Below, piece after piece: positions 1 to 47,552 of a stretch of 47,552 nucleotides of DNA. The notes under the pieces were generated by a model, which ran no database searches, had not been told where the DNA came from, and worked only from the letters and a program-made list of their open reading frames with translations. The stretch is from positions 1 through 47,552 of IMG/VR virus record IMGVR_UViG_3300032241_002511. The stretch is one strand, 5' to 3'. How positions within the stretch are numbered: position 1 is the stretch's first letter; each line of letters begins with the position of its first letter. Position numbers and translations under genes: made by a program. The DNA is from a virus.

Positions 1-7
1 AATAAAA

Positions 8-91
8 GCGCGGGTGGTGGAATGGTCTACACACGAAACTTAAAATTTCGCGGCGAAAGCCTTGCGGGTTCGAATCCCGCTCCGCGCACCA
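8..91 (+). tRNA. tRNA-Leu (TAA)
   Basis: The acceptor strands GCGCGGG (8-14) and TCCGCGC (81-87) pair over 7 bp. The D-arm has the class II Leu form, the anticodon loop is CTTAAAA, there is a GGC-GAAA-GCC variable arm, the T-loop is TTCGAAT, and CCA is encoded. It reads UUA codons, which are common in this AT-rich phage. Confidence 0.93.
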
Positions 92-121
92 ACATTGGGT
101 TCGAGTCCCACCACTCGCACC
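92..121 (+). pseudogene. Orphan tRNA 3' half (T-arm, acceptor strand and CCA)
   Basis: Immediately after tRNA-Leu there is a T-arm (TGGG, loop TTCGAGT, CCCA) followed by an acceptor 3' strand CACTCGC and ACCA. No matching 5' half lies next to it. It looks like the remnant of a deleted or recombined tRNA in the array. A role as a tRNA-half RNA cannot be excluded. Confidence 0.7.
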
Positions 122-129
122 AGTTTAAT

Positions 130-203
130 GCGGGGTTCGTATAGTGGTAATACCCTAGCCTTCCAAGCTAGAGCTGAGGGTTCGATTCCCTTACCCCGCT
201 CCA
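130..203 (+). tRNA. tRNA-Gly (TCC)
   Basis: The acceptor GCGGGGT pairs with its 3' strand. The anticodon stem CTAGC/GCTAG encloses the loop CTTCCAA (anticodon TCC), and the 3' end is an encoded CCA. It reads GGA codons. Confidence 0.93.
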
Positions 204-226
204 TTTAAAACCCGCTCCATTTAAAA
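195..226 (+). repeat. 16-bp tandem duplication at the tRNA-Gly 3' end
   Basis: CCCGCTCCATTTAAAA occurs at 195-210 and again at 211-226 with no gap. The second copy duplicates the tRNA 3' end and leads directly into the next start codon at 228. It looks like a slippage or recombination scar at a tRNA end. Confidence 0.85.
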
Positions 227-227
227 T

Positions 228-419
228 ATGTTTGAAAAAATAATAGTACCAGAAAAAATTAAACAACAGCGGCTGAATATTTGTAAAGCCTGCGAGCACT
301 ACAAATCTGGAATTTGTAAGAAGTGCGGTTGTATTTTAAATCTGAAAACAGAAATTACATTCCAAGAATGCCCGATTAAAAAATGGGAAAAGTATAATTC
401 TGGCCACGTAGCTCAGTAG
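228..419 (+). CDS. Small zinc-ribbon protein
   Basis: This 63-residue protein has paired cysteine motifs (CKAC near residue 19, CKKCGC near residue 30) and ends in a CP..KW motif. The layout matches a family of small zinc-ribbon proteins common in T4-like and Bacillus phages whose function is not known to me. It starts just after tRNA-Gly without a clear Shine-Dalgarno. Its last six codons and TAG stop lie inside the 5' part of tRNA-Arg (402-419), so gene and tRNA share sequence. Zinc binding is inferred from the Cys spacing only. Confidence 0.7.
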   Translation: MFEKIIVPEKIKQQRLNICKACEHYKSGICKKCGCILNLKTEITFQECPIKKWEKYNSGHVAQ

Positions 420-479
420 GATTAGAGCATGAGCCTTCTAAGCTCAGGGTCGCAGGTTCGATTCCTGCCGTGGTCGCCA
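402..479 (+). tRNA. tRNA-Arg (TCT)
   Basis: Acceptor GGCCACG (402-408) pairs with CGTGGTC (469-475). The anticodon stem TGAGC/GCTCA encloses CTTCTAA (anticodon TCT), the T-arm GCAGG/CCTGC is present, and CCA is encoded. It reads AGA. It overlaps the end of the upstream zinc-ribbon gene by 18 nt. Confidence 0.93.
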
Positions 480-483
480 ATTT

Positions 484-491
484 AATAAATA
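484..491 (+). promoter_or_regulatory. Candidate T4-type late promoter (AATAAATA)
   Basis: AATAAATA resembles the T4 late consensus TATAAATA and lies 31 nt before the ATG at 522. Similar NTAAATA boxes precede other genes in the window. The assignment is by pattern only. Confidence 0.4.
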
Positions 492-521
492 CCTTTGTTC
501 TTTTTAATGGAGGTATTTTCA

Positions 522-1253
522 ATGGCAGACATTAAAGTTTCTATCGTAAATCAAAGCACAGTTTTATCAGATCTAGATGTGAAGTCTGTAATGAGCGCAT
601 TACAGACACAAGTCACTCGAGACTTTGCGCCAATCTGGGGAATTGATGCTGATATAATTTTTGTACCAAAAGGACAAACACCTGATCCAAAAACTTGGTG
701 GCTTGTTCTTTTGGACGATAGTGATACAGAAGGTGCACTCGGATATCATGATTTAAATCCTGCTGGTCTTCCGACGGCAAAGGTATTCGCTAAAACAGAT
801 TTAGATAATCATATGAAATGGTCTGTAACAGTAAGTCATGAATTGCTTGAGATGCTTGCTGATCCAGATATTAATTTGACAGCGTTTATTCAAACTGGAG
901 ATACATCAGGATATTTGTTTGCATTTGAAATGTGCGATGCAGTTGAAGATGATCAATTTGGTTATGATATTAATGGTGTAACAGTTTCTGATTTTATTCT
1001 CCCCTCATATTTTCAACAATCAATTCCAGCGACCAAATGGGATTTTTGTGGACATCTAAAGGCTGGCGTACCAAATATGCTTCCTGGAGGATATCTAAGT
1101 AAGTTTGCTGTTGGACAAAGACATGAACAGCCAGGATGGACTCAGATCACTGCACAAAAGTTGGTTGAGGGTTCTGAAGTTGTAAGTAGAGCAACACGTT
1201 CTCTTCCATCTTCTAGAAGAAAGAAGAGAGCTAATAAGACAGTTAGTTTGTAA
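522..1253 (+). CDS. Zincin-like metalloprotease-family protein
   Basis: The start chosen is the ATG at 522, preceded by GGAGGT; a TTG at 495 would also be open. The 243-residue product contains SVTVSHELLEMLADP, an HExxE zincin signature followed by an Asp, as in phage and bacterial proteins annotated as putative metallopeptidases. The C-terminus is short, basic and Ser/Arg/Lys-rich (SSRRKKRANK). No signal peptide is visible, so it is probably cytoplasmic or virion-associated. It sits alone between tRNA genes. Family membership rests on the HELLE motif; substrate and role are unknown. Confidence 0.7.
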   Translation: MADIKVSIVNQSTVLSDLDVKSVMSALQTQVTRDFAPIWGIDADIIFVPKGQTPDPKTWWLVLLDDSDTEGALGYHDLNPAGLPTAKVFAKTDLDNHMKWSVTVSHELLEMLADPDINLTAFIQTGDTSGYLFAFEMCDAVEDDQFGYDINGVTVSDFILPSYFQQSIPATKWDFCGHLKAGVPNMLPGGYLSKFAVGQRHEQPGWTQITAQKLVEGSEVVSRATRSLPSSRRKKRANKTVSL

Positions 1254-1281
1254 GTCGTTGATTTGATTTATATTTTAAAGT

Positions 1282-1310
1282 TTTACTTTCTACCGACATG
1301 AGCATATAAT
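1282..1310 (+). promoter_or_regulatory. Sigma70-type promoter for tRNA-Lys array
   Basis: TTTACT (1282-1287), a 17-nt spacer and a perfect TATAAT (1305-1310). tRNA-Lys starts at 1321, so the predicted leader is only a few nucleotides. The spacing from -10 box to tRNA is identical to that at the tRNA-Gln promoter. Confidence 0.75.
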
Positions 1311-1320
1311 ATTTATTATT

Positions 1321-1396
1321 GGGTTCATAGCTCAGTCGGTAGAGCAGTAGACTTTTAATCTATTGGTCGAGGGTTCGACCCCCTCTGAACCCACCA
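1321..1396 (+). tRNA. tRNA-Lys (TTT)
   Basis: Acceptor GGGTTCA/TGAACCC, anticodon loop CTTTTAA (anticodon TTT), T-loop TTCGACC, and encoded CCA. It is the first gene after the promoter at 1282-1310. Confidence 0.95.
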
Positions 1397-1399
1397 ATT

Positions 1400-1475
1400 G
1401 CCCATATAGCACAGCTGGTAGTGCAACTGATTTGTAATCAGTAGGTCGGGAGTTCGAATCTCTCTGTGGGCACCA
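1400..1475 (+). tRNA. tRNA-Thr (TGT)
   Basis: Acceptor GCCCATA/TGTGGGC, anticodon stem ACTGA/TCAGT with loop TTTGTAA (anticodon TGT), and encoded CCA. It reads ACA and is 3 nt after tRNA-Lys. Confidence 0.95.
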
Positions 1476-1583
1476 ATCGCGGACCTGTATTAATATTCCG
1501 CTTCAGTCAGAGCGAAAACAGGATGAGCTGCTGCTGCGGGGTTTGCTGATTTCCTGACACAACAATAATCAGCTGCAGTTTTT
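1476..1583 (+). other. Structured spacer between tRNA-Thr and tRNA-Glu
   Basis: This 108-nt spacer has no ORF. It contains GCGGA/TCCGC and CCTGT/ACAGG pairings that compete with each other. There is also a GCTGATT/AATCAGC hairpin near the 3' end, followed after TGCAG by five Ts. It could be a processing spacer, a degraded tRNA or a small RNA. Nothing identifies a function. Confidence 0.4.
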
Positions 1584-1659
1584 GCTCCCATCGTCTAACT
1601 GGTTAGGACGCCGCCCTTTCAAGGCGAGAATAGGGATTCGAGTTCCCTTGGGAGCGCCA
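1584..1659 (+). tRNA. tRNA-Glu (TTC)
   Basis: Acceptor GCTCCCA/TGGGAGC, anticodon loop CTTTCAA (anticodon TTC), T-loop TTCGAGT, and encoded CCA. The outermost anticodon-stem pair is a C-A mismatch. Confidence 0.92.
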
Positions 1660-1667
1660 ATTTGAAG

Positions 1668-1741
1668 GCGGGTATGATGTAGTGGTAGCCTGTGTCCTTG
1701 CCAAGGATAGCGTGTGAGTTCGATTCTCACTACCCGCTCCA
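1668..1741 (+). tRNA. tRNA-Gly (GCC)
   Basis: Acceptor GCGGGTA/TACCCGC, anticodon loop TTGCCAA (anticodon GCC), T-arm GTGAG/CTCAC, and encoded CCA. It is the second glycine isoacceptor in the block and reads GGC and GGT. Confidence 0.93.
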
Positions 1742-1743
1742 AT

Positions 1744-1819
1744 GGTGATTGTAGATCAATGGTAGATCCCTGGATTGTGATTCCAGTCGTTGTGGGTTCG
1801 AGTCCCATCAGTCACCCCA
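1744..1819 (+). tRNA. tRNA-His (GTG)
   Basis: Anticodon loop TTGTGAT (anticodon GTG). An encoded extra 5' G (1744) faces C73 (1816), the tRNA-His identity pair. The acceptor pairs 1745-1751 with 1809-1815, and CCA is encoded at 1817-1819. Confidence 0.93.
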
Positions 1820-1827
1820 ATTGATTT

Positions 1828-1902
1828 GCGTGGTTAGCTCAGCGGTAGAGCAACGCCTTTACACGGCGTGGGTCGGGGGTTCGAATCCCTCACTACGCAC
1901 CA
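1828..1902 (+). tRNA. tRNA-Val (TAC)
   Basis: Acceptor GCGTGGT/ACTACGC, anticodon stem ACGCC/GGCGT with loop TTTACAC (anticodon TAC), T-loop TTCGAAT, and encoded CCA. It is the last tRNA of the second cluster. Confidence 0.95.
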
Positions 1903-1929
1903 TCTTAATATTTTGTTAATGACTTTTCA

Positions 1930-1937
1930 ACTAAATA
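1930..1937 (+). promoter_or_regulatory. Candidate late promoter (ACTAAATA)
   Basis: ACTAAATA lies 36 nt before the glycosyltransferase ATG at 1974. The same ACTAAATA box recurs at 3587-3594 ahead of the nucleotidyltransferase. The late-promoter reading is an inference. Confidence 0.45.
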
Positions 1938-1973
1938 ATTATATCTGAACTCTCTCCCGAAAAAGGTAACAAA

Positions 1974-3056
1974 ATGTCTAAGCTGCTTTTTATATTGAAG
2001 CGCAGAGAAATGACTACTGACGAAAATTCAGTTCTCAACAAAGAAACAAAACCAAACTTCAAATATTGTATTTCTTCTGGACTTAGAAATTCAGCAATGT
2101 TCGTCGTTAACATGTTGAATGAAAATGGAATAGAAGCAAAGTTGGTAGAAGTTGTCGACAATAATTGTATCGATCGCGAAGTGAGTTTATATAAACCCAC
2201 GCACGTCATTATCGAAGCATATTGGGTTGTACCTGAAAAATTTGATGTATTGACTAAATTGCATCCAAAAGTGAAATGGATTGTTCGCAATCACAGCGAA
2301 CTTCCATTTTTAGCTAACGAGGGTATTGCTATTGATTGGACACTAAGATATCTAAAACACAAAGATGTCTATTTGGCACCAAACAGCTTCAAATCATATC
2401 ACGATATGAAGAAAATGGTCGCAGCATCACACAGTAGCTTGGTTTCAGAATATAAGATCATTTATCTTCCAAATTATTACCCAACTGATGGAAATATAAA
2501 ACCAAGACCTCCAATCGGAGAAACAATCAATGTTGGATGTTTTGGAGCAGTGCGTCCTCTGAAGAATCATTTAGTCCAAGCAGTTGCTGCGATTCATTTC
2601 GCAAGAGTAAACAGAAAGAAATTGAGATTCCACATTAATGTCGCCAGAATAGAAGATGCTGGTAATAATGTTCTCAAGAGTTTAAGAGGATTATTTAAAA
2701 ATCTTGATCCAAACAAGTATGAACTTGTGGAGCATGGTTGGCTCGATCATAAAGATTTTCTTGAGTTAGTTAATACGATGGACATCGGTCTGCAGGCAAG
2801 TTTCACTGAAAGTTTTAATATTGTTGCTGCTGATTTCGTTTCGATGGGCGTACCGATGGTTGTTTCTGAAGAAATTGAATGGATGCCTAAACAGTTTGTT
2901 GCTAAACACACAGACTCACAATCCATTTATATTAAAATGGAAAAGGTTCTTCGTTGCTTTAATTTTTGGAAGAGGGGAAGAGACGCTCTCATTAATCTAT
3001 TAAAGTATAACAAGAAATCTAAAAAGATTTGGGTTGAGCATTTCAAATATTATTAA
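1974..3056 (+). CDS. GT-B fold glycosyltransferase
   Basis: This 360-residue protein has a GT-B layout. Its N-terminal half resembles an acceptor domain (HVIIEAYWV, then WIVRNHSE). The second half has the nucleotide-sugar domain: NVGCFGAVRPLKN, then EHGWLDHKDFLELVNTMDIGLQASFTESFNIVAADFVS split across residues of about 245-290. The last part carries the E-x7-E-like donor-binding motif of retaining family GT4-type enzymes (ESFNIVAAD). An AAAAAGG Shine-Dalgarno precedes the ATG. It lies alone between tRNA blocks, away from the glycan cassette at 9258. The acceptor is unknown; candidates are host surface glycan or phage DNA/virion. Confidence 0.8.
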   Translation: MSKLLFILKRREMTTDENSVLNKETKPNFKYCISSGLRNSAMFVVNMLNENGIEAKLVEVVDNNCIDREVSLYKPTHVIIEAYWVVPEKFDVLTKLHPKVKWIVRNHSELPFLANEGIAIDWTLRYLKHKDVYLAPNSFKSYHDMKKMVAASHSSLVSEYKIIYLPNYYPTDGNIKPRPPIGETINVGCFGAVRPLKNHLVQAVAAIHFARVNRKKLRFHINVARIEDAGNNVLKSLRGLFKNLDPNKYELVEHGWLDHKDFLELVNTMDIGLQASFTESFNIVAADFVSMGVPMVVSEEIEWMPKQFVAKHTDSQSIYIKMEKVLRCFNFWKRGRDALINLLKYNKKSKKIWVEHFKYY

Positions 3057-3085
3057 TTTACTTTTAGACGACAGTAAACTATAAT
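3057..3085 (+). promoter_or_regulatory. Sigma70-type promoter for tRNA-Gln/Ser/Leu
   Basis: TTTACT (3057-3062), a 17-nt spacer and a perfect TATAAT (3080-3085). tRNA-Gln starts at 3096, giving the same -10-to-tRNA distance as at tRNA-Lys. Confidence 0.78.
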
Positions 3086-3095
3086 AATGTTCTAT

Positions 3096-3169
3096 TGAGG
3101 GATCGTCTAACGGCAGGACGACGGACTTTGAATCCGTCTATCGTGGTTCGAATCCACGTCCCTCAGCCA
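3096..3169 (+). tRNA. tRNA-Gln (TTG)
   Basis: Acceptor TGAGGGA/TCCCTCA with the U1-A72 pair typical of tRNA-Gln, anticodon loop CTTTGAA (anticodon TTG), and encoded CCA. It is the first gene after the promoter at 3057-3085. Confidence 0.94.
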
Positions 3170-3190
3170 ATTGCCTCGTAGATAAATAAT

Positions 3191-3255
3191 CCGAGAATGC
3201 AGTCTATAGCAGCTATGAGAATGCTCCCGCCGAAGCATTGAATATAGATAATCGG
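3191..3255 (+). other. Nested stem-loop RNA element between tRNA-Gln and tRNA-Ser
   Basis: Three helices nest without conflict: CCGA (3191-3194) with TCGG (3252-3255), TCTATA (3203-3208) with TATAGA (3243-3248), and AATGCT (3220-3225) with AGCATT (3234-3239) around an 8-nt loop. The element lies on the tRNA transcript and is non-coding. It may be a small RNA or a processing element. I do not recognise a family. Confidence 0.5.
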
Positions 3256-3266
3256 CACAGATTTAA

Positions 3267-3354
3267 GGAAGCGTGGTCGAGTGGATTATGGCTCTAGTCT
3301 TGAAAACTAGCGACTGTCACAGGTCCGTAGGTTCGAATCCTACCGCTTCCGCCA
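3267..3354 (+). tRNA. tRNA-Ser (TGA)
   Basis: Acceptor GGAAGCG/CGCTTCC, anticodon stem CTAGT/ACTAG with loop CTTGAAA (anticodon TGA), a long class II variable arm, discriminator G, and encoded CCA. Confidence 0.95.
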
Positions 3355-3358
3355 AATT

Positions 3359-3442
3359 GCCCTGATGTTGAAATTGGTAGACAATGTGGTCTTAGAAGCC
3401 ACTGCCGTAGGCGTGGGGGTTCGAGTCCCTCTCAGGGCACCA
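3359..3442 (+). tRNA. tRNA-Leu (TAG)
   Basis: Acceptor GCCCTGA/TCAGGGC, anticodon stem GTGGT/GCCAC with loop CTTAGAA (anticodon TAG), a class II variable arm, and encoded CCA. It is the second Leu isoacceptor and lies 4 nt after tRNA-Ser. Confidence 0.95.
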
Positions 3443-3455
3443 ATTATGAGGAATT

Positions 3456-3587
3456 ATGGCTGCTAAAAATGACATAACGGGAGATTCTATTTCTTCTAAG
3501 ATCACCAATCAAAAGCTTTATGCTCAAAATTGGGATAGGATCTTCGGAAAGAAGAAAAAGAAATCTAAAAAGAAGAAATCCAAATAA
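3456..3587 (+). CDS. Small lysine-rich protein (43 aa)
   Basis: The ORF starts at an ATG preceded by GAGG, 13 nt after tRNA-Leu. The product begins MAAKNDITGDSISSK, passes through an NWDRIFGKK segment, and ends in a run of Lys and Ser. The DITGD...DRIFGKK layout is shared by short conserved proteins of T4-like phages with no assigned role that I know. The basic tail suggests nucleic-acid binding. It is probably co-transcribed with the upstream tRNAs. Confidence 0.7.
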   Translation: MAAKNDITGDSISSKITNQKLYAQNWDRIFGKKKKKSKKKKSK

Positions 3588-3594
3588 CTAAATA
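3587..3594 (+). promoter_or_regulatory. Candidate late promoter (ACTAAATA)
   Basis: ACTAAATA overlaps the stop of the 43-residue gene and lies 25 nt before the ATG at 3620. It has the same core as the box at 1930-1937. Confidence 0.4.
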
Positions 3595-3619
3595 TATCGG
3601 ACTTCTCAAAAGGATATTA

Positions 3620-4327
3620 ATGATGTCTGATAAATTAGCAGTTGAATATCACGATCATCTGAACCCCAAGATTTGGGGCGGCAAAGATGGAAAAGAATTA
3701 GATCAAAAAGTCAGAGCCAAGTGTTTAGAGATTGCCAAAGAATTTGAAAAATTCTGCGACACTCCACTTGACGTTAAGGATATCGTATTAATCGGTAGTA
3801 ATGCTAATTATAATTGGAATCCAACTTCAGATCTTGATATTCACATTTTGTGCGACATTGAGAAGTTAAAGAGCTGCGAGAACATTACTCGCGAGTTTTT
3901 TGATGTTAAGAACAAAAAGTTCAAAGAGCAATATGACATTCGCATCTATGGACTTGCTATTGAGGTGACAGTTCAAGATATTAAGATGGGTTTTGAATCT
4001 GATGGAGTTTATTCCTTAATCAAGAATAAATGGCTAAGTGTGCCAAAATACTCACCACCAAAATATGATGAGGATGAAGCAAAGAAAATTTCAGATACTT
4101 GGAAAAGTAAGATTCTTTCAGCTATTAAAAAGCCGAGCGCATCACATAAATCTTTACAGAAGATTAAAGATGATCTCAAGAAGTTGCGCCAAAGTGGCTT
4201 GAATCGTAAAGGTGAATTTGACGAAAAGAATATTGCATTTAAAGATCTTCGTAGAACTGGTGTTGTTGAGAAATTAAAGAACGAAAGAGATAAGAAATTA
4301 AAGCAAGAGTTGTCATTAAAAGAGTGA
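3620..4327 (+). CDS. Nucleotidyltransferase-fold protein
   Basis: The 235-residue protein carries the DNA polymerase beta-type signature: GS at residues 59-60 followed by DLD at 71-73, with a likely third acidic position in the later EVTVQD strand. This predicts two-metal nucleotidyl transfer onto an unknown acceptor (RNA, protein or small molecule). The C-terminal third is a highly charged, Lys-rich helical region. AAAGGA precedes the ATG; a second in-frame ATG follows at once. Homologues occur in T4-like phages without a settled function. The HNH gene follows 10 nt downstream. Confidence 0.75.
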   Translation: MMSDKLAVEYHDHLNPKIWGGKDGKELDQKVRAKCLEIAKEFEKFCDTPLDVKDIVLIGSNANYNWNPTSDLDIHILCDIEKLKSCENITREFFDVKNKKFKEQYDIRIYGLAIEVTVQDIKMGFESDGVYSLIKNKWLSVPKYSPPKYDEDEAKKISDTWKSKILSAIKKPSASHKSLQKIKDDLKKLRQSGLNRKGEFDEKNIAFKDLRRTGVVEKLKNERDKKLKQELSLKE

Positions 4328-4337
4328 GAGGTGAATC

Positions 4338-4934
4338 GTGTCTTTGGTATTAGTAACTGATAGTGCAGGCACTCCGAGAGAGTGGGCTGATATGGAAACT
4401 GCATGTACATATTATGCTAAAAAGAAAGTTCTTTGGGAAATTGGATCTAATGTTAAAGAATTCTTTGGTGGTAAAAACAACCAAGGCGTAACTTCAAAAA
4501 TTTCCATTTCATCAATCATTGGCGTCAGTGGTCCAATTTTTGGTAAAGAATTTTACGATCGAGAAACTGTTTATACAGATCGCTATATTCTATACGCAAG
4601 AGATCATCATCTCTGTGCCTATTGTGGTGATGTATTCACACCTAATAATTTGACAATTGATCACGTTACTCCAAAGTCTCGTGGTGGTAAAAATATTTGG
4701 ATGAATACAGTTACAGCTTGTAAGCCTTGTAACATGAGGAAGTCTAATAAGACTCCAGAAGAAGCTAAGATGCATCTTCTTTATGTTCCTTATATTCCAA
4801 CAAGACAAGAGAAGATTCTTCTAAAGAATCGTAAAATCCTTGCAGATCAAATGGAGTTCTTATTGGCTAGGATTCCTAAGAATTCCAGAGTCTGGAAGTA
4901 TAAGGGGTTCGGAGGAGTCTCTATAAGCCATTGA
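4338..4934 (+). CDS. HNH endonuclease
   Basis: Translation starts at GTG 4338 after GAGAGGTG. The 198-residue product has a structural zinc site, C93-x2-C96 and C128-x2-C131, framing the HNH core. The core has H109 (IDHVTPKSRGG), N123 and N132, the layout of McrA-like HNH nucleases. The roughly 80-residue N-terminal region is not recognised. Such genes in T4-like phages can be free-standing homing endonucleases or recombination nucleases. No intron or interrupted gene is visible nearby, so a homing role is unproven. Confidence 0.85.
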   Translation: MSLVLVTDSAGTPREWADMETACTYYAKKKVLWEIGSNVKEFFGGKNNQGVTSKISISSIIGVSGPIFGKEFYDRETVYTDRYILYARDHHLCAYCGDVFTPNNLTIDHVTPKSRGGKNIWMNTVTACKPCNMRKSNKTPEEAKMHLLYVPYIPTRQEKILLKNRKILADQMEFLLARIPKNSRVWKYKGFGGVSISH

Positions 4935-4954
4935 TTTTATTGTAAATTTTTCTA

Positions 4955-4983
4955 TTTACTTTTTCATTAAATGATAGTATAAT
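4955..4983 (+). promoter_or_regulatory. Sigma70-type promoter
   Basis: TTTACT (4955-4960), a 17-nt spacer and TATAAT (4978-4983), 46 nt before the ATG at 5030. It has the same geometry as the tRNA promoters. Confidence 0.72.
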
Positions 4984-5029
4984 GAAATGGTTGAGTTTAT
5001 TTTTAATTTTGTAATTAATGAGGTGAATT

Positions 5030-5428
5030 ATGGCTAAAAGTTCTCAAATGTTTGTTCTCTATAATTTGATGAAGGCTGCTGGCAACAAGGGTGTCGGTAA
5101 GAAGGAAGTCGCTAAGGCTCTTAATGTTAAGGAAAGTTCGGTTCCTGTTTATTTCTTCGCAATGAAGAAGTATTTCAAGGCTGAGTATGACATTGTTAAG
5201 CAGGGTCGTCAGATTGTTGCATACAAGCTCATCAACTCTGATAAGATTTCTGTTCCTCAGTTTCGTAAGGGCAAGGTTAAGGTAGTTAAGGCTTCTAATC
5301 CTGTCGTCACTAAGGTAGTCAAGAATAAGAAAGTCGATGAGGTTCCAAATATCGAAGATGATAGTGGAATCACTCAGATCACTGATCGAGAGTTTTCCGA
5401 CATCAAGTCGACCCTTGGTTTGATCTGA
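5030..5428 (+). CDS. Putative winged-helix-like DNA-binding protein
   Basis: The 132-residue basic protein has an N-terminal region (about residues 5-65) that reads as a helix-turn-helix module. It contains GVGKKEVAKALNVKESSV, then a basic strand ending QGRQIVAYKLI, as in winged-helix folds. The second half is Lys/Val-rich and the end is acidic. It has its own sigma70-type promoter and a GAGGTG ribosome site. Lys codons are almost all AAG, unlike its neighbours, which points to high expression. A regulator or nucleoid-type role is inferred; no named family was recognised. Confidence 0.55.
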   Translation: MAKSSQMFVLYNLMKAAGNKGVGKKEVAKALNVKESSVPVYFFAMKKYFKAEYDIVKQGRQIVAYKLINSDKISVPQFRKGKVKVVKASNPVVTKVVKNKKVDEVPNIEDDSGITQITDREFSDIKSTLGLI

Positions 5429-5430
5429 TA

Positions 5431-5462
5431 TAAGGAGGGGAGGAGAACACCTCCCCTATCAT
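5431..5462 (+). promoter_or_regulatory. Shine-Dalgarno with looped-out hairpin before the 5463 start
   Basis: TAAGGAGG (5431-5438), a full anti-SD match, lies 24 nt from the ATG at 5463, which is too far for direct use. Between them GGAGG (5439-5443) can pair with CCTCC (5450-5454); extended, GGGGAGG pairs with CCTCCCC. Folding would bring the SD to about 8 nt from the ATG, as described for T4 gene 38. There is no T-tract, so this is not a terminator. Confidence 0.55.
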
Positions 5463-6059
5463 ATGCCTAAAAATACACTAAGCGATTTAATTTCTGGAAC
5501 ATCAGAGTGGCTTGCTCTTAAAGATTTGCCTTCTACTTCAACAGCTGGTTGGAGGGCTCTATCAGCTGCAGGTAAGATAGGTGTTTATATCGTTGCTCTT
5601 CGAAATGATATCGAAGAAATCGATAATAATAATTTTATCTGCAGTAAAGTTGGTTATATTGGGAAATCTTCCGATATTGTAACTCGAACATCAAATATTA
5701 GGGCTACCGTAAAGTCGTCGAAGCAATCATATCATAATTGTGGAAGTTACATTAAAAAACGTTTAGATCAAATTTCATTAGATCAATATGTTGTTAAATA
5801 TCTTTACACCAAAACCGAAGAAGATAACACTAGGCTTGAGTCCGAATATCATCGTGTAATGACTGAAAACTTCGGAGCTCCTTTTGCTTGGAGAGAAGCT
5901 TCAGGTGGCAAAGACGGAAGACTCGAGAGAATTGCTAGCGATCTAGAAATTTTAACTGATGATGAGAAGCTGAAAGCTTATGAGCTTCTTTACACAGAGA
6001 TTCCTAAAATTCTCATGCGTCGATATCATGATGAAATTCTTTCTAGAGAAGATGAATGA
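5463..6059 (+). CDS. GIY-YIG-like nuclease-domain protein
   Basis: The 198-residue product contains a GIY-YIG-like module. GVYIVAL (about residues 39-45) is followed by VGYIGKSSDIVTRTSNIR (about residues 60-77), where the Gly-Tyr-Ile-Gly-Lys strand and the following Arg match the family core. A downstream LESEYH supplies a candidate metal-binding Glu. The C-terminal part is helical and uncharacterised. Its start is controlled by the hairpin-spaced Shine-Dalgarno just upstream. It overlaps the next gene by 4 nt (ATGA). The nuclease call is from motifs only. Confidence 0.6.
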   Translation: MPKNTLSDLISGTSEWLALKDLPSTSTAGWRALSAAGKIGVYIVALRNDIEEIDNNNFICSKVGYIGKSSDIVTRTSNIRATVKSSKQSYHNCGSYIKKRLDQISLDQYVVKYLYTKTEEDNTRLESEYHRVMTENFGAPFAWREASGGKDGRLERIASDLEILTDDEKLKAYELLYTEIPKILMRRYHDEILSREDE

Positions 6060-6616
6060 ATATATTTTATTTGGATAAAGATCCTCGTGTAGCTGCCGAG
6101 TACCATTGCGATAAACACGTTGTCAAAATGATACTCGAGTCCGCTCAACTATTGAGCGGGGCGCATCGCATACTTGATGGCCAAAAAATAGAAAAGAAAT
6201 GGGTGCTAAATGATTCACGCGAAAACATTCTTTATGGAGTTTCTCACATTAATCACCCCAGTGCTATCTGGACTCGAAGTAATATCGATCACTATCGCTA
6301 TTTGTATGAGCTTTTTGTTTTTCTAATCGACGAATACAAATATCGATATAACAATAAAACTCACAAATGCGAAACTCTATTGGAACCTTTATTTCCATGT
6401 CCGTATAATATTGATTATGAGGCTCCTTGGAGCGACCCTCCGCAGGCAATGCCAGAAGAATGCAGAATAGAAAATAATTCCGTCCAAGCATATAGGAACT
6501 ATTATATTAAGCATAAATATAAATTTGCGAAATGGACTCGTCGCGAAATTCCTTCTTGGTATATTGTAACGGAGAATAAAAATGAGCAAGTATTGGGGCT
6601 ACCATCTTATCCTTGA
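6056..6616 (+). CDS. Conserved T4-like phage protein, uncharacterised
   Basis: The 186-residue protein begins MNIFYLDKDPRVAAEYHCDKHVVKM, a strongly conserved opening seen in uncharacterised proteins of cyanophages and other T4-like phages. Further conserved blocks are INHPSAIWTRS and YRNYYIKHKYKFAKW. The invariant His, Asp and Trp residues look enzymatic. I know of no proven activity. It overlaps its upstream neighbour by 4 nt and the downstream SpeD gene by 35 nt in another frame, so the group is translationally coupled. Confidence 0.65.
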   Translation: MNIFYLDKDPRVAAEYHCDKHVVKMILESAQLLSGAHRILDGQKIEKKWVLNDSRENILYGVSHINHPSAIWTRSNIDHYRYLYELFVFLIDEYKYRYNNKTHKCETLLEPLFPCPYNIDYEAPWSDPPQAMPEECRIENNSVQAYRNYYIKHKYKFAKWTRREIPSWYIVTENKNEQVLGLPSYP

Positions 6617-6968
6617 TTGTGCAGCATGCGACAAGTCAAAGATTACAGACAAACAACATATTATCAACTTCACTAAAGAACTCGTTAAGCGTATTGACAT
6701 GACGGCTCACGGCGAGCCTATTGTTGAATATTTTGCTCAAGAGTTTGAAGACAAAGCAGGATACAGCATGTTACAGTTGATAGTAACTTCTAATTTAGCT
6801 GCGCATTTTATTGATTCCAGTGGTGATGCGTATTTTGATGTTTTTTCTTGTAAGGAATTTAGTAATCAGACCGTAATAGACACAATTCGTGAGTTTTTCT
6901 CTCCACAGAATATTAATCATACATTCTTAACTCGAGATGCTACAGCTAAATCTCTGGAAGTGGAGTAA
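6582..6968 (+). CDS. speD: S-adenosylmethionine decarboxylase-family protein (SpeD-like)
   Basis: The 128-residue protein aligns with class 1b AdoMetDC: YWGYHLILDCAACD at the N-terminus, HGEPIVEYF, GYSMLQLIVTSN and AYFDVFSCK. The self-cleavage Ser that becomes the pyruvoyl group would be S70. H75 and C90 keep the family spacing (Ser+5, His+15). The residue after the Ser is Asn, where the bacterial SHxSxH motif has His. AdoMetDC makes decarboxylated SAM for spermidine synthesis; some homologues act on arginine or ornithine instead. GGAG precedes the ATG. It is an auxiliary metabolic gene candidate. Confidence 0.8.
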   Translation: MSKYWGYHLILDCAACDKSKITDKQHIINFTKELVKRIDMTAHGEPIVEYFAQEFEDKAGYSMLQLIVTSNLAAHFIDSSGDAYFDVFSCKEFSNQTVIDTIREFFSPQNINHTFLTRDATAKSLEVE

Positions 6969-6979
6969 TAAATAATATT

Positions 6980-7309
6980 ATGGAATATACTTTTAAACAT
7001 AAACGATCTGGTAAAATCGTAACATATGAAATGAAGCTTTCCGAATATGATGCCTTTAAAGAAAAGCATCCTAATTTAGAAAGATATTTTGATGAAGCTC
7101 CACCTCTTGCTTATGGTGGTACTGGAGACTTTTACGGCAGAAAAACTGACAATACTTGGAAAGAAGTAATGGCAAAGATCGGAGAACAAAATCCACGTTC
7201 TCCTCTTGCTGATCAGTATCGCCGCAAGAGTACTAAAGAAATTAAGACTAATCAAATTCTAGAGAAGCATATAAAGAAAGCGCAGAAAGCACAACAACCC
7301 AAAAGGTGA
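6980..7309 (+). CDS. Conserved T4-like small protein next to phoH
   Basis: The 109-residue protein starts with a YTFKHKRSGKIVTYEMK beta-strand segment, then has LERYFDEAPPLAYGGTGD and a basic helical tail ending in Lys/Gln. The opening resembles FmdB-like phage proteins but the zinc-ribbon cysteines are absent. Proteins of this type are commonly found in T4-like phages. It lies 11 nt after SpeD and 3 nt before phoH, so it is likely one transcript. Function is unknown. Confidence 0.6.
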   Translation: MEYTFKHKRSGKIVTYEMKLSEYDAFKEKHPNLERYFDEAPPLAYGGTGDFYGRKTDNTWKEVMAKIGEQNPRSPLADQYRRKSTKEIKTNQILEKHIKKAQKAQQPKR

Positions 7310-7312
7310 TAC

Positions 7313-8056
7313 GTGTCAAAAAGAAGAAATAATAATAATAATGAAGAAGAAATTCTAATTGACAAGAAACAAACTGCTAAATTTAAAAGTTCTGATTTGA
7401 GGCAGTTTGATCCGTTAACTGAGAACCAAAGATTATTTTTTGAGGCTTATGACCGAGGTGACTATTTTATAATGTTGACTGGTTCGGCTGGAACTGGAAA
7501 ATCTTTCATCGCTTTATATAAAGCAATGGCTGAAGTTCTTGATAGAACCAACTCCTTTCAAAGAATAGTAATAGTACGTTCTGCCGTTCAATCTAGAGAC
7601 TTAGGATTTACTCCAGGATCTGTTGAAGAAAAGATGTCTCTTTATGAACAGCCTTATATGCAGATCGCAACTCAGTTCTTTGGACGTAGGAACGCTTATG
7701 AGGAGTTGAAAGACCAGCATAAAGTTGAGTTTATTTCAACCAGTTTTATTCGTGGTATGAGTTTTGACGATGCAATTATTATAGTCGATGAGTGTCAAAA
7801 CTTGAATTGGGAAGAATTATCGACTATAATGACTCGCGTTGGATATCGTTCTAAAATTGTATTTTGTGGTGATTACAGACAGTCAGATCTTCATAGGAAA
7901 CAGAATGATCGTTCAGGTCTTTCTAAATTTCATAAAGTAGCGAAGACAATGCAATCGTTTACGAACATTGAATTCACTACTGAAGATATTGTAAGAAGTA
8001 GTTTGGTTAAAGACTTCTTAATTGCTGTCGATAAATTTGAAAAGGAAAATGATTGA
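7313..8056 (+). CDS. phoH: PhoH-like P-loop ATPase
   Basis: The 247-residue protein starts at GTG after AAAAGGTG. Walker A is GSAGTGKS (residues 57-64) and Walker B is AIIIVDECQN (about residue 155). The VRSAVQSRDLGFTPGSVEEKM segment between them is the PhoH signature region. The family is an ATPase linked to RNA metabolism in bacteria and is widespread in marine and T4-like phages, with unsettled phage function. The start has an Asn/Glu-rich low-complexity segment (RRNNNNNEEE). It overlaps the exonuclease gene by 4 nt. Confidence 0.93.
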   Translation: MSKRRNNNNNEEEILIDKKQTAKFKSSDLRQFDPLTENQRLFFEAYDRGDYFIMLTGSAGTGKSFIALYKAMAEVLDRTNSFQRIVIVRSAVQSRDLGFTPGSVEEKMSLYEQPYMQIATQFFGRRNAYEELKDQHKVEFISTSFIRGMSFDDAIIIVDECQNLNWEELSTIMTRVGYRSKIVFCGDYRQSDLHRKQNDRSGLSKFHKVAKTMQSFTNIEFTTEDIVRSSLVKDFLIAVDKFEKEND

Positions 8057-8724
8057 AAACTTTTAAACATGATTTTGTGACGCTTCCTAAAATGAGTCGA
8101 GTTGAATTTGAAGGTAGGCGTTATTATGTAACTCCTTCTGGAAAAAACTACCAGTCTGTAACTACTCTTACAGGTAAAGTGAACGCCAAGGCTATTCAGG
8201 AATGGCGTAACAAAGTTGGAGAAGAACAAGCAAATAAAATTTCAACACGAGCAGCTAATCGTGGGACTAGCATGCATAAAACTGTTGAAAATTATCTTCT
8301 CAATAAAATTGAAACGGATCCGCTCGGTAGAATGTTGCTCGAAGATATAAATCCTCTCAATACGGCAATGTTTACAAAGATCAAGCCTCTGGTTGATCGA
8401 CTGGACAACATTAAGCTTGTTGAGGGCACAATGTACAGCGACTCCCTAGAACTCGCTGGGACTGCTGACTGCGTTGCTGAATATAGCGGCGAGTTGGCTG
8501 TAATCGACTTCAAGACATCTACTCGCCCTAAGAAGAAAGATCATATTGGTAACTATTTCATGCAAGGTGCTGCTTATGGTAGGATGTATGAAGAACTTTA
8601 TGGTCAAGCGCCAACTAAGATTGTAATTATGATGTCAGTTGAGGCTCTTGATCATGGTGTCTCTTATATCGAGCCTTATGATAAATGTTTAAAGATGTTA
8701 ACTGATTTTATGAAAACTATTTGA
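8053..8724 (+). CDS. PD-(D/E)XK exonuclease (RecB/Cas4-like)
   Basis: The start is TTG 8053 after AAAGGA, overlapping the phoH stop; ATG 8092 is the alternative. Of 223 residues, the visible core is H75 (RGTSMHKTVE), D139 (GTADC), IDFK with D152 and K154, then Q171-x3-Y175. This is the RecB/Cas4-type arrangement with a helix QxxxY motif, predicting a metal-dependent nuclease on single-stranded DNA ends. Homologues are annotated as exonucleases in T4-like cyanophages. Its stop overlaps the -35 box of the next promoter. Confidence 0.88.
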   Translation: MKTFKHDFVTLPKMSRVEFEGRRYYVTPSGKNYQSVTTLTGKVNAKAIQEWRNKVGEEQANKISTRAANRGTSMHKTVENYLLNKIETDPLGRMLLEDINPLNTAMFTKIKPLVDRLDNIKLVEGTMYSDSLELAGTADCVAEYSGELAVIDFKTSTRPKKKDHIGNYFMQGAAYGRMYEELYGQAPTKIVIMMSVEALDHGVSYIEPYDKCLKMLTDFMKTI

Positions 8725-8749
8725 CTTTACAATTGAGAACTTATATAAT
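8721..8749 (+). promoter_or_regulatory. Sigma70-type promoter for zinc-ribbon gene and tmRNA
   Basis: TTGACT (8721-8726), a 17-nt spacer and TATAAT (8744-8749): the strongest match to the sigma70 consensus in the window. It overlaps the stop of the exonuclease gene and precedes the zinc-ribbon gene at 8762 and the tmRNA. Confidence 0.82.
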
Positions 8750-8761
8750 AGAGTGTCGGCT

Positions 8762-8905
8762 ATGAATATTAGTAAAGAAACTTTATATCACTTTAGTTGT
8801 ACTGAATGTAAACTCTGGTGGTCAGTTGCCAATACTGATGATTGGAAGCCAGAGAAGATGTATTGTCCTCATTGTGGTGTATTGCATTTAATAAATATTG
8901 ATTAA
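8762..8905 (+). CDS. Small zinc-ribbon protein (47 aa)
   Basis: The ORF starts at an ATG 13 nt after the -10 box, so the leader is very short or absent and no Shine-Dalgarno is visible. The product has C13-x2-C16 and C35-x2-C38 (MYCPHCGV), a compact zinc ribbon similar in layout to Com-like or rubredoxin-type knuckles. It ends 3 nt before the tmRNA acceptor piece and probably shares its transcript. Confidence 0.65.
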   Translation: MNISKETLYHFSCTECKLWWSVANTDDWKPEKMYCPHCGVLHLINID

Positions 8906-8907
8906 TG

Positions 8908-8967
8908 GTAGTAAACTCTTAAGTAAAGGCATCTTGGACGGGGGTTCAATTCCCCCCATCTCCACCA
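8908..8967 (+). ncRNA. ssrA: tmRNA acceptor piece (circularly permuted, two-piece)
   Basis: This segment holds the tRNA-like 3' domain: T-stem GGGGG/CCCCC with loop TTCAATT (8940-8956), acceptor strand CATCTCC (8957-8963), discriminator A and encoded CCA (8965-8967). No 5' half lies upstream. The strand pairs with GGGGATG at 9032-9038, the start of the coding piece. Positions 8908-8919 pair with 9174-9185 (11 of 12 positions), matching the long-range helix that joins the two pieces. The 5' boundary is approximate. Confidence 0.88.
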
Positions 8968-9031
8968 AATTAAGGGAACTGGAAACTTGTAATCTCCAGT
9001 TTTAAAAGAAGAGAATTCTCTCGCCCACTAT

Positions 9032-9190
9032 GGGGATGATCGGGTTCGACAGGGTGAGTAATAGGCAAAGGGCTACCAGTGAGGCGACTGACTTAATCAG
9101 CGCAAACAAAGTAAACGCAAACGATGATGTTTACGACATGGCTCTAGCTGCTTAATCGCAGTATTAGAATACCAGAGTTGACTGCTTGGT
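9032..9190 (+). ncRNA. ssrA: tmRNA coding piece with tag ANDDVYDMALAA
   Basis: It starts GGGGATGATCGGGTTCGACA, the conserved tmRNA 5' domain. The resume codon GCA is at 9117 and the reading frame 9117-9155 encodes ANDDVYDMALAA and TAA. The tag has the usual AND start and ALAA degron end. The acceptor half lies upstream, so the gene is permuted as in alphaproteobacteria, where processing yields two RNAs. Segment 8968-9031 between the halves would be removed; it holds an AACTGGA/TCCAGTT hairpin. The 3' end is approximate. Function: ribosome rescue and proteolytic tagging, possibly with phage-specific tag. Confidence 0.9.
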
Positions 9191-9204
9191 AACAGAAAAG
9201 TCAG

Positions 9205-9239
9205 GGGTTGGTGGCTTTTACACCACCAACCCTTTTTTT
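9205..9239 (+). terminator. Intrinsic terminator after tmRNA
   Basis: A perfect 10-bp stem (9205-9214 with 9223-9232) with an 8-nt loop is followed by seven Ts. It ends the zinc-ribbon/tmRNA transcript and separates it from the glycan cassette. Confidence 0.93.
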
Positions 9240-9257
9240 ATTAAAAGGAAATACGGA

Positions 9258-9848
9258 ATGATTACATTTGTTGCTGCAGCATACAAAGAAAAATATGATC
9301 CATATTTGTTTATTTCAGCCATGTTGCTGCAAACAGATCCCAGATGGAAATGTTTAATATATTGCGATCAGCCTAATACTTACGTCAACAAGGCTGTTAG
9401 ACATTTCAAAGACGATAGAATCACTGTTGTCTCAAATAAAAAACCAAAAGGATTCTGGGGACATTACAACAGAAAACATGCTCTAGAAGAACTGGTTGAT
9501 ACCGAGTTCATAATACAAGCATCCATACAAGACTATTATATTCCCATAACAGTCCAAGAAATCTTAGAAAACTTCAACAATAAAGATTTAGTATTTTTTA
9601 ATTGCATTCACAATCATAAAACAGTATACTCAGATCACAAAAGTTATAGCAGAGTTCAGGATACGATTTTATTAGCTCGTAGAATCGACTGGAGTTCTTA
9701 TGCGGTAAGAACTAATATCGCTAAAAAGATAGGAATAAATAATCCCGAATCAGATATTTGTGATGGAATTTTTGCAGAAGAATGCGCTAGAAAAATCCCA
9801 CCAGAGAGAATTATGAAGATACATAAACCGTTGGTAGTCCATAATTAA
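9258..9848 (+). CDS. GT-A type glycosyltransferase (family 2-like)
   Basis: The start is the ATG at 9258 after AAAAGGA; an upstream in-frame GTG at 9186 lies inside the tmRNA and is rejected. The 196-residue protein opens MITFVAAAYKEKYDPYLFISAMLLQTDPRW, split here as an N-terminal strand and helix. This is the family 2 opening where a nucleotide-sugar-binding strand is followed by several-targets wording like S-x-LLQT. Later come ALEELVDTEFIIQASIQDYY and a C-terminal IHKPLVVHN. The classical DxD is not obvious, so the fold call is moderate. It is the first gene of the cassette. Confidence 0.6.
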   Translation: MITFVAAAYKEKYDPYLFISAMLLQTDPRWKCLIYCDQPNTYVNKAVRHFKDDRITVVSNKKPKGFWGHYNRKHALEELVDTEFIIQASIQDYYIPITVQEILENFNNKDLVFFNCIHNHKTVYSDHKSYSRVQDTILLARRIDWSSYAVRTNIAKKIGINNPESDICDGIFAEECARKIPPERIMKIHKPLVVHN

Positions 9849-10810
9849 TGAAGATAGCTATCGTCGGAGGAGGATGGGTCGGTTGTCATTTAGCGTATAA
9901 ATTGAAAGATTTGCACGATATTGTTTTATTTGAAAAAAACGAAAAGCTTTTTACTGAGACTTCTTACAATAATCAAAACAGATTGCATTTAGGCTATCAT
10001 TATGCTAGGAATTTTAAAACTAGAAAGCTCTGTTTAGATACCTATGAGAAATTCTTATTCGATTATGGTCATTTGACAGAAAAAGTTTCTAATAACTATT
10101 ACTGCATTCCCCATGAATCAATATTAGACTTTGCCACATTTCAGCAAATATTCCATAAATTCGGAAATAAAGAAGTAGAATCTCCTTTTGAAAATATTGA
10201 AGGCTGCGTATACACAGAAGAAAGATACATCAATTTCCATAAAGCTCATGAGTTCTTTAATGATGTGTTGAGAGACATTTTTGTCAATAGGAATATTAAT
10301 TCCATAGATGATATAGCAAACCAATATGATCTTGTTATTAATGCGACTAATAATTTTTTAGATCACAATGAGAATAGCTTTTTTGAATTGACGCTCACAC
10401 TTTTATACAATAAAAACAATCAAATAAAGTTTGATGCCATGACATTAGTCGACGGTGAATTCTTTTCTCTCTACCCATACAAAGAAAATAAATATACTTT
10501 GACTGACGTAGAACATACTCCGATAGCTAGATTTAATTCAGTTAAAGAATTGAACGCTTATTCGATCAGCACTGATCTAATCCAAAGTAAGAAAAAATTG
10601 ATTGAGGAAAAGGTAATCTCATATTATCCTAATTTCCTATTCGACTTTATCTATGATGGATATTTTTTGGCAACCAAATCGAAAGTTCATAGTCAATCTG
10701 CGGACAGATATCCAGTTATAACAAAAGCTGGAAATGTTGTAAGCTGTTTCACAGGAAAAATTCAAGGCATTTATGTGATCGAAGAATATATACAAGATTT
10801 ATTAAAATGA
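9848..10810 (+). CDS. FAD-dependent oxidoreductase (DAO-like)
   Basis: The 320-residue protein begins with a dinucleotide-binding Rossmann motif, MKIAIVGGGWVGCHLA, and an acidic strand end (VLFEKNEK). A second block, NQNRLHLGYHYARNFKTRK, is typical of DAO-type flavoproteins found in bacterial polysaccharide clusters and marine viruses. The C-terminus (VVSCFTGKIQGIYVIEEYI) resembles the FAD-closing segment. It should oxidise or rearrange a sugar or amino group with FAD; substrate unknown. Its ATG overlaps the preceding stop by 1 nt and it overlaps the next gene by 4 nt. Confidence 0.75.
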   Translation: MKIAIVGGGWVGCHLAYKLKDLHDIVLFEKNEKLFTETSYNNQNRLHLGYHYARNFKTRKLCLDTYEKFLFDYGHLTEKVSNNYYCIPHESILDFATFQQIFHKFGNKEVESPFENIEGCVYTEERYINFHKAHEFFNDVLRDIFVNRNINSIDDIANQYDLVINATNNFLDHNENSFFELTLTLLYNKNNQIKFDAMTLVDGEFFSLYPYKENKYTLTDVEHTPIARFNSVKELNAYSISTDLIQSKKKLIEEKVISYYPNFLFDFIYDGYFLATKSKVHSQSADRYPVITKAGNVVSCFTGKIQGIYVIEEYIQDLLK

Positions 10811-11832
10811 CAAAAGAAGAATTAATTTATCTTTTCGAGAAATATTTGAAACGTCAACCAAACTCTCATGAGTTTCAAACTCATGAGAGAAAAAACTATG
10901 ATCAATTTGAGATTGAGATTTCTGAATGCCCAGAAAGAAAATTATTAAATCCAGCAAAAATTGCTATACTATTGTCTGGTCATATTAGAAACTTAAACAT
11001 ATTGAATTCAATCATTGACATATCAAAAAGACATAGTGTTGATTTGTTTGTTTTCTCTTGGGATAATGTTGGACTGAAAGGAAAGGAAACTAATTTAAAC
11101 GATGAGGTGGATTATAAATTAATTGAGTCTAGACTATCTAAATTACCAAATGTAAAAGCATACAAAATCGAGAATAACAAAAAGTTTATATTAAAAAATC
11201 AAAATTCTAAAGTAACATACCTCAATTATTCCTCGCCAGAAGTCTTTATAAAATCCCAGTTGTACTCTATACACAACAGTTTTAAATTATTAGAAGAATA
11301 TGTAAAGAATAATGACGTTGAATATGAAATGGTAGTGAAGTGTAGAATGGATAGTGATTTTATAAGATTCAATCCTGATAGTTCTTTGTTTAAAGACATA
11401 AACGAAAACAATATTATATTTGTTCCAAATTCAGATTGCGACCATATTCATCCAGATTATGGAACATCATGTTGGGCTTGTGATAACATGTACTACAAAC
11501 ATAATCTAAAAAGAGTTCATATATTTGAACATACCAATATTGTTTGTGATCTTTTTGCTTATGGAAGCTTCAAATCAATGAAGAAGTACTGCTCTCTTTA
11601 TAATGAATACGATAAACTCAATGAGACCTTCACTGAAGAAAATTTAAGATCTATAGAAAATGGTGATATTGTTTATACTAAAGAAAATAATGTTTATCGC
11701 CTACCAGATTCTTGTCACACTAAAAGCACATATTATCTTAATTGCTCATACCCAGAAAGACTATTGCAAAAATATTTAAGAGATTATATGTTGGTTCGAT
11801 CAGAAAAAATAAAAATGAGATTTTATAGGTAA
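10807..11832 (+). CDS. SGHIRN-type glycan-associated protein, putative transferase
   Basis: The 341-residue protein has an N-terminal 45-residue module (LIYLFEKYLKRQPNSHEFQTH), similar to short DUF4214-like segments attached to phage glycosyltransferases. Next comes AKIAILLSGHIRN with DLFVFSWD, and later VVKCRMDSDF, where RxDxDF could be a GT-A metal-binding motif. C-terminal Cys/His-rich stretches (SDCDHIHPDY, CWACDN) may bind metal. I recognise the family as recurring in sugar clusters but do not know an activity. A 27-nt near-perfect palindrome lies in codons 19-28. Confidence 0.5.
   Translation: MTKEELIYLFEKYLKRQPNSHEFQTHERKNYDQFEIEISECPERKLLNPAKIAILLSGHIRNLNILNSIIDISKRHSVDLFVFSWDNVGLKGKETNLNDEVDYKLIESRLSKLPNVKAYKIENNKKFILKNQNSKVTYLNYSSPEVFIKSQLYSIHNSFKLLEEYVKNNDVEYEMVVKCRMDSDFIRFNPDSSLFKDINENNIIFVPNSDCDHIHPDYGTSCWACDNMYYKHNLKRVHIFEHTNIVCDLFAYGSFKSMKKYCSLYNEYDKLNETFTEENLRSIENGDIVYTKENNVYRLPDSCHTKSTYYLNCSYPERLLQKYLRDYMLVRSEKIKMRFYR
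10863..10889 (+). repeat. 13-bp perfect inverted repeat with 1-nt centre, inside the CDS
   Basis: CTCTCATGAGTTT (10863-10875) and its exact reverse complement (10877-10889) flank a single C. It lies about 55 nt after the start codon of the 10807 gene and is followed by six As. It could be an mRNA hairpin or an operator. No T-tract follows on the coding strand. Confidence 0.85.
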
Positions 11833-11835
11833 TTT

Positions 11836-12594
11836 ATGAAATTGTTATTTGGTAGTACTGGATTGATCGGAAAAACATTATTAGAATCTGAAATGTTCTG
11901 CGGATTCAATACTAAAAATAGTAATGACTTCAATTCAATCGCAGAAAATGGAGATGAGTTATATCTTTGCTGTTTACCAGCGGCTAAATGGCAAGTCAAT
12001 CAAGCCTTGGATCGCGATATTCGAAATATTGAACATATAACAGATATTATTAGTAAAAAGCGATATTCCAAAGTTGTATTAATTTCAACAATTGATGTTT
12101 ATTGTGAATCCCCATTAAAATATAATGAGGATTATGTACCTCAAATAAAATCATTAAATTATGGATCAAACAGATATCTTTTTGAACTGTTTGTTAGAAG
12201 TTTTGTAAAGTTTGATGATCTAAAAATATTTCGTTTACCAGCACTGTACAATAAGCATATCAAAAAGAATATACTATTTGATCTATTAAATAATAACAAT
12301 GTGGATAAAATTAACATCAATTCATCATATCAATGGTACAATTTAAATAATCTCTGGAATGATATTAAAAAATATTCCGCAGAATATCCAAAAGAAACAA
12401 TCTTCAATTTATTCCCAGAGCCAATAGAAACTAAAGATATTGTTGCGATGTTTCCTGAATATAATTTGACTCTCTTTGGAAACAGAGTACAATATGATTA
12501 TACAACTAAATTAACCGATAGTGGGTATATTCAAACAAAAGGAGAATCCCTGAGAGAAATCCAGGAATTTATAAATGGATCTCGCGCTAAGTAA
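11836..12594 (+). CDS. Extended SDR-type NAD-dependent epimerase/dehydratase
   Basis: The 252-residue protein opens MKLLFGSTGLIGKTLLE, a Gly-rich Rossmann motif of the extended SDR type (GxxGxxG). VVLISTIDVYCE follows, the usual strand carrying the catalytic Ser/Thr, and then YGSNRYLFE. The last is where the family has YxxxK; here the Lys position is Arg. It is shorter than the usual 300-330 residues. It likely modifies a nucleotide-sugar (epimerisation, reduction or dehydration). It lies 3 nt after the previous gene and overlaps the next by 20 nt. Confidence 0.72.
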   Translation: MKLLFGSTGLIGKTLLESEMFCGFNTKNSNDFNSIAENGDELYLCCLPAAKWQVNQALDRDIRNIEHITDIISKKRYSKVVLISTIDVYCESPLKYNEDYVPQIKSLNYGSNRYLFELFVRSFVKFDDLKIFRLPALYNKHIKKNILFDLLNNNNVDKININSSYQWYNLNNLWNDIKKYSAEYPKETIFNLFPEPIETKDIVAMFPEYNLTLFGNRVQYDYTTKLTDSGYIQTKGESLREIQEFINGSRAK

Positions 12595-13339
12595 CCTTGC
12601 GTGGAAAGATGAAGATTCTATTAAAGTTTTTAAGTTACTAAAACAAAAACAAATTAATAAAATCGAATGCGTTTTCACAAGAATCAAAGATTGGTCAGAA
12701 TTGACTGATGAGGATATCATTGGATATAAAAATATTCTTGAGAATAATAACATAACACCGTATTCAGCTCAATCTATATTTTACGGAATTAATTGCGAAC
12801 TATCTGAAATTGATTTAATCGTAAACCACTTTAAAAAACTAATACAATACTCAAAAATTTTAGGATTAAAAGTATTAGTTTTCGGATCACCCTCTCTAAG
12901 AAAAAAATGCTCACTCTGGCAAGAATCATTAGTTGAGATATTCAAAACAGTTGATGGTCTATTAGAAGAAACAGGAATAACTGTTGTGATTGAACCGAAC
13001 GCCAAAATCTATGGTGGAGAATTTTGGCATAGAGTTTCTGAGATCGTAGAATTCATTGAAGAAAATCAATTACAAAATATTCGAACGATGATTGATACAC
13101 ATAATATAATTTTAGAACATTCTGATCCTAGAATAGAATTAATAAACAATAAAAATTACATAGAGCACGTTCATATATCTGAAGAAAAAATGAAGAATAT
13201 AGAACTGAACGAAACTCATTTAAAATTCGCGGAACAACTCAGAACCATAGGATATGATAAAACAATTACATACGAAGTGTTAAACAATGATGGAGTATTA
13301 GAGAGTCTTAACTTATTTTGTAATATTTACAAAGATTAA
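12575..13339 (+). CDS. Xylose-isomerase-like TIM-barrel protein
   Basis: The 254-residue protein has the pattern of AP-endonuclease-2/sugar phosphate isomerase barrels. An N-terminal strand DLALSNLAW comes first, IECVFTRIKDW follows, and KVLVFGSPSLRKKC, VVIEPNAKIYGGEF (metal-binding Glu), IRTMIDTHNI (Asp, His) and YIEHVHISEE (His) lie at later strand ends. These are the expected metal ligands. The family isomerises or epimerises sugars such as inosose or xylulose types. It is the last gene of the cassette and is followed by a terminator. Confidence 0.72.
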   Translation: MDLALSNLAWKDEDSIKVFKLLKQKQINKIECVFTRIKDWSELTDEDIIGYKNILENNNITPYSAQSIFYGINCELSEIDLIVNHFKKLIQYSKILGLKVLVFGSPSLRKKCSLWQESLVEIFKTVDGLLEETGITVVIEPNAKIYGGEFWHRVSEIVEFIEENQLQNIRTMIDTHNIILEHSDPRIELINNKNYIEHVHISEEKMKNIELNETHLKFAEQLRTIGYDKTITYEVLNNDGVLESLNLFCNIYKD

Positions 13340-13340
13340 T

Positions 13341-13369
13341 TTTACTATTAAGAATTGTTACAGTATAAT
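13341..13369 (+). promoter_or_regulatory. Sigma70-type promoter, overlapping a late-like box
   Basis: TTTACT (13341-13346), a 17-nt spacer and TATAAT (13364-13369). AATAAATA (13367-13374) overlaps the -10 box, so an early and a late promoter could be superimposed. A terminator-like hairpin starts at about +8. Confidence 0.7.
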
Positions 13370-13383
13370 AAATACTTTAATTG

Positions 13384-13419
13384 GGCGATAAAACTGATAA
13401 AGAGTTATCGCCTTTTTTT
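13384..13419 (+). terminator. Intrinsic terminator / leader hairpin
   Basis: GGCGATAA (13384-13391) pairs perfectly with TTATCGCC (13405-13412) and is followed by seven Ts. It ends the glycan-cassette transcript. It also lies within the first 45 nt of any transcript from the promoter at 13341, so it could attenuate it. Confidence 0.85.
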
Positions 13420-13447
13420 ATCGCTAACAAACATGGGAGTAACTAAC

Positions 13448-14074
13448 ATGAATGCGATATTTAATTTAACTGACGAAAAACAATCTTTGTTTTATAAGTT
13501 TGGGGGATTATTTGGATTATTTTTTCTGCTTGTTTACATTCCTGCATCTAACTATGTTAGATTGAACAATGAACTAAAGAGGCAGCAAAACTTACACCAA
13601 GAATATGTAAATCAGACAAGCACCACCATTGGTACGCTTTCAAATCAATTGCAAGAAATAAGTTCAAAGTATCAAAAGACTGAGTTCTTTAAAAGTGAAG
13701 TCAATTGCCTAGCAGATAACATCTATCATGAGATTGGTGTTGAGTCTGAAGAAGGAATGCGAGCTGTGGCTCAGGTGACGCTCAACAGAAAGCGCGAAGG
13801 ATTTGCTAACACGATCTGCGGAGTCGTACACCAGAAAAACGGCAATGTGTGTCAATTCTCTTGGTTCTGCACTGACTATTCCAAACCGAATATGTACGCT
13901 TATAGAAAAGCATACAATGTTGCTAAGAATAGTTTGATCAATGGGATTGCTTTAAGTGAACTATCTAATGCGCTTTATTATCATGCTGATTACATAAGAC
14001 CATCTTGGTATAAAGAAAAGCTTGAGATAGCTCATATCGGTCCTCATATTTTTTATGCTGAAAAGGGTAACTAA
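13448..14074 (+). CDS. SleB-type cell-wall hydrolase (endolysin) with N-terminal membrane anchor
   Basis: The start is ATG 13448 after GGGAGT; an upstream in-frame start (13355) would lie in the terminator. The 208-residue protein has a single hydrophobic segment at about 15-34 (GLFGLFFLLVYIPAS), a short coiled coil (38-75) and a SleB hydrolase_2 domain (85-205). The likely catalytic E95 (YHEIGVESEEG) is followed by AVAQVTLNRK and CQFSW. The domain cleaves peptidoglycan glycan strands. The signal-anchor form suggests export by the host machinery and pinholin or membrane-triggered release, as in SAR-like endolysins. No holin was recognised nearby. Confidence 0.85.
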   Translation: MNAIFNLTDEKQSLFYKFGGLFGLFFLLVYIPASNYVRLNNELKRQQNLHQEYVNQTSTTIGTLSNQLQEISSKYQKTEFFKSEVNCLADNIYHEIGVESEEGMRAVAQVTLNRKREGFANTICGVVHQKNGNVCQFSWFCTDYSKPNMYAYRKAYNVAKNSLINGIALSELSNALYYHADYIRPSWYKEKLEIAHIGPHIFYAEKGN

Positions 14075-14295
14075 TGGCAACAAAGGAAGAGAAGAATAAT
14101 TTCTCAATTCAAATTGAGAGTTTAGTGATTGAGAAGGAAATAACATATATTGAGGCGATCACACAATACTGCGAGGAAACTGGTCTAGAGGTTGAGCTTG
14201 CTGCGACTTTGGTCAATGATGTTTTAAAATCAAAAATAAAATCGGAAGCTCAACAGCTTAGATATTTACCAAGGAGTTCTAAATTACCGTTATGA
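14074..14295 (+). CDS. 33: Late-transcription coactivator (T4 gp33-like)
   Basis: The 73-residue protein fits the gp33 family of T4-like phages: FSIQIESLVIEKEITYIEAI, YCEETGLEVELAATLV and a C-terminal SEAQQLRYLP. gp33 joins the gp45 clamp to RNA polymerase and gp55 to activate late promoters. It lies directly upstream of gp59 as in T4 (33-59-32), which supports the call. Its ATG overlaps the endolysin stop by 1 nt. The presence of gp33 fits the TAAATA-type boxes in the window. Confidence 0.8.
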   Translation: MATKEEKNNFSIQIESLVIEKEITYIEAITQYCEETGLEVELAATLVNDVLKSKIKSEAQQLRYLPRSSKLPL

Positions 14296-14897
14296 ACGGA
14301 TATGATGCATTTCAAACTTATCAAGCCGTGAGGCTTCATTTTATGAACGATAAGTTTGATTATTTTGCTTATAACGGTAAATCTAAAACTTCTCCTGAAG
14401 CCTTCAATTTAAGAAAAGACAAGTATACTTTTCATAAAATTGCAAGGATGTTCGATGAAGCAGAGCTTCCTTACTTCTTTGCTATTAATTTTTTAAAGAG
14501 AGACAGTAAAGCATGGATTGCTGGGATGCTTCAAGAAGAAGCATTTGAAGTTTTTAAAAATTGGAAAAAATGGCAAGAGGATAGAGTCGGCAATTTGAAA
14601 AACAATTTGGTCGGTTTATCAAATGCGGGTAAATTTGAAAATCTCATTATTTCTAAAGATGGTCAGTTTCCTGAGCTCTTAAATATGGTACTTAGAAATG
14701 ATCTGAATTATGATGTTCTAGTTATTTTAGATCACTATATCCATTTTATGGATTCTTGGGATAAAAAGATAGAAGATGATTTTATTTGGAAAGAATTTCA
14801 CAAAAAGTTTAAAAAATATAAGCCATTTTTTCTATCGTATGCGCCATTAAGTGATATGTTCTATAAAAAGATGATAAGCGAAGGATTGAGAAGATAA
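14292..14897 (+). CDS. 59: DNA helicase loader (T4 gp59-like)
   Basis: The 201-residue protein has gp59 features: QAVRLHFMNDKFDYFAYNGKSK, then SPEAFNLRKDKYTFHKIARMF in the N-terminal HMG-like half. These match T4 gp59 blocks HMNGKYD.IKYN and RRDKYFFQKL. Length (T4: 217) agrees. gp59 loads the gp41 helicase onto gp32-coated forked DNA and coordinates recombination-dependent replication. It overlaps gp33 by 4 nt and the following gene by 1 nt. gp32, its partner, lies one gene downstream. Confidence 0.87.
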   Translation: MNGYDAFQTYQAVRLHFMNDKFDYFAYNGKSKTSPEAFNLRKDKYTFHKIARMFDEAELPYFFAINFLKRDSKAWIAGMLQEEAFEVFKNWKKWQEDRVGNLKNNLVGLSNAGKFENLIISKDGQFPELLNMVLRNDLNYDVLVILDHYIHFMDSWDKKIEDDFIWKEFHKKFKKYKPFFLSYAPLSDMFYKKMISEGLRR

Positions 14898-15562
14898 TGC
14901 AAGTCAAAATATATCAATCATATTATAACTTTGATAATGTTCCTTTTTTGGATCCTGATTTCATTCCACTCAACAACTTTAAGAATTCTGCACCAGAGTT
15001 AAGAGAATATCCTCTATTCAAACAACTCTATGAGGAAAATAAAGAATTTGGTGGACATTGGGGATTATCTTCTTGGAGATGGCATCAAAAAACTGGATTG
15101 ACAGGATCCAAGTTTATCAATTGGATTAAGTCCAATCCTGGATTTGACGTTCATCATTTCAGCCATCAAGCCGCCACTCCAATCAAGTTTAATAATCTTT
15201 TCGTACAGGGTGATGAGTTTCATCCTGGAATGATTGATTATACAAACCTTCTTTTGAAAAAACTAGGTCATAAGTTTAAGATAGAAAAAACAAGATTCCC
15301 TCCGAATCTTTTTATGGCTTCTCATTATCACATTGGTAATAATCGATTCTGGAAAGATTGGATTGATTTCTTAGAAAATAGTTTGGAAATTTCTAGAAAT
15401 GATAAGAAGCTTAATGATTATCTATATGTAAAGACTTGTGAACATCGAGGTCAGAATTTAATAAATTTTTGTTTTGTTGTTGAGAGATTGGTCAGTTTAT
15501 TCTTATATTTAAATCAAGATAAATTCAAAGTATTAGAATATCATAATTATGTTTATAAATGA
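14897..15562 (+). CDS. Uncharacterised protein inserted between gp59 and gp32
   Basis: The 221-residue protein starts QVKIYQSYYNFDNVPFLDPDF and contains WGLSSWRWHQKTGLTGSKF, IKSNPGFDVHHF, FVQGDEFHPGMIDYTN and a C-terminal FCFVVERLVSLFLYLNQ. The combination of a Trp-rich block, an NPG(F/Y)DV block and a conserved ending is familiar from proteins near glycan genes in bacteria and marine viruses. I know no demonstrated function. It is translationally coupled to gp59 (1-nt overlap) and breaks the T4 order 59-32. Confidence 0.55.
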   Translation: MQVKIYQSYYNFDNVPFLDPDFIPLNNFKNSAPELREYPLFKQLYEENKEFGGHWGLSSWRWHQKTGLTGSKFINWIKSNPGFDVHHFSHQAATPIKFNNLFVQGDEFHPGMIDYTNLLLKKLGHKFKIEKTRFPPNLFMASHYHIGNNRFWKDWIDFLENSLEISRNDKKLNDYLYVKTCEHRGQNLINFCFVVERLVSLFLYLNQDKFKVLEYHNYVYK

Positions 15563-15563
15563 T

Positions 15564-15592
15564 TTGCTTTTACAGATTGATTGGAGTATAAT
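15564..15592 (+). promoter_or_regulatory. Sigma70-type promoter for gp32
   Basis: TTGCTT (15564-15569), a 17-nt spacer and TATAAT (15587-15592). A second TATAAT lies at 15604-15609. The gp32 leader is about 65 nt and ends with GGAG before the ATG at 15663. Confidence 0.65.
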
Positions 15593-15662
15593 ATATAACT
15601 GTATATAATGAATAAAGTGGATAAGTTGAATACAATTAATACTACGCACACGGAGAATATAA

Positions 15663-16532
15663 ATGAATATTAGCGCACTAAAAAAGAAGTCCTCTATGGA
15701 CAAGTTGACAAAGGCTATCGAAGGTCTTTCTGGTGGAGCCTCAAAGAATGGAGCTGATAACCGCTTTTGGACAGCAGAAGTTGACAAGGCAGGAAATGGT
15801 TTCGCCGTCATTCGCTTTCTCGATTCGCCTCAGGTAGATGGCGAAGATGGAATGCCATGGGTTCAGATTTTCAATCATGGATTCCAAGGTCCAGGCGGTT
15901 GGCTCATTGATAACTGCTTGACTTCTATCAATCAGAAGTGTCCAGTCTGCGAATATAATACATCACTTTGGAACAGCGGTATCGAAGCGAACAAGGATAT
16001 CGTTCGCAAGCAAAAGCGAAAGTTGAATTATATCGCAAACATTCTAGTTGTTAAGGATGCAGCTCATCCTGAGAACGAAGGTAAGGTTTTCCTCTTCAAG
16101 TTTGGTAAGAAGATCTTCGATAAGATTAAGGAAAAGATCGAACCTCAGTTCGAAGATGAGAAGGCAGTTAATCCTTTCAATTTCTGGGAAGGAGCAAATT
16201 TCAAGCTCAAGATTCGTAATGTCGAAGGCTATCGTAATTATGATAAGTCTGAGTTTGATGCAGTAAGTGCGGTTGCTGATGGCGACGATGAAGAGATCGA
16301 GAAGATCTGGAAGAGCGAACATTCCCTCAAGGAATTCCTCAAGCCATCAGAGTTCAAGTCCTATGAGGAGTTGAAGGCTAAGTTGGATCGCACTCTCGGT
16401 GCTGCTGATTTCAAGGCACGTACTAAGAGCGTTGCTGAGGCAGGCGATGAGTTGGATGAGGTTGTTATGGATCCGACAGGAGCCTCTGATGATGATACGC
16501 TTTCTTATTTCAATAAGTTAGCCGCTGAGTAA
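15663..16532 (+). CDS. 32: Single-stranded DNA-binding protein (T4 gp32-like)
   Basis: The 289-residue protein matches gp32. An N-terminal basic segment (LKKKSSMDKLTKAI) for cooperative binding is followed by the OB-fold core with a zinc site H72, C85, C93, C96 that mirrors T4 H64/C77/C87/C90. NHGFQGPGGWLIDN is the most conserved block. The C-terminus is acidic (DELDEVV...DDDTLSYF), the usual site for partner proteins. Lys codons are mostly AAG, unlike most neighbours. Codons 62-75 are repeated as DNA in the tape-measure gene. Confidence 0.93.
   Translation: MNISALKKKSSMDKLTKAIEGLSGGASKNGADNRFWTAEVDKAGNGFAVIRFLDSPQVDGEDGMPWVQIFNHGFQGPGGWLIDNCLTSINQKCPVCEYNTSLWNSGIEANKDIVRKQKRKLNYIANILVVKDAAHPENEGKVFLFKFGKKIFDKIKEKIEPQFEDEKAVNPFNFWEGANFKLKIRNVEGYRNYDKSEFDAVSAVADGDDEEIEKIWKSEHSLKEFLKPSEFKSYEELKAKLDRTLGAADFKARTKSVAEAGDELDEVVMDPTGASDDDTLSYFNKLAAE
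15847..15887 (+). repeat. Copy 1 of 41-bp near-identical duplication (in gp32 gene)
   Basis: Positions 15847-15878 are identical to 16847-16878 (32 bp), extending to 39/41 identical bases through 15887. Here it encodes gp32 residues about 62-75, including zinc ligand H72. Confidence 0.95.
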
Positions 16533-16608
16533 AAACGACCGAAATATGTACGCGAGTGGATGAGTCCCATCTCACCAATTAACATTGGAGCGGTTCAAGC
16601 GTCGTTTT
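16532..16608 (+). other. Structured 3' element after gp32
   Basis: AAAACGAC (16532-16539, starting in the stop codon) pairs with GTCGTTTT (16601-16608). Inside lie TGAG/CTCA (16561-16574) and CCAAT/ATTGG with tetraloop TAAC (16575-16588). A multi-helix junction just ahead of the terminator is suggested. No known RNA family was recognised. Confidence 0.5.
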
Positions 16609-16610
16609 GA

Positions 16611-16634
16611 GGGGAGCTTTGGCTCCCCTTTTTT
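16611..16634 (+). terminator. Intrinsic terminator after gp32
   Basis: GGGGAGC (16611-16617) pairs with GCTCCCC (16622-16628) and is followed by six Ts. It separates gp32 from the convergent tape-measure gene. The T-tract serves the plus strand; the minus side has only a short T run. Confidence 0.9.
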
Positions 16635-19476
16635 ATACATTCAAGTTAGCCATCTGAGCTAATGGATGATCTTGAATTCCTGCAAAGTTCATTAACACTG
16701 ACATATCCGCATTTTTAGCAGTTACTGATATTTGTGGTGCTGATGATTGTGGTGCGGTTTGATTGTTTTGATTGTTTACAACTACTGTCGGTGAAGCTTG
16801 TACTTGTGGCTCAGCTTTTTGTTCTTCATTATGTCTTTTATTTTCCATGGAATGCCATGGGTTCAGATTTTCAATCATAGATCCCAAACTTTTAACAGTT
16901 TCAGCATCACTTTCTGCTTTAGTTTTTGCTGGAATTAAATCTCTTGCTTTCTTTTCAGCTTCAATTCTAGTTTTTCTGGCTTCTTCTTGAGATCCACCTT
17001 TTCTGAGGGTATCGAATTCAGCCTGATCTCCAGCCTTTTTGATTTTATATTCTTGTCTAACTAATTCTTCTTCTGATCCACTATCCGCAGGTATTTTTTT
17101 CGTTGCACCCTCTATTGTTGGAGGATTTAGATCTCCAGCTTGTGCTCTTAATGCAGCTCCCCCTTCTATATCTAAATTTCTAAACGCTGCCCAAGTTGCA
17201 GATAATGCTTTTTTGTTTCCTTTAACTTGATCATATAAATTTTTAGCTAATTTGTCTTGAGTTTTTTCATCAAACATTACACTTTTATAATTTTCACCGA
17301 ATTCCTTTTTAGCCTGTTCTTCTAAAGTTCCATAATTAAATTGATAAGCTCCTATAGCTCCAGTTCCAAAATTTGGATTGACTCCAGCAACCTTTCCTCT
17401 GGTATTTGGGATTAATACATCGCGTTGAAACTTTAAAATTTCTCCGATTGTCATTTTTGTCGGTAGTTTGTCTGGCTTTCCATATTTACCGTAGGCATAA
17501 ACAGTATCATATGGATTTTTTTGACTTGCCGTACCTTCATTCTTCATTATATTTTGTTTTACATCTTCAAATTCAATATTAGAATAATTTCCTAATGGTG
17601 ATGCAGCTCCTGTTGTTGATGGCTTTTCTGGTATGGTTTGAGTTGCCTCAGCTTCATCACTTGATAATCTTTCACTGGAATCTTCTTTTCCGACAATGTC
17701 ATGCGCGATTGATCTTGTTGCAAAATCACCAGCCATATAACCACCAACTCCACCAACAACTCCACCAACAGCTCCACCAATTGCTGTTCCTACTCCTGGA
17801 AACACAGCAGTCCCAAGTGCTGCACCTAGTGTTCCGAGAGCTACTGCTCCCGCCTCTGCTCCTGCTACCCCTCCAGCAACTCCTGCTCCAGACTCAATTA
17901 GATTTTTTTTGCTTAGTTCTTTAGTTCCTCCGAGTTGAGGAATATAATCTATTGCCTCAACTAAGGCACTAAAAACTGCGGTTTTGGCTCCCGATTTTAA
18001 TACCCCCTTCAATACACTGCTAGATCCTTGTGCAGCAGCTCTTCTTGCCGCTATATTTTTAAAAGATTTAATTTTCGCTAGCTGTTCTGGATCTCTTGCA
18101 AATTTCAATGCTTCTTTTTCTTCTAGAATTGCTCCAGAATATACATCTTTAAATTTACCGTCTTCGAGTCTAACTATACCTGCTCTCTTAAGATCGCTCA
18201 ATTCTTTCTTAGTTGCTGCACCAAATAATCCTTCTTTTTTTAGAATTTCTGCCATTTCTTCATAACTTACTGGCTTTTTATTCTTATAATCGAACCATCC
18301 ACCTTTTCCTCTTTTTTCTATTCCACTTTCTTTCAGTGTGGAGACTTGTTCTTCAGAAAGTGTATATTTTGACTTTCCGCTGCCGATAGTGGCGCCGCGC
18401 CCGATACCTGAAGCCTCTTCTGCTGCGCGCACAGCACCAGCCGCAGCTTCTTCACCAAATCCAAGAGCTTTTCTGCCCAAGTTTGCTGCATCTGCAACTG
18501 CACCTAAACCACCCCATCGAATAGCTTGACCAATAATACCACCCTTACCAAGAAAACGTTTAATTACAGCGAGATCAATTATTACATCTTTTATCTTATT
18601 AAGAATACCGCCATTCTGATCTTTCAACATCTTTATGATTTCATCTAGTTTTTTGTCAATCTTTTTTTCAAATTCTTCTAACTCATATTGCCTTTCGTCT
18701 TGTAGGGCTTGAATTTGTTCTGCGTCTGGTTTATCTGACCCACCTTCAGTTTCTAATTTTACATCTATATCTTTCTTTATTTCTTGAATTTCATTCTTTA
18801 GGGATTTTATTTGTTCTTGGATATCCCCTCCAGAAATTCTCTCACTCATCATAAATGAAGGATTTATATTTTCTGATTGTTTAAATCCTTCTTGAGCTGC
18901 TTTATTGAGAACCCTACTGTATGGGGAAGTTGCACCACCTTCTTTTGAGGCATATCTTGCCCCAGCTCCCAATTCTTTAACTTGCATATTTTTTGGAGCA
19001 AGAGGATCATATCCATATGTTTTATCGCCCATGGAATAAGTTTTAACAGAAATTCTATCATAGATTTTTGAAATCTTTTTTGAGATCGAAGAGACATTCT
19101 CTTCAATTTTATTTGTTGTTGTTTGAATATTCTGTATATTCTTTTCATTTTTCTTTATTGATCTTTTAATTTCTTTCAGATCTAATGCGCCCATTTCATT
19201 AGTCTTTCTATTTGGAGAAACCTCTTTTTCTTCTGGTTGTTTTATTTCTTCTTCTGTTTGTTGAGGAGAAAATCTTTCTCCAAATAGAGATTTGATAATA
19301 TTGAAATTTACTTTTTTGGTTTTCTTTGAATTTGTATCGACATATTTCTTTAAGAAAACTAGAGCTTCTTCTTTTGCCTCATTGAAATTGATATTTGGGT
19401 TTTCTTTGAGAATACCCATGGCTATTTCATTCAATGAAGATCCAGTTGGCGTTTTGAATTTTGTTAGGTTTTTCAT
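16633..19476 (-). CDS. 29: Tape-measure protein with internal lysozyme-like domain
   Basis: The 947-residue protein follows the chaperone gene, the usual place of a tape measure. Coiled coils lie at about 100-140 and 215-300. A Gly/Ala-rich hydrophobic zipper (about 528-585) fits a membrane-entering tape-measure segment. A lysozyme/transglycosylase-like domain lies at about 635-775: IMKNEGTA with likely catalytic E647, YDTVYAYGKYG, and GAIGAYQFNYGTLEEQ. The last 50 residues are Gln/Asn/Pro-rich. Start ATG overlaps the frameshift ORF stop (ATGA). T4 gp29 (590 residues) has no lytic domain, so naming as gp29 is positional. Confidence 0.75.
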   Translation of the reverse strand: MKNLTKFKTPTGSSLNEIAMGILKENPNINFNEAKEEALVFLKKYVDTNSKKTKKVNFNIIKSLFGERFSPQQTEEEIKQPEEKEVSPNRKTNEMGALDLKEIKRSIKKNEKNIQNIQTTTNKIEENVSSISKKISKIYDRISVKTYSMGDKTYGYDPLAPKNMQVKELGAGARYASKEGGATSPYSRVLNKAAQEGFKQSENINPSFMMSERISGGDIQEQIKSLKNEIQEIKKDIDVKLETEGGSDKPDAEQIQALQDERQYELEEFEKKIDKKLDEIIKMLKDQNGGILNKIKDVIIDLAVIKRFLGKGGIIGQAIRWGGLGAVADAANLGRKALGFGEEAAAGAVRAAEEASGIGRGATIGSGKSKYTLSEEQVSTLKESGIEKRGKGGWFDYKNKKPVSYEEMAEILKKEGLFGAATKKELSDLKRAGIVRLEDGKFKDVYSGAILEEKEALKFARDPEQLAKIKSFKNIAARRAAAQGSSSVLKGVLKSGAKTAVFSALVEAIDYIPQLGGTKELSKKNLIESGAGVAGGVAGAEAGAVALGTLGAALGTAVFPGVGTAIGGAVGGVVGGVGGYMAGDFATRSIAHDIVGKEDSSERLSSDEAEATQTIPEKPSTTGAASPLGNYSNIEFEDVKQNIMKNEGTASQKNPYDTVYAYGKYGKPDKLPTKMTIGEILKFQRDVLIPNTRGKVAGVNPNFGTGAIGAYQFNYGTLEEQAKKEFGENYKSVMFDEKTQDKLAKNLYDQVKGNKKALSATWAAFRNLDIEGGAALRAQAGDLNPPTIEGATKKIPADSGSEEELVRQEYKIKKAGDQAEFDTLRKGGSQEEARKTRIEAEKKARDLIPAKTKAESDAETVKSLGSMIENLNPWHSMENKRHNEEQKAEPQVQASPTVVVNNQNNQTAPQSSAPQISVTAKNADMSVLMNFAGIQDHPLAQMANLNV
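16847..16887 (-). repeat. Copy 2 of 41-bp near-identical duplication (in tape-measure gene)
   Basis: It is in the same plus-strand orientation as copy 1 but lies in a minus-strand gene, encoding SMIENLNPWHSM (about residues 866-877). The offset to copy 1 is exactly 1000 bp. Confidence 0.95.
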
Positions 19477-19685
19477 TTTCTCTTTGCTTTATTTTCCAGT
19501 TCTCTTAATTTTGCAGCCTCATTTTCTTCTTTAATCTTAGCAGACAACATACCAATATAGGTATCTTTTTCCCAAGGAACCATTTCATCAAACATTCTGA
19601 AATCAATTTTGTGGTGATAGAGGAGAGCAAAATTCAAATTAAAAAACTCCTTTAACCCACCATTACCAAAGCTTAGATAAAAAAA
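19473..19685 (-). CDS. Frameshift extension of the gp26-type chaperone (-1 frame)
   Basis: On the minus strand the last codons of the upstream ORF read GAT TTT TTT ATC TAA. The run TTTTTTT (19685-19679) is a -1 slippery heptamer. After a -1 shift translation continues for 68 codons from TAT (19679-19677) to TGA (19475-19473), giving YLSFGNGGLKEFF, MFDEMVPWEKDTYIGML and a charged tail. That segment resembles the T-type domains of tail chaperones and T4 gp51-like proteins (MxPWExxxYxxxL). The alternative is independent initiation at an internal TTG after AAAGGAG. Both would express the same domain. Confidence 0.65.
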   Translation of the reverse strand, partial: FFYLSFGNGGLKEFFNLNFALLYHHKIDFRMFDEMVPWEKDTYIGMLSAKIKEENEAAKLRELENKAKRK

Positions 19686-20422
19686 TCGTTGAGACCCTCC
19701 AGCACAAATTTGTGCTCAAACCCACACTTCGAGCAAGTTTTATCTAGCTTCTGTCTAATTGTAGGTAAGGTTTTGAAAAAATTTAATATTAAATCATATT
19801 TTTCTGGTTCTAAGGAAAGAAGAAAATTTATCATTTCCTCTTCTGTTGCATCTTTAGAATAATAAACAGTTTCTTTGTCAAAGATAAAATCTATGCAAGA
19901 TGCAACTGATATAAATTCTTCATTCTCAGATTCTTCAGAATTATTTTGAATATTTGAAAGTTTTTGTATCATTTCGAATGTTGGGAGCCTCATTTTAACA
20001 CCAACATCATCAGTCAACATTATCTTTGAAATAAAATCCTCATTTACAATTGGAACTTCCAATAAATTTATTGATCCTTCGATTACCATCCCGCATTCTT
20101 TTTTCTCCTCGCCATCATTTCCGACCATATTCTTACATTTGAAGAAAACATCAATATTTTCTCCCATTGATCTAGCTCTGAAATTTAAAAATAATTTCTC
20201 AATATCAACTAACGGAAGTTCATCAACATTTATTGTTTCGTCTAGTATACAATTCTTTACGATTTGTTTTACAATTTTAATTACTTCATTTACATCATCT
20301 TGTTCAGTTGCCATAAGTAAAAGTTTTTGTTCTTTCACTAAAAAGGGTCTGAACTTCACTGGTTCTTTTTGCGAAAACAAATTTACTTCATATATTGGAG
20401 TCGATATTATAGGGAGTTTCAT
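19673..20422 (-). CDS. 26: Baseplate hub/tail assembly chaperone (T4 gp26-like)
   Basis: The 249-residue protein matches the T4_baseplate family (gp26-like): LPIISTPIYEV at the start, VKFRPFLVKEQKLLLMA, and IVKNCILDE. Cys pairs (FKCKN, ECG, and CSKCG near residue 232) may form a zinc site. Position directly before the tape measure, together with the slippery TTTTTTT at its 3' end, matches the G/GT arrangement of other tailed phages. It ends NDFFI. The start ATG lies 30 nt after the gp54 stop. Confidence 0.8.
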   Translation of the reverse strand: MKLPIISTPIYEVNLFSQKEPVKFRPFLVKEQKLLLMATEQDDVNEVIKIVKQIVKNCILDETINVDELPLVDIEKLFLNFRARSMGENIDVFFKCKNMVGNDGEEKKECGMVIEGSINLLEVPIVNEDFISKIMLTDDVGVKMRLPTFEMIQKLSNIQNNSEESENEEFISVASCIDFIFDKETVYYSKDATEEEMINFLLSLEPEKYDLILNFFKTLPTIRQKLDKTCSKCGFEHKFVLEGLNDFFI

Positions 20423-20452
20423 ATATACCTCATTAAAAATTAATCAAATTAT

Positions 20453-21412
20453 TTAAATCGAAGGAGGAGCAACTGATTGAGATTGATCAACATCTTCAAT
20501 ACCCCCAGAAACTCCTTTACTGGATAATGTTCCAGGCGCAACTGGTTTTACAATGTTAGCATCAGTCGTTGATGTTCTCCATTTTGTATATCCAAATGTG
20601 ATTGAAAGTTCATGCACACGATCATCTGCCCAATTCAGAGTCATTGGTCCTATGTTTATTGGGAATGCATCAAACATTGTAACTTTATAAATTGGAGTAT
20701 TGTCATTGGCGTACTGAGTCACTGTTATTGAAGTTGTTGTTTGTGGATTTCCAGCTGCATCTTGTGGATAGTTGACGAGACCAGATTGAAATGAGACCAA
20801 ACTATTTGCCCAATATTCAAAATATGCTCTTTCCTGCATTCCACCAAAACAATAAAAATTGAATGTGACAGGAGTAAATGTGGGATGGTGTGCAATTCTC
20901 TGCATGAATGCATAATGCCTAAATTCAAGAGGCGTGATAGTGACCCCAGGAAGTTCTGCTGCATTACATGCATATCTTAAACTAGAACTTTCTGAACTAA
21001 AATTATATCCTCCAGGTATTGCAGGAGCATTTAAAATGCATCTAGGGGATGGTATATCTACAAGATATCTACAAGTTCTTGCAAATTCTCTATTCAAATT
21101 CAATTCTGTGAATAGATTAGCAATGTTGGATATTGTGTCTGGAAATGCACCATCAATAATTGCCGAATCGTGTATTCCTGAACCAAATAAAGCACCAAGA
21201 AGAGAAGCTGCTGCGCCAGCAAGCGCAGGATTGTTTATCTTACTTGTCACAGAACTTATTAGACGACCTTCAGCACTATTCACAGCCTGTTGTATTAATG
21301 ATCCAGGCGTAGAGGCGCTGTTGATATTTGGAAGATAAGAAAATCCACCTGGTGGTAAACTACCTGCCCCCTCGACGCCAGTTACTCCGATTGAAGTTGG
21401 TGATACTGCCAT
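20453..21412 (-). CDS. 54: Baseplate tail-tube initiator (T4 gp54-like)
   Basis: The 319-residue protein matches gp54 in length (T4: 320). It has a gp19-like tube fold in its second half: LRYACNAAELPGVTITPLEF, then AHHPTFTPVTFNFYCFGG and HELSITFGYTKW. The N-terminal 110 residues are low-complexity (Gly/Ala/Ser) with a hydrophobic stretch. gp54 starts polymerisation of the tail tube on gp48. Its ATG overlaps the preceding stop by 1 nt (TAATG). Confidence 0.82.
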   Translation of the reverse strand: MAVSPTSIGVTGVEGAGSLPPGGFSYLPNINSASTPGSLIQQAVNSAEGRLISSVTSKINNPALAGAAASLLGALFGSGIHDSAIIDGAFPDTISNIANLFTELNLNREFARTCRYLVDIPSPRCILNAPAIPGGYNFSSESSSLRYACNAAELPGVTITPLEFRHYAFMQRIAHHPTFTPVTFNFYCFGGMQERAYFEYWANSLVSFQSGLVNYPQDAAGNPQTTTSITVTQYANDNTPIYKVTMFDAFPINIGPMTLNWADDRVHELSITFGYTKWRTSTTDANIVKPVAPGTLSSKGVSGGIEDVDQSQSVAPPSI

Positions 21413-21993
21413 TACATTGCCTTCTTAGATAGTCTGTGTACTTTGGTTGAAGTTGCGCCAACGAATTTTTCTGTTGGCATGAATATAGCAATTTCCCACT
21501 CATTGGGTGGAATCTCAAGCACTTTGGAACGAAGATGTGGATAAAGATATCTCTTGACGCATGGAGCAAATTCTTTAAATCTGCGCGCGCTATTTAATAT
21601 GTCATAGCTGATTCTGAGTTTTGTTGTCTCATCAAATTTTTTGTTATTCAATAAAACATAAAGCTTATCAAGAAGAATCATTCTTTGTTTATTGGAGATA
21701 TAGTGTAGATTGATTCCTAGAAATCCATCAGAATATCTCTCTATTGGAATGACCAAAGGAAATCTATCATAGAATGGTAATTCATCTTTCAACTTAGGAT
21801 CGTAGCAGTAGAAATACATCTTGCCTATTATTATTCTTTTTGCAAATACATTATCGGTATCTGAAAGAATTCTTTTGGAGTTCATCGTCAAAGTCTTTAG
21901 ATTTCTAGAAAGCCAATCTCTAGCTTTTTTGGTTCTGACTTGAAGATTCTCTTTGGCGAGATTATTTCTTATTGATTCTATTAGACTTTGCAT
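21412..21993 (-). CDS. Conserved T4-like morphogenesis protein, uncharacterised
   Basis: The 193-residue protein has MYFYCYDPKLKDELPFYDRFP, then VIPIERYSDGFLGINLHYI and RMILLDKLYVLL, strongly conserved-looking blocks. The C-terminus is basic with a KFVGATSTKVHRLSKK segment. In T4, gp4 neighbours are gp2 (DNA end protector) and gp53. This gene occupies a gp2-like position, but I cannot support homology with gp2. It is probably a virion or DNA-packaging factor. It overlaps gp4 and gp54 by 1 nt each. Confidence 0.6.
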   Translation of the reverse strand: MQSLIESIRNNLAKENLQVRTKKARDWLSRNLKTLTMNSKRILSDTDNVFAKRIIIGKMYFYCYDPKLKDELPFYDRFPLVIPIERYSDGFLGINLHYISNKQRMILLDKLYVLLNNKKFDETTKLRISYDILNSARRFKEFAPCVKRYLYPHLRSKVLEIPPNEWEIAIFMPTEKFVGATSTKVHRLSKKAM

Positions 21994-22430
21994 TATTTTA
22001 TGTTTAGCTCTTTTTCGGTGATAATCTTAAAATTCCAACCTCTATCTTCACAAAATTCTCTGGCTGCTTTCCATTTAGCCTCATTTATTCCCCAAGTCGC
22101 AATTTCATTAATAATTCTTTTTGTTGCTCTGTTTGCTTTTTGAGGAGGCTTAGTTTGCTTCTCAGGCTTTACCTCTATAACGAATCTTTGTGTCAAATTA
22201 TTTTTAGTTCTAATCTTAGCTACAAAGTCAGGAAAATATCTATGGTATTTATTGTCTATCGGAGATAAATAAGGTATCACTAGCTCTTCACTAGACCATT
22301 CTAATACGTTCTCATTAAGATCGAACCAATCCATTGTTTTTCTTTCCCATAAACTTCTATACCATATGTTGGTAACATCGCCAACATATTTTTTTGGATT
22401 TTTAGGAAAAAAACGACCCGAATATGCCAT
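21993..22430 (-). CDS. 4: Head completion nuclease-fold protein (T4 gp4-like)
   Basis: The start is the ATG at 22430 (MAYSGRFFPKN); an upstream in-frame TTG at 22442 is less likely. The 145-residue protein matches T4 gp4: AYSG.F.PKN..KY.GD..., YRS.WE, VIPY, YFPDF and IEVKPEKQTKPP. The E/D...D...ExK pattern is a PD-(D/E)XK TnsA-like nuclease core. gp4 completes filled heads and prepares tail joining. It is the first gene of the minus-strand cluster and has a candidate late promoter at 22460-22454. Confidence 0.9.
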   Translation of the reverse strand: MAYSGRFFPKNPKKYVGDVTNIWYRSLWERKTMDWFDLNENVLEWSSEELVIPYLSPIDNKYHRYFPDFVAKIRTKNNLTQRFVIEVKPEKQTKPPQKANRATKRIINEIATWGINEAKWKAAREFCEDRGWNFKIITEKELNIK

Positions 22431-22437
22431 ATAAATA
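22430..22437 (+). promoter_or_regulatory. T4-type late promoter (TATAAATA) for gp48 operon
   Basis: An exact TATAAATA octamer, the T4 late consensus, lies 44 nt before the gp48 ATG at 22482. It overlaps the gp4 start codon region on the opposite strand. Confidence 0.65.
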
Positions 22438-22453
22438 TCCAATAATTAACTAA

Positions 22454-22460
22454 TATTTAG
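22454..22460 (-). promoter_or_regulatory. Candidate late promoter (CTAAATA) for gp4 operon
   Basis: On the minus strand CTAAATA lies 23 nt before the gp4 ATG at 22430. It shares the core with plus-strand boxes at 1931 and 3588. Together with 22430-22437 it forms an interleaved divergent pair. Confidence 0.5.
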
Positions 22461-22481
22461 TTGTTCCAATAGGTAAAATTA

Positions 22482-23618
22482 ATGTCTGTATTATCATCAC
22501 TAGGATCTTCTGTTTTAGGAGCAGTACAGCAGGCTATAACTGATGCGAGCTCACCTAGCACTGGTCCAGCAACTACGATCGGTCTTACAAGTTTAGGTCA
22601 ACCGCAAATAAAAGCAGTTAATCCTCTGGCCACCTCTTCTGCAGAATTAAATTGTTTAAGTCCTGGTGCCACTTCAAATTATCAGATCTACAGATATCCG
22701 CAAGAACTTTTAGGAAATAGTGTAGAGAATCCTCCACATGCTGTAATGTTTTATATTGATGTTCCAGTAGCTTCTGGTTATGCGCCCACTTCATCTGCTA
22801 TTGGTGGCGCACCAATAGCTGTTCAGCAAAATGCGCAAGCCATTGCTAGTATGGCAGGAGACACATTGACTAATGTGCTACAACCCAAACTTTCAAGAAT
22901 ACAAACCGCTATAGCTCTTTATATGCCTGATACTATTGTTGCTGGATATTCTCATAATTGGGATCCAATAAGCTTAACAGAAGCATTAGGCGACTTAGGA
23001 AAATCTGCTATAACTATAGCTGGAGTAGCCAAAATATTCTCACAAATTAAGGGTTATACTGCAGAACAATTGGGAGCAAAATTTAAAACTGCTCCAATTA
23101 ATACTCTAACTAACGTTCAACTAGAAGCATTGGGTTTAGGTATAGATAGAATAACTCAATCTGGTAATGCCGAAAATATTGCATTAAATAGAATCAGCCA
23201 AGCAATTAATCCCCAGGTTGAAATGATATACAAGGGAACTGATAACAGAAATTTTCTGTTTGAGTTTAAATTTCAACCAAGAAATGCTGTTGAAGCTTTT
23301 AACATACAAAAAATAATCCAAACATTTAAAATGTTTGCTGCACCAGAATTAATTGAGAATCAACAAGGAGGTTCTGCTTGGGGTAGATATTTTATAACTC
23401 CCGCTCAATTCGATATACAATTTATGTTTTCAAATAATGTTAATATAAATCTTCCAACAATATCTACTTGTGTTTTGCAAGACATTAAAGTGAATTATTC
23501 TCAAGCTGGACAATTTGCAACATTTAATGATGGTATGCCGATAGAAATTGGATTAGAGTTAAGATTTAAAGAAGTGGATATTATGTATCGACAGCTAATA
23601 CAGAAATACGGATACTAG
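22482..23618 (+). CDS. 48: Baseplate tail-tube cap (T4 gp48-like)
   Basis: The 378-residue protein matches gp48 in length (T4: 364) and features. YRYPQELLGN and HAVMFYIDVP come early, IALYMPDTIVAGYSHNWD mid-protein, and then the tube-fold part NRNFLFEFKFQPRNAVEAF, FKMFAAPEL and PAQFDIQFMF. gp48 caps the gp5-gp27 hub and supports the gp54 and gp19 tube. The N-terminus is Ser/Gly-rich. It opens the plus-strand structural operon, after the TATAAATA box. Confidence 0.85.
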   Translation: MSVLSSLGSSVLGAVQQAITDASSPSTGPATTIGLTSLGQPQIKAVNPLATSSAELNCLSPGATSNYQIYRYPQELLGNSVENPPHAVMFYIDVPVASGYAPTSSAIGGAPIAVQQNAQAIASMAGDTLTNVLQPKLSRIQTAIALYMPDTIVAGYSHNWDPISLTEALGDLGKSAITIAGVAKIFSQIKGYTAEQLGAKFKTAPINTLTNVQLEALGLGIDRITQSGNAENIALNRISQAINPQVEMIYKGTDNRNFLFEFKFQPRNAVEAFNIQKIIQTFKMFAAPELIENQQGGSAWGRYFITPAQFDIQFMFSNNVNINLPTISTCVLQDIKVNYSQAGQFATFNDGMPIEIGLELRFKEVDIMYRQLIQKYGY

Positions 23619-23619
23619 T

Positions 23620-24297
23620 ATGCAATACTTTCAAAACTTTCCACAAATACCATATACCTTCGATGGAAATCTACAAAATGCCTTTCTTGTGACTGATATA
23701 TTCACTCGAGTCAAATTTTTAGATAGTATATTGAATAATATTAATGTGTACTACGCATATACTATGCAGGATCAAGATACATTTGAAAGTATTGCATACA
23801 AATATTATGGGGATGCCAGCAGATATTGGATTATTCTTTTTGCTAATTTGATTTTAGATCCAAACTATCAGGCTCCACTAAACTATTCAGAATTTGAAAA
23901 TTACATAAACAGCAAATATGAATCTGCCGCAGCCGCACAATCACTATTAGATCATTATGAGAAAATAGTTAAAACTATTTCTCGTCCACCAGGATCTTTA
24001 CCGACGACGACTACGTCAGTTCTTTTTTATGCGAACACAACCTATTCAATTACTGATGATGTTTCTGGAGCAGTTATTACAAATTTACCAACAATTGAAC
24101 ATCCTACGTTGCAATTAACATCTCCTCCATCTGTGAATGTCGATGGCGTTTTAGTTTCGACTGACATAACGCTTTATGCAGTTTCTGCTTACGATACTGA
24201 ATTGAGAGCAAATGAATCTAAGAGAAATATACAACTGCCAAAAAAAGAATACGCCACATCAATAGAAAAACAACTTTTAGCATTATTACAACAATAA
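23620..24297 (+). CDS. 53: Baseplate wedge protein (T4 gp53-like)
   Basis: Of 225 residues, the N-terminal half matches gp53. VTDIFTRVKFLDSI leads to YAYTMQDQDTFESIAYKYYG, then DASRYWIILFANLILDPNY, the conserved wedge and LysM-like segment. gp53 clamps adjacent wedges around the hub. The C-terminal half is extended relative to the T4 core and contains a beta-rich domain. It lies 1 nt after gp48 and 1 nt before gp27. Confidence 0.87.
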   Translation: MQYFQNFPQIPYTFDGNLQNAFLVTDIFTRVKFLDSILNNINVYYAYTMQDQDTFESIAYKYYGDASRYWIILFANLILDPNYQAPLNYSEFENYINSKYESAAAAQSLLDHYEKIVKTISRPPGSLPTTTTSVLFYANTTYSITDDVSGAVITNLPTIEHPTLQLTSPPSVNVDGVLVSTDITLYAVSAYDTELRANESKRNIQLPKKEYATSIEKQLLALLQQ

Positions 24298-24298
24298 T

Positions 24299-25594
24299 AT
24301 GTCTACAAATATACAACAGGTAACAGACCATCAAATAATTTGTCAAATTATCACAAGCGATAATCAATTAGTTGATGTTTCTGACCAAGTCATGCATTTA
24401 AATTTCTATGAGAGTATTTTTAGTCCGTGTGTCACAGGCGATATTGTTTTTGGCGATGGTTTAAGCCTTTCTACAGTATTTGGATTTCAAGGAAATGAAA
24501 TAGTTTATCTCTATCTAGATAAACCATCAGATCCGCCAAATCCTATTAAAAAATACTTTAGACTCTACAAATCTTCCAACAGAACTGCGGAATCCCAGTC
24601 TATACAAAATTATAAATTAAATTTTTGTTCGGAGGAATTGATACTTTCTTCGCAATTCTATGTAAGAAAATCTTATCGAGGAACAACCATTGATAAGATA
24701 ATTCTAGATATTTTGAATAGTTATTTAAAAGTAGATTCCAGTAAAATTGATTCTAATAATTTTGAAAAGCCTAGCGCAAGTGATAGTTTTATTGTTCCTA
24801 GAATGCGACCTCTAGAAGCCATTTTATGGTTAGCATCTAGAGCATATGGGAACAATAGAAATAATTATTTCTTTTTTGAGAATAGAGACGGATTTAATTT
24901 TGTTTCTTATGAAAAATTAATCTCTGCAAAACCATATAATACTTATTTTTGGCAACCAAATACTACTGTTGACCCGTCCACTAATATATTTTCGATTTAC
25001 TATATGAATACTGATGATTATGATATATTGAATAGTAATAGATATGGTCAATTTGCTTCTACTTTGTATACTTTTGATATTTTGACTAGGCAATACAATA
25101 ATACTTCTATCAACGGCACACAATATACTGCTCCAAATAGATTATTGAATCCACATTTACCTCAAAATCTTGCGAAAAATAGATTAGCAAATACATTATA
25201 TCAATCTATTGATTCTTATGTTAAATTTATAGCTATAACTGATTCTGATAAAAATGTTAATCCACTAAATCCTCAGAATTGGGTTTTATATGATTCGATG
25301 AAGTTAGCTCAATTACAATTAGGAACAAAAATACAAATCGTGATTCCTAGTGATTTTAATATAAAATCAGGAATGGTAGTTAATTTAAATTTACCGCTGA
25401 TGGTTCCACAGAGCGAGGGAAAGGAAGAACAATTTGATAGATATAGAACTGCTAAGTTTTTAGTGACTCATGTCAAACATGGAATAAGCGGAGACATTTC
25501 TTCCACGACATTAGAACTCGTATCAGATTCTTTAGATAAACAGCCACCAATTGCATCTAATTCTGGAGTTATACAAAAGGCGATGAAATTATGA
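24299..25594 (+). CDS. 27: Baseplate hub protein (T4 gp27-like)
   Basis: The 431-residue protein fits gp27 (T4: 391). It contains DVSDQVMHLNFYESIFSPC, then the tube-domain strand pattern, IIDILNSYL and FIVPRMRPLEAILWLASRAYG. The last block is conserved in gp27 and gpD-like hubs. It binds gp5 and forms the torus under the tube. Its stop overlaps the gp5 start by 4 nt, as expected for stoichiometric partners. Confidence 0.85.
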   Translation: MSTNIQQVTDHQIICQIITSDNQLVDVSDQVMHLNFYESIFSPCVTGDIVFGDGLSLSTVFGFQGNEIVYLYLDKPSDPPNPIKKYFRLYKSSNRTAESQSIQNYKLNFCSEELILSSQFYVRKSYRGTTIDKIILDILNSYLKVDSSKIDSNNFEKPSASDSFIVPRMRPLEAILWLASRAYGNNRNNYFFFENRDGFNFVSYEKLISAKPYNTYFWQPNTTVDPSTNIFSIYYMNTDDYDILNSNRYGQFASTLYTFDILTRQYNNTSINGTQYTAPNRLLNPHLPQNLAKNRLANTLYQSIDSYVKFIAITDSDKNVNPLNPQNWVLYDSMKLAQLQLGTKIQIVIPSDFNIKSGMVVNLNLPLMVPQSEGKEEQFDRYRTAKFLVTHVKHGISGDISSTTLELVSDSLDKQPPIASNSGVIQKAMKL

Positions 25595-26985
25595 TTGAAC
25601 AAAATTTCGCTGGCTTAGATAATTTTATTTGGTGGTTAGGTGTTGTTGAGAATCGTAATGATCCGATGGCATTGGGTCGCTGCCAAATAAGATTCTATGG
25701 ATTTCATAGCGATTCTTTAACTGATATTCCCAGCGCAGATCTTCCTTGGGCGTTGCCTGCACAATCTTTAAATGCGCACACTTTCTCCACTCCAAAAGAA
25801 TCTGATGTTGTGTTCGGTTTTTTTGCCGACGGAAAGAGCAAACAGATACCAATAATGATTGGAATTATTCCAGGATATCCGAGTACTCCAAATAACACTG
25901 GCGTTGGGTATAATGATTTAAGATCTGCTTCTGATTTGAACGCAGCGCCAAGACCACCAAAATCGAGAAAGTATAATACAGATGGAACTGGAATTATAAT
26001 TACAGAAAACACTAATACTAAAACATTAGCATACCCAAGAAGCTATCAACTTTTCAACACATCTATTAGTAGTCTAGCGACTAATTTAAATATTCCAGCA
26101 AATTCTGAAACTGTTGATGTGATGTTAGATAGAACTAAGAATTTGGATCTCAATGTTAATACTTCTATCGGCAAGACTTGGAGCGAGCCTGTAGCGCCAT
26201 ATAATCCAAAATATCCATATAACCAAGTTCTTGAGACGGAATCTGGTCATGTATTTGAGATGGATGATACTTTCAAAAATGAAAGAATTTCTATGATGCA
26301 TCGCACTGGAACTTTCTGGGAAATGTATCCAGATGGATGTAAAGTAGAGAAGGTAACAAAATCTAATTATAAAGTCGTGATGGCTGCTGAGTATATCCAT
26401 GTAATGGGAACCAAAAATGAAACGATAGATACAGACAATAATTATCAACTCGGTGCTAATTTAAATGTTTTAATTGGAAATAACAGTAATGTCATCATCG
26501 GCGGTGATTCTAATGTGAACATCAAAGGTAATAATAATGTTATCATTGGCGGCGATTGCACTGTTACTGTAACTGGAAATTGTACCATCGTCACCTCAGC
26601 TGACGCGCAAATCGTCAGTGCTGGCAATACATCGATACATGCAAGCGGAAACGTTGAGGTCACATCTCAAGGTACTGCTAACGTCAACTCGCAGACAGAC
26701 ATCAATTTACAAGCAGCTAATGCGATCAATATAGTTGCTAATAATGGATTATATCTCAGCGCACCAGCTACAGGAGATATTAATATACATGCGAATAATA
26801 ATATTTTGTTGACAACTGATCAAGCTTCTATTGGAGTTAATTCTCCAGGTGGGTTAAATATGACTCAGGGTGGTTTGCATACTCCAGAAAATTTGAGTTG
26901 TGGATTGGGAGCATCTGGTTCATGGCAAGATACAACAGGGCAAACTATTCAATGTATCAATGGAATTGTGACGAATATATTTTAA
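25591..26985 (+). CDS. 5: Baseplate central spike protein (T4 gp5-like, without lysozyme domain)
   Basis: Of 464 residues, 8-100 form an OB-fold (WWLGVVENRNDPMALGRCQIRFYG; LPWALPAQSL; VVFGFFADGKSKQ). The last part, about 284-440, is a triple-stranded beta-helix with VgrG/gp5C-like repeats (NVIIGGDSNVNIKGNNN; ASGNVEVTSQG). ETESGHVFEMDDT introduces the helix as in VgrG. The T4 lysozyme domain between these parts is absent. The spike should puncture the outer membrane. A downstream gene may supply the tip; no PAAR protein was recognised. Confidence 0.88.
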   Translation: MIEQNFAGLDNFIWWLGVVENRNDPMALGRCQIRFYGFHSDSLTDIPSADLPWALPAQSLNAHTFSTPKESDVVFGFFADGKSKQIPIMIGIIPGYPSTPNNTGVGYNDLRSASDLNAAPRPPKSRKYNTDGTGIIITENTNTKTLAYPRSYQLFNTSISSLATNLNIPANSETVDVMLDRTKNLDLNVNTSIGKTWSEPVAPYNPKYPYNQVLETESGHVFEMDDTFKNERISMMHRTGTFWEMYPDGCKVEKVTKSNYKVVMAAEYIHVMGTKNETIDTDNNYQLGANLNVLIGNNSNVIIGGDSNVNIKGNNNVIIGGDCTVTVTGNCTIVTSADAQIVSAGNTSIHASGNVEVTSQGTANVNSQTDINLQAANAINIVANNGLYLSAPATGDINIHANNNILLTTDQASIGVNSPGGLNMTQGGLHTPENLSCGLGASGSWQDTTGQTIQCINGIVTNIF

Positions 26986-26996
26986 AGGAGAATTAA

Positions 26997-27686
26997 ATGA
27001 GTATTGCCGCAGGTTCGGGTCCAATCAATGATGCACAATTAAACAGCATACTTGACCAATTAAATAAAATGAACAATGCTAGCTGTGATCAAATTATAAT
27101 GATACTTAAGCAGCATCTTCCAGGCGTTCAAGATTTAATTCAAAGCGTAATTAAACAGATTTCTTCTCTTGGTCCGTGGGCGGCATTGGCGAACGCACCA
27201 TCAATAAATCCAGCTAAAATCGTTAAATGGATAAAAAGTTTAATCACTTCCTTAATAACCCCACAATTGAAGGCTGCTATAAGTTATGCGATCGCATTAG
27301 CTAAATTAGCAATTAAAATAATTAAAATAATTGTGGCTGTAGCAAAACTAGCTCCAAAAATCATAAAGTGCGTCACAGCAACCATCGCTAAATTGACAAA
27401 CATTCAAAATTTAATTTCTAAGGTTCTTGGTCCAGCATTACAAAAAATAGCTCAGATGAAAGCTCGGATATTGAAGATAGAATCTGAAATAAAAAATATC
27501 AAGGTTAATGTGATAGACTCGTTCAAAAAGGAAATACAAGCCAATATAAGCAATGTTGCGATTACAAATACTATAACCCTTCCTAATTTTGGAACTAAAG
27601 TTTCTGCGCCACCACCTGCTCCGAAACCAGATATAACTTTGGGTACAGTAGATACGTCCAATTTACAGCTACCGAATTTCTCTTAA
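26997..27686 (+). CDS. Hydrophobic helical structural protein, uncharacterised
   Basis: The 229-residue protein has a strongly amphipathic and hydrophobic helical middle (about 75-135: SYAIALAKLAIKIIKIIVAVAKLAPKII split over helices) rich in Ile, Ala and Lys, followed by a coiled coil (about 140-175). Its C-terminus is Pro-rich (VSAPPPAPKPDI). An AAAGGAG ribosome site is present. It lies between gp5 and gp25, where cyanophage-type genomes carry small structural genes. It could be a spike-associated or injected protein. Confidence 0.55.
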   Translation: MSIAAGSGPINDAQLNSILDQLNKMNNASCDQIIMILKQHLPGVQDLIQSVIKQISSLGPWAALANAPSINPAKIVKWIKSLITSLITPQLKAAISYAIALAKLAIKIIKIIVAVAKLAPKIIKCVTATIAKLTNIQNLISKVLGPALQKIAQMKARILKIESEIKNIKVNVIDSFKKEIQANISNVAITNTITLPNFGTKVSAPPPAPKPDITLGTVDTSNLQLPNFS

Positions 27687-27705
27687 AATGAACTAAATAT
27701 ACGAA

Positions 27706-28113
27706 ATGGCAATAGTAAAATCAAATACAAGTACAACTGTGTACAGCGATTTTAATGTCAATTTTGACATTAATCCCATCACAGGCGATCTGCTTAAAGT
27801 CACAGGAGCTAGTTCTGTGATTCAAGCATTGATGAATTTGGTGCAGATAAACTATTATGAGAAGCCATTTCATCCAGAAATAGGATCTAACGTTCGAAAA
27901 TTATTGTTTGAGAATATAGACCCGATTGTTTCGAATGCTTTAGCTAAAGAGATTGAAGTTTTGGTTCAAAATTTCGAACCTAGAGTCAATATTCTTAGCG
28001 TTGTAGTTACGCCAGATTATGATAATAATGGTTATAATGTACAACTTACGGTGGAAATATTGTCGATTAACAATTCGTTCGTAGTAACATCATTTCTGCA
28101 AAGGCTAAGATAA
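27706..28113 (+). CDS. 25: Baseplate wedge protein (T4 gp25-like)
   Basis: The 135-residue protein (T4: 132) contains SDFNVNFDINPITGDLLK, then EKPFHPEIGSNVRKLLFE and FEPRVNI, the EPR motif of gp25. It also has KEIEVLVQNF. gp25 starts wedge-sheath contact and is present in all contractile systems. No strong Shine-Dalgarno is visible; an ACTAAATA box lies 6 nt upstream. gp6 follows at once (stop-start contact). Confidence 0.92.
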   Translation: MAIVKSNTSTTVYSDFNVNFDINPITGDLLKVTGASSVIQALMNLVQINYYEKPFHPEIGSNVRKLLFENIDPIVSNALAKEIEVLVQNFEPRVNILSVVVTPDYDNNGYNVQLTVEILSINNSFVVTSFLQRLR

Positions 28114-30180
28114 ATGGCTAATAATACTTCGCAACTTCAAATAACTTCTTTAGATTTCGATTCAATCAAACAAAACTTCATAACATACTTACAGAGCCAA
28201 TCACAGTTTGCTGATTATAATTTTCAAGGTTCTTCTTTTAATGTATTATTAGACATACTGGCATATAATACTTTTTATAATGCATTTTATATGAATATGA
28301 TAGCGAATGAGATGTTTCTTGATTCTGCTGCGCTGAGATCTTCAGTTATCTCTCAAGCAAAAACAATAGGATATACTCCAAGATCTTCGACCGCAGCAGA
28401 AGCAATCGTTGATTTAACAATTACGAAAGTTCCTTCTGATCATACAACAAGTTTAAACGTTCCAAGATTTACTCAATTTGCAGCTAAGTCATTAACTGGC
28501 ACATCATATTCTTTTTACACTGTAGATGATTCAGAATATGAAGCAAATAATGGTACAACATTTACATTCAATTCTTTAGTAATTAAAGAAGGCGTTCCTA
28601 CTAAAAAGTCATTCCTTTATAGTTCTGCAACAAATCCATCTCAATATTTCGATTTAGTTGATAGAAATATCGATACATCAACATTACAAGTGATTGTACA
28701 AAACTCAACAACAAATCCAACTTATAATGTCTATACTTTAGCTGAGGATGCAACTCAAGTATCAGCAAATTCTAATGTATACTATATTGAAGAAGGACCT
28801 AATCAAAACTATTTAATTTATTTCGGTGATGGAATTCTAGGAAAGAGTTTAGTAGATCAAAATATTATAACTGTAAGTTATTTGATTACAAATGCTGATG
28901 CAGCAAATGAGCTGCAGATATTCCAATTACAGAGTAACCTTCTAGATGGTTCTGTTCCAACTGTTTCTACACTTTCTTCTTCAAGTGGCGGTTCGCCAAT
29001 AGAGAATATCGATAGCATAAAATTCTCTGCTCCGAAGTCTTTCATTTCTCAAAATAGAATAGTCACCAAAAATGACTATATCACACAAATTAATAAAAAA
29101 TATCCTTACTTCGATGCAATTAATGTTTGGGGTGGCGATGAAATTAATCCACCAGTTTATGGCAAGGTTTTTATTTCCGCAAAGCCAAAGAATGGATTCG
29201 CAGTCACCACAAATCAACAAAACTACTTAATCAATGAAATCTTAAAGCCGTTGAGCGTTTTAACTGTAACTGCTGAATATGTTCCTGCTGATTATGATTA
29301 TATTAATTTTAGTCTGATTGTTAATTATGATCCAACAAAAACAACATTAACTCAACAGCAGTTAGCAACAGCAATCGCAAATACTGTCGCGACATATACT
29401 AACAATAACTTAAACACATTCAACGGAACGTTTAAATATTCTAAATTCTTATCAGCTATCGATTCGACAGATCAATCTATAGAATCTTCTTCCGCTACAA
29501 TTTATCTACAGAAACAAATTTTCCCAACTTTAGGCGAATCGCAGACTTATAATCTTAATTTTGGAACTCCTTTACATCAAGGAGTAACTAATGATAGATT
29601 ATATTCTTCTCCTTATTTTATAGCTTTAGATGCAGCAGGAAACGAACAGCAATGCTACATTGAAGAAACACCATTTTCATATGGTGGAATCACTACTGTA
29701 ACTATAGAAAGTCCAGGATATAATTATACAACTCCTCCAACAATTATTATCGAAGGTGATGGTCTTGGGGCGAATGCTTATCCGATGGTAGTTAATGGAC
29801 AAATAAACTCTATCGTAATTGATAATTCAGGAAATAATTATACTACTGCTGCGATTGTTCTAGAAGGTGGTGGCGGCGGCACTGGTGCAGTATTAATTCC
29901 AATTATATCAGGACAAACTGGCAAGCTAAGAACATATTATTTTGACACAAACAACGTCAAGCAAATTTTAAACGCGAATGCAGGAACTATCAATTATTTG
30001 ACTGGTGAAGTTACATTAAATAACTTCTATCCAATTTCTATCGGAGGAACACAATCAGTTCTATCGATTTATGCTCAACCATATAGTCAAAACTTCTCAA
30101 CTAATAATCAGATTGTGTTGACATATGATGAAAATAATTCTGCGGCACTTTCTGTAACAGTCAACATGATCCGCTCATAA
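28114..30180 (+). CDS. 6: Baseplate wedge protein (T4 gp6-like)
   Basis: The 688-residue protein matches gp6 (T4: 660). The N-terminal J-domain-like part has SDFSI-type features: FNVLLDILAYNTFYNAFYMNM and MFLDSAALRSSVISQAKTIGY. The middle part has IYFGDGILGKSLVDQNIITV, and then NRIVTKNDYITQINKKYPYFDAINVWGG. gp6 forms the iris ring with gp7 and gp53. Residues about 530-610 contain two SPGYNYTTPPTIIIEG-like segments that recur in gp7 and gp8. Confidence 0.9.
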   Translation: MANNTSQLQITSLDFDSIKQNFITYLQSQSQFADYNFQGSSFNVLLDILAYNTFYNAFYMNMIANEMFLDSAALRSSVISQAKTIGYTPRSSTAAEAIVDLTITKVPSDHTTSLNVPRFTQFAAKSLTGTSYSFYTVDDSEYEANNGTTFTFNSLVIKEGVPTKKSFLYSSATNPSQYFDLVDRNIDTSTLQVIVQNSTTNPTYNVYTLAEDATQVSANSNVYYIEEGPNQNYLIYFGDGILGKSLVDQNIITVSYLITNADAANELQIFQLQSNLLDGSVPTVSTLSSSSGGSPIENIDSIKFSAPKSFISQNRIVTKNDYITQINKKYPYFDAINVWGGDEINPPVYGKVFISAKPKNGFAVTTNQQNYLINEILKPLSVLTVTAEYVPADYDYINFSLIVNYDPTKTTLTQQQLATAIANTVATYTNNNLNTFNGTFKYSKFLSAIDSTDQSIESSSATIYLQKQIFPTLGESQTYNLNFGTPLHQGVTNDRLYSSPYFIALDAAGNEQQCYIEETPFSYGGITTVTIESPGYNYTTPPTIIIEGDGLGANAYPMVVNGQINSIVIDNSGNNYTTAAIVLEGGGGGTGAVLIPIISGQTGKLRTYYFDTNNVKQILNANAGTINYLTGEVTLNNFYPISIGGTQSVLSIYAQPYSQNFSTNNQIVLTYDENNSAALSVTVNMIRS

Positions 30181-30184
30181 TAAA

Positions 30185-33100
30185 ATGACGAAATTAACCG
30201 AAACAATTTCTGGACTATTAGATTCTCAATTTCCAGAATTCATTGTCAATAATAATCCTAAGTTTGTTGATTTCTTGAGGACGTACTATCAATGGTTAGA
30301 AGATTCTAATCAAGGCGCTGTTCTCTATCAAACTAAAAATCTATTAAATTATAAAGATATTGACACAACTAGCGACGAATACGTTCAATATTTTATCAAT
30401 GATTTTCTCCCATATTTTCCGCAAACAGTTGCGGTAGACCAAAGAAAATTAATAAAAGCCATTAAATACTTTTATATTACAAAGGGTAGTCTTAATTCTT
30501 TAGTATTTCTATTCAGAGTTCTTTATGACATAGATTCAGAAGTATACTTTCCGAAAGAAAATATTCTAAAAGCTTCTGATGGAAAATGGCAAATTCCACA
30601 ATCACTAAAACTAGTATTATCTCCAGCAAATGAAGGATTTGATGTATCTAATTTAAACATGCGAGAAGGCATTGGTTCCATCTCCAATGCTATTTGTACG
30701 ATTGAATCTGCTTATAGAACAATCGATCCAGTATTAGGAATACAAATTGTAGAAGTTTTTGTATCTAATATAGTAAGATCATTTGTTGCAGAAGAAAATT
30801 TAATTGTAAATGGAACATATACATCAAATAATAATCCGTTCACTTTTGAAGAAAAAATCATTGGTTCTATTTCTGGTCTAAAAATTGATCCAAAAAATCA
30901 GGGATTAAAGTACAACGGTACAACGTACCATAACGATGGATCCATAAATTATCCTGGCGATCCAGTTGTCTTTTATGGTGGTTTGGCAGATACTACTACA
31001 GCAAAAAAAGCCATCGCCTATGTTAATAATGTTAGCGTCGGTTCAATCAGCTCTGTTTCTGTTGAGAATGGAGGATTTGGATATACAAAATATCCCAATA
31101 CTATAACAACAGTCATAGGAGGACAAGGTGTTGGGGCTAATGTGGTTGTACAAAGCGTGGACTTAACGGGAAGCCTCGTTATCAATTCAGATTCTATTTT
31201 CAATTATCAAAATGTTGTTGTTGAATATGTTTCTAATGTGTATACCTTAAATTTAACGACAGGATCTGGAAACACCACTTCAACTGTTAATCTTAATACT
31301 ACTAATTTTGTCGCCAATACAACAATAACCAATTTTTATGATAATTATGTGCTACAAGTTATGCAGGGAACAGGATCATCAGCTTCCCCAAATATCGCAT
31401 TAATTAAATCATATAATCCAACAACACAAATTGCTACTCTAGCTCCTCCTTATCTTGGATCATCAATAGACGGAACAAGCAATATTAAATTATATGCAGT
31501 TCAAGATTATGGATTTGCCAATACTGCATTTAAAATGAATAATTTGATTGGTATGGGAAATACTGTTTCTTCTATTAATCTTTATAATCTAACAAGTCCG
31601 CCAAGCGGAGTGAGCGGTTCTTATGTTAATTCTATATTAGAATATGTTGGAGGAACTGGAACTGGAACCATCGCACTGATAACAGACTACAATGGAACAA
31701 CTCAAATAGCCAACATAATACAAATGCCAGGAACAACTCCAATTGTTGCTGCAGATGGAACGACTAACGTTGCGATATATTATTCTAATGCAAATACAAA
31801 ACTCTCAAGCGCATTCTCTTTCTTTACATTGCCAGTCGGTAACATAACTGCAATGAATGTGATTAGTGGCGGATATGGCTTCCAGTCAGTTCCAACTATA
31901 AGTTTAAATTCTACATATGGAACAGATTATTCTAATACTCTGTATCAAGTGTACATTAACGCACCAACATCCGATAACTATAATGCTTACGTTTCATCTT
32001 TACAATCTATTTCAGACGTCGGAGAAATAGCTAATGTTACCGTGATTAATGGTGGAACAGGATATAATTCTGGATCTGATACAATAATTATTAACTCAGA
32101 ACAGGGATATGGCGCAACATTTTCTTTCACAACTAATGCCACTGGATCAATAACCTCAGTTAGTGTTGTTAATCCTGGAGAAGGATATTCAAGTCCAGTC
32201 ACTCAAACTGCGACAGTTACTGTCAATTCTGCTACTGGAGTTGGAGCACAATTAGTTGCATACGGTTATGGCGAGGGGGCTGTCTTATCAGTTTCTGTGT
32301 CTGACATTGGTAGAATATCAGATTTTAGATTAGTAAGCCGTGGATTCGATTATCAATCAACTCCAAATGTTTCTCTGAGAATTATTGACGTTCCGTTAAC
32401 AATAAATGTCCATAGTAATAATATAGTCGGCGCAGGAAATACAACATCAACAGTAAACTTACACAGCCTCTCGTTTACGCCAAGTACAATAGAAAATTTC
32501 TACGTTGGTGCGACTCTTAAGATTATCGACGGCACAGGTAAATTAGCAACACCTAATTCAGCAAAAATTACTGGATATAGTTCAGCTACTGGTATTGCTT
32601 ATTTGGCTTCTCCGTATCTAGGAACAGTCCCAGATGGTACAAGTAATGTTGTAATTTATGGGGCGAATGTAGATTTCTCCAGTCTATCACTAACTGAAGG
32701 TGATTTTGTGTATCAAGGAAAAGATCCAGGAAACACTACATTTAGTGCGTTCTTTGATTTATTCGGTTCAAATTATTCTGGTCTTTTATCCAATTCGTCA
32801 ATAAGATTATATGAATATAGTGGTTCTTTAATTGGAACGCAGGATCTGGTTTTTGCTAATGCGAGCATTAATGTGACTCCAGTAGTTTCAAACACCACCG
32901 TTTATGGAAATGGACAAGCTCGCGCCAACGCAATATTCTTAAACGGATTAATTCAATATCCTGGATATTACATTAATACAGACGGTCAGCCAAGCGCAGA
33001 TCAATACTTACAATCTAATACTAGATACCATAATTATTCTTATGTCGTTCAGAGTGAAAAATCTATAAACGATTATGAAGAAACATTGCGTAATATTCTC

Positions 33101-34201
33101 CATCCAGCGGGAATGGAACTTCTATCTGATATGGTCATTTTTGATACACAAAGTACGCCAGTTCAACTATCTCAAAATCTTTCGACATATAATGTCTATT
33201 CTGGCGAGACTGTTACTGCCAATTCGTATTGGGCTAACGCAAGCTTAGTTGGAACATCAACTACGTTTAATGCGAACGCTAAAGTCGGAGATTTAATTGT
33301 GATCGGAAAAGGAACTTCCAGAGAACAAACCAAAGTCATTGAAGGCATTATTAATGATACACTATTGACTATGGAAAGTAATACGAGATTCTTGGGTCCA
33401 GGATATCTACAGACAATTTCTTATGGAAGCTCAAATTATACCATTTCTAAATTCAATTCAACTTCTAATGCCAACACAGTTAATTTGAACACCTCTAATT
33501 TCGTTGCGAATAATACCATCAATAACATTTATAATAATTCGACAATCGAAGTTACTAACGGAAGTGGATTTATTTCTAATACAATTAATTTAACTGCAGG
33601 ATCAGGTAATACGACAACTTCAGTCAATTTGAATACAACAAACTTTGTGGCAAATAGCACTATTGCTAATTACTATCAAAATTACTTCTTACAAGTTGTT
33701 GACGGAACAGGCTCGACAGCTTCTCCAAACGTCGCAATAATATCAGCGTATAATGCAACAAATAAGATCGCAACACTAAGTACTGCTCTGGGAGCAACTC
33801 TTGACGGAACCAGCAACGTTGTGATTTATGCGCCTAATACTTTCTTAATCACAACATACTACGCAGCCAATCAGGTTGCTGTGTTGAATGTGGCAACTTA
33901 TGTTCCTTTAGATTCAACTTCAGAAATTATTCTAAATGTTCCAATCTCTTCAAACACATTTACTCTTCCAAATACGGTAAATATATATGGTGTGATTCAA
34001 GCTGGTGATGGAATTTCTTTTGATTTAGGAATAGCCGAAACACCATTTAATGCTAATGTGACATATGTGGACCCAAGTGGATTATACTTGACTGTCGATA
34101 CTCCACAAACAAGTATAACAACACCAAATACTAAGGCTTCTTACTATGTTTATCCGATATTAAATTCTCAGCAATTCACAATACTTAATAATCAAGGTTA
34201 A
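30185..34201 (+). CDS. 7: Baseplate wedge protein (T4 gp7-like), multidomain
   Basis: The 1338-residue protein lies between gp6 and gp8, the T4 place of gp7 (1032). The N-terminal segment has FPEFIVNNNPKFVDFLRTYY, common to large wedge proteins of T4-like cyanophages. Four copies of a ~80-residue module begin GSGNTTSTVNLNTTNFV-like at about residues 358, 454, 742 and 1132. Several GGxGYxxxPT beta-repeats also occur. Residues about 950-1000 (YEETLRNILHPAGMELLSD) match the wedge family. The gp7 name rests on position. Confidence 0.65.
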   Translation: MTKLTETISGLLDSQFPEFIVNNNPKFVDFLRTYYQWLEDSNQGAVLYQTKNLLNYKDIDTTSDEYVQYFINDFLPYFPQTVAVDQRKLIKAIKYFYITKGSLNSLVFLFRVLYDIDSEVYFPKENILKASDGKWQIPQSLKLVLSPANEGFDVSNLNMREGIGSISNAICTIESAYRTIDPVLGIQIVEVFVSNIVRSFVAEENLIVNGTYTSNNNPFTFEEKIIGSISGLKIDPKNQGLKYNGTTYHNDGSINYPGDPVVFYGGLADTTTAKKAIAYVNNVSVGSISSVSVENGGFGYTKYPNTITTVIGGQGVGANVVVQSVDLTGSLVINSDSIFNYQNVVVEYVSNVYTLNLTTGSGNTTSTVNLNTTNFVANTTITNFYDNYVLQVMQGTGSSASPNIALIKSYNPTTQIATLAPPYLGSSIDGTSNIKLYAVQDYGFANTAFKMNNLIGMGNTVSSINLYNLTSPPSGVSGSYVNSILEYVGGTGTGTIALITDYNGTTQIANIIQMPGTTPIVAADGTTNVAIYYSNANTKLSSAFSFFTLPVGNITAMNVISGGYGFQSVPTISLNSTYGTDYSNTLYQVYINAPTSDNYNAYVSSLQSISDVGEIANVTVINGGTGYNSGSDTIIINSEQGYGATFSFTTNATGSITSVSVVNPGEGYSSPVTQTATVTVNSATGVGAQLVAYGYGEGAVLSVSVSDIGRISDFRLVSRGFDYQSTPNVSLRIIDVPLTINVHSNNIVGAGNTTSTVNLHSLSFTPSTIENFYVGATLKIIDGTGKLATPNSAKITGYSSATGIAYLASPYLGTVPDGTSNVVIYGANVDFSSLSLTEGDFVYQGKDPGNTTFSAFFDLFGSNYSGLLSNSSIRLYEYSGSLIGTQDLVFANASINVTPVVSNTTVYGNGQARANAIFLNGLIQYPGYYINTDGQPSADQYLQSNTRYHNYSYVVQSEKSINDYEETLRNILHPAGMELLSDMVIFDTQSTPVQLSQNLSTYNVYSGETVTANSYWANASLVGTSTTFNANAKVGDLIVIGKGTSREQTKVIEGIINDTLLTMESNTRFLGPGYLQTISYGSSNYTISKFNSTSNANTVNLNTSNFVANNTINNIYNNSTIEVTNGSGFISNTINLTAGSGNTTTSVNLNTTNFVANSTIANYYQNYFLQVVDGTGSTASPNVAIISAYNATNKIATLSTALGATLDGTSNVVIYAPNTFLITTYYAANQVAVLNVATYVPLDSTSEIILNVPISSNTFTLPNTVNIYGVIQAGDGISFDLGIAETPFNANVTYVDPSGLYLTVDTPQTSITTPNTKASYYVYPILNSQQFTILNNQG

Positions 34202-34206
34202 TAAAA

Positions 34207-35805
34207 ATGAGTAGTATCATTACTATAAAAGAAACTGTTGACATAGCTGCTTCTTTTGAAGACAGATGGGTTCAAGACAGTAACACATATCTAGGAATTG
34301 GTCGAGTCACTCCTTGGATGAATAATGTTCCTCCCATTTCAAACAACAGTACAGATTTTATTAATTTTGTTTATGATAGATTAGTCGCCTTGGTGAAGAT
34401 TACAGCTGCTGATATGCGCCTCGTAATTCCAAGAGTCGATTGGAATTCTGGAACAGTATATACAGCTTATGATAATGGCGTTGATATGTTTGTAACTGAG
34501 GCTGATATTGCACAGACAGGAACAATTACAGCAACTTCTGGATTAACCACATTAAGCGGTGTCGGCACCACATTTGCCACTAACTTTACTGCTGGAAATT
34601 TTATAAAATTTATAGATCCTGCAACAGATAATATCTACATCAAAGAAATTATTTCTGTAACTAATGATACATCTTTGGTCGTAAACAGCGCATTTACATC
34701 AACAGTTACCACAAGTAACTTTTACAAATACAATAACACTTATCCATATTATGGCTATCCATTTTATGTAAGAAATACTTACGATCAAATTTATAAATGT
34801 TTGTATAATAATAAGGGCGCGCAGTCCACTGTTATGCCTCAGATTAGTCTTGCTGGCGATCTGCCATCTAATCCTTGGATAGAAACATCTGATGGATATA
34901 AGTGGAAGTACATGTATACTATTCCTAGTGGACTTAAGGAAAAATTCTTCACTCCTCAATGGATGCCAGTTTCATCTGATGGGACTGTAACGGCTGCAGC
35001 AGTTAATGGAAGAATCGATATTGTCGATATTTTACAAGGAGGCTCTGGTTATAATTCTGGGGTTGCTTGTACGAGCGCACAAATACTTACTGTTACTGGT
35101 GACGGTTCTGGAGCAAATATTACAGCAGTTGTTGATAGTAGCGGTACTATAATAGATACGAATATTTTAAATGGTGGTTCTGGCTATACCTATGCAACAA
35201 TAACTGCCAATCCTGGCGTTGCTGGAGTTGGAGCCAATTTAAAACCAGTGATTTCTCCATCGGGAGGTCACGGTTCAGATAATATTGATGAACTTGGCGC
35301 CAAAAATGTGATGGTTTGCGTAGAACTACCAGGAAATGATGGTGGAGTGATACCAATCGGTTCTTCTTTATCTACCACTCCGTTCACATATTATCAAGTT
35401 TCAATCATTCAAAATCCTCTTCTTTCTGCAACTGGAGAAATCGCAAGTGGATCTGCTTACAACACCACGACTCAGATTTTGACTGGAACTTTAATCTCTC
35501 CGTATTATTTTCCAATCGCAGATATTGCTTATCAAGGATTGACGCTAGATACAGCAACCTTCACAGGTTCAATCGTAACTTGGGATAATATTAATAATAT
35601 TGTTTACCTAAATAATATTAGAGGTTCGTTCACACCATATTCGAGCTTCACTTCTTCATTATTAGGTAGAACAGTGACAGCATTTAGCTTGGTTAAGCCT
35701 GAAATTGAACTTTATACTGGCAAGCTTTTATATGTACAGAATAGAGCTCCCATATCGAGATCAATAAACCAAACAGAACAGATTAAAATAGTAATAGAAA
35801 TATAA
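34207..35805 (+). CDS. 8: Baseplate wedge protein (T4 gp8-like) with inserted domains
   Basis: The 532-residue protein matches gp8 (T4: 334): FINFVYDRLVALVKI, then RVDWNSGTVYTAYDN, YPFYVRNTYDQIYKCLYNN and SDGYKWKYMYTIPSG. Two extra beta-rich inserts explain the length. One is at about 97-175 (GTITATSGLTTLSGVGTTF, a common phage beta-domain). The other is at about 265-345, with two GGSGYN-type repeats shared with gp6 and gp7. gp8 links wedge and fibre network. Confidence 0.83.
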   Translation: MSSIITIKETVDIAASFEDRWVQDSNTYLGIGRVTPWMNNVPPISNNSTDFINFVYDRLVALVKITAADMRLVIPRVDWNSGTVYTAYDNGVDMFVTEADIAQTGTITATSGLTTLSGVGTTFATNFTAGNFIKFIDPATDNIYIKEIISVTNDTSLVVNSAFTSTVTTSNFYKYNNTYPYYGYPFYVRNTYDQIYKCLYNNKGAQSTVMPQISLAGDLPSNPWIETSDGYKWKYMYTIPSGLKEKFFTPQWMPVSSDGTVTAAAVNGRIDIVDILQGGSGYNSGVACTSAQILTVTGDGSGANITAVVDSSGTIIDTNILNGGSGYTYATITANPGVAGVGANLKPVISPSGGHGSDNIDELGAKNVMVCVELPGNDGGVIPIGSSLSTTPFTYYQVSIIQNPLLSATGEIASGSAYNTTTQILTGTLISPYYFPIADIAYQGLTLDTATFTGSIVTWDNINNIVYLNNIRGSFTPYSSFTSSLLGRTVTAFSLVKPEIELYTGKLLYVQNRAPISRSINQTEQIKIVIEI

Positions 35806-35816
35806 GGTAATATAAC

Positions 35817-38800
35817 ATGTTGGATTTTAATGTTTCTCCATATTACGATGATTTTTATGCAACAAATGGTGCTAAAGATAATAACTACATGCGTATCCTC
35901 TTTAAGCCTGGATATGCCGTTCAAGCTCGCGAACTTACTCAAATTCAAACCATACTGCAGAATCAAATTCAGTCTCTTGGAGATAACATTTTTCAAAATG
36001 GTTCGCCTGTTACTGGCGGTCACTTAACATATGATAATAATGTAATTTCTATTCAGCTACAGCCAACACAAAACAATACACCAATATCAATATCTGATTT
36101 TAACGAAAAGCTAATTATTAACGCAAATGGTTTAGGTTTACAGAAAGCTGTTGTCGTTGCAATTGATGATAGCCTTCAAAGCAATACTTCTGCTGGAGCT
36201 TTAGTTGTAAAATATTTAACTGGAGCAAAATTTGCTTTTGGCGATGAAGTCACAACAGCGACTGGTTCTGGACAACAATATCAAGCGACAATTTTGACAT
36301 CAGATTCAAAAGCAACTGGTACGTCAACTATTGCATCTGGATCCATTGTTAGTATTAATGATGGTATATTTTATGTGAATGGCTTTTTTGTTTCTGTTGC
36401 TCCGCAGGCAATCGTTCTTGATTCACAAAACACCGCTCCTTCTTTTAGAGTTGGTCTTGAAATTCAAGAGCACGTAGTCAATTATAATCAGGATAGTGCG
36501 CTTCTAGATCCAGCCCAAGGATCATTCAACTATCAAGCTCCTGGAGCCGATCGTTATCAATTCAACTTAGCATTAGCTAAGAGAACATTAACTTCTATCG
36601 ATGATTCATCATTTTTCGAATTAATGCGAATCGAAAATGGAGTCATCACGAGCCAAGTAAATTATCCATTGTATTCTAGCATTGGAGATGCTATCGCAAA
36701 AACTGTGTATGATCAATCTGGCGATTTTATCATCAATCCTTTCTTATTATCATTAAAAGATAACGCGGCAGATCCAACAACAAACAGTTTCTTGATGACA
36801 TTGTCTGCAGGATCGGCTTACATTAGAGGTTATGAATTTGAGACTCTTGGTTCTGTCACAATGACGAACGATAAGGCAAGAACCTCAAATACTTCTTTAT
36901 ATTATGATCTTGCGATGGAATATGGTGACTATTTTGTTGTGAGTAATGTTTACAGCGGAAATGCTGCATCCTTGAGTATTGGTAATTACACTGAGATGGA
37001 TCTCCATGTAGTTCCAACAGCAAGTATTAACACATACACAATTAGCGCATATAGTAACTCAGTCATTGGATCAGCAAACGTTAGAAACATAGAGTATGCT
37101 GGTGGATCTGATCATTATGCTTATGTTTTAGATGTCAAACTTTCTCCATTGGTTGGCTATGCTAATGACACAGTTAATGGTTTGAATTATAAAGGAACTG
37201 CGTTAACTGTCGCTAATACTAATTACATATCATTTTCGCCATCATTTCCTAATGATGCAAATGTATATATCGGAAAGAATATTAATGTAATATCTGGAAA
37301 TTGTTCGGGAGATATAAAAACAATTATTGATTTTGACTCAGCAAACAATATAGCTGAAATAGGAACATATTTTTCACAGTTACCTGATTCCACCACTAAT
37401 TTCTTTATTAATTTCGGAATTGGTGATGTTCGATCTTTAACGTATACACCAGCTAATTCTGCTGGAATTATTACTCCAAATGTTTCTCATAAAGTTTATG
37501 CGACGCAAAGTTTAGCATCTGGTTTATATCCTTGTATGGATATAAGCATTAATGGCAAGCAACCAGTTGCTTCTAACGGAAGCACCCAACTATATTTAAA
37601 TAATTATAATTGTTTGGTTTATGAGTTACCTCAGCAATATATTGTTCAAAACTCAATCGGTAATGTTTATTTCTATAGTAGAAAGTGGTTGCCAGGATTA
37701 ACATTCGACTCAGCTGGAAACACAATAATAACCAGCGGAGCAACCCCTGGCGTTTCTTCAACCGAAACGTTCACTTTTGGATATACTAATTCGTATATTC
37801 CTCAAATTACGGCAAATTCTAATATCCTCGTTGTTGTTAGAAATAATAGCGGAGGTTCTCTATATCCAAATGGCTCTATTATATCATTCGACACACAAAC
37901 TGGCGGTATTGGAAATTCAGTTTATCAAACAAGCAGCTCGCAAATAACACTACATGCAGCAAGCGGTGGTGGCAATTCTTTCATTGGTGATGTTATTGTC
38001 ACTATGCAAGAAGGTCCTGGCGCATCAAATACTGCAGCCAGAAGAACAAAAACATTATTTGGTCCAACATCAGTAATCACTGGTCACGTCTCTGGAGTAT
38101 TATTAGCAACAGATAGTCCAACTAATGCAACGGCTATTACTGGAACGGTAAATAATTCTGTTGGGATTGATGCTTCCAATGGATATGTTTGGTTTACAAA
38201 CTATAATGATATCTATACAACTCCTGGAGTTGCACAAAGTCTCTACGTTCCAGACGTCAGAGCAATCATTGCGATTTATGATTCTGGAAGTCCATCGTGG
38301 GCTCCAAGTAATGCTAACTCTTCAAATTTAATTGACGTTACGAATAGTTATCAATTTAACACTGGCCAAACAGACAACTATTATGATCACGCTTCAATTA
38401 CACTTAAGCCAGGATTCCCAGTTCCTCTCGGACAGATTCTTGTTATGATGGAATATTATAATCATTCTACAACAGCAGGATTCTTTACTGGTGGATCTTA
38501 TCCACTTTCTGACTATCAGAATGGAACAATTCCTTATTATAACTCAGTTTCAAAAGGAACTATTGCACTAAGAGACGCTATTGACTTCAGACCAACTAGA
38601 GCAATCGGAACAGCTGCTGCAGTCAATACATTTACTTTACAGGGATTATTAACTCCTCAGCCAGATCATCCAATGATATTGTCTTATTCTTATTACTTAC
38701 CAAGAATTGACAAATTAACATTAACTAAAAATAAACAATTCAGAGTCATTAGTGGCGCTCCAGCAGTTAATCCATCTGTCCCATCAGATTCTGATGATGC

Positions 38801-39734
38801 TATGACACTTTATGTTTTGAATATTCCTGCGTATACTGATGATGTTTCAAAAATACAAGTTCAGTATATCGATCATCGCAGATATACTATGCAAGATATA
38901 GGAAAACTAGATGAAAGAATCACCAGTCTTGAACAATATGTGGCATTAAGTCAGTTACAACAACAGACACTCAATCAGATAGTCACATATACAGATGGCT
39001 CAACACCTAAACCAATTTATGGAGCAATAACTGATTCGTTCTCAGATTTCAGCATTGCGGACACTTCAACGACTGATGTCATTTGCTCTATTCAAAATGG
39101 CGCGTTGGCGGCACATCACGCTGAAACGCCATTAGACTTGGTTTTCTATGGTGCAACTGGGCCATATAAGATTAACGATAAGACATTCTCTTTAACATAT
39201 ACTGAAAGTCCTGCTGTTGTGCAAAATACAGCAACTGCAAATACGACTGTAAAACCATTTGGATTTGGTGAATTTTATGGAATATTGAACTTAACTCCAC
39301 AGTCTGATTCTTATTTTAGTGCAAATATTACACCAATCGGCGTGACGCCAGTGGGACCAAGACCGCCGCATAGGGCACCGCCAGCTCCTGTGCCGCCATC
39401 ACCGCCACTACCTCCACCGCCACCTACTCCAAAAGGACTACCACCTCAGCCTCCAGTAGTACCTCCGCAATCTTATCCACCTTCGCCGCCAACAGGAAAT
39501 CCTCCAGCTCCACCTGTGAATATTCCTGTTCCTGCTCCTGGTTATGGTGGACTTTATGGTGGAATTACTGTTCCAGTTGATATAACAGTTCAAGGTTCTG
39601 GAACGGGAGTCGCTCCTCCTCCTCCACCGCCTCCATCGCCTCCACCTGCGCCACCACCAATCCCACCATCTTCTATATCTGCTGGGTCTGGAGCTGGAAC
39701 TTTCGGGTCAGGCGGGAAAAATTATACTGTCTGA
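35817..39734 (+). CDS. DUF4815-type structural protein with proline-rich tail
   Basis: The 1305-residue protein starts LDFNVSPYYDDFYATNGAKD, then FKPGYAVQARELTQIQTILQ and IFQNGSPVTGG, the DUF4815 signature of T4-like cyanophage baseplate/fibre proteins. A coiled coil near residue 1040 (GKLDERITSLEQYVALSQL) is followed by an extended region. The last 130 residues (from about 1175) are unusually Pro-rich (APPAPVPPSPPLPPPPP) and end in a Gly/Ser segment. It is likely at the gp9/gp10 position joining fibres to the baseplate. Confidence 0.8.
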   Translation: MLDFNVSPYYDDFYATNGAKDNNYMRILFKPGYAVQARELTQIQTILQNQIQSLGDNIFQNGSPVTGGHLTYDNNVISIQLQPTQNNTPISISDFNEKLIINANGLGLQKAVVVAIDDSLQSNTSAGALVVKYLTGAKFAFGDEVTTATGSGQQYQATILTSDSKATGTSTIASGSIVSINDGIFYVNGFFVSVAPQAIVLDSQNTAPSFRVGLEIQEHVVNYNQDSALLDPAQGSFNYQAPGADRYQFNLALAKRTLTSIDDSSFFELMRIENGVITSQVNYPLYSSIGDAIAKTVYDQSGDFIINPFLLSLKDNAADPTTNSFLMTLSAGSAYIRGYEFETLGSVTMTNDKARTSNTSLYYDLAMEYGDYFVVSNVYSGNAASLSIGNYTEMDLHVVPTASINTYTISAYSNSVIGSANVRNIEYAGGSDHYAYVLDVKLSPLVGYANDTVNGLNYKGTALTVANTNYISFSPSFPNDANVYIGKNINVISGNCSGDIKTIIDFDSANNIAEIGTYFSQLPDSTTNFFINFGIGDVRSLTYTPANSAGIITPNVSHKVYATQSLASGLYPCMDISINGKQPVASNGSTQLYLNNYNCLVYELPQQYIVQNSIGNVYFYSRKWLPGLTFDSAGNTIITSGATPGVSSTETFTFGYTNSYIPQITANSNILVVVRNNSGGSLYPNGSIISFDTQTGGIGNSVYQTSSSQITLHAASGGGNSFIGDVIVTMQEGPGASNTAARRTKTLFGPTSVITGHVSGVLLATDSPTNATAITGTVNNSVGIDASNGYVWFTNYNDIYTTPGVAQSLYVPDVRAIIAIYDSGSPSWAPSNANSSNLIDVTNSYQFNTGQTDNYYDHASITLKPGFPVPLGQILVMMEYYNHSTTAGFFTGGSYPLSDYQNGTIPYYNSVSKGTIALRDAIDFRPTRAIGTAAAVNTFTLQGLLTPQPDHPMILSYSYYLPRIDKLTLTKNKQFRVISGAPAVNPSVPSDSDDAMTLYVLNIPAYTDDVSKIQVQYIDHRRYTMQDIGKLDERITSLEQYVALSQLQQQTLNQIVTYTDGSTPKPIYGAITDSFSDFSIADTSTTDVICSIQNGALAAHHAETPLDLVFYGATGPYKINDKTFSLTYTESPAVVQNTATANTTVKPFGFGEFYGILNLTPQSDSYFSANITPIGVTPVGPRPPHRAPPAPVPPSPPLPPPPPTPKGLPPQPPVVPPQSYPPSPPTGNPPAPPVNIPVPAPGYGGLYGGITVPVDITVQGSGTGVAPPPPPPPSPPPAPPPIPPSSISAGSGAGTFGSGGKNYTV

Positions 39735-39742
39735 TTAGTTAC

Positions 39743-39750
39743 AATAAATA
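39743..39750 (+). promoter_or_regulatory. Candidate late promoter (AATAAATA)
   Basis: AATAAATA lies in the 43-nt gap, 27 nt before the ATG at 39778. The spacing matches the boxes at 484 and 3587. Confidence 0.45.
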
Positions 39751-39777
39751 AATCATAGATATCTAAACGGAAAAAAT

Positions 39778-42700
39778 ATGGCAAAGACAACAGTAACACC
39801 AACATTTAAATTCAGAGTACCAGTTCCTTCTGGATCAGGATCAACACAAACTGTTGATCTTTCGGTTCTGCCATATATGCGTAAAAATGAAATTGAGTTT
39901 ATAGCTCAAAATATGAATCCTTATACACAAGCGCATTTTTTCTTTCAAGATATTATTGTTGATCGTTTTGTTCAGAATCCTTCCGTATTAACATTAGATT
40001 ATGATGGATCCACAAACACTCAAAATACTGCTAATTTGTGGAGTCAAGGCGATGGCGTATTTTGTAATGCAACTCATGCATTTGCGACAGTAATTACATA
40101 TTCACCAAGCGCAACGCTATATTTAAATGATAATTATATTTCTATAAATGTTAATCCATTTGGATCCAACACACTAAACTCGACAGATTTTGCTATTGGT
40201 GATGTTGTGACGCAGTGGGCAATTTCAACATTAACGCAAACAACATATTCTGTCGTCACAGATAATGAAGCGACAGAAGATAATTCATTAGGTGATAATG
40301 ACACAAATACTGGACAGACTGTCGCGACCACCGTATCAACAACTAAGAAAACAGAATTATTTTCTGGAAGAGTAGTTTATTGGAACAGCACTGCAGGCGT
40401 TCTTTGCATTACTCCACTTTATGGTAATTTGAGCGCGAATAATACTGCCAATGCATTATCATTAATGTATAATAATGATATAGCAAAGAACAGACTTGTT
40501 TATGCAGCAAATGTTGTTTCTGGAGAAAAATTCACGAACTCTAGTGTGATATCCAACGTCACAAAGAAATTTAATTCATACACAGCAAGTTCAAATGCAT
40601 ATACAAATTATTCTGGTACTTTAAATACAACAAATAATCTTGTAGTGTCAGCTGGCGGTCCAAATGGTGGACCTTCATATACTAATAAATTAGCTTCTAA
40701 TGAAGTAATATTAACATCAAATTGCGCACCAGGAATTACTGGTCAATATCTTTATTTGACAAGTGGAACAGGATACGGACAAGTCGTACAAATAACTTCA
40801 GTCGCTGCAGATAATATAACTCTTACATTAGCTAGCACATTAGCTCCGTATCCAGATTCAACCACAACATATTCTACTGGAACTCTCAACGTTGACGATT
40901 ATGGTGTTATTGCTGGTATATTCCAATTACCAGAAGCTGATAATGTGAAATTCCCAGCTGGTTATGCCGTATTTACTATTACGGATAGTCTTGTAATTAA
41001 TGATCCCTTAGCGACAATGATCGCTACACAAAATTATTATAGCGGAAGTAGCTTGCCCACATCAAGCGGAGGAACACCTGTTCTTAAAAATTTAAAGCCA
41101 GGTGGATCACTTTTAGGAATAGGTGGAGCCAAAACAACAAGTCCTGTTGATACGTCTACTGCAAATGTTGCTCCTGGAAGTTATGATACAACAACATTAC
41201 CAGCAGCAAGTCCTACGCTGACTCCTCTTGCTCAAATTTTTAAAACACCTTTACCAACTTATGCAAAAACTAATTATGGAATTTTTGCTACTTCAATTGA
41301 TCTTTGGTTTAGCAGAAAACCAGTTTTACCGCATCCACAATTTCCTGTTATCGTTAAATTAGTTGAGGTCGTAAATGGTGTTCCTGTTGGTAATGAAATT
41401 GCTACTGCACTAGTTCATTGTGAAGACGTTAAAGTTTCTTCAGTTCCAGATAGCGCAAATATCGGTTCATCAATAACAAATAATATGACATCGACTAGGT
41501 TCACATTTCCTGATCCAGTATATTTACTTCCTGATACTGATTATGCTATTGTTGTTGATGCTGAATCTCCAGAGTATGATATTTGGACTTCTCAGATAGG
41601 TGGTATGGACGTAACTAGTCTATCTGGAACCAGAATAGTTTCTGCATCACCAAGCGTTGGTAATTTTTTCCGTAGTCAAAATTCTTCTCAATGGACTCCT
41701 ATTCAGAATTTTCAAATGATGTTTGTTCTGAATAAAGCTGCATTCAGCTTAGATCCAATTACTTGGACCTTTAATATTATTCCAACAAAAACTCCAGTAC
41801 TTCCTATTGATGATGTCACAATTAAATCTTCTTCGGTAACATATTCATCAACGTTACTTGAACATAAGATACAAGGAATCATTTATGATGGATCTTCATC
41901 ATACATAACTGATCCAACACTTATTCAACTCCCAGTCGGAGTTCAGTACAATTTTGGCCAAACATTAAATATTTCTGCTGTTAATGGAAAGACGAGATAT
42001 TTACTTGGCGGTAATGCCAATTCTATGATCGTTCAGATTGATATGCAATCTCTAGATCCAGACGTTAATCCACTATTCAATAGTGAAATGTTAAGTTTGG
42101 TTACTGGAACGAATGTCATTAATAATGGCCAATTAACAAGTAATAATATAACAATAACCAGTCCTGGAACTCATTTCGTTCCAGCTAATATTTCTGTCAT
42201 AATTACTGCAGCTAATTCAAACATTCAGCTGCCAACAGGAGCACCAGCTGCGGCTAATGTTTTAAATACATATGTTGATTCTAATTTCGGATATCTTTAT
42301 GGAATCAATTTTACTAATCCAGGATCAGGATATGTTGGATCACCAACAACATCAATCAGCGAACCGTCATTTACAGTACCAACAACTGGTATCACATATG
42401 ATGGAGTTTCCAATCTAACTATTGCCATAAGCCAAACATATTGGCAAGCAGCGATTGACGCAGATCAAGTATATTTCCCAATTGGTGGCCAATTGTCGCT
42501 TAGTGGATATACTGGATATTCTGGTCCATATACAATTAAAGCATATACTAACACTTCCATTAATGTCGCATTAACTGGCTCTCATACCTCATATCCTTCG
42601 ACCAGCGGAACGCTCACCTGCACTCCAGTCAACGCCACAGCTATTGTTGGTGGAGAAGATCATTCTAGCGGTGGAAATGCTATCGCAAGATATCAGACTA

Positions 42701-43089
42701 AGCAGGTTATTCTTGCTGATGGATTTGATTCTGGAGATCTTCGTGTGTGGCTTGATGGAATAATTCCATCAGGAACAAGTGTACAAGTTTACTATAAAGT
42801 AATGTCTAAGTCGGATACTGATCAGTTTGCAAATAAACCATGGATATTAATGACTCCATTGAATCCAGTAAATTCTCCAGACCAAATTACGATTGTTGAA
42901 AATCAATATGTTCCTTCGTTAAATGGAGAAAATCCAAGCGGAACTCTTTCGTATACAGTTAATAATGTACAATATCCTCTTGGCGGAACCTTTAAATATT
43001 TTGCAATTAAACTGGTTCTTTTTGCTGCTGATAGTAGTGTCCCGCCAGTTGTGACTGGATTAAGAGTCGCTGCCTTCCCTGCTGGTTAA
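39778..43089 (+). CDS. Large fibre/baseplate structural protein
   Basis: The 1103-residue protein starts TPTFKFRVPVPSGSGSTQTV and LPYMRKNEIEFIAQNMNPYTQ, an opening common to proteins downstream of DUF4815 genes in T4-like cyanophages. The middle has IFATSIDLWFSRKPVLPHPQ and PVYLLPDTDYAIVVDAESPEY, a beta-sandwich segment with an I-x-LFFS-like pattern. It also has a GTNVINNGQ block and one NPGSGYVGSPTT beta-repeat (about residue 845). The C-terminal VRLDGIIPSGTSV-like part and KYFAIKLVLFAAD match the family's receptor-proximal domain. Host-range role is inferred. Confidence 0.65.
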   Translation: MAKTTVTPTFKFRVPVPSGSGSTQTVDLSVLPYMRKNEIEFIAQNMNPYTQAHFFFQDIIVDRFVQNPSVLTLDYDGSTNTQNTANLWSQGDGVFCNATHAFATVITYSPSATLYLNDNYISINVNPFGSNTLNSTDFAIGDVVTQWAISTLTQTTYSVVTDNEATEDNSLGDNDTNTGQTVATTVSTTKKTELFSGRVVYWNSTAGVLCITPLYGNLSANNTANALSLMYNNDIAKNRLVYAANVVSGEKFTNSSVISNVTKKFNSYTASSNAYTNYSGTLNTTNNLVVSAGGPNGGPSYTNKLASNEVILTSNCAPGITGQYLYLTSGTGYGQVVQITSVAADNITLTLASTLAPYPDSTTTYSTGTLNVDDYGVIAGIFQLPEADNVKFPAGYAVFTITDSLVINDPLATMIATQNYYSGSSLPTSSGGTPVLKNLKPGGSLLGIGGAKTTSPVDTSTANVAPGSYDTTTLPAASPTLTPLAQIFKTPLPTYAKTNYGIFATSIDLWFSRKPVLPHPQFPVIVKLVEVVNGVPVGNEIATALVHCEDVKVSSVPDSANIGSSITNNMTSTRFTFPDPVYLLPDTDYAIVVDAESPEYDIWTSQIGGMDVTSLSGTRIVSASPSVGNFFRSQNSSQWTPIQNFQMMFVLNKAAFSLDPITWTFNIIPTKTPVLPIDDVTIKSSSVTYSSTLLEHKIQGIIYDGSSSYITDPTLIQLPVGVQYNFGQTLNISAVNGKTRYLLGGNANSMIVQIDMQSLDPDVNPLFNSEMLSLVTGTNVINNGQLTSNNITITSPGTHFVPANISVIITAANSNIQLPTGAPAAANVLNTYVDSNFGYLYGINFTNPGSGYVGSPTTSISEPSFTVPTTGITYDGVSNLTIAISQTYWQAAIDADQVYFPIGGQLSLSGYTGYSGPYTIKAYTNTSINVALTGSHTSYPSTSGTLTCTPVNATAIVGGEDHSSGGNAIARYQTKQVILADGFDSGDLRVWLDGIIPSGTSVQVYYKVMSKSDTDQFANKPWILMTPLNPVNSPDQITIVENQYVPSLNGENPSGTLSYTVNNVQYPLGGTFKYFAIKLVLFAADSSVPPVVTGLRVAAFPAG

Positions 43090-43091
43090 TT

Positions 43092-43307
43092 ATGAAGAAG
43101 TTTGCGAAAATCAAAGATCATGAAGGATTAATTATGGATCTTTCTACTGGTGCTATTCTAAACACTGATAAAACAGTGGTCCTTAGACATCAAAAAAGAA
43201 TTAATGAGATAGAAAAAGAAACACGTAGAGAAAACGAAATAAATAACATTAAGTCAGAGCTATCAGAAATAAAGCAGCTCCTCCAAATGCTAATTAAGAA
43301 AGATTGA
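43092..43307 (+). CDS. Small coiled-coil protein
   Basis: The 71-residue protein has an N-terminal MKKFAKIKDHEGLIMDLSTGAIL strand pair and a C-terminal coiled coil (about 30-70: RINEIEKETRRENEINNIKSEL, then EIKQLLQMLIKK). Similar short proteins lie between fibre genes in T4-like cyanophages. It fits 2 nt after one fibre gene and 7 nt before the next, so it may help fibre trimerisation or assembly. Confidence 0.6.
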   Translation: MKKFAKIKDHEGLIMDLSTGAILNTDKTVVLRHQKRINEIEKETRRENEINNIKSELSEIKQLLQMLIKKD

Positions 43308-43314
43308 GGGTTAA

Positions 43315-46300
43315 ATGCCAACACCAGTAAATATCAGCCAAGTTCAAATAGCAAATACATTTAACGATTGGCGCGTTATCACCAACAATCTCGTCACCGC
43401 AATTAATCAGCTGAGCAATGGAGTATTCACAGCTACTTATGGTTCCATGGTTTTCTCCACAAGTTCTCCTGGTATTGTTATACAAAATACTGCAGGAACA
43501 GTTCTTACTGTCGGTGGTCTTTCAAACTTTCAAACAATCGACACGTCTCAAATAGTAAATTCTGGCGATATCAGTTCTGCTGGCTATAATGCAATATTCA
43601 GTAATCCTGGAGTTCTTTTACAGATTGCGAATACAGCTCAAACGAAGAATTTAATTTCTAACACTCAAATTTTTGCACAAAATGTGAACGCTAATGGATA
43701 TGTTCTTGTAACTGGCCAAAATACAACAGGAACTCCATACAGCACACTTTTAGCAGGAAATGTTGTATTCAATATTGCTGGTAATGTTGCAATAACAAAT
43801 ACTGGTAATGTTCAGATCGCAAATACTCTATACTTAACTGGTGCTGGTGTTGGCTTAAATGTTTCTACCAGTACAGTTACTGCAAACTTAATTGTTGGTA
43901 ATCCTGTTTATATTGGCGCAGCTAATGCTAACGTTTTTGGTTCCTTAAACGTACAAACGACATTGGCAGTTTCTGGAAATGTTAATCTATATTCCAATCT
44001 AGTAGTAACCCAAAATACTACATCAGGTAATCTTTCTGTTGTTACGTTAGCTAATATTGCAAATGCAAATATAACAACAGCTAATGTCGCAACACTTAAT
44101 GTTAATGCGACTGGATCTGTAGCGAATATTGCTACTGCAAATGTGACTAATTTGAATGTCGCAACAGGTAATATTTCTTCTTTAAATTCAGCGACTGCAA
44201 ATTTAGCCACAGGTAACGTCACCACATTAAATGTGGTCACTGGCGCTACAATATCAACTTTAAATGTTACGAATGAAACTGTAACTACTCTCAATGTAAC
44301 AAATGAAAGCGTAACGACACTAAACGTCACAAATGAGACTGTTAATACGCTCAATGTTGTTAATGAAACAGTAACGACTCTCAATGTAACAAATGAAACA
44401 GTCAACACGCTTAATGTCTCTAATGAAACAGTAACAACTCTTAATGTTACTAATGAGTCAGTAGGAACATTGAATGTAACTACTGGAGCAACGATAGCAA
44501 CTCTAAATGTTACAAATGAAACTGTCTCAGGAATATTGAACGTCGCAACAGCAAACGTCAGTACTCTAAATGTAACGAATGAAACTATAACCACATTAAA
44601 TGTAACAAATCAAACTGTTTCAACTTTAAATGTTACGAATGAGACTGTAGGAACTCTAAACGTCACAAATCAGACTGTTAACACACTTAATGTCTCTAAT
44701 GAAACTGTAACGACTCTTAATGTTACCAGTGAAAGTGTTGCAACATTGAACGTAACAACTGGAGCAACAGTAGCTACTCTAAATGTTACGAATGAGACTG
44801 TAACAACATTAAATGTTACAAATGAGACTGTCAATACTCTTAATGTCACAAATGAAACTGTCAATACTCTTAATGTTACGAATGAAAGCGTAACGACGTT
44901 AAATGTCACTAACCAGACAACAACTGGAATTGCTAACGTAGCAACATTGAATGTTGCAACAGCAGCATGGATTTCTAGCGCGAATATTGTCACCGCTAAT
45001 GTACTGACTTTAAATGTTGCTTCTTTCGGTAGTATTGAAAATGTCGCAAACATCACTGTAGCAAATAGCTATACGACTAATGCGCAAATCAGTTATGCTA
45101 ACGTGTATACTTTGGCGAATATAAGCAGCGCCAATATAAAAACAGCAAACATATCAACAGCTAATGTCACAAATCTTTATTTAAATGGCGGATCTGTCTA
45201 TTTTGATAGTGCCCAATCATATAGTGTGACAAGCGTAGGTGATGCGACTTTCAATAATTTGATAGTTAAAGGAAGTCAGATTATTGTTGGTCCAATTGTT
45301 AACCAACAAAATGCACTACAATTAAGAACTCTAGGCTCGATAACTGAAGCTGATGGTCCTGGTTATTTCCAAGTATTCAGAGGAAATTCAGGCACCTTCG
45401 GAAGCAACAGTAATGCCGCAATTCAATGGTTTAATACTGCTAATGTCTGGAGATGGACCGCTAATGACGTCGCTGCAGTTTATTATACCTTCCTATCAAC
45501 AGCTAATCTTTCTGATTCAATTACAACAACTGATTCAACAAATGCCGCTTCTCTGACTGCAGTAAGTACAGCCTATAGTAAAGCCGCCAACACTGTTGCT
45601 GTTTACGCTAATAGTGGACTCGTTCTCGCTGCTGGTAATGTTACATTTAATAATTCTTCGTCAGCTAATGCTGTTACGACAGCTAATGGAACCTTTGGTG
45701 CCAATGTTGCATTTACCGTAAACACAAGTTCTATTACTTCTGTTGGAACACTAACAGGATTAACAGTTCAGAATGGAACTAATGTTGCGACTCTTAATGC
45801 ATCAAGCGTAATAAATTCAGCCTCATACTTAACTAGTGCAGGAATGGACGTTCCTGGACAAGCTAATGCTGCTTATGCTAAGGCAAATGCTGCTGCCAAC
45901 TTGACTGCTGTATATGCTAATGGTGGATTGATTATGGCTAATGCCAATGTCAATTTTATCAATACATCAACAATAACTGTTTCTGCAGTTGCTAATGGAA
46001 CGACACAATCAGCAAATATCTCGTTTTCTGTTCCAGCAGCAACAACTGTTCTTGGTTCTACAGGACTTCCTGGTGTTGTTGCTATAACTGATTCTAACAC
46101 AAGTACAAGTACAACAACAGCACCAACTGCCAATGCAGTAAATGCTGTTAATCTTTTAGCTTCTCTTGCGAGCGGCACAGCAACTGCTGCATATATTGCA
46201 GCAAATTCTGCAGCTAATTCAGTAAGAGTTTCAGCTAATAGCGGATCAACATTAAATGCTGCATCTGGATTAAATTTTGTCAATTCATCAACAATATTAG

Positions 46301-47552
46301 TTTCCGTTTCGCAGAATTTAGACGGTAACGCAAACGTTTCTTTCGTTACATCTGGAGCATCAACTGCTGCGGCTGCTAATACTGTTGCTGTTTATGCTAA
46401 TAGTGGACTCGTTCTCGCTGCTGGTAACGTTACGTTCAATAATTCTTCATCAGCTAATGCCATAGCGACCGCCAATGGAACTTTTGGTACCAATGTTGCA
46501 TTCTCTGTAAACACAAGTTCTATCACTTCTGTTGGAACGCTAGGATCATTAAGCGTAACTAATGGAATTACTGCAGCCAATGCAACATTTAATAATAATG
46601 TTGCGATCGGAAGTGCTGCAATCGGCTCAGATTTTACAGGAAGATTGATTGCTCCTGGAACGTCACCAATTTCCTTAAGACAAGAATTTGGTACTGACGG
46701 AACTGGATGGCAATATCGTATTGCCAAAAATCAATCTGGAACTATAACTGATATTCTAACAATCCAAGATTCCGCGAACGTTGGTATTAATACAACTTCA
46801 CCAACAGCAAATCTTCATGTCGTAGGTAACGCAAATATCACAGTTGGTATTAATACTGCTGCGATGACTGTAACTACTTTAAATGTTACAAACGAGACAA
46901 TTACTGGCACGTCAAACATTTCAACGGCTAACGTCAGTACCCTAAACGTAACTAATGGAACAGTAGTCACATTAAATGTGACGAACGAAACCATAACAGG
47001 CACGTCAAACATTTCAACAGCTAACGTCAGTACTCTAAACGTTACAAATGAATCGGTTGGAACATTGAACGTAACGACAGGGGCTACGATATCTACATTG
47101 AATGTGACAAATGAAACTGTCAGCACACTCAACGTCACTAACGAAACTGTAACGACATTAAATGTTACAAATGAAACTGTCGGGACTCTAAACGTAACCA
47201 ATGAAACAGTAACAACATTAAATGTAACTAACCAAACAATCACAGGTACATCGAACATTTCAACGGCTAACATCAGCACTCTAAATGTAACAACTGGAGC
47301 AACAGTATCTACATTAAATGTTACAAATGAGACTGTAGGTACTCTAAATGTAACCAATGAAACTGTAACAACATTGAACGTTACGAATGAAACTGTTGCA
47401 ACTTTAAATGTCACGAACGAATCGGTCGGAACATTGAATGTAACAACTGGAGCGACAGTAGCCACCCTGAATGTCACGAACGAAACAGTTGGAACTCTAA
47501 ATGTCACCAGTGAAAGTGTTGCAACATTGAATGTAACAACTGGAGCGACAGT
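43315..47552 (+). CDS. Giant repetitive tail-fibre protein, partial (3' end outside window)
   Basis: The frame starts at ATG 43315 after GAGGG and stays open to the window end (1412 codons). The N-terminus (MPTPVNISQVQIANTFNDWR) is the conserved attachment segment of such fibres. Residues about 316-532 and from 1184 on are arrays of a 10-residue unit, roughly TLNVTNETVT, with TTGATV variants. The middle (about 640-1180) has non-repetitive beta segments, including VYANSGLVLAAGN twice and a VAIGSAAIGSDFTGRL region. The repeats suggest a long beta-helical or triple-helical shaft. Receptor binding is inferred. Confidence 0.85.
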   Translation, partial: MPTPVNISQVQIANTFNDWRVITNNLVTAINQLSNGVFTATYGSMVFSTSSPGIVIQNTAGTVLTVGGLSNFQTIDTSQIVNSGDISSAGYNAIFSNPGVLLQIANTAQTKNLISNTQIFAQNVNANGYVLVTGQNTTGTPYSTLLAGNVVFNIAGNVAITNTGNVQIANTLYLTGAGVGLNVSTSTVTANLIVGNPVYIGAANANVFGSLNVQTTLAVSGNVNLYSNLVVTQNTTSGNLSVVTLANIANANITTANVATLNVNATGSVANIATANVTNLNVATGNISSLNSATANLATGNVTTLNVVTGATISTLNVTNETVTTLNVTNESVTTLNVTNETVNTLNVVNETVTTLNVTNETVNTLNVSNETVTTLNVTNESVGTLNVTTGATIATLNVTNETVSGILNVATANVSTLNVTNETITTLNVTNQTVSTLNVTNETVGTLNVTNQTVNTLNVSNETVTTLNVTSESVATLNVTTGATVATLNVTNETVTTLNVTNETVNTLNVTNETVNTLNVTNESVTTLNVTNQTTTGIANVATLNVATAAWISSANIVTANVLTLNVASFGSIENVANITVANSYTTNAQISYANVYTLANISSANIKTANISTANVTNLYLNGGSVYFDSAQSYSVTSVGDATFNNLIVKGSQIIVGPIVNQQNALQLRTLGSITEADGPGYFQVFRGNSGTFGSNSNAAIQWFNTANVWRWTANDVAAVYYTFLSTANLSDSITTTDSTNAASLTAVSTAYSKAANTVAVYANSGLVLAAGNVTFNNSSSANAVTTANGTFGANVAFTVNTSSITSVGTLTGLTVQNGTNVATLNASSVINSASYLTSAGMDVPGQANAAYAKANAAANLTAVYANGGLIMANANVNFINTSTITVSAVANGTTQSANISFSVPAATTVLGSTGLPGVVAITDSNTSTSTTTAPTANAVNAVNLLASLASGTATAAYIAANSAANSVRVSANSGSTLNAASGLNFVNSSTILVSVSQNLDGNANVSFVTSGASTAAAANTVAVYANSGLVLAAGNVTFNNSSSANAIATANGTFGTNVAFSVNTSSITSVGTLGSLSVTNGITAANATFNNNVAIGSAAIGSDFTGRLIAPGTSPISLRQEFGTDGTGWQYRIAKNQSGTITDILTIQDSANVGINTTSPTANLHVVGNANITVGINTAAMTVTTLNVTNETITGTSNISTANVSTLNVTNGTVVTLNVTNETITGTSNISTANVSTLNVTNESVGTLNVTTGATISTLNVTNETVSTLNVTNETVTTLNVTNETVGTLNVTNETVTTLNVTNQTITGTSNISTANISTLNVTTGATVSTLNVTNETVGTLNVTNETVTTLNVTNETVATLNVTNESVGTLNVTTGATVATLNVTNETVGTLNVTSESVATLNVTTGAT
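44260..44910 (+). repeat. 30-bp coding repeat array 1 (TLNVTNETVT units)
   Basis: About 20 units of 10 codons lie in frame, with the protein motif conserved but codons varied (AAT/AAC, ACA/ACG/ACT). Variation at synonymous sites suggests old repeats kept by selection on the protein. Confidence 0.9.
45592..45751 (+). repeat. 160-bp direct repeat, copy 1 (copy 2 at 46381-46540)
   Basis: The two segments align without gaps at a constant offset of 789 bp (263 codons). Both encode a TVAVYANSGLVLAAGNVTFN segment followed by SSSANA and TSSITSVGTL. Differences are mostly synonymous. Confidence 0.88.
46866..47552 (+). repeat. 30-bp coding repeat array 2 (continues past window)
   Basis: The same TLNVTNETV unit resumes, mixed with three copies of a GTSNISTAN(V/I)STLNVT block (near 46906, 46996 and 47247). 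The array is still running at the window edge. Confidence 0.9.

Follow-up and report, generated by a model that had tools for sequence, protein, structure and literature searches.

Here, we describe a circularly permuted two-piece tmRNA gene from a 47,552-base virus contig of IMG/VR (a 47.5-kb fragment, analysed as a whole and called the window below), which on its sequence features is best read as a functional phage tmRNA. Very probably it represents a working phage ssrA gene of the permuted beta type that is inherited within a group of T4-like phages and frees ribosomes by trans-translation with the help of host partners. The initial annotation of this contig had described the locus as a permuted two-piece tmRNA that is encoded by a T4-like phage and has a tag of its own, and this description is supported by covariance scores, by ARAGORN and by the T4-like gene context. 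Phage tmRNAs have usually been treated as curiosities or as recent captures from hosts. The comparison presented here points to a branch of beta-type two-piece genes that is restricted to viruses, occupies a single gene slot and encodes degrons whose peptide sequence is conserved. This defined gene set can be used to ask whether phages depend on rescuing ribosomes themselves and whether they decide what happens to proteins from broken messages.

Identification, type and folding of the RNA

The covariance search that had been named beforehand as a test of the locus was passed clearly: the model tmRNA_permuted (RF04321) matched over its full length at window positions 8907–9155 on the plus strand with 146.3 bits (cut-off 47, E 5.3e-29). 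The beta_tmRNA model (RF01850) matched at 8854–9232 with 118.8 bits against a cut-off of 84, and ARAGORN independently called a permuted tmRNA (tmRNA*) at 8875–9246 with the tag ANDDVYDMALAA. All three agree with the permuted order, the T-arm, the CATCTCC-ACCA end, the GGGGATG 5' half and the TTCGAC motif recognised at the outset, and the tag frame was also located correctly (Table 1). Besides a score above the cut-off and the permuted order of its halves, the gene shows G3-U70 with an NCCA end, a tag frame with stop codon and degron, and the P2 helices and pseudoknots. As its tag frame is intact and conserved, it is not a TLD-only form of the DS6A kind; nor is it a prophage or integration-site fragment of ssrA, being complete and located inside a T4-like replication-gene region.

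Alphaproteobacterial, cyanobacterial and betaproteobacterial ssrA genes had all been listed initially for this gene order, a list that can now be narrowed for this RNA. It scores above the cut-off of the beta model and higher there than with the alpha_tmRNA model (RF01849, 80.2 bits, cut-off 50) or the cyano tmRNA model (37.6 bits, below its cut-off of 70) and is therefore closest to the betaproteobacterial type. Although the alpha cut-off is passed, the T-loop TTCAATT and the ANDD tag differ from the GGCGGTACC-like T-loop and the ANDN tags that are typical of most alpha-type bacterial copies examined.

Table 1. Features of the permuted tmRNA locus and of the conserved gene slot around it (window coordinates)
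Feature	Position	Strand	Remarks
PhoH-like	7313–8056	+	upstream part of conserved slot; phrog_170, E 7.7e-85
PD-(D/E)XK exonuclease	8053–8724	+	upstream part of conserved slot; phrog_298, E 1.6e-65
Sigma-70-like promoter	8721–8749	+	TTGACT-17-TATAAT; 11/12 consensus bases; ~160 nt upstream of tmRNA
Zinc-ribbon ORF, 47 aa	8762–8905	+	between promoter and tmRNA; Pfam Zn_ribbon_8, E 1.8e-4, below cut-off
Permuted tmRNA gene, one predicted precursor	8907–9204	+	RF04321, RF01850, ARAGORN; 3' boundary approximate, runs into terminator stem
P2b 3' strand	8907–8911	+	pairs with 9073–9077; 98.2% of cells paired; A-U to U-A in 13/33
P2a 3' strand	8930–8936	+	pairs with 9050–9056; 100% of cells paired; two-sided changes at 3 pairs
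T-arm	8940–8956	+	stem 8940–8944/8952–8956, loop TTCAATT; 99.4% paired; two-sided changes at 4/5 pairs
Acceptor 3' strand CATCTCC and encoded ACCA	8957–8967	+	ACCA at 8964–8967 ends acceptor piece; 100% paired with 9032–9038
Intervening sequence, 64 nt	8968–9031	+	between ACCA and GGGGATG; weak fold, z -1.2; removal by RNase P and 3' trimming predicted
Coding piece 5' end	9032–9056	+	GGGGATG acceptor strand (9032–9038), TTCGAC (9045–9050), P2a 5' strand (9050–9056)
P2b 5' strand	9073–9077	+	covariation
PK1-like region	9077–9100	+	stem 9088–9091/9097–9100; two-sided changes at three pairs
Tag frame ANDDVYDMALAA and TAA	9117–9155	+	ARAGORN coding part; RF04321 alignment reaches stop codon
3' pseudoknot	9170–9203	+	9170–9174/9187–9191 and 9179–9183/9199–9203
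Intrinsic terminator	9203–9238	+	12-pair stem (9203–9234) and T run
gp59 helicase loader	14292–14897	+	downstream part of conserved slot; T4_Gp59_N, E 5.1e-10; phrog_269
gp32 ssDNA-binding protein	15663–16532	+	downstream part of conserved slot; phrog_224, E 2.4e-109

The fold was tested on an alignment of 33 viral relatives. In the acceptor stem, T-stem, P2a and P2b 99.5% of the cells are paired, with two-sided changes in 10 of the 24 pairs (71 cells); none of 500 shuffles was as good, and the signal was lost when the partners were slid. The acceptor helix proposed at the outset (8957–8963 with 9032–9038) is right, with every cell paired, and carries the G3-U70 alanine signal as G9034-U8961, where U70 is invariant and every one of the 33 relatives has G-U as its third acceptor pair. 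The second long-range helix of the initial annotation, 8908–8919 with 9174–9185, had to be rejected: its pairing (67.4% of cells) is no better than the shuffled mean of 67.8%, a two-sided change occurs in one cell only, and it overlaps and competes with P2b. The true long-range helices are P2a and P2b, both with strong compensatory change. For the PK1-like stem and the 3' pseudoknot, the changes were tallied directly in the alignment, with no comparison to shuffles; the second pseudoknot stem shows swaps of the GACU/AGUC, GACC/GGUC and ACUC/GAGU type among relatives, and the first is paired in most but not all of them. G3-U70 and ACCA were found in 138 of 138 parsed viral copies, for most of which the search pattern itself required CTCCACCA.

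The intervening sequence ranges from 4 to 82 nt in viral relatives, with 4–7 nt in 12 copies (among them L126, L128, L135, L147, L150, L151, L166 and L173) and 43–82 nt in the rest. Since short and long states require a minimum of seven changes within the clade, this insert seems to have been gained and lost repeatedly. The very short insert was considered as a new trait and dropped, as the alpha-type bacterial copy L190 has, by eye, about 5 nt.

The near-consensus promoter and the strong terminator noticed at the outset are both present. A promoter scan yields four sites against 2.3 expected, so that only this near-perfect one is notable; terminator-like sites number four against 0.3 expected in shuffles. 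A few relatives have homologues of the zinc-ribbon ORF at a distance of 0.3–1.6 kb from their tmRNA, without conserved adjacency. As a tmRNA partner this ORF was discarded, because among the loci examined it directly adjoins the tmRNA in the window only.

Viral distribution, phylogeny and the tag peptide

Permuted tmRNAs are widespread in viral contigs, with at least 120 stretches found in an IMG/VR DNA pattern scan for the permuted junction; the pattern (CTCCACCA followed by GGGGNTG) favours beta-type copies. When the tmRNA was compared by blastn with 50,697 phage records, a single short T-arm-like match resulted, which means that the closest kin are found in metagenomic viral contigs. A first tree was reconstructed from 189 distinct viral and bacterial permuted tmRNAs with the tag removed. 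It places the window copy inside a viral-only clade of 43 rows (SH-aLRT 100), and the viral and bacterial labels need 4 changes on it compared with 57 in shuffles. A second tree of 82 rows, from which also the intervening sequence was removed, keeps a viral clade of 41 rows with moderate support (86/87) and leaves the close phage relative L050 outside, so the exact borders of the clade are unsure; about 240–285 columns carry the signal of these trees. Bacterial beta_tmRNA copies loosely adjoin the viral clades in both. The window copy thus probably belongs to a large, virus-only branch of beta-type two-piece tmRNAs. Two bacterial genomes (G421 and G756) contain a beta-type permuted tmRNA with the tag ANDDNFEVALAA (L209 and L279). 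As a strong beta_tmRNA match was obtained in only 4 of 61 genomes of the order of G421, this type may reflect horizontal transfer.

The common tag class in the clade of the window copy is ANDDx[YF]xMALAA. In 84,980 bacterial and archaeal genomes (a collection without contigs under 3 kb) degenerate DNA for A-N-D-D-x-[Y/F and a few others]-x-M-A-L-A-A-TAA, with the TAA stop required, was found in two stretches only, both of them one-piece gammaproteobacterial tmRNAs with ANDDNYDMALAA. The early remark that the tag was not recognised from a host is therefore nearly right: the exact tag occurs in none of these genomes, and only this close variant does. A slightly wider pattern yielded 60 stretches in viral contigs. 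As these were selected by their tag, conservation was tested on a set chosen by the junction with the tag ignored: at least 84 of the 90 distinct viral copies end in [LIM]AA, the leucine being written with six codons and the alanines with four. A tag end that is kept while its codons vary means that the peptide and not the DNA is conserved, as expected of a translated degron, and indicates that the tag is selected as a peptide.

The middle residues and the length of the tag vary among phages (10–16 aa as a rule). ALAA and ANDDxY are ordinary recognition elements, established for SsrA, SspB and ClpX of E. coli; the window tag of 12 aa has two extra residues between its SspB-like (ANDDxY) and its ClpX-like (ALAA) part if compared to the 10-aa betaproteobacterial tags. 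L050 (positions 2976–3305) is nearly identical to window positions 8903–9232 upstream of the tag and has a different tag, ANDSNYDLALAA, together with a different 3' pseudoknot. This different tag and 3' part on a near-identical upstream part resembles cassette exchange by recombination.

The phage gene slot and known relatives

Head closure, DNA end protector, tail tube and baseplate genes of T4-like kind are also present in the contig, and its core proteins are nearest to T4-like phages of the cyanophage–pelagiphage sort (52–62% identity). Dozens of viral contigs with a permuted tmRNA share the order PhoH, exonuclease, tmRNA, cell-wall hydrolase, gp59 and gp32, and the freshwater cyanophage DSL-LC03 has the series PhoH, exonuclease, gp33, gp59, gp32 but lacks a tmRNA there. 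Such a fixed slot among lytic replication genes argues for inheritance in the phage line and not for recent capture.

The same slot, between the PD-(D/E)XK nuclease and gp59–gp32, is occupied in the T4-like Pelagibacter phage Mosig EXVC030M (MT647606, Kyanoviridae) by a likewise permuted, annotated tmRNA (RF04321, 93.6 bits). In contrast with the window copy, it is of the alpha type (RF01849, 67.6 bits), its tag is GEDNFALAA instead of ANDDVYDMALAA, and gp33 follows directly, where the window has an island of accessory genes. This island (9258–13339), which separates the tmRNA from the conserved genes further downstream, encodes an FAD-dependent oxidoreductase, a xylose-isomerase-like TIM-barrel protein and unknown proteins; in the phages of L134 and L149, four of its genes have homologues at the corresponding position.

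A two-piece tmRNA was published in 2022 for the T4-like marine Methylophilales phage Melnitz (PMC9004378). It shares with the window a permuted ssrA on a T4-like phage and differs in its alphaproteobacterial kinship and its glutamine riboswitch; no riboswitch family was matched in the window by Rfam covariance search. The same study counts two-piece forms as 53 of 133 unique phage tmRNA structures and proposes as their role the upkeep of the translation machinery or the degradation of host proteins (PMC9004378). The tmRNA database counts 79 unique tmRNAs from phages, all forms included (PMC11915505), and earlier cases were described from mycobacteriophages and Bacillus phage G (PMC4131195). 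The TLD-only tmRNA of mycobacteriophage DS6A (PMC4131195, PMC11915505) is also phage-borne but lacks a tag frame, whereas the window copy is complete.

Among chromosomal genes, the two-piece tmRNAs of some Betaproteobacteria (RF01850) agree with the window copy in their canonical T-loop, layout and best clan score, but their tags have 10 aa (e.g., ANDERFALAA or ANDENFALAA) and not 12. In the order that holds a beta_tmRNA copy of 251 bits, the beta type occurs in 7 of 200 genomes. The two gammaproteobacterial MAG copies with the tag ANDDNYDMALAA (L122 and L123) match the window tag in 11 of 12 residues but are of the standard one-piece form (RF00023, 187–192 bits); either convergence or an old shared tag may explain the likeness. 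Both copies (L122:653–1043 and L123:1260–1650) lie near an integrase-like reading frame.

With the Melnitz gene published (PMC9004378) and the Mosig gene annotated, two-piece tmRNAs on T4-like marine phages cannot be called unseen before, and this claim was rejected. The present analysis adds to them the beta type, a clade that is probably confined to viruses, the tag class, the conservation of the degron as a peptide and the shared slot, parts of which may be reported elsewhere, as the literature was covered in part.

Probable function, alternative explanations and further window features

Alanine charging by G3-U70, SmpB-dependent entry, tag addition and destruction by ClpXP are established for tmRNA, and by analogy we infer the path from transcription to the benefit for the phage. 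A single precursor would start at the promoter and end in the terminator near 9234. Cleavage by host RNase P before 9032 and 3' trimming to the ACCA at 8967 would remove the intervening sequence, and the acceptor and coding pieces would stay joined through the acceptor, P2a and P2b helices. The RNA could then be charged by host alanyl-tRNA synthetase, and host SmpB and EF-Tu would deliver it to ribosomes that have stalled on broken mRNAs; such mRNAs should be frequent in an infection during which transcripts are destroyed. There the ribosome would move to the tag frame, add A-ANDDVYDMALAA and terminate, and the product would be destroyed by host ClpXP or ClpAP via its ALAA end. Overall, infection would proceed with a larger pool of free ribosomes and amino acids that does not depend on ssrA supplied by the host. 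Neither SmpB nor SspB was found in 27 related viral records, nor SspB in the window, while both were detected in positive-control genomes; as several of these records are fragments, absence from whole genomes is not proved. As a tmRNA is already present in most bacteria, it is not evident why a phage should need a copy, which counts against a working gene. Long-term conservation shows use but not which use; most likely, as far as can be read from the sequences, the phage employs the RNA for ribosome rescue.

A more ambitious reading is that T4-like phages keep a stable trans-translation RNA of their own whose phage-type degron, with its two extra residues, changes the adaptor or protease and so steers protein turnover beyond a mere top-up of rescue; we regard this as unlikely. 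Somewhat less probable still appears a retagging in which the phage RNA outcompetes the host tmRNA and redirects the proteolysis of stalled proteins by a tag with other adaptor or protease preferences. A tag class that hardly occurs in cellular genomes but is maintained throughout the phage clade would fit, as would the exchangeable tags suggested by L050. On the other hand, the tag retains the ordinary ALAA degron and the equally ordinary ANDDxY element, tags vary widely among phages, nearly the same tag is used by two bacterial one-piece tmRNAs, and no phage SspB was found in the 27 viral records and the window.

It is very improbable that the RNA acts as a decoy which binds SmpB or alanyl-tRNA synthetase and blocks host trans-translation, as proposed for the DS6A TLD-only tmRNA. 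Inhibition of tmRNA by a TLD-only form is reported (PMC4131195, PMC11915505, citing Mao et al.), but a decoy needs no tag frame, degron or pseudoknots, whereas here a full frame with stop codon and degron is present and conserved as a peptide, and the PK1-like and 3' pseudoknot stems are kept. Also disfavoured, and hardly credible, is a functionless passenger that was recently captured from a host or left by integration: ssrA is a frequent integration site with fragments in prophages (PMC9004378), but the gene is whole and has a fixed place in the T4-like replication-gene region, its helices covary in 33 relatives, and its clade is free of bacterial sequences. For chance similarity or a pseudogene, a practically negligible explanation, no evidence was found; it is refuted by the covariance scores (E 5e-29 and E 1e-35 for two models), by the covariation in the 33 relatives and by the intact frame and helices. 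Ribosome rescue by a phage-inherited beta-type tmRNA is the reading that we prefer to all of these.

Upstream of the tmRNA region the window contains twelve tRNA genes on one strand (8–3442), followed by an HNH endonuclease gene (4338–4934). At its other end (43315–47552) it encodes an open-ended, probably tail-fibre-like protein of more than 1,400 aa with a degenerate 30-base repeat that corresponds to a 10-residue, TLNVTNETVT-like unit.
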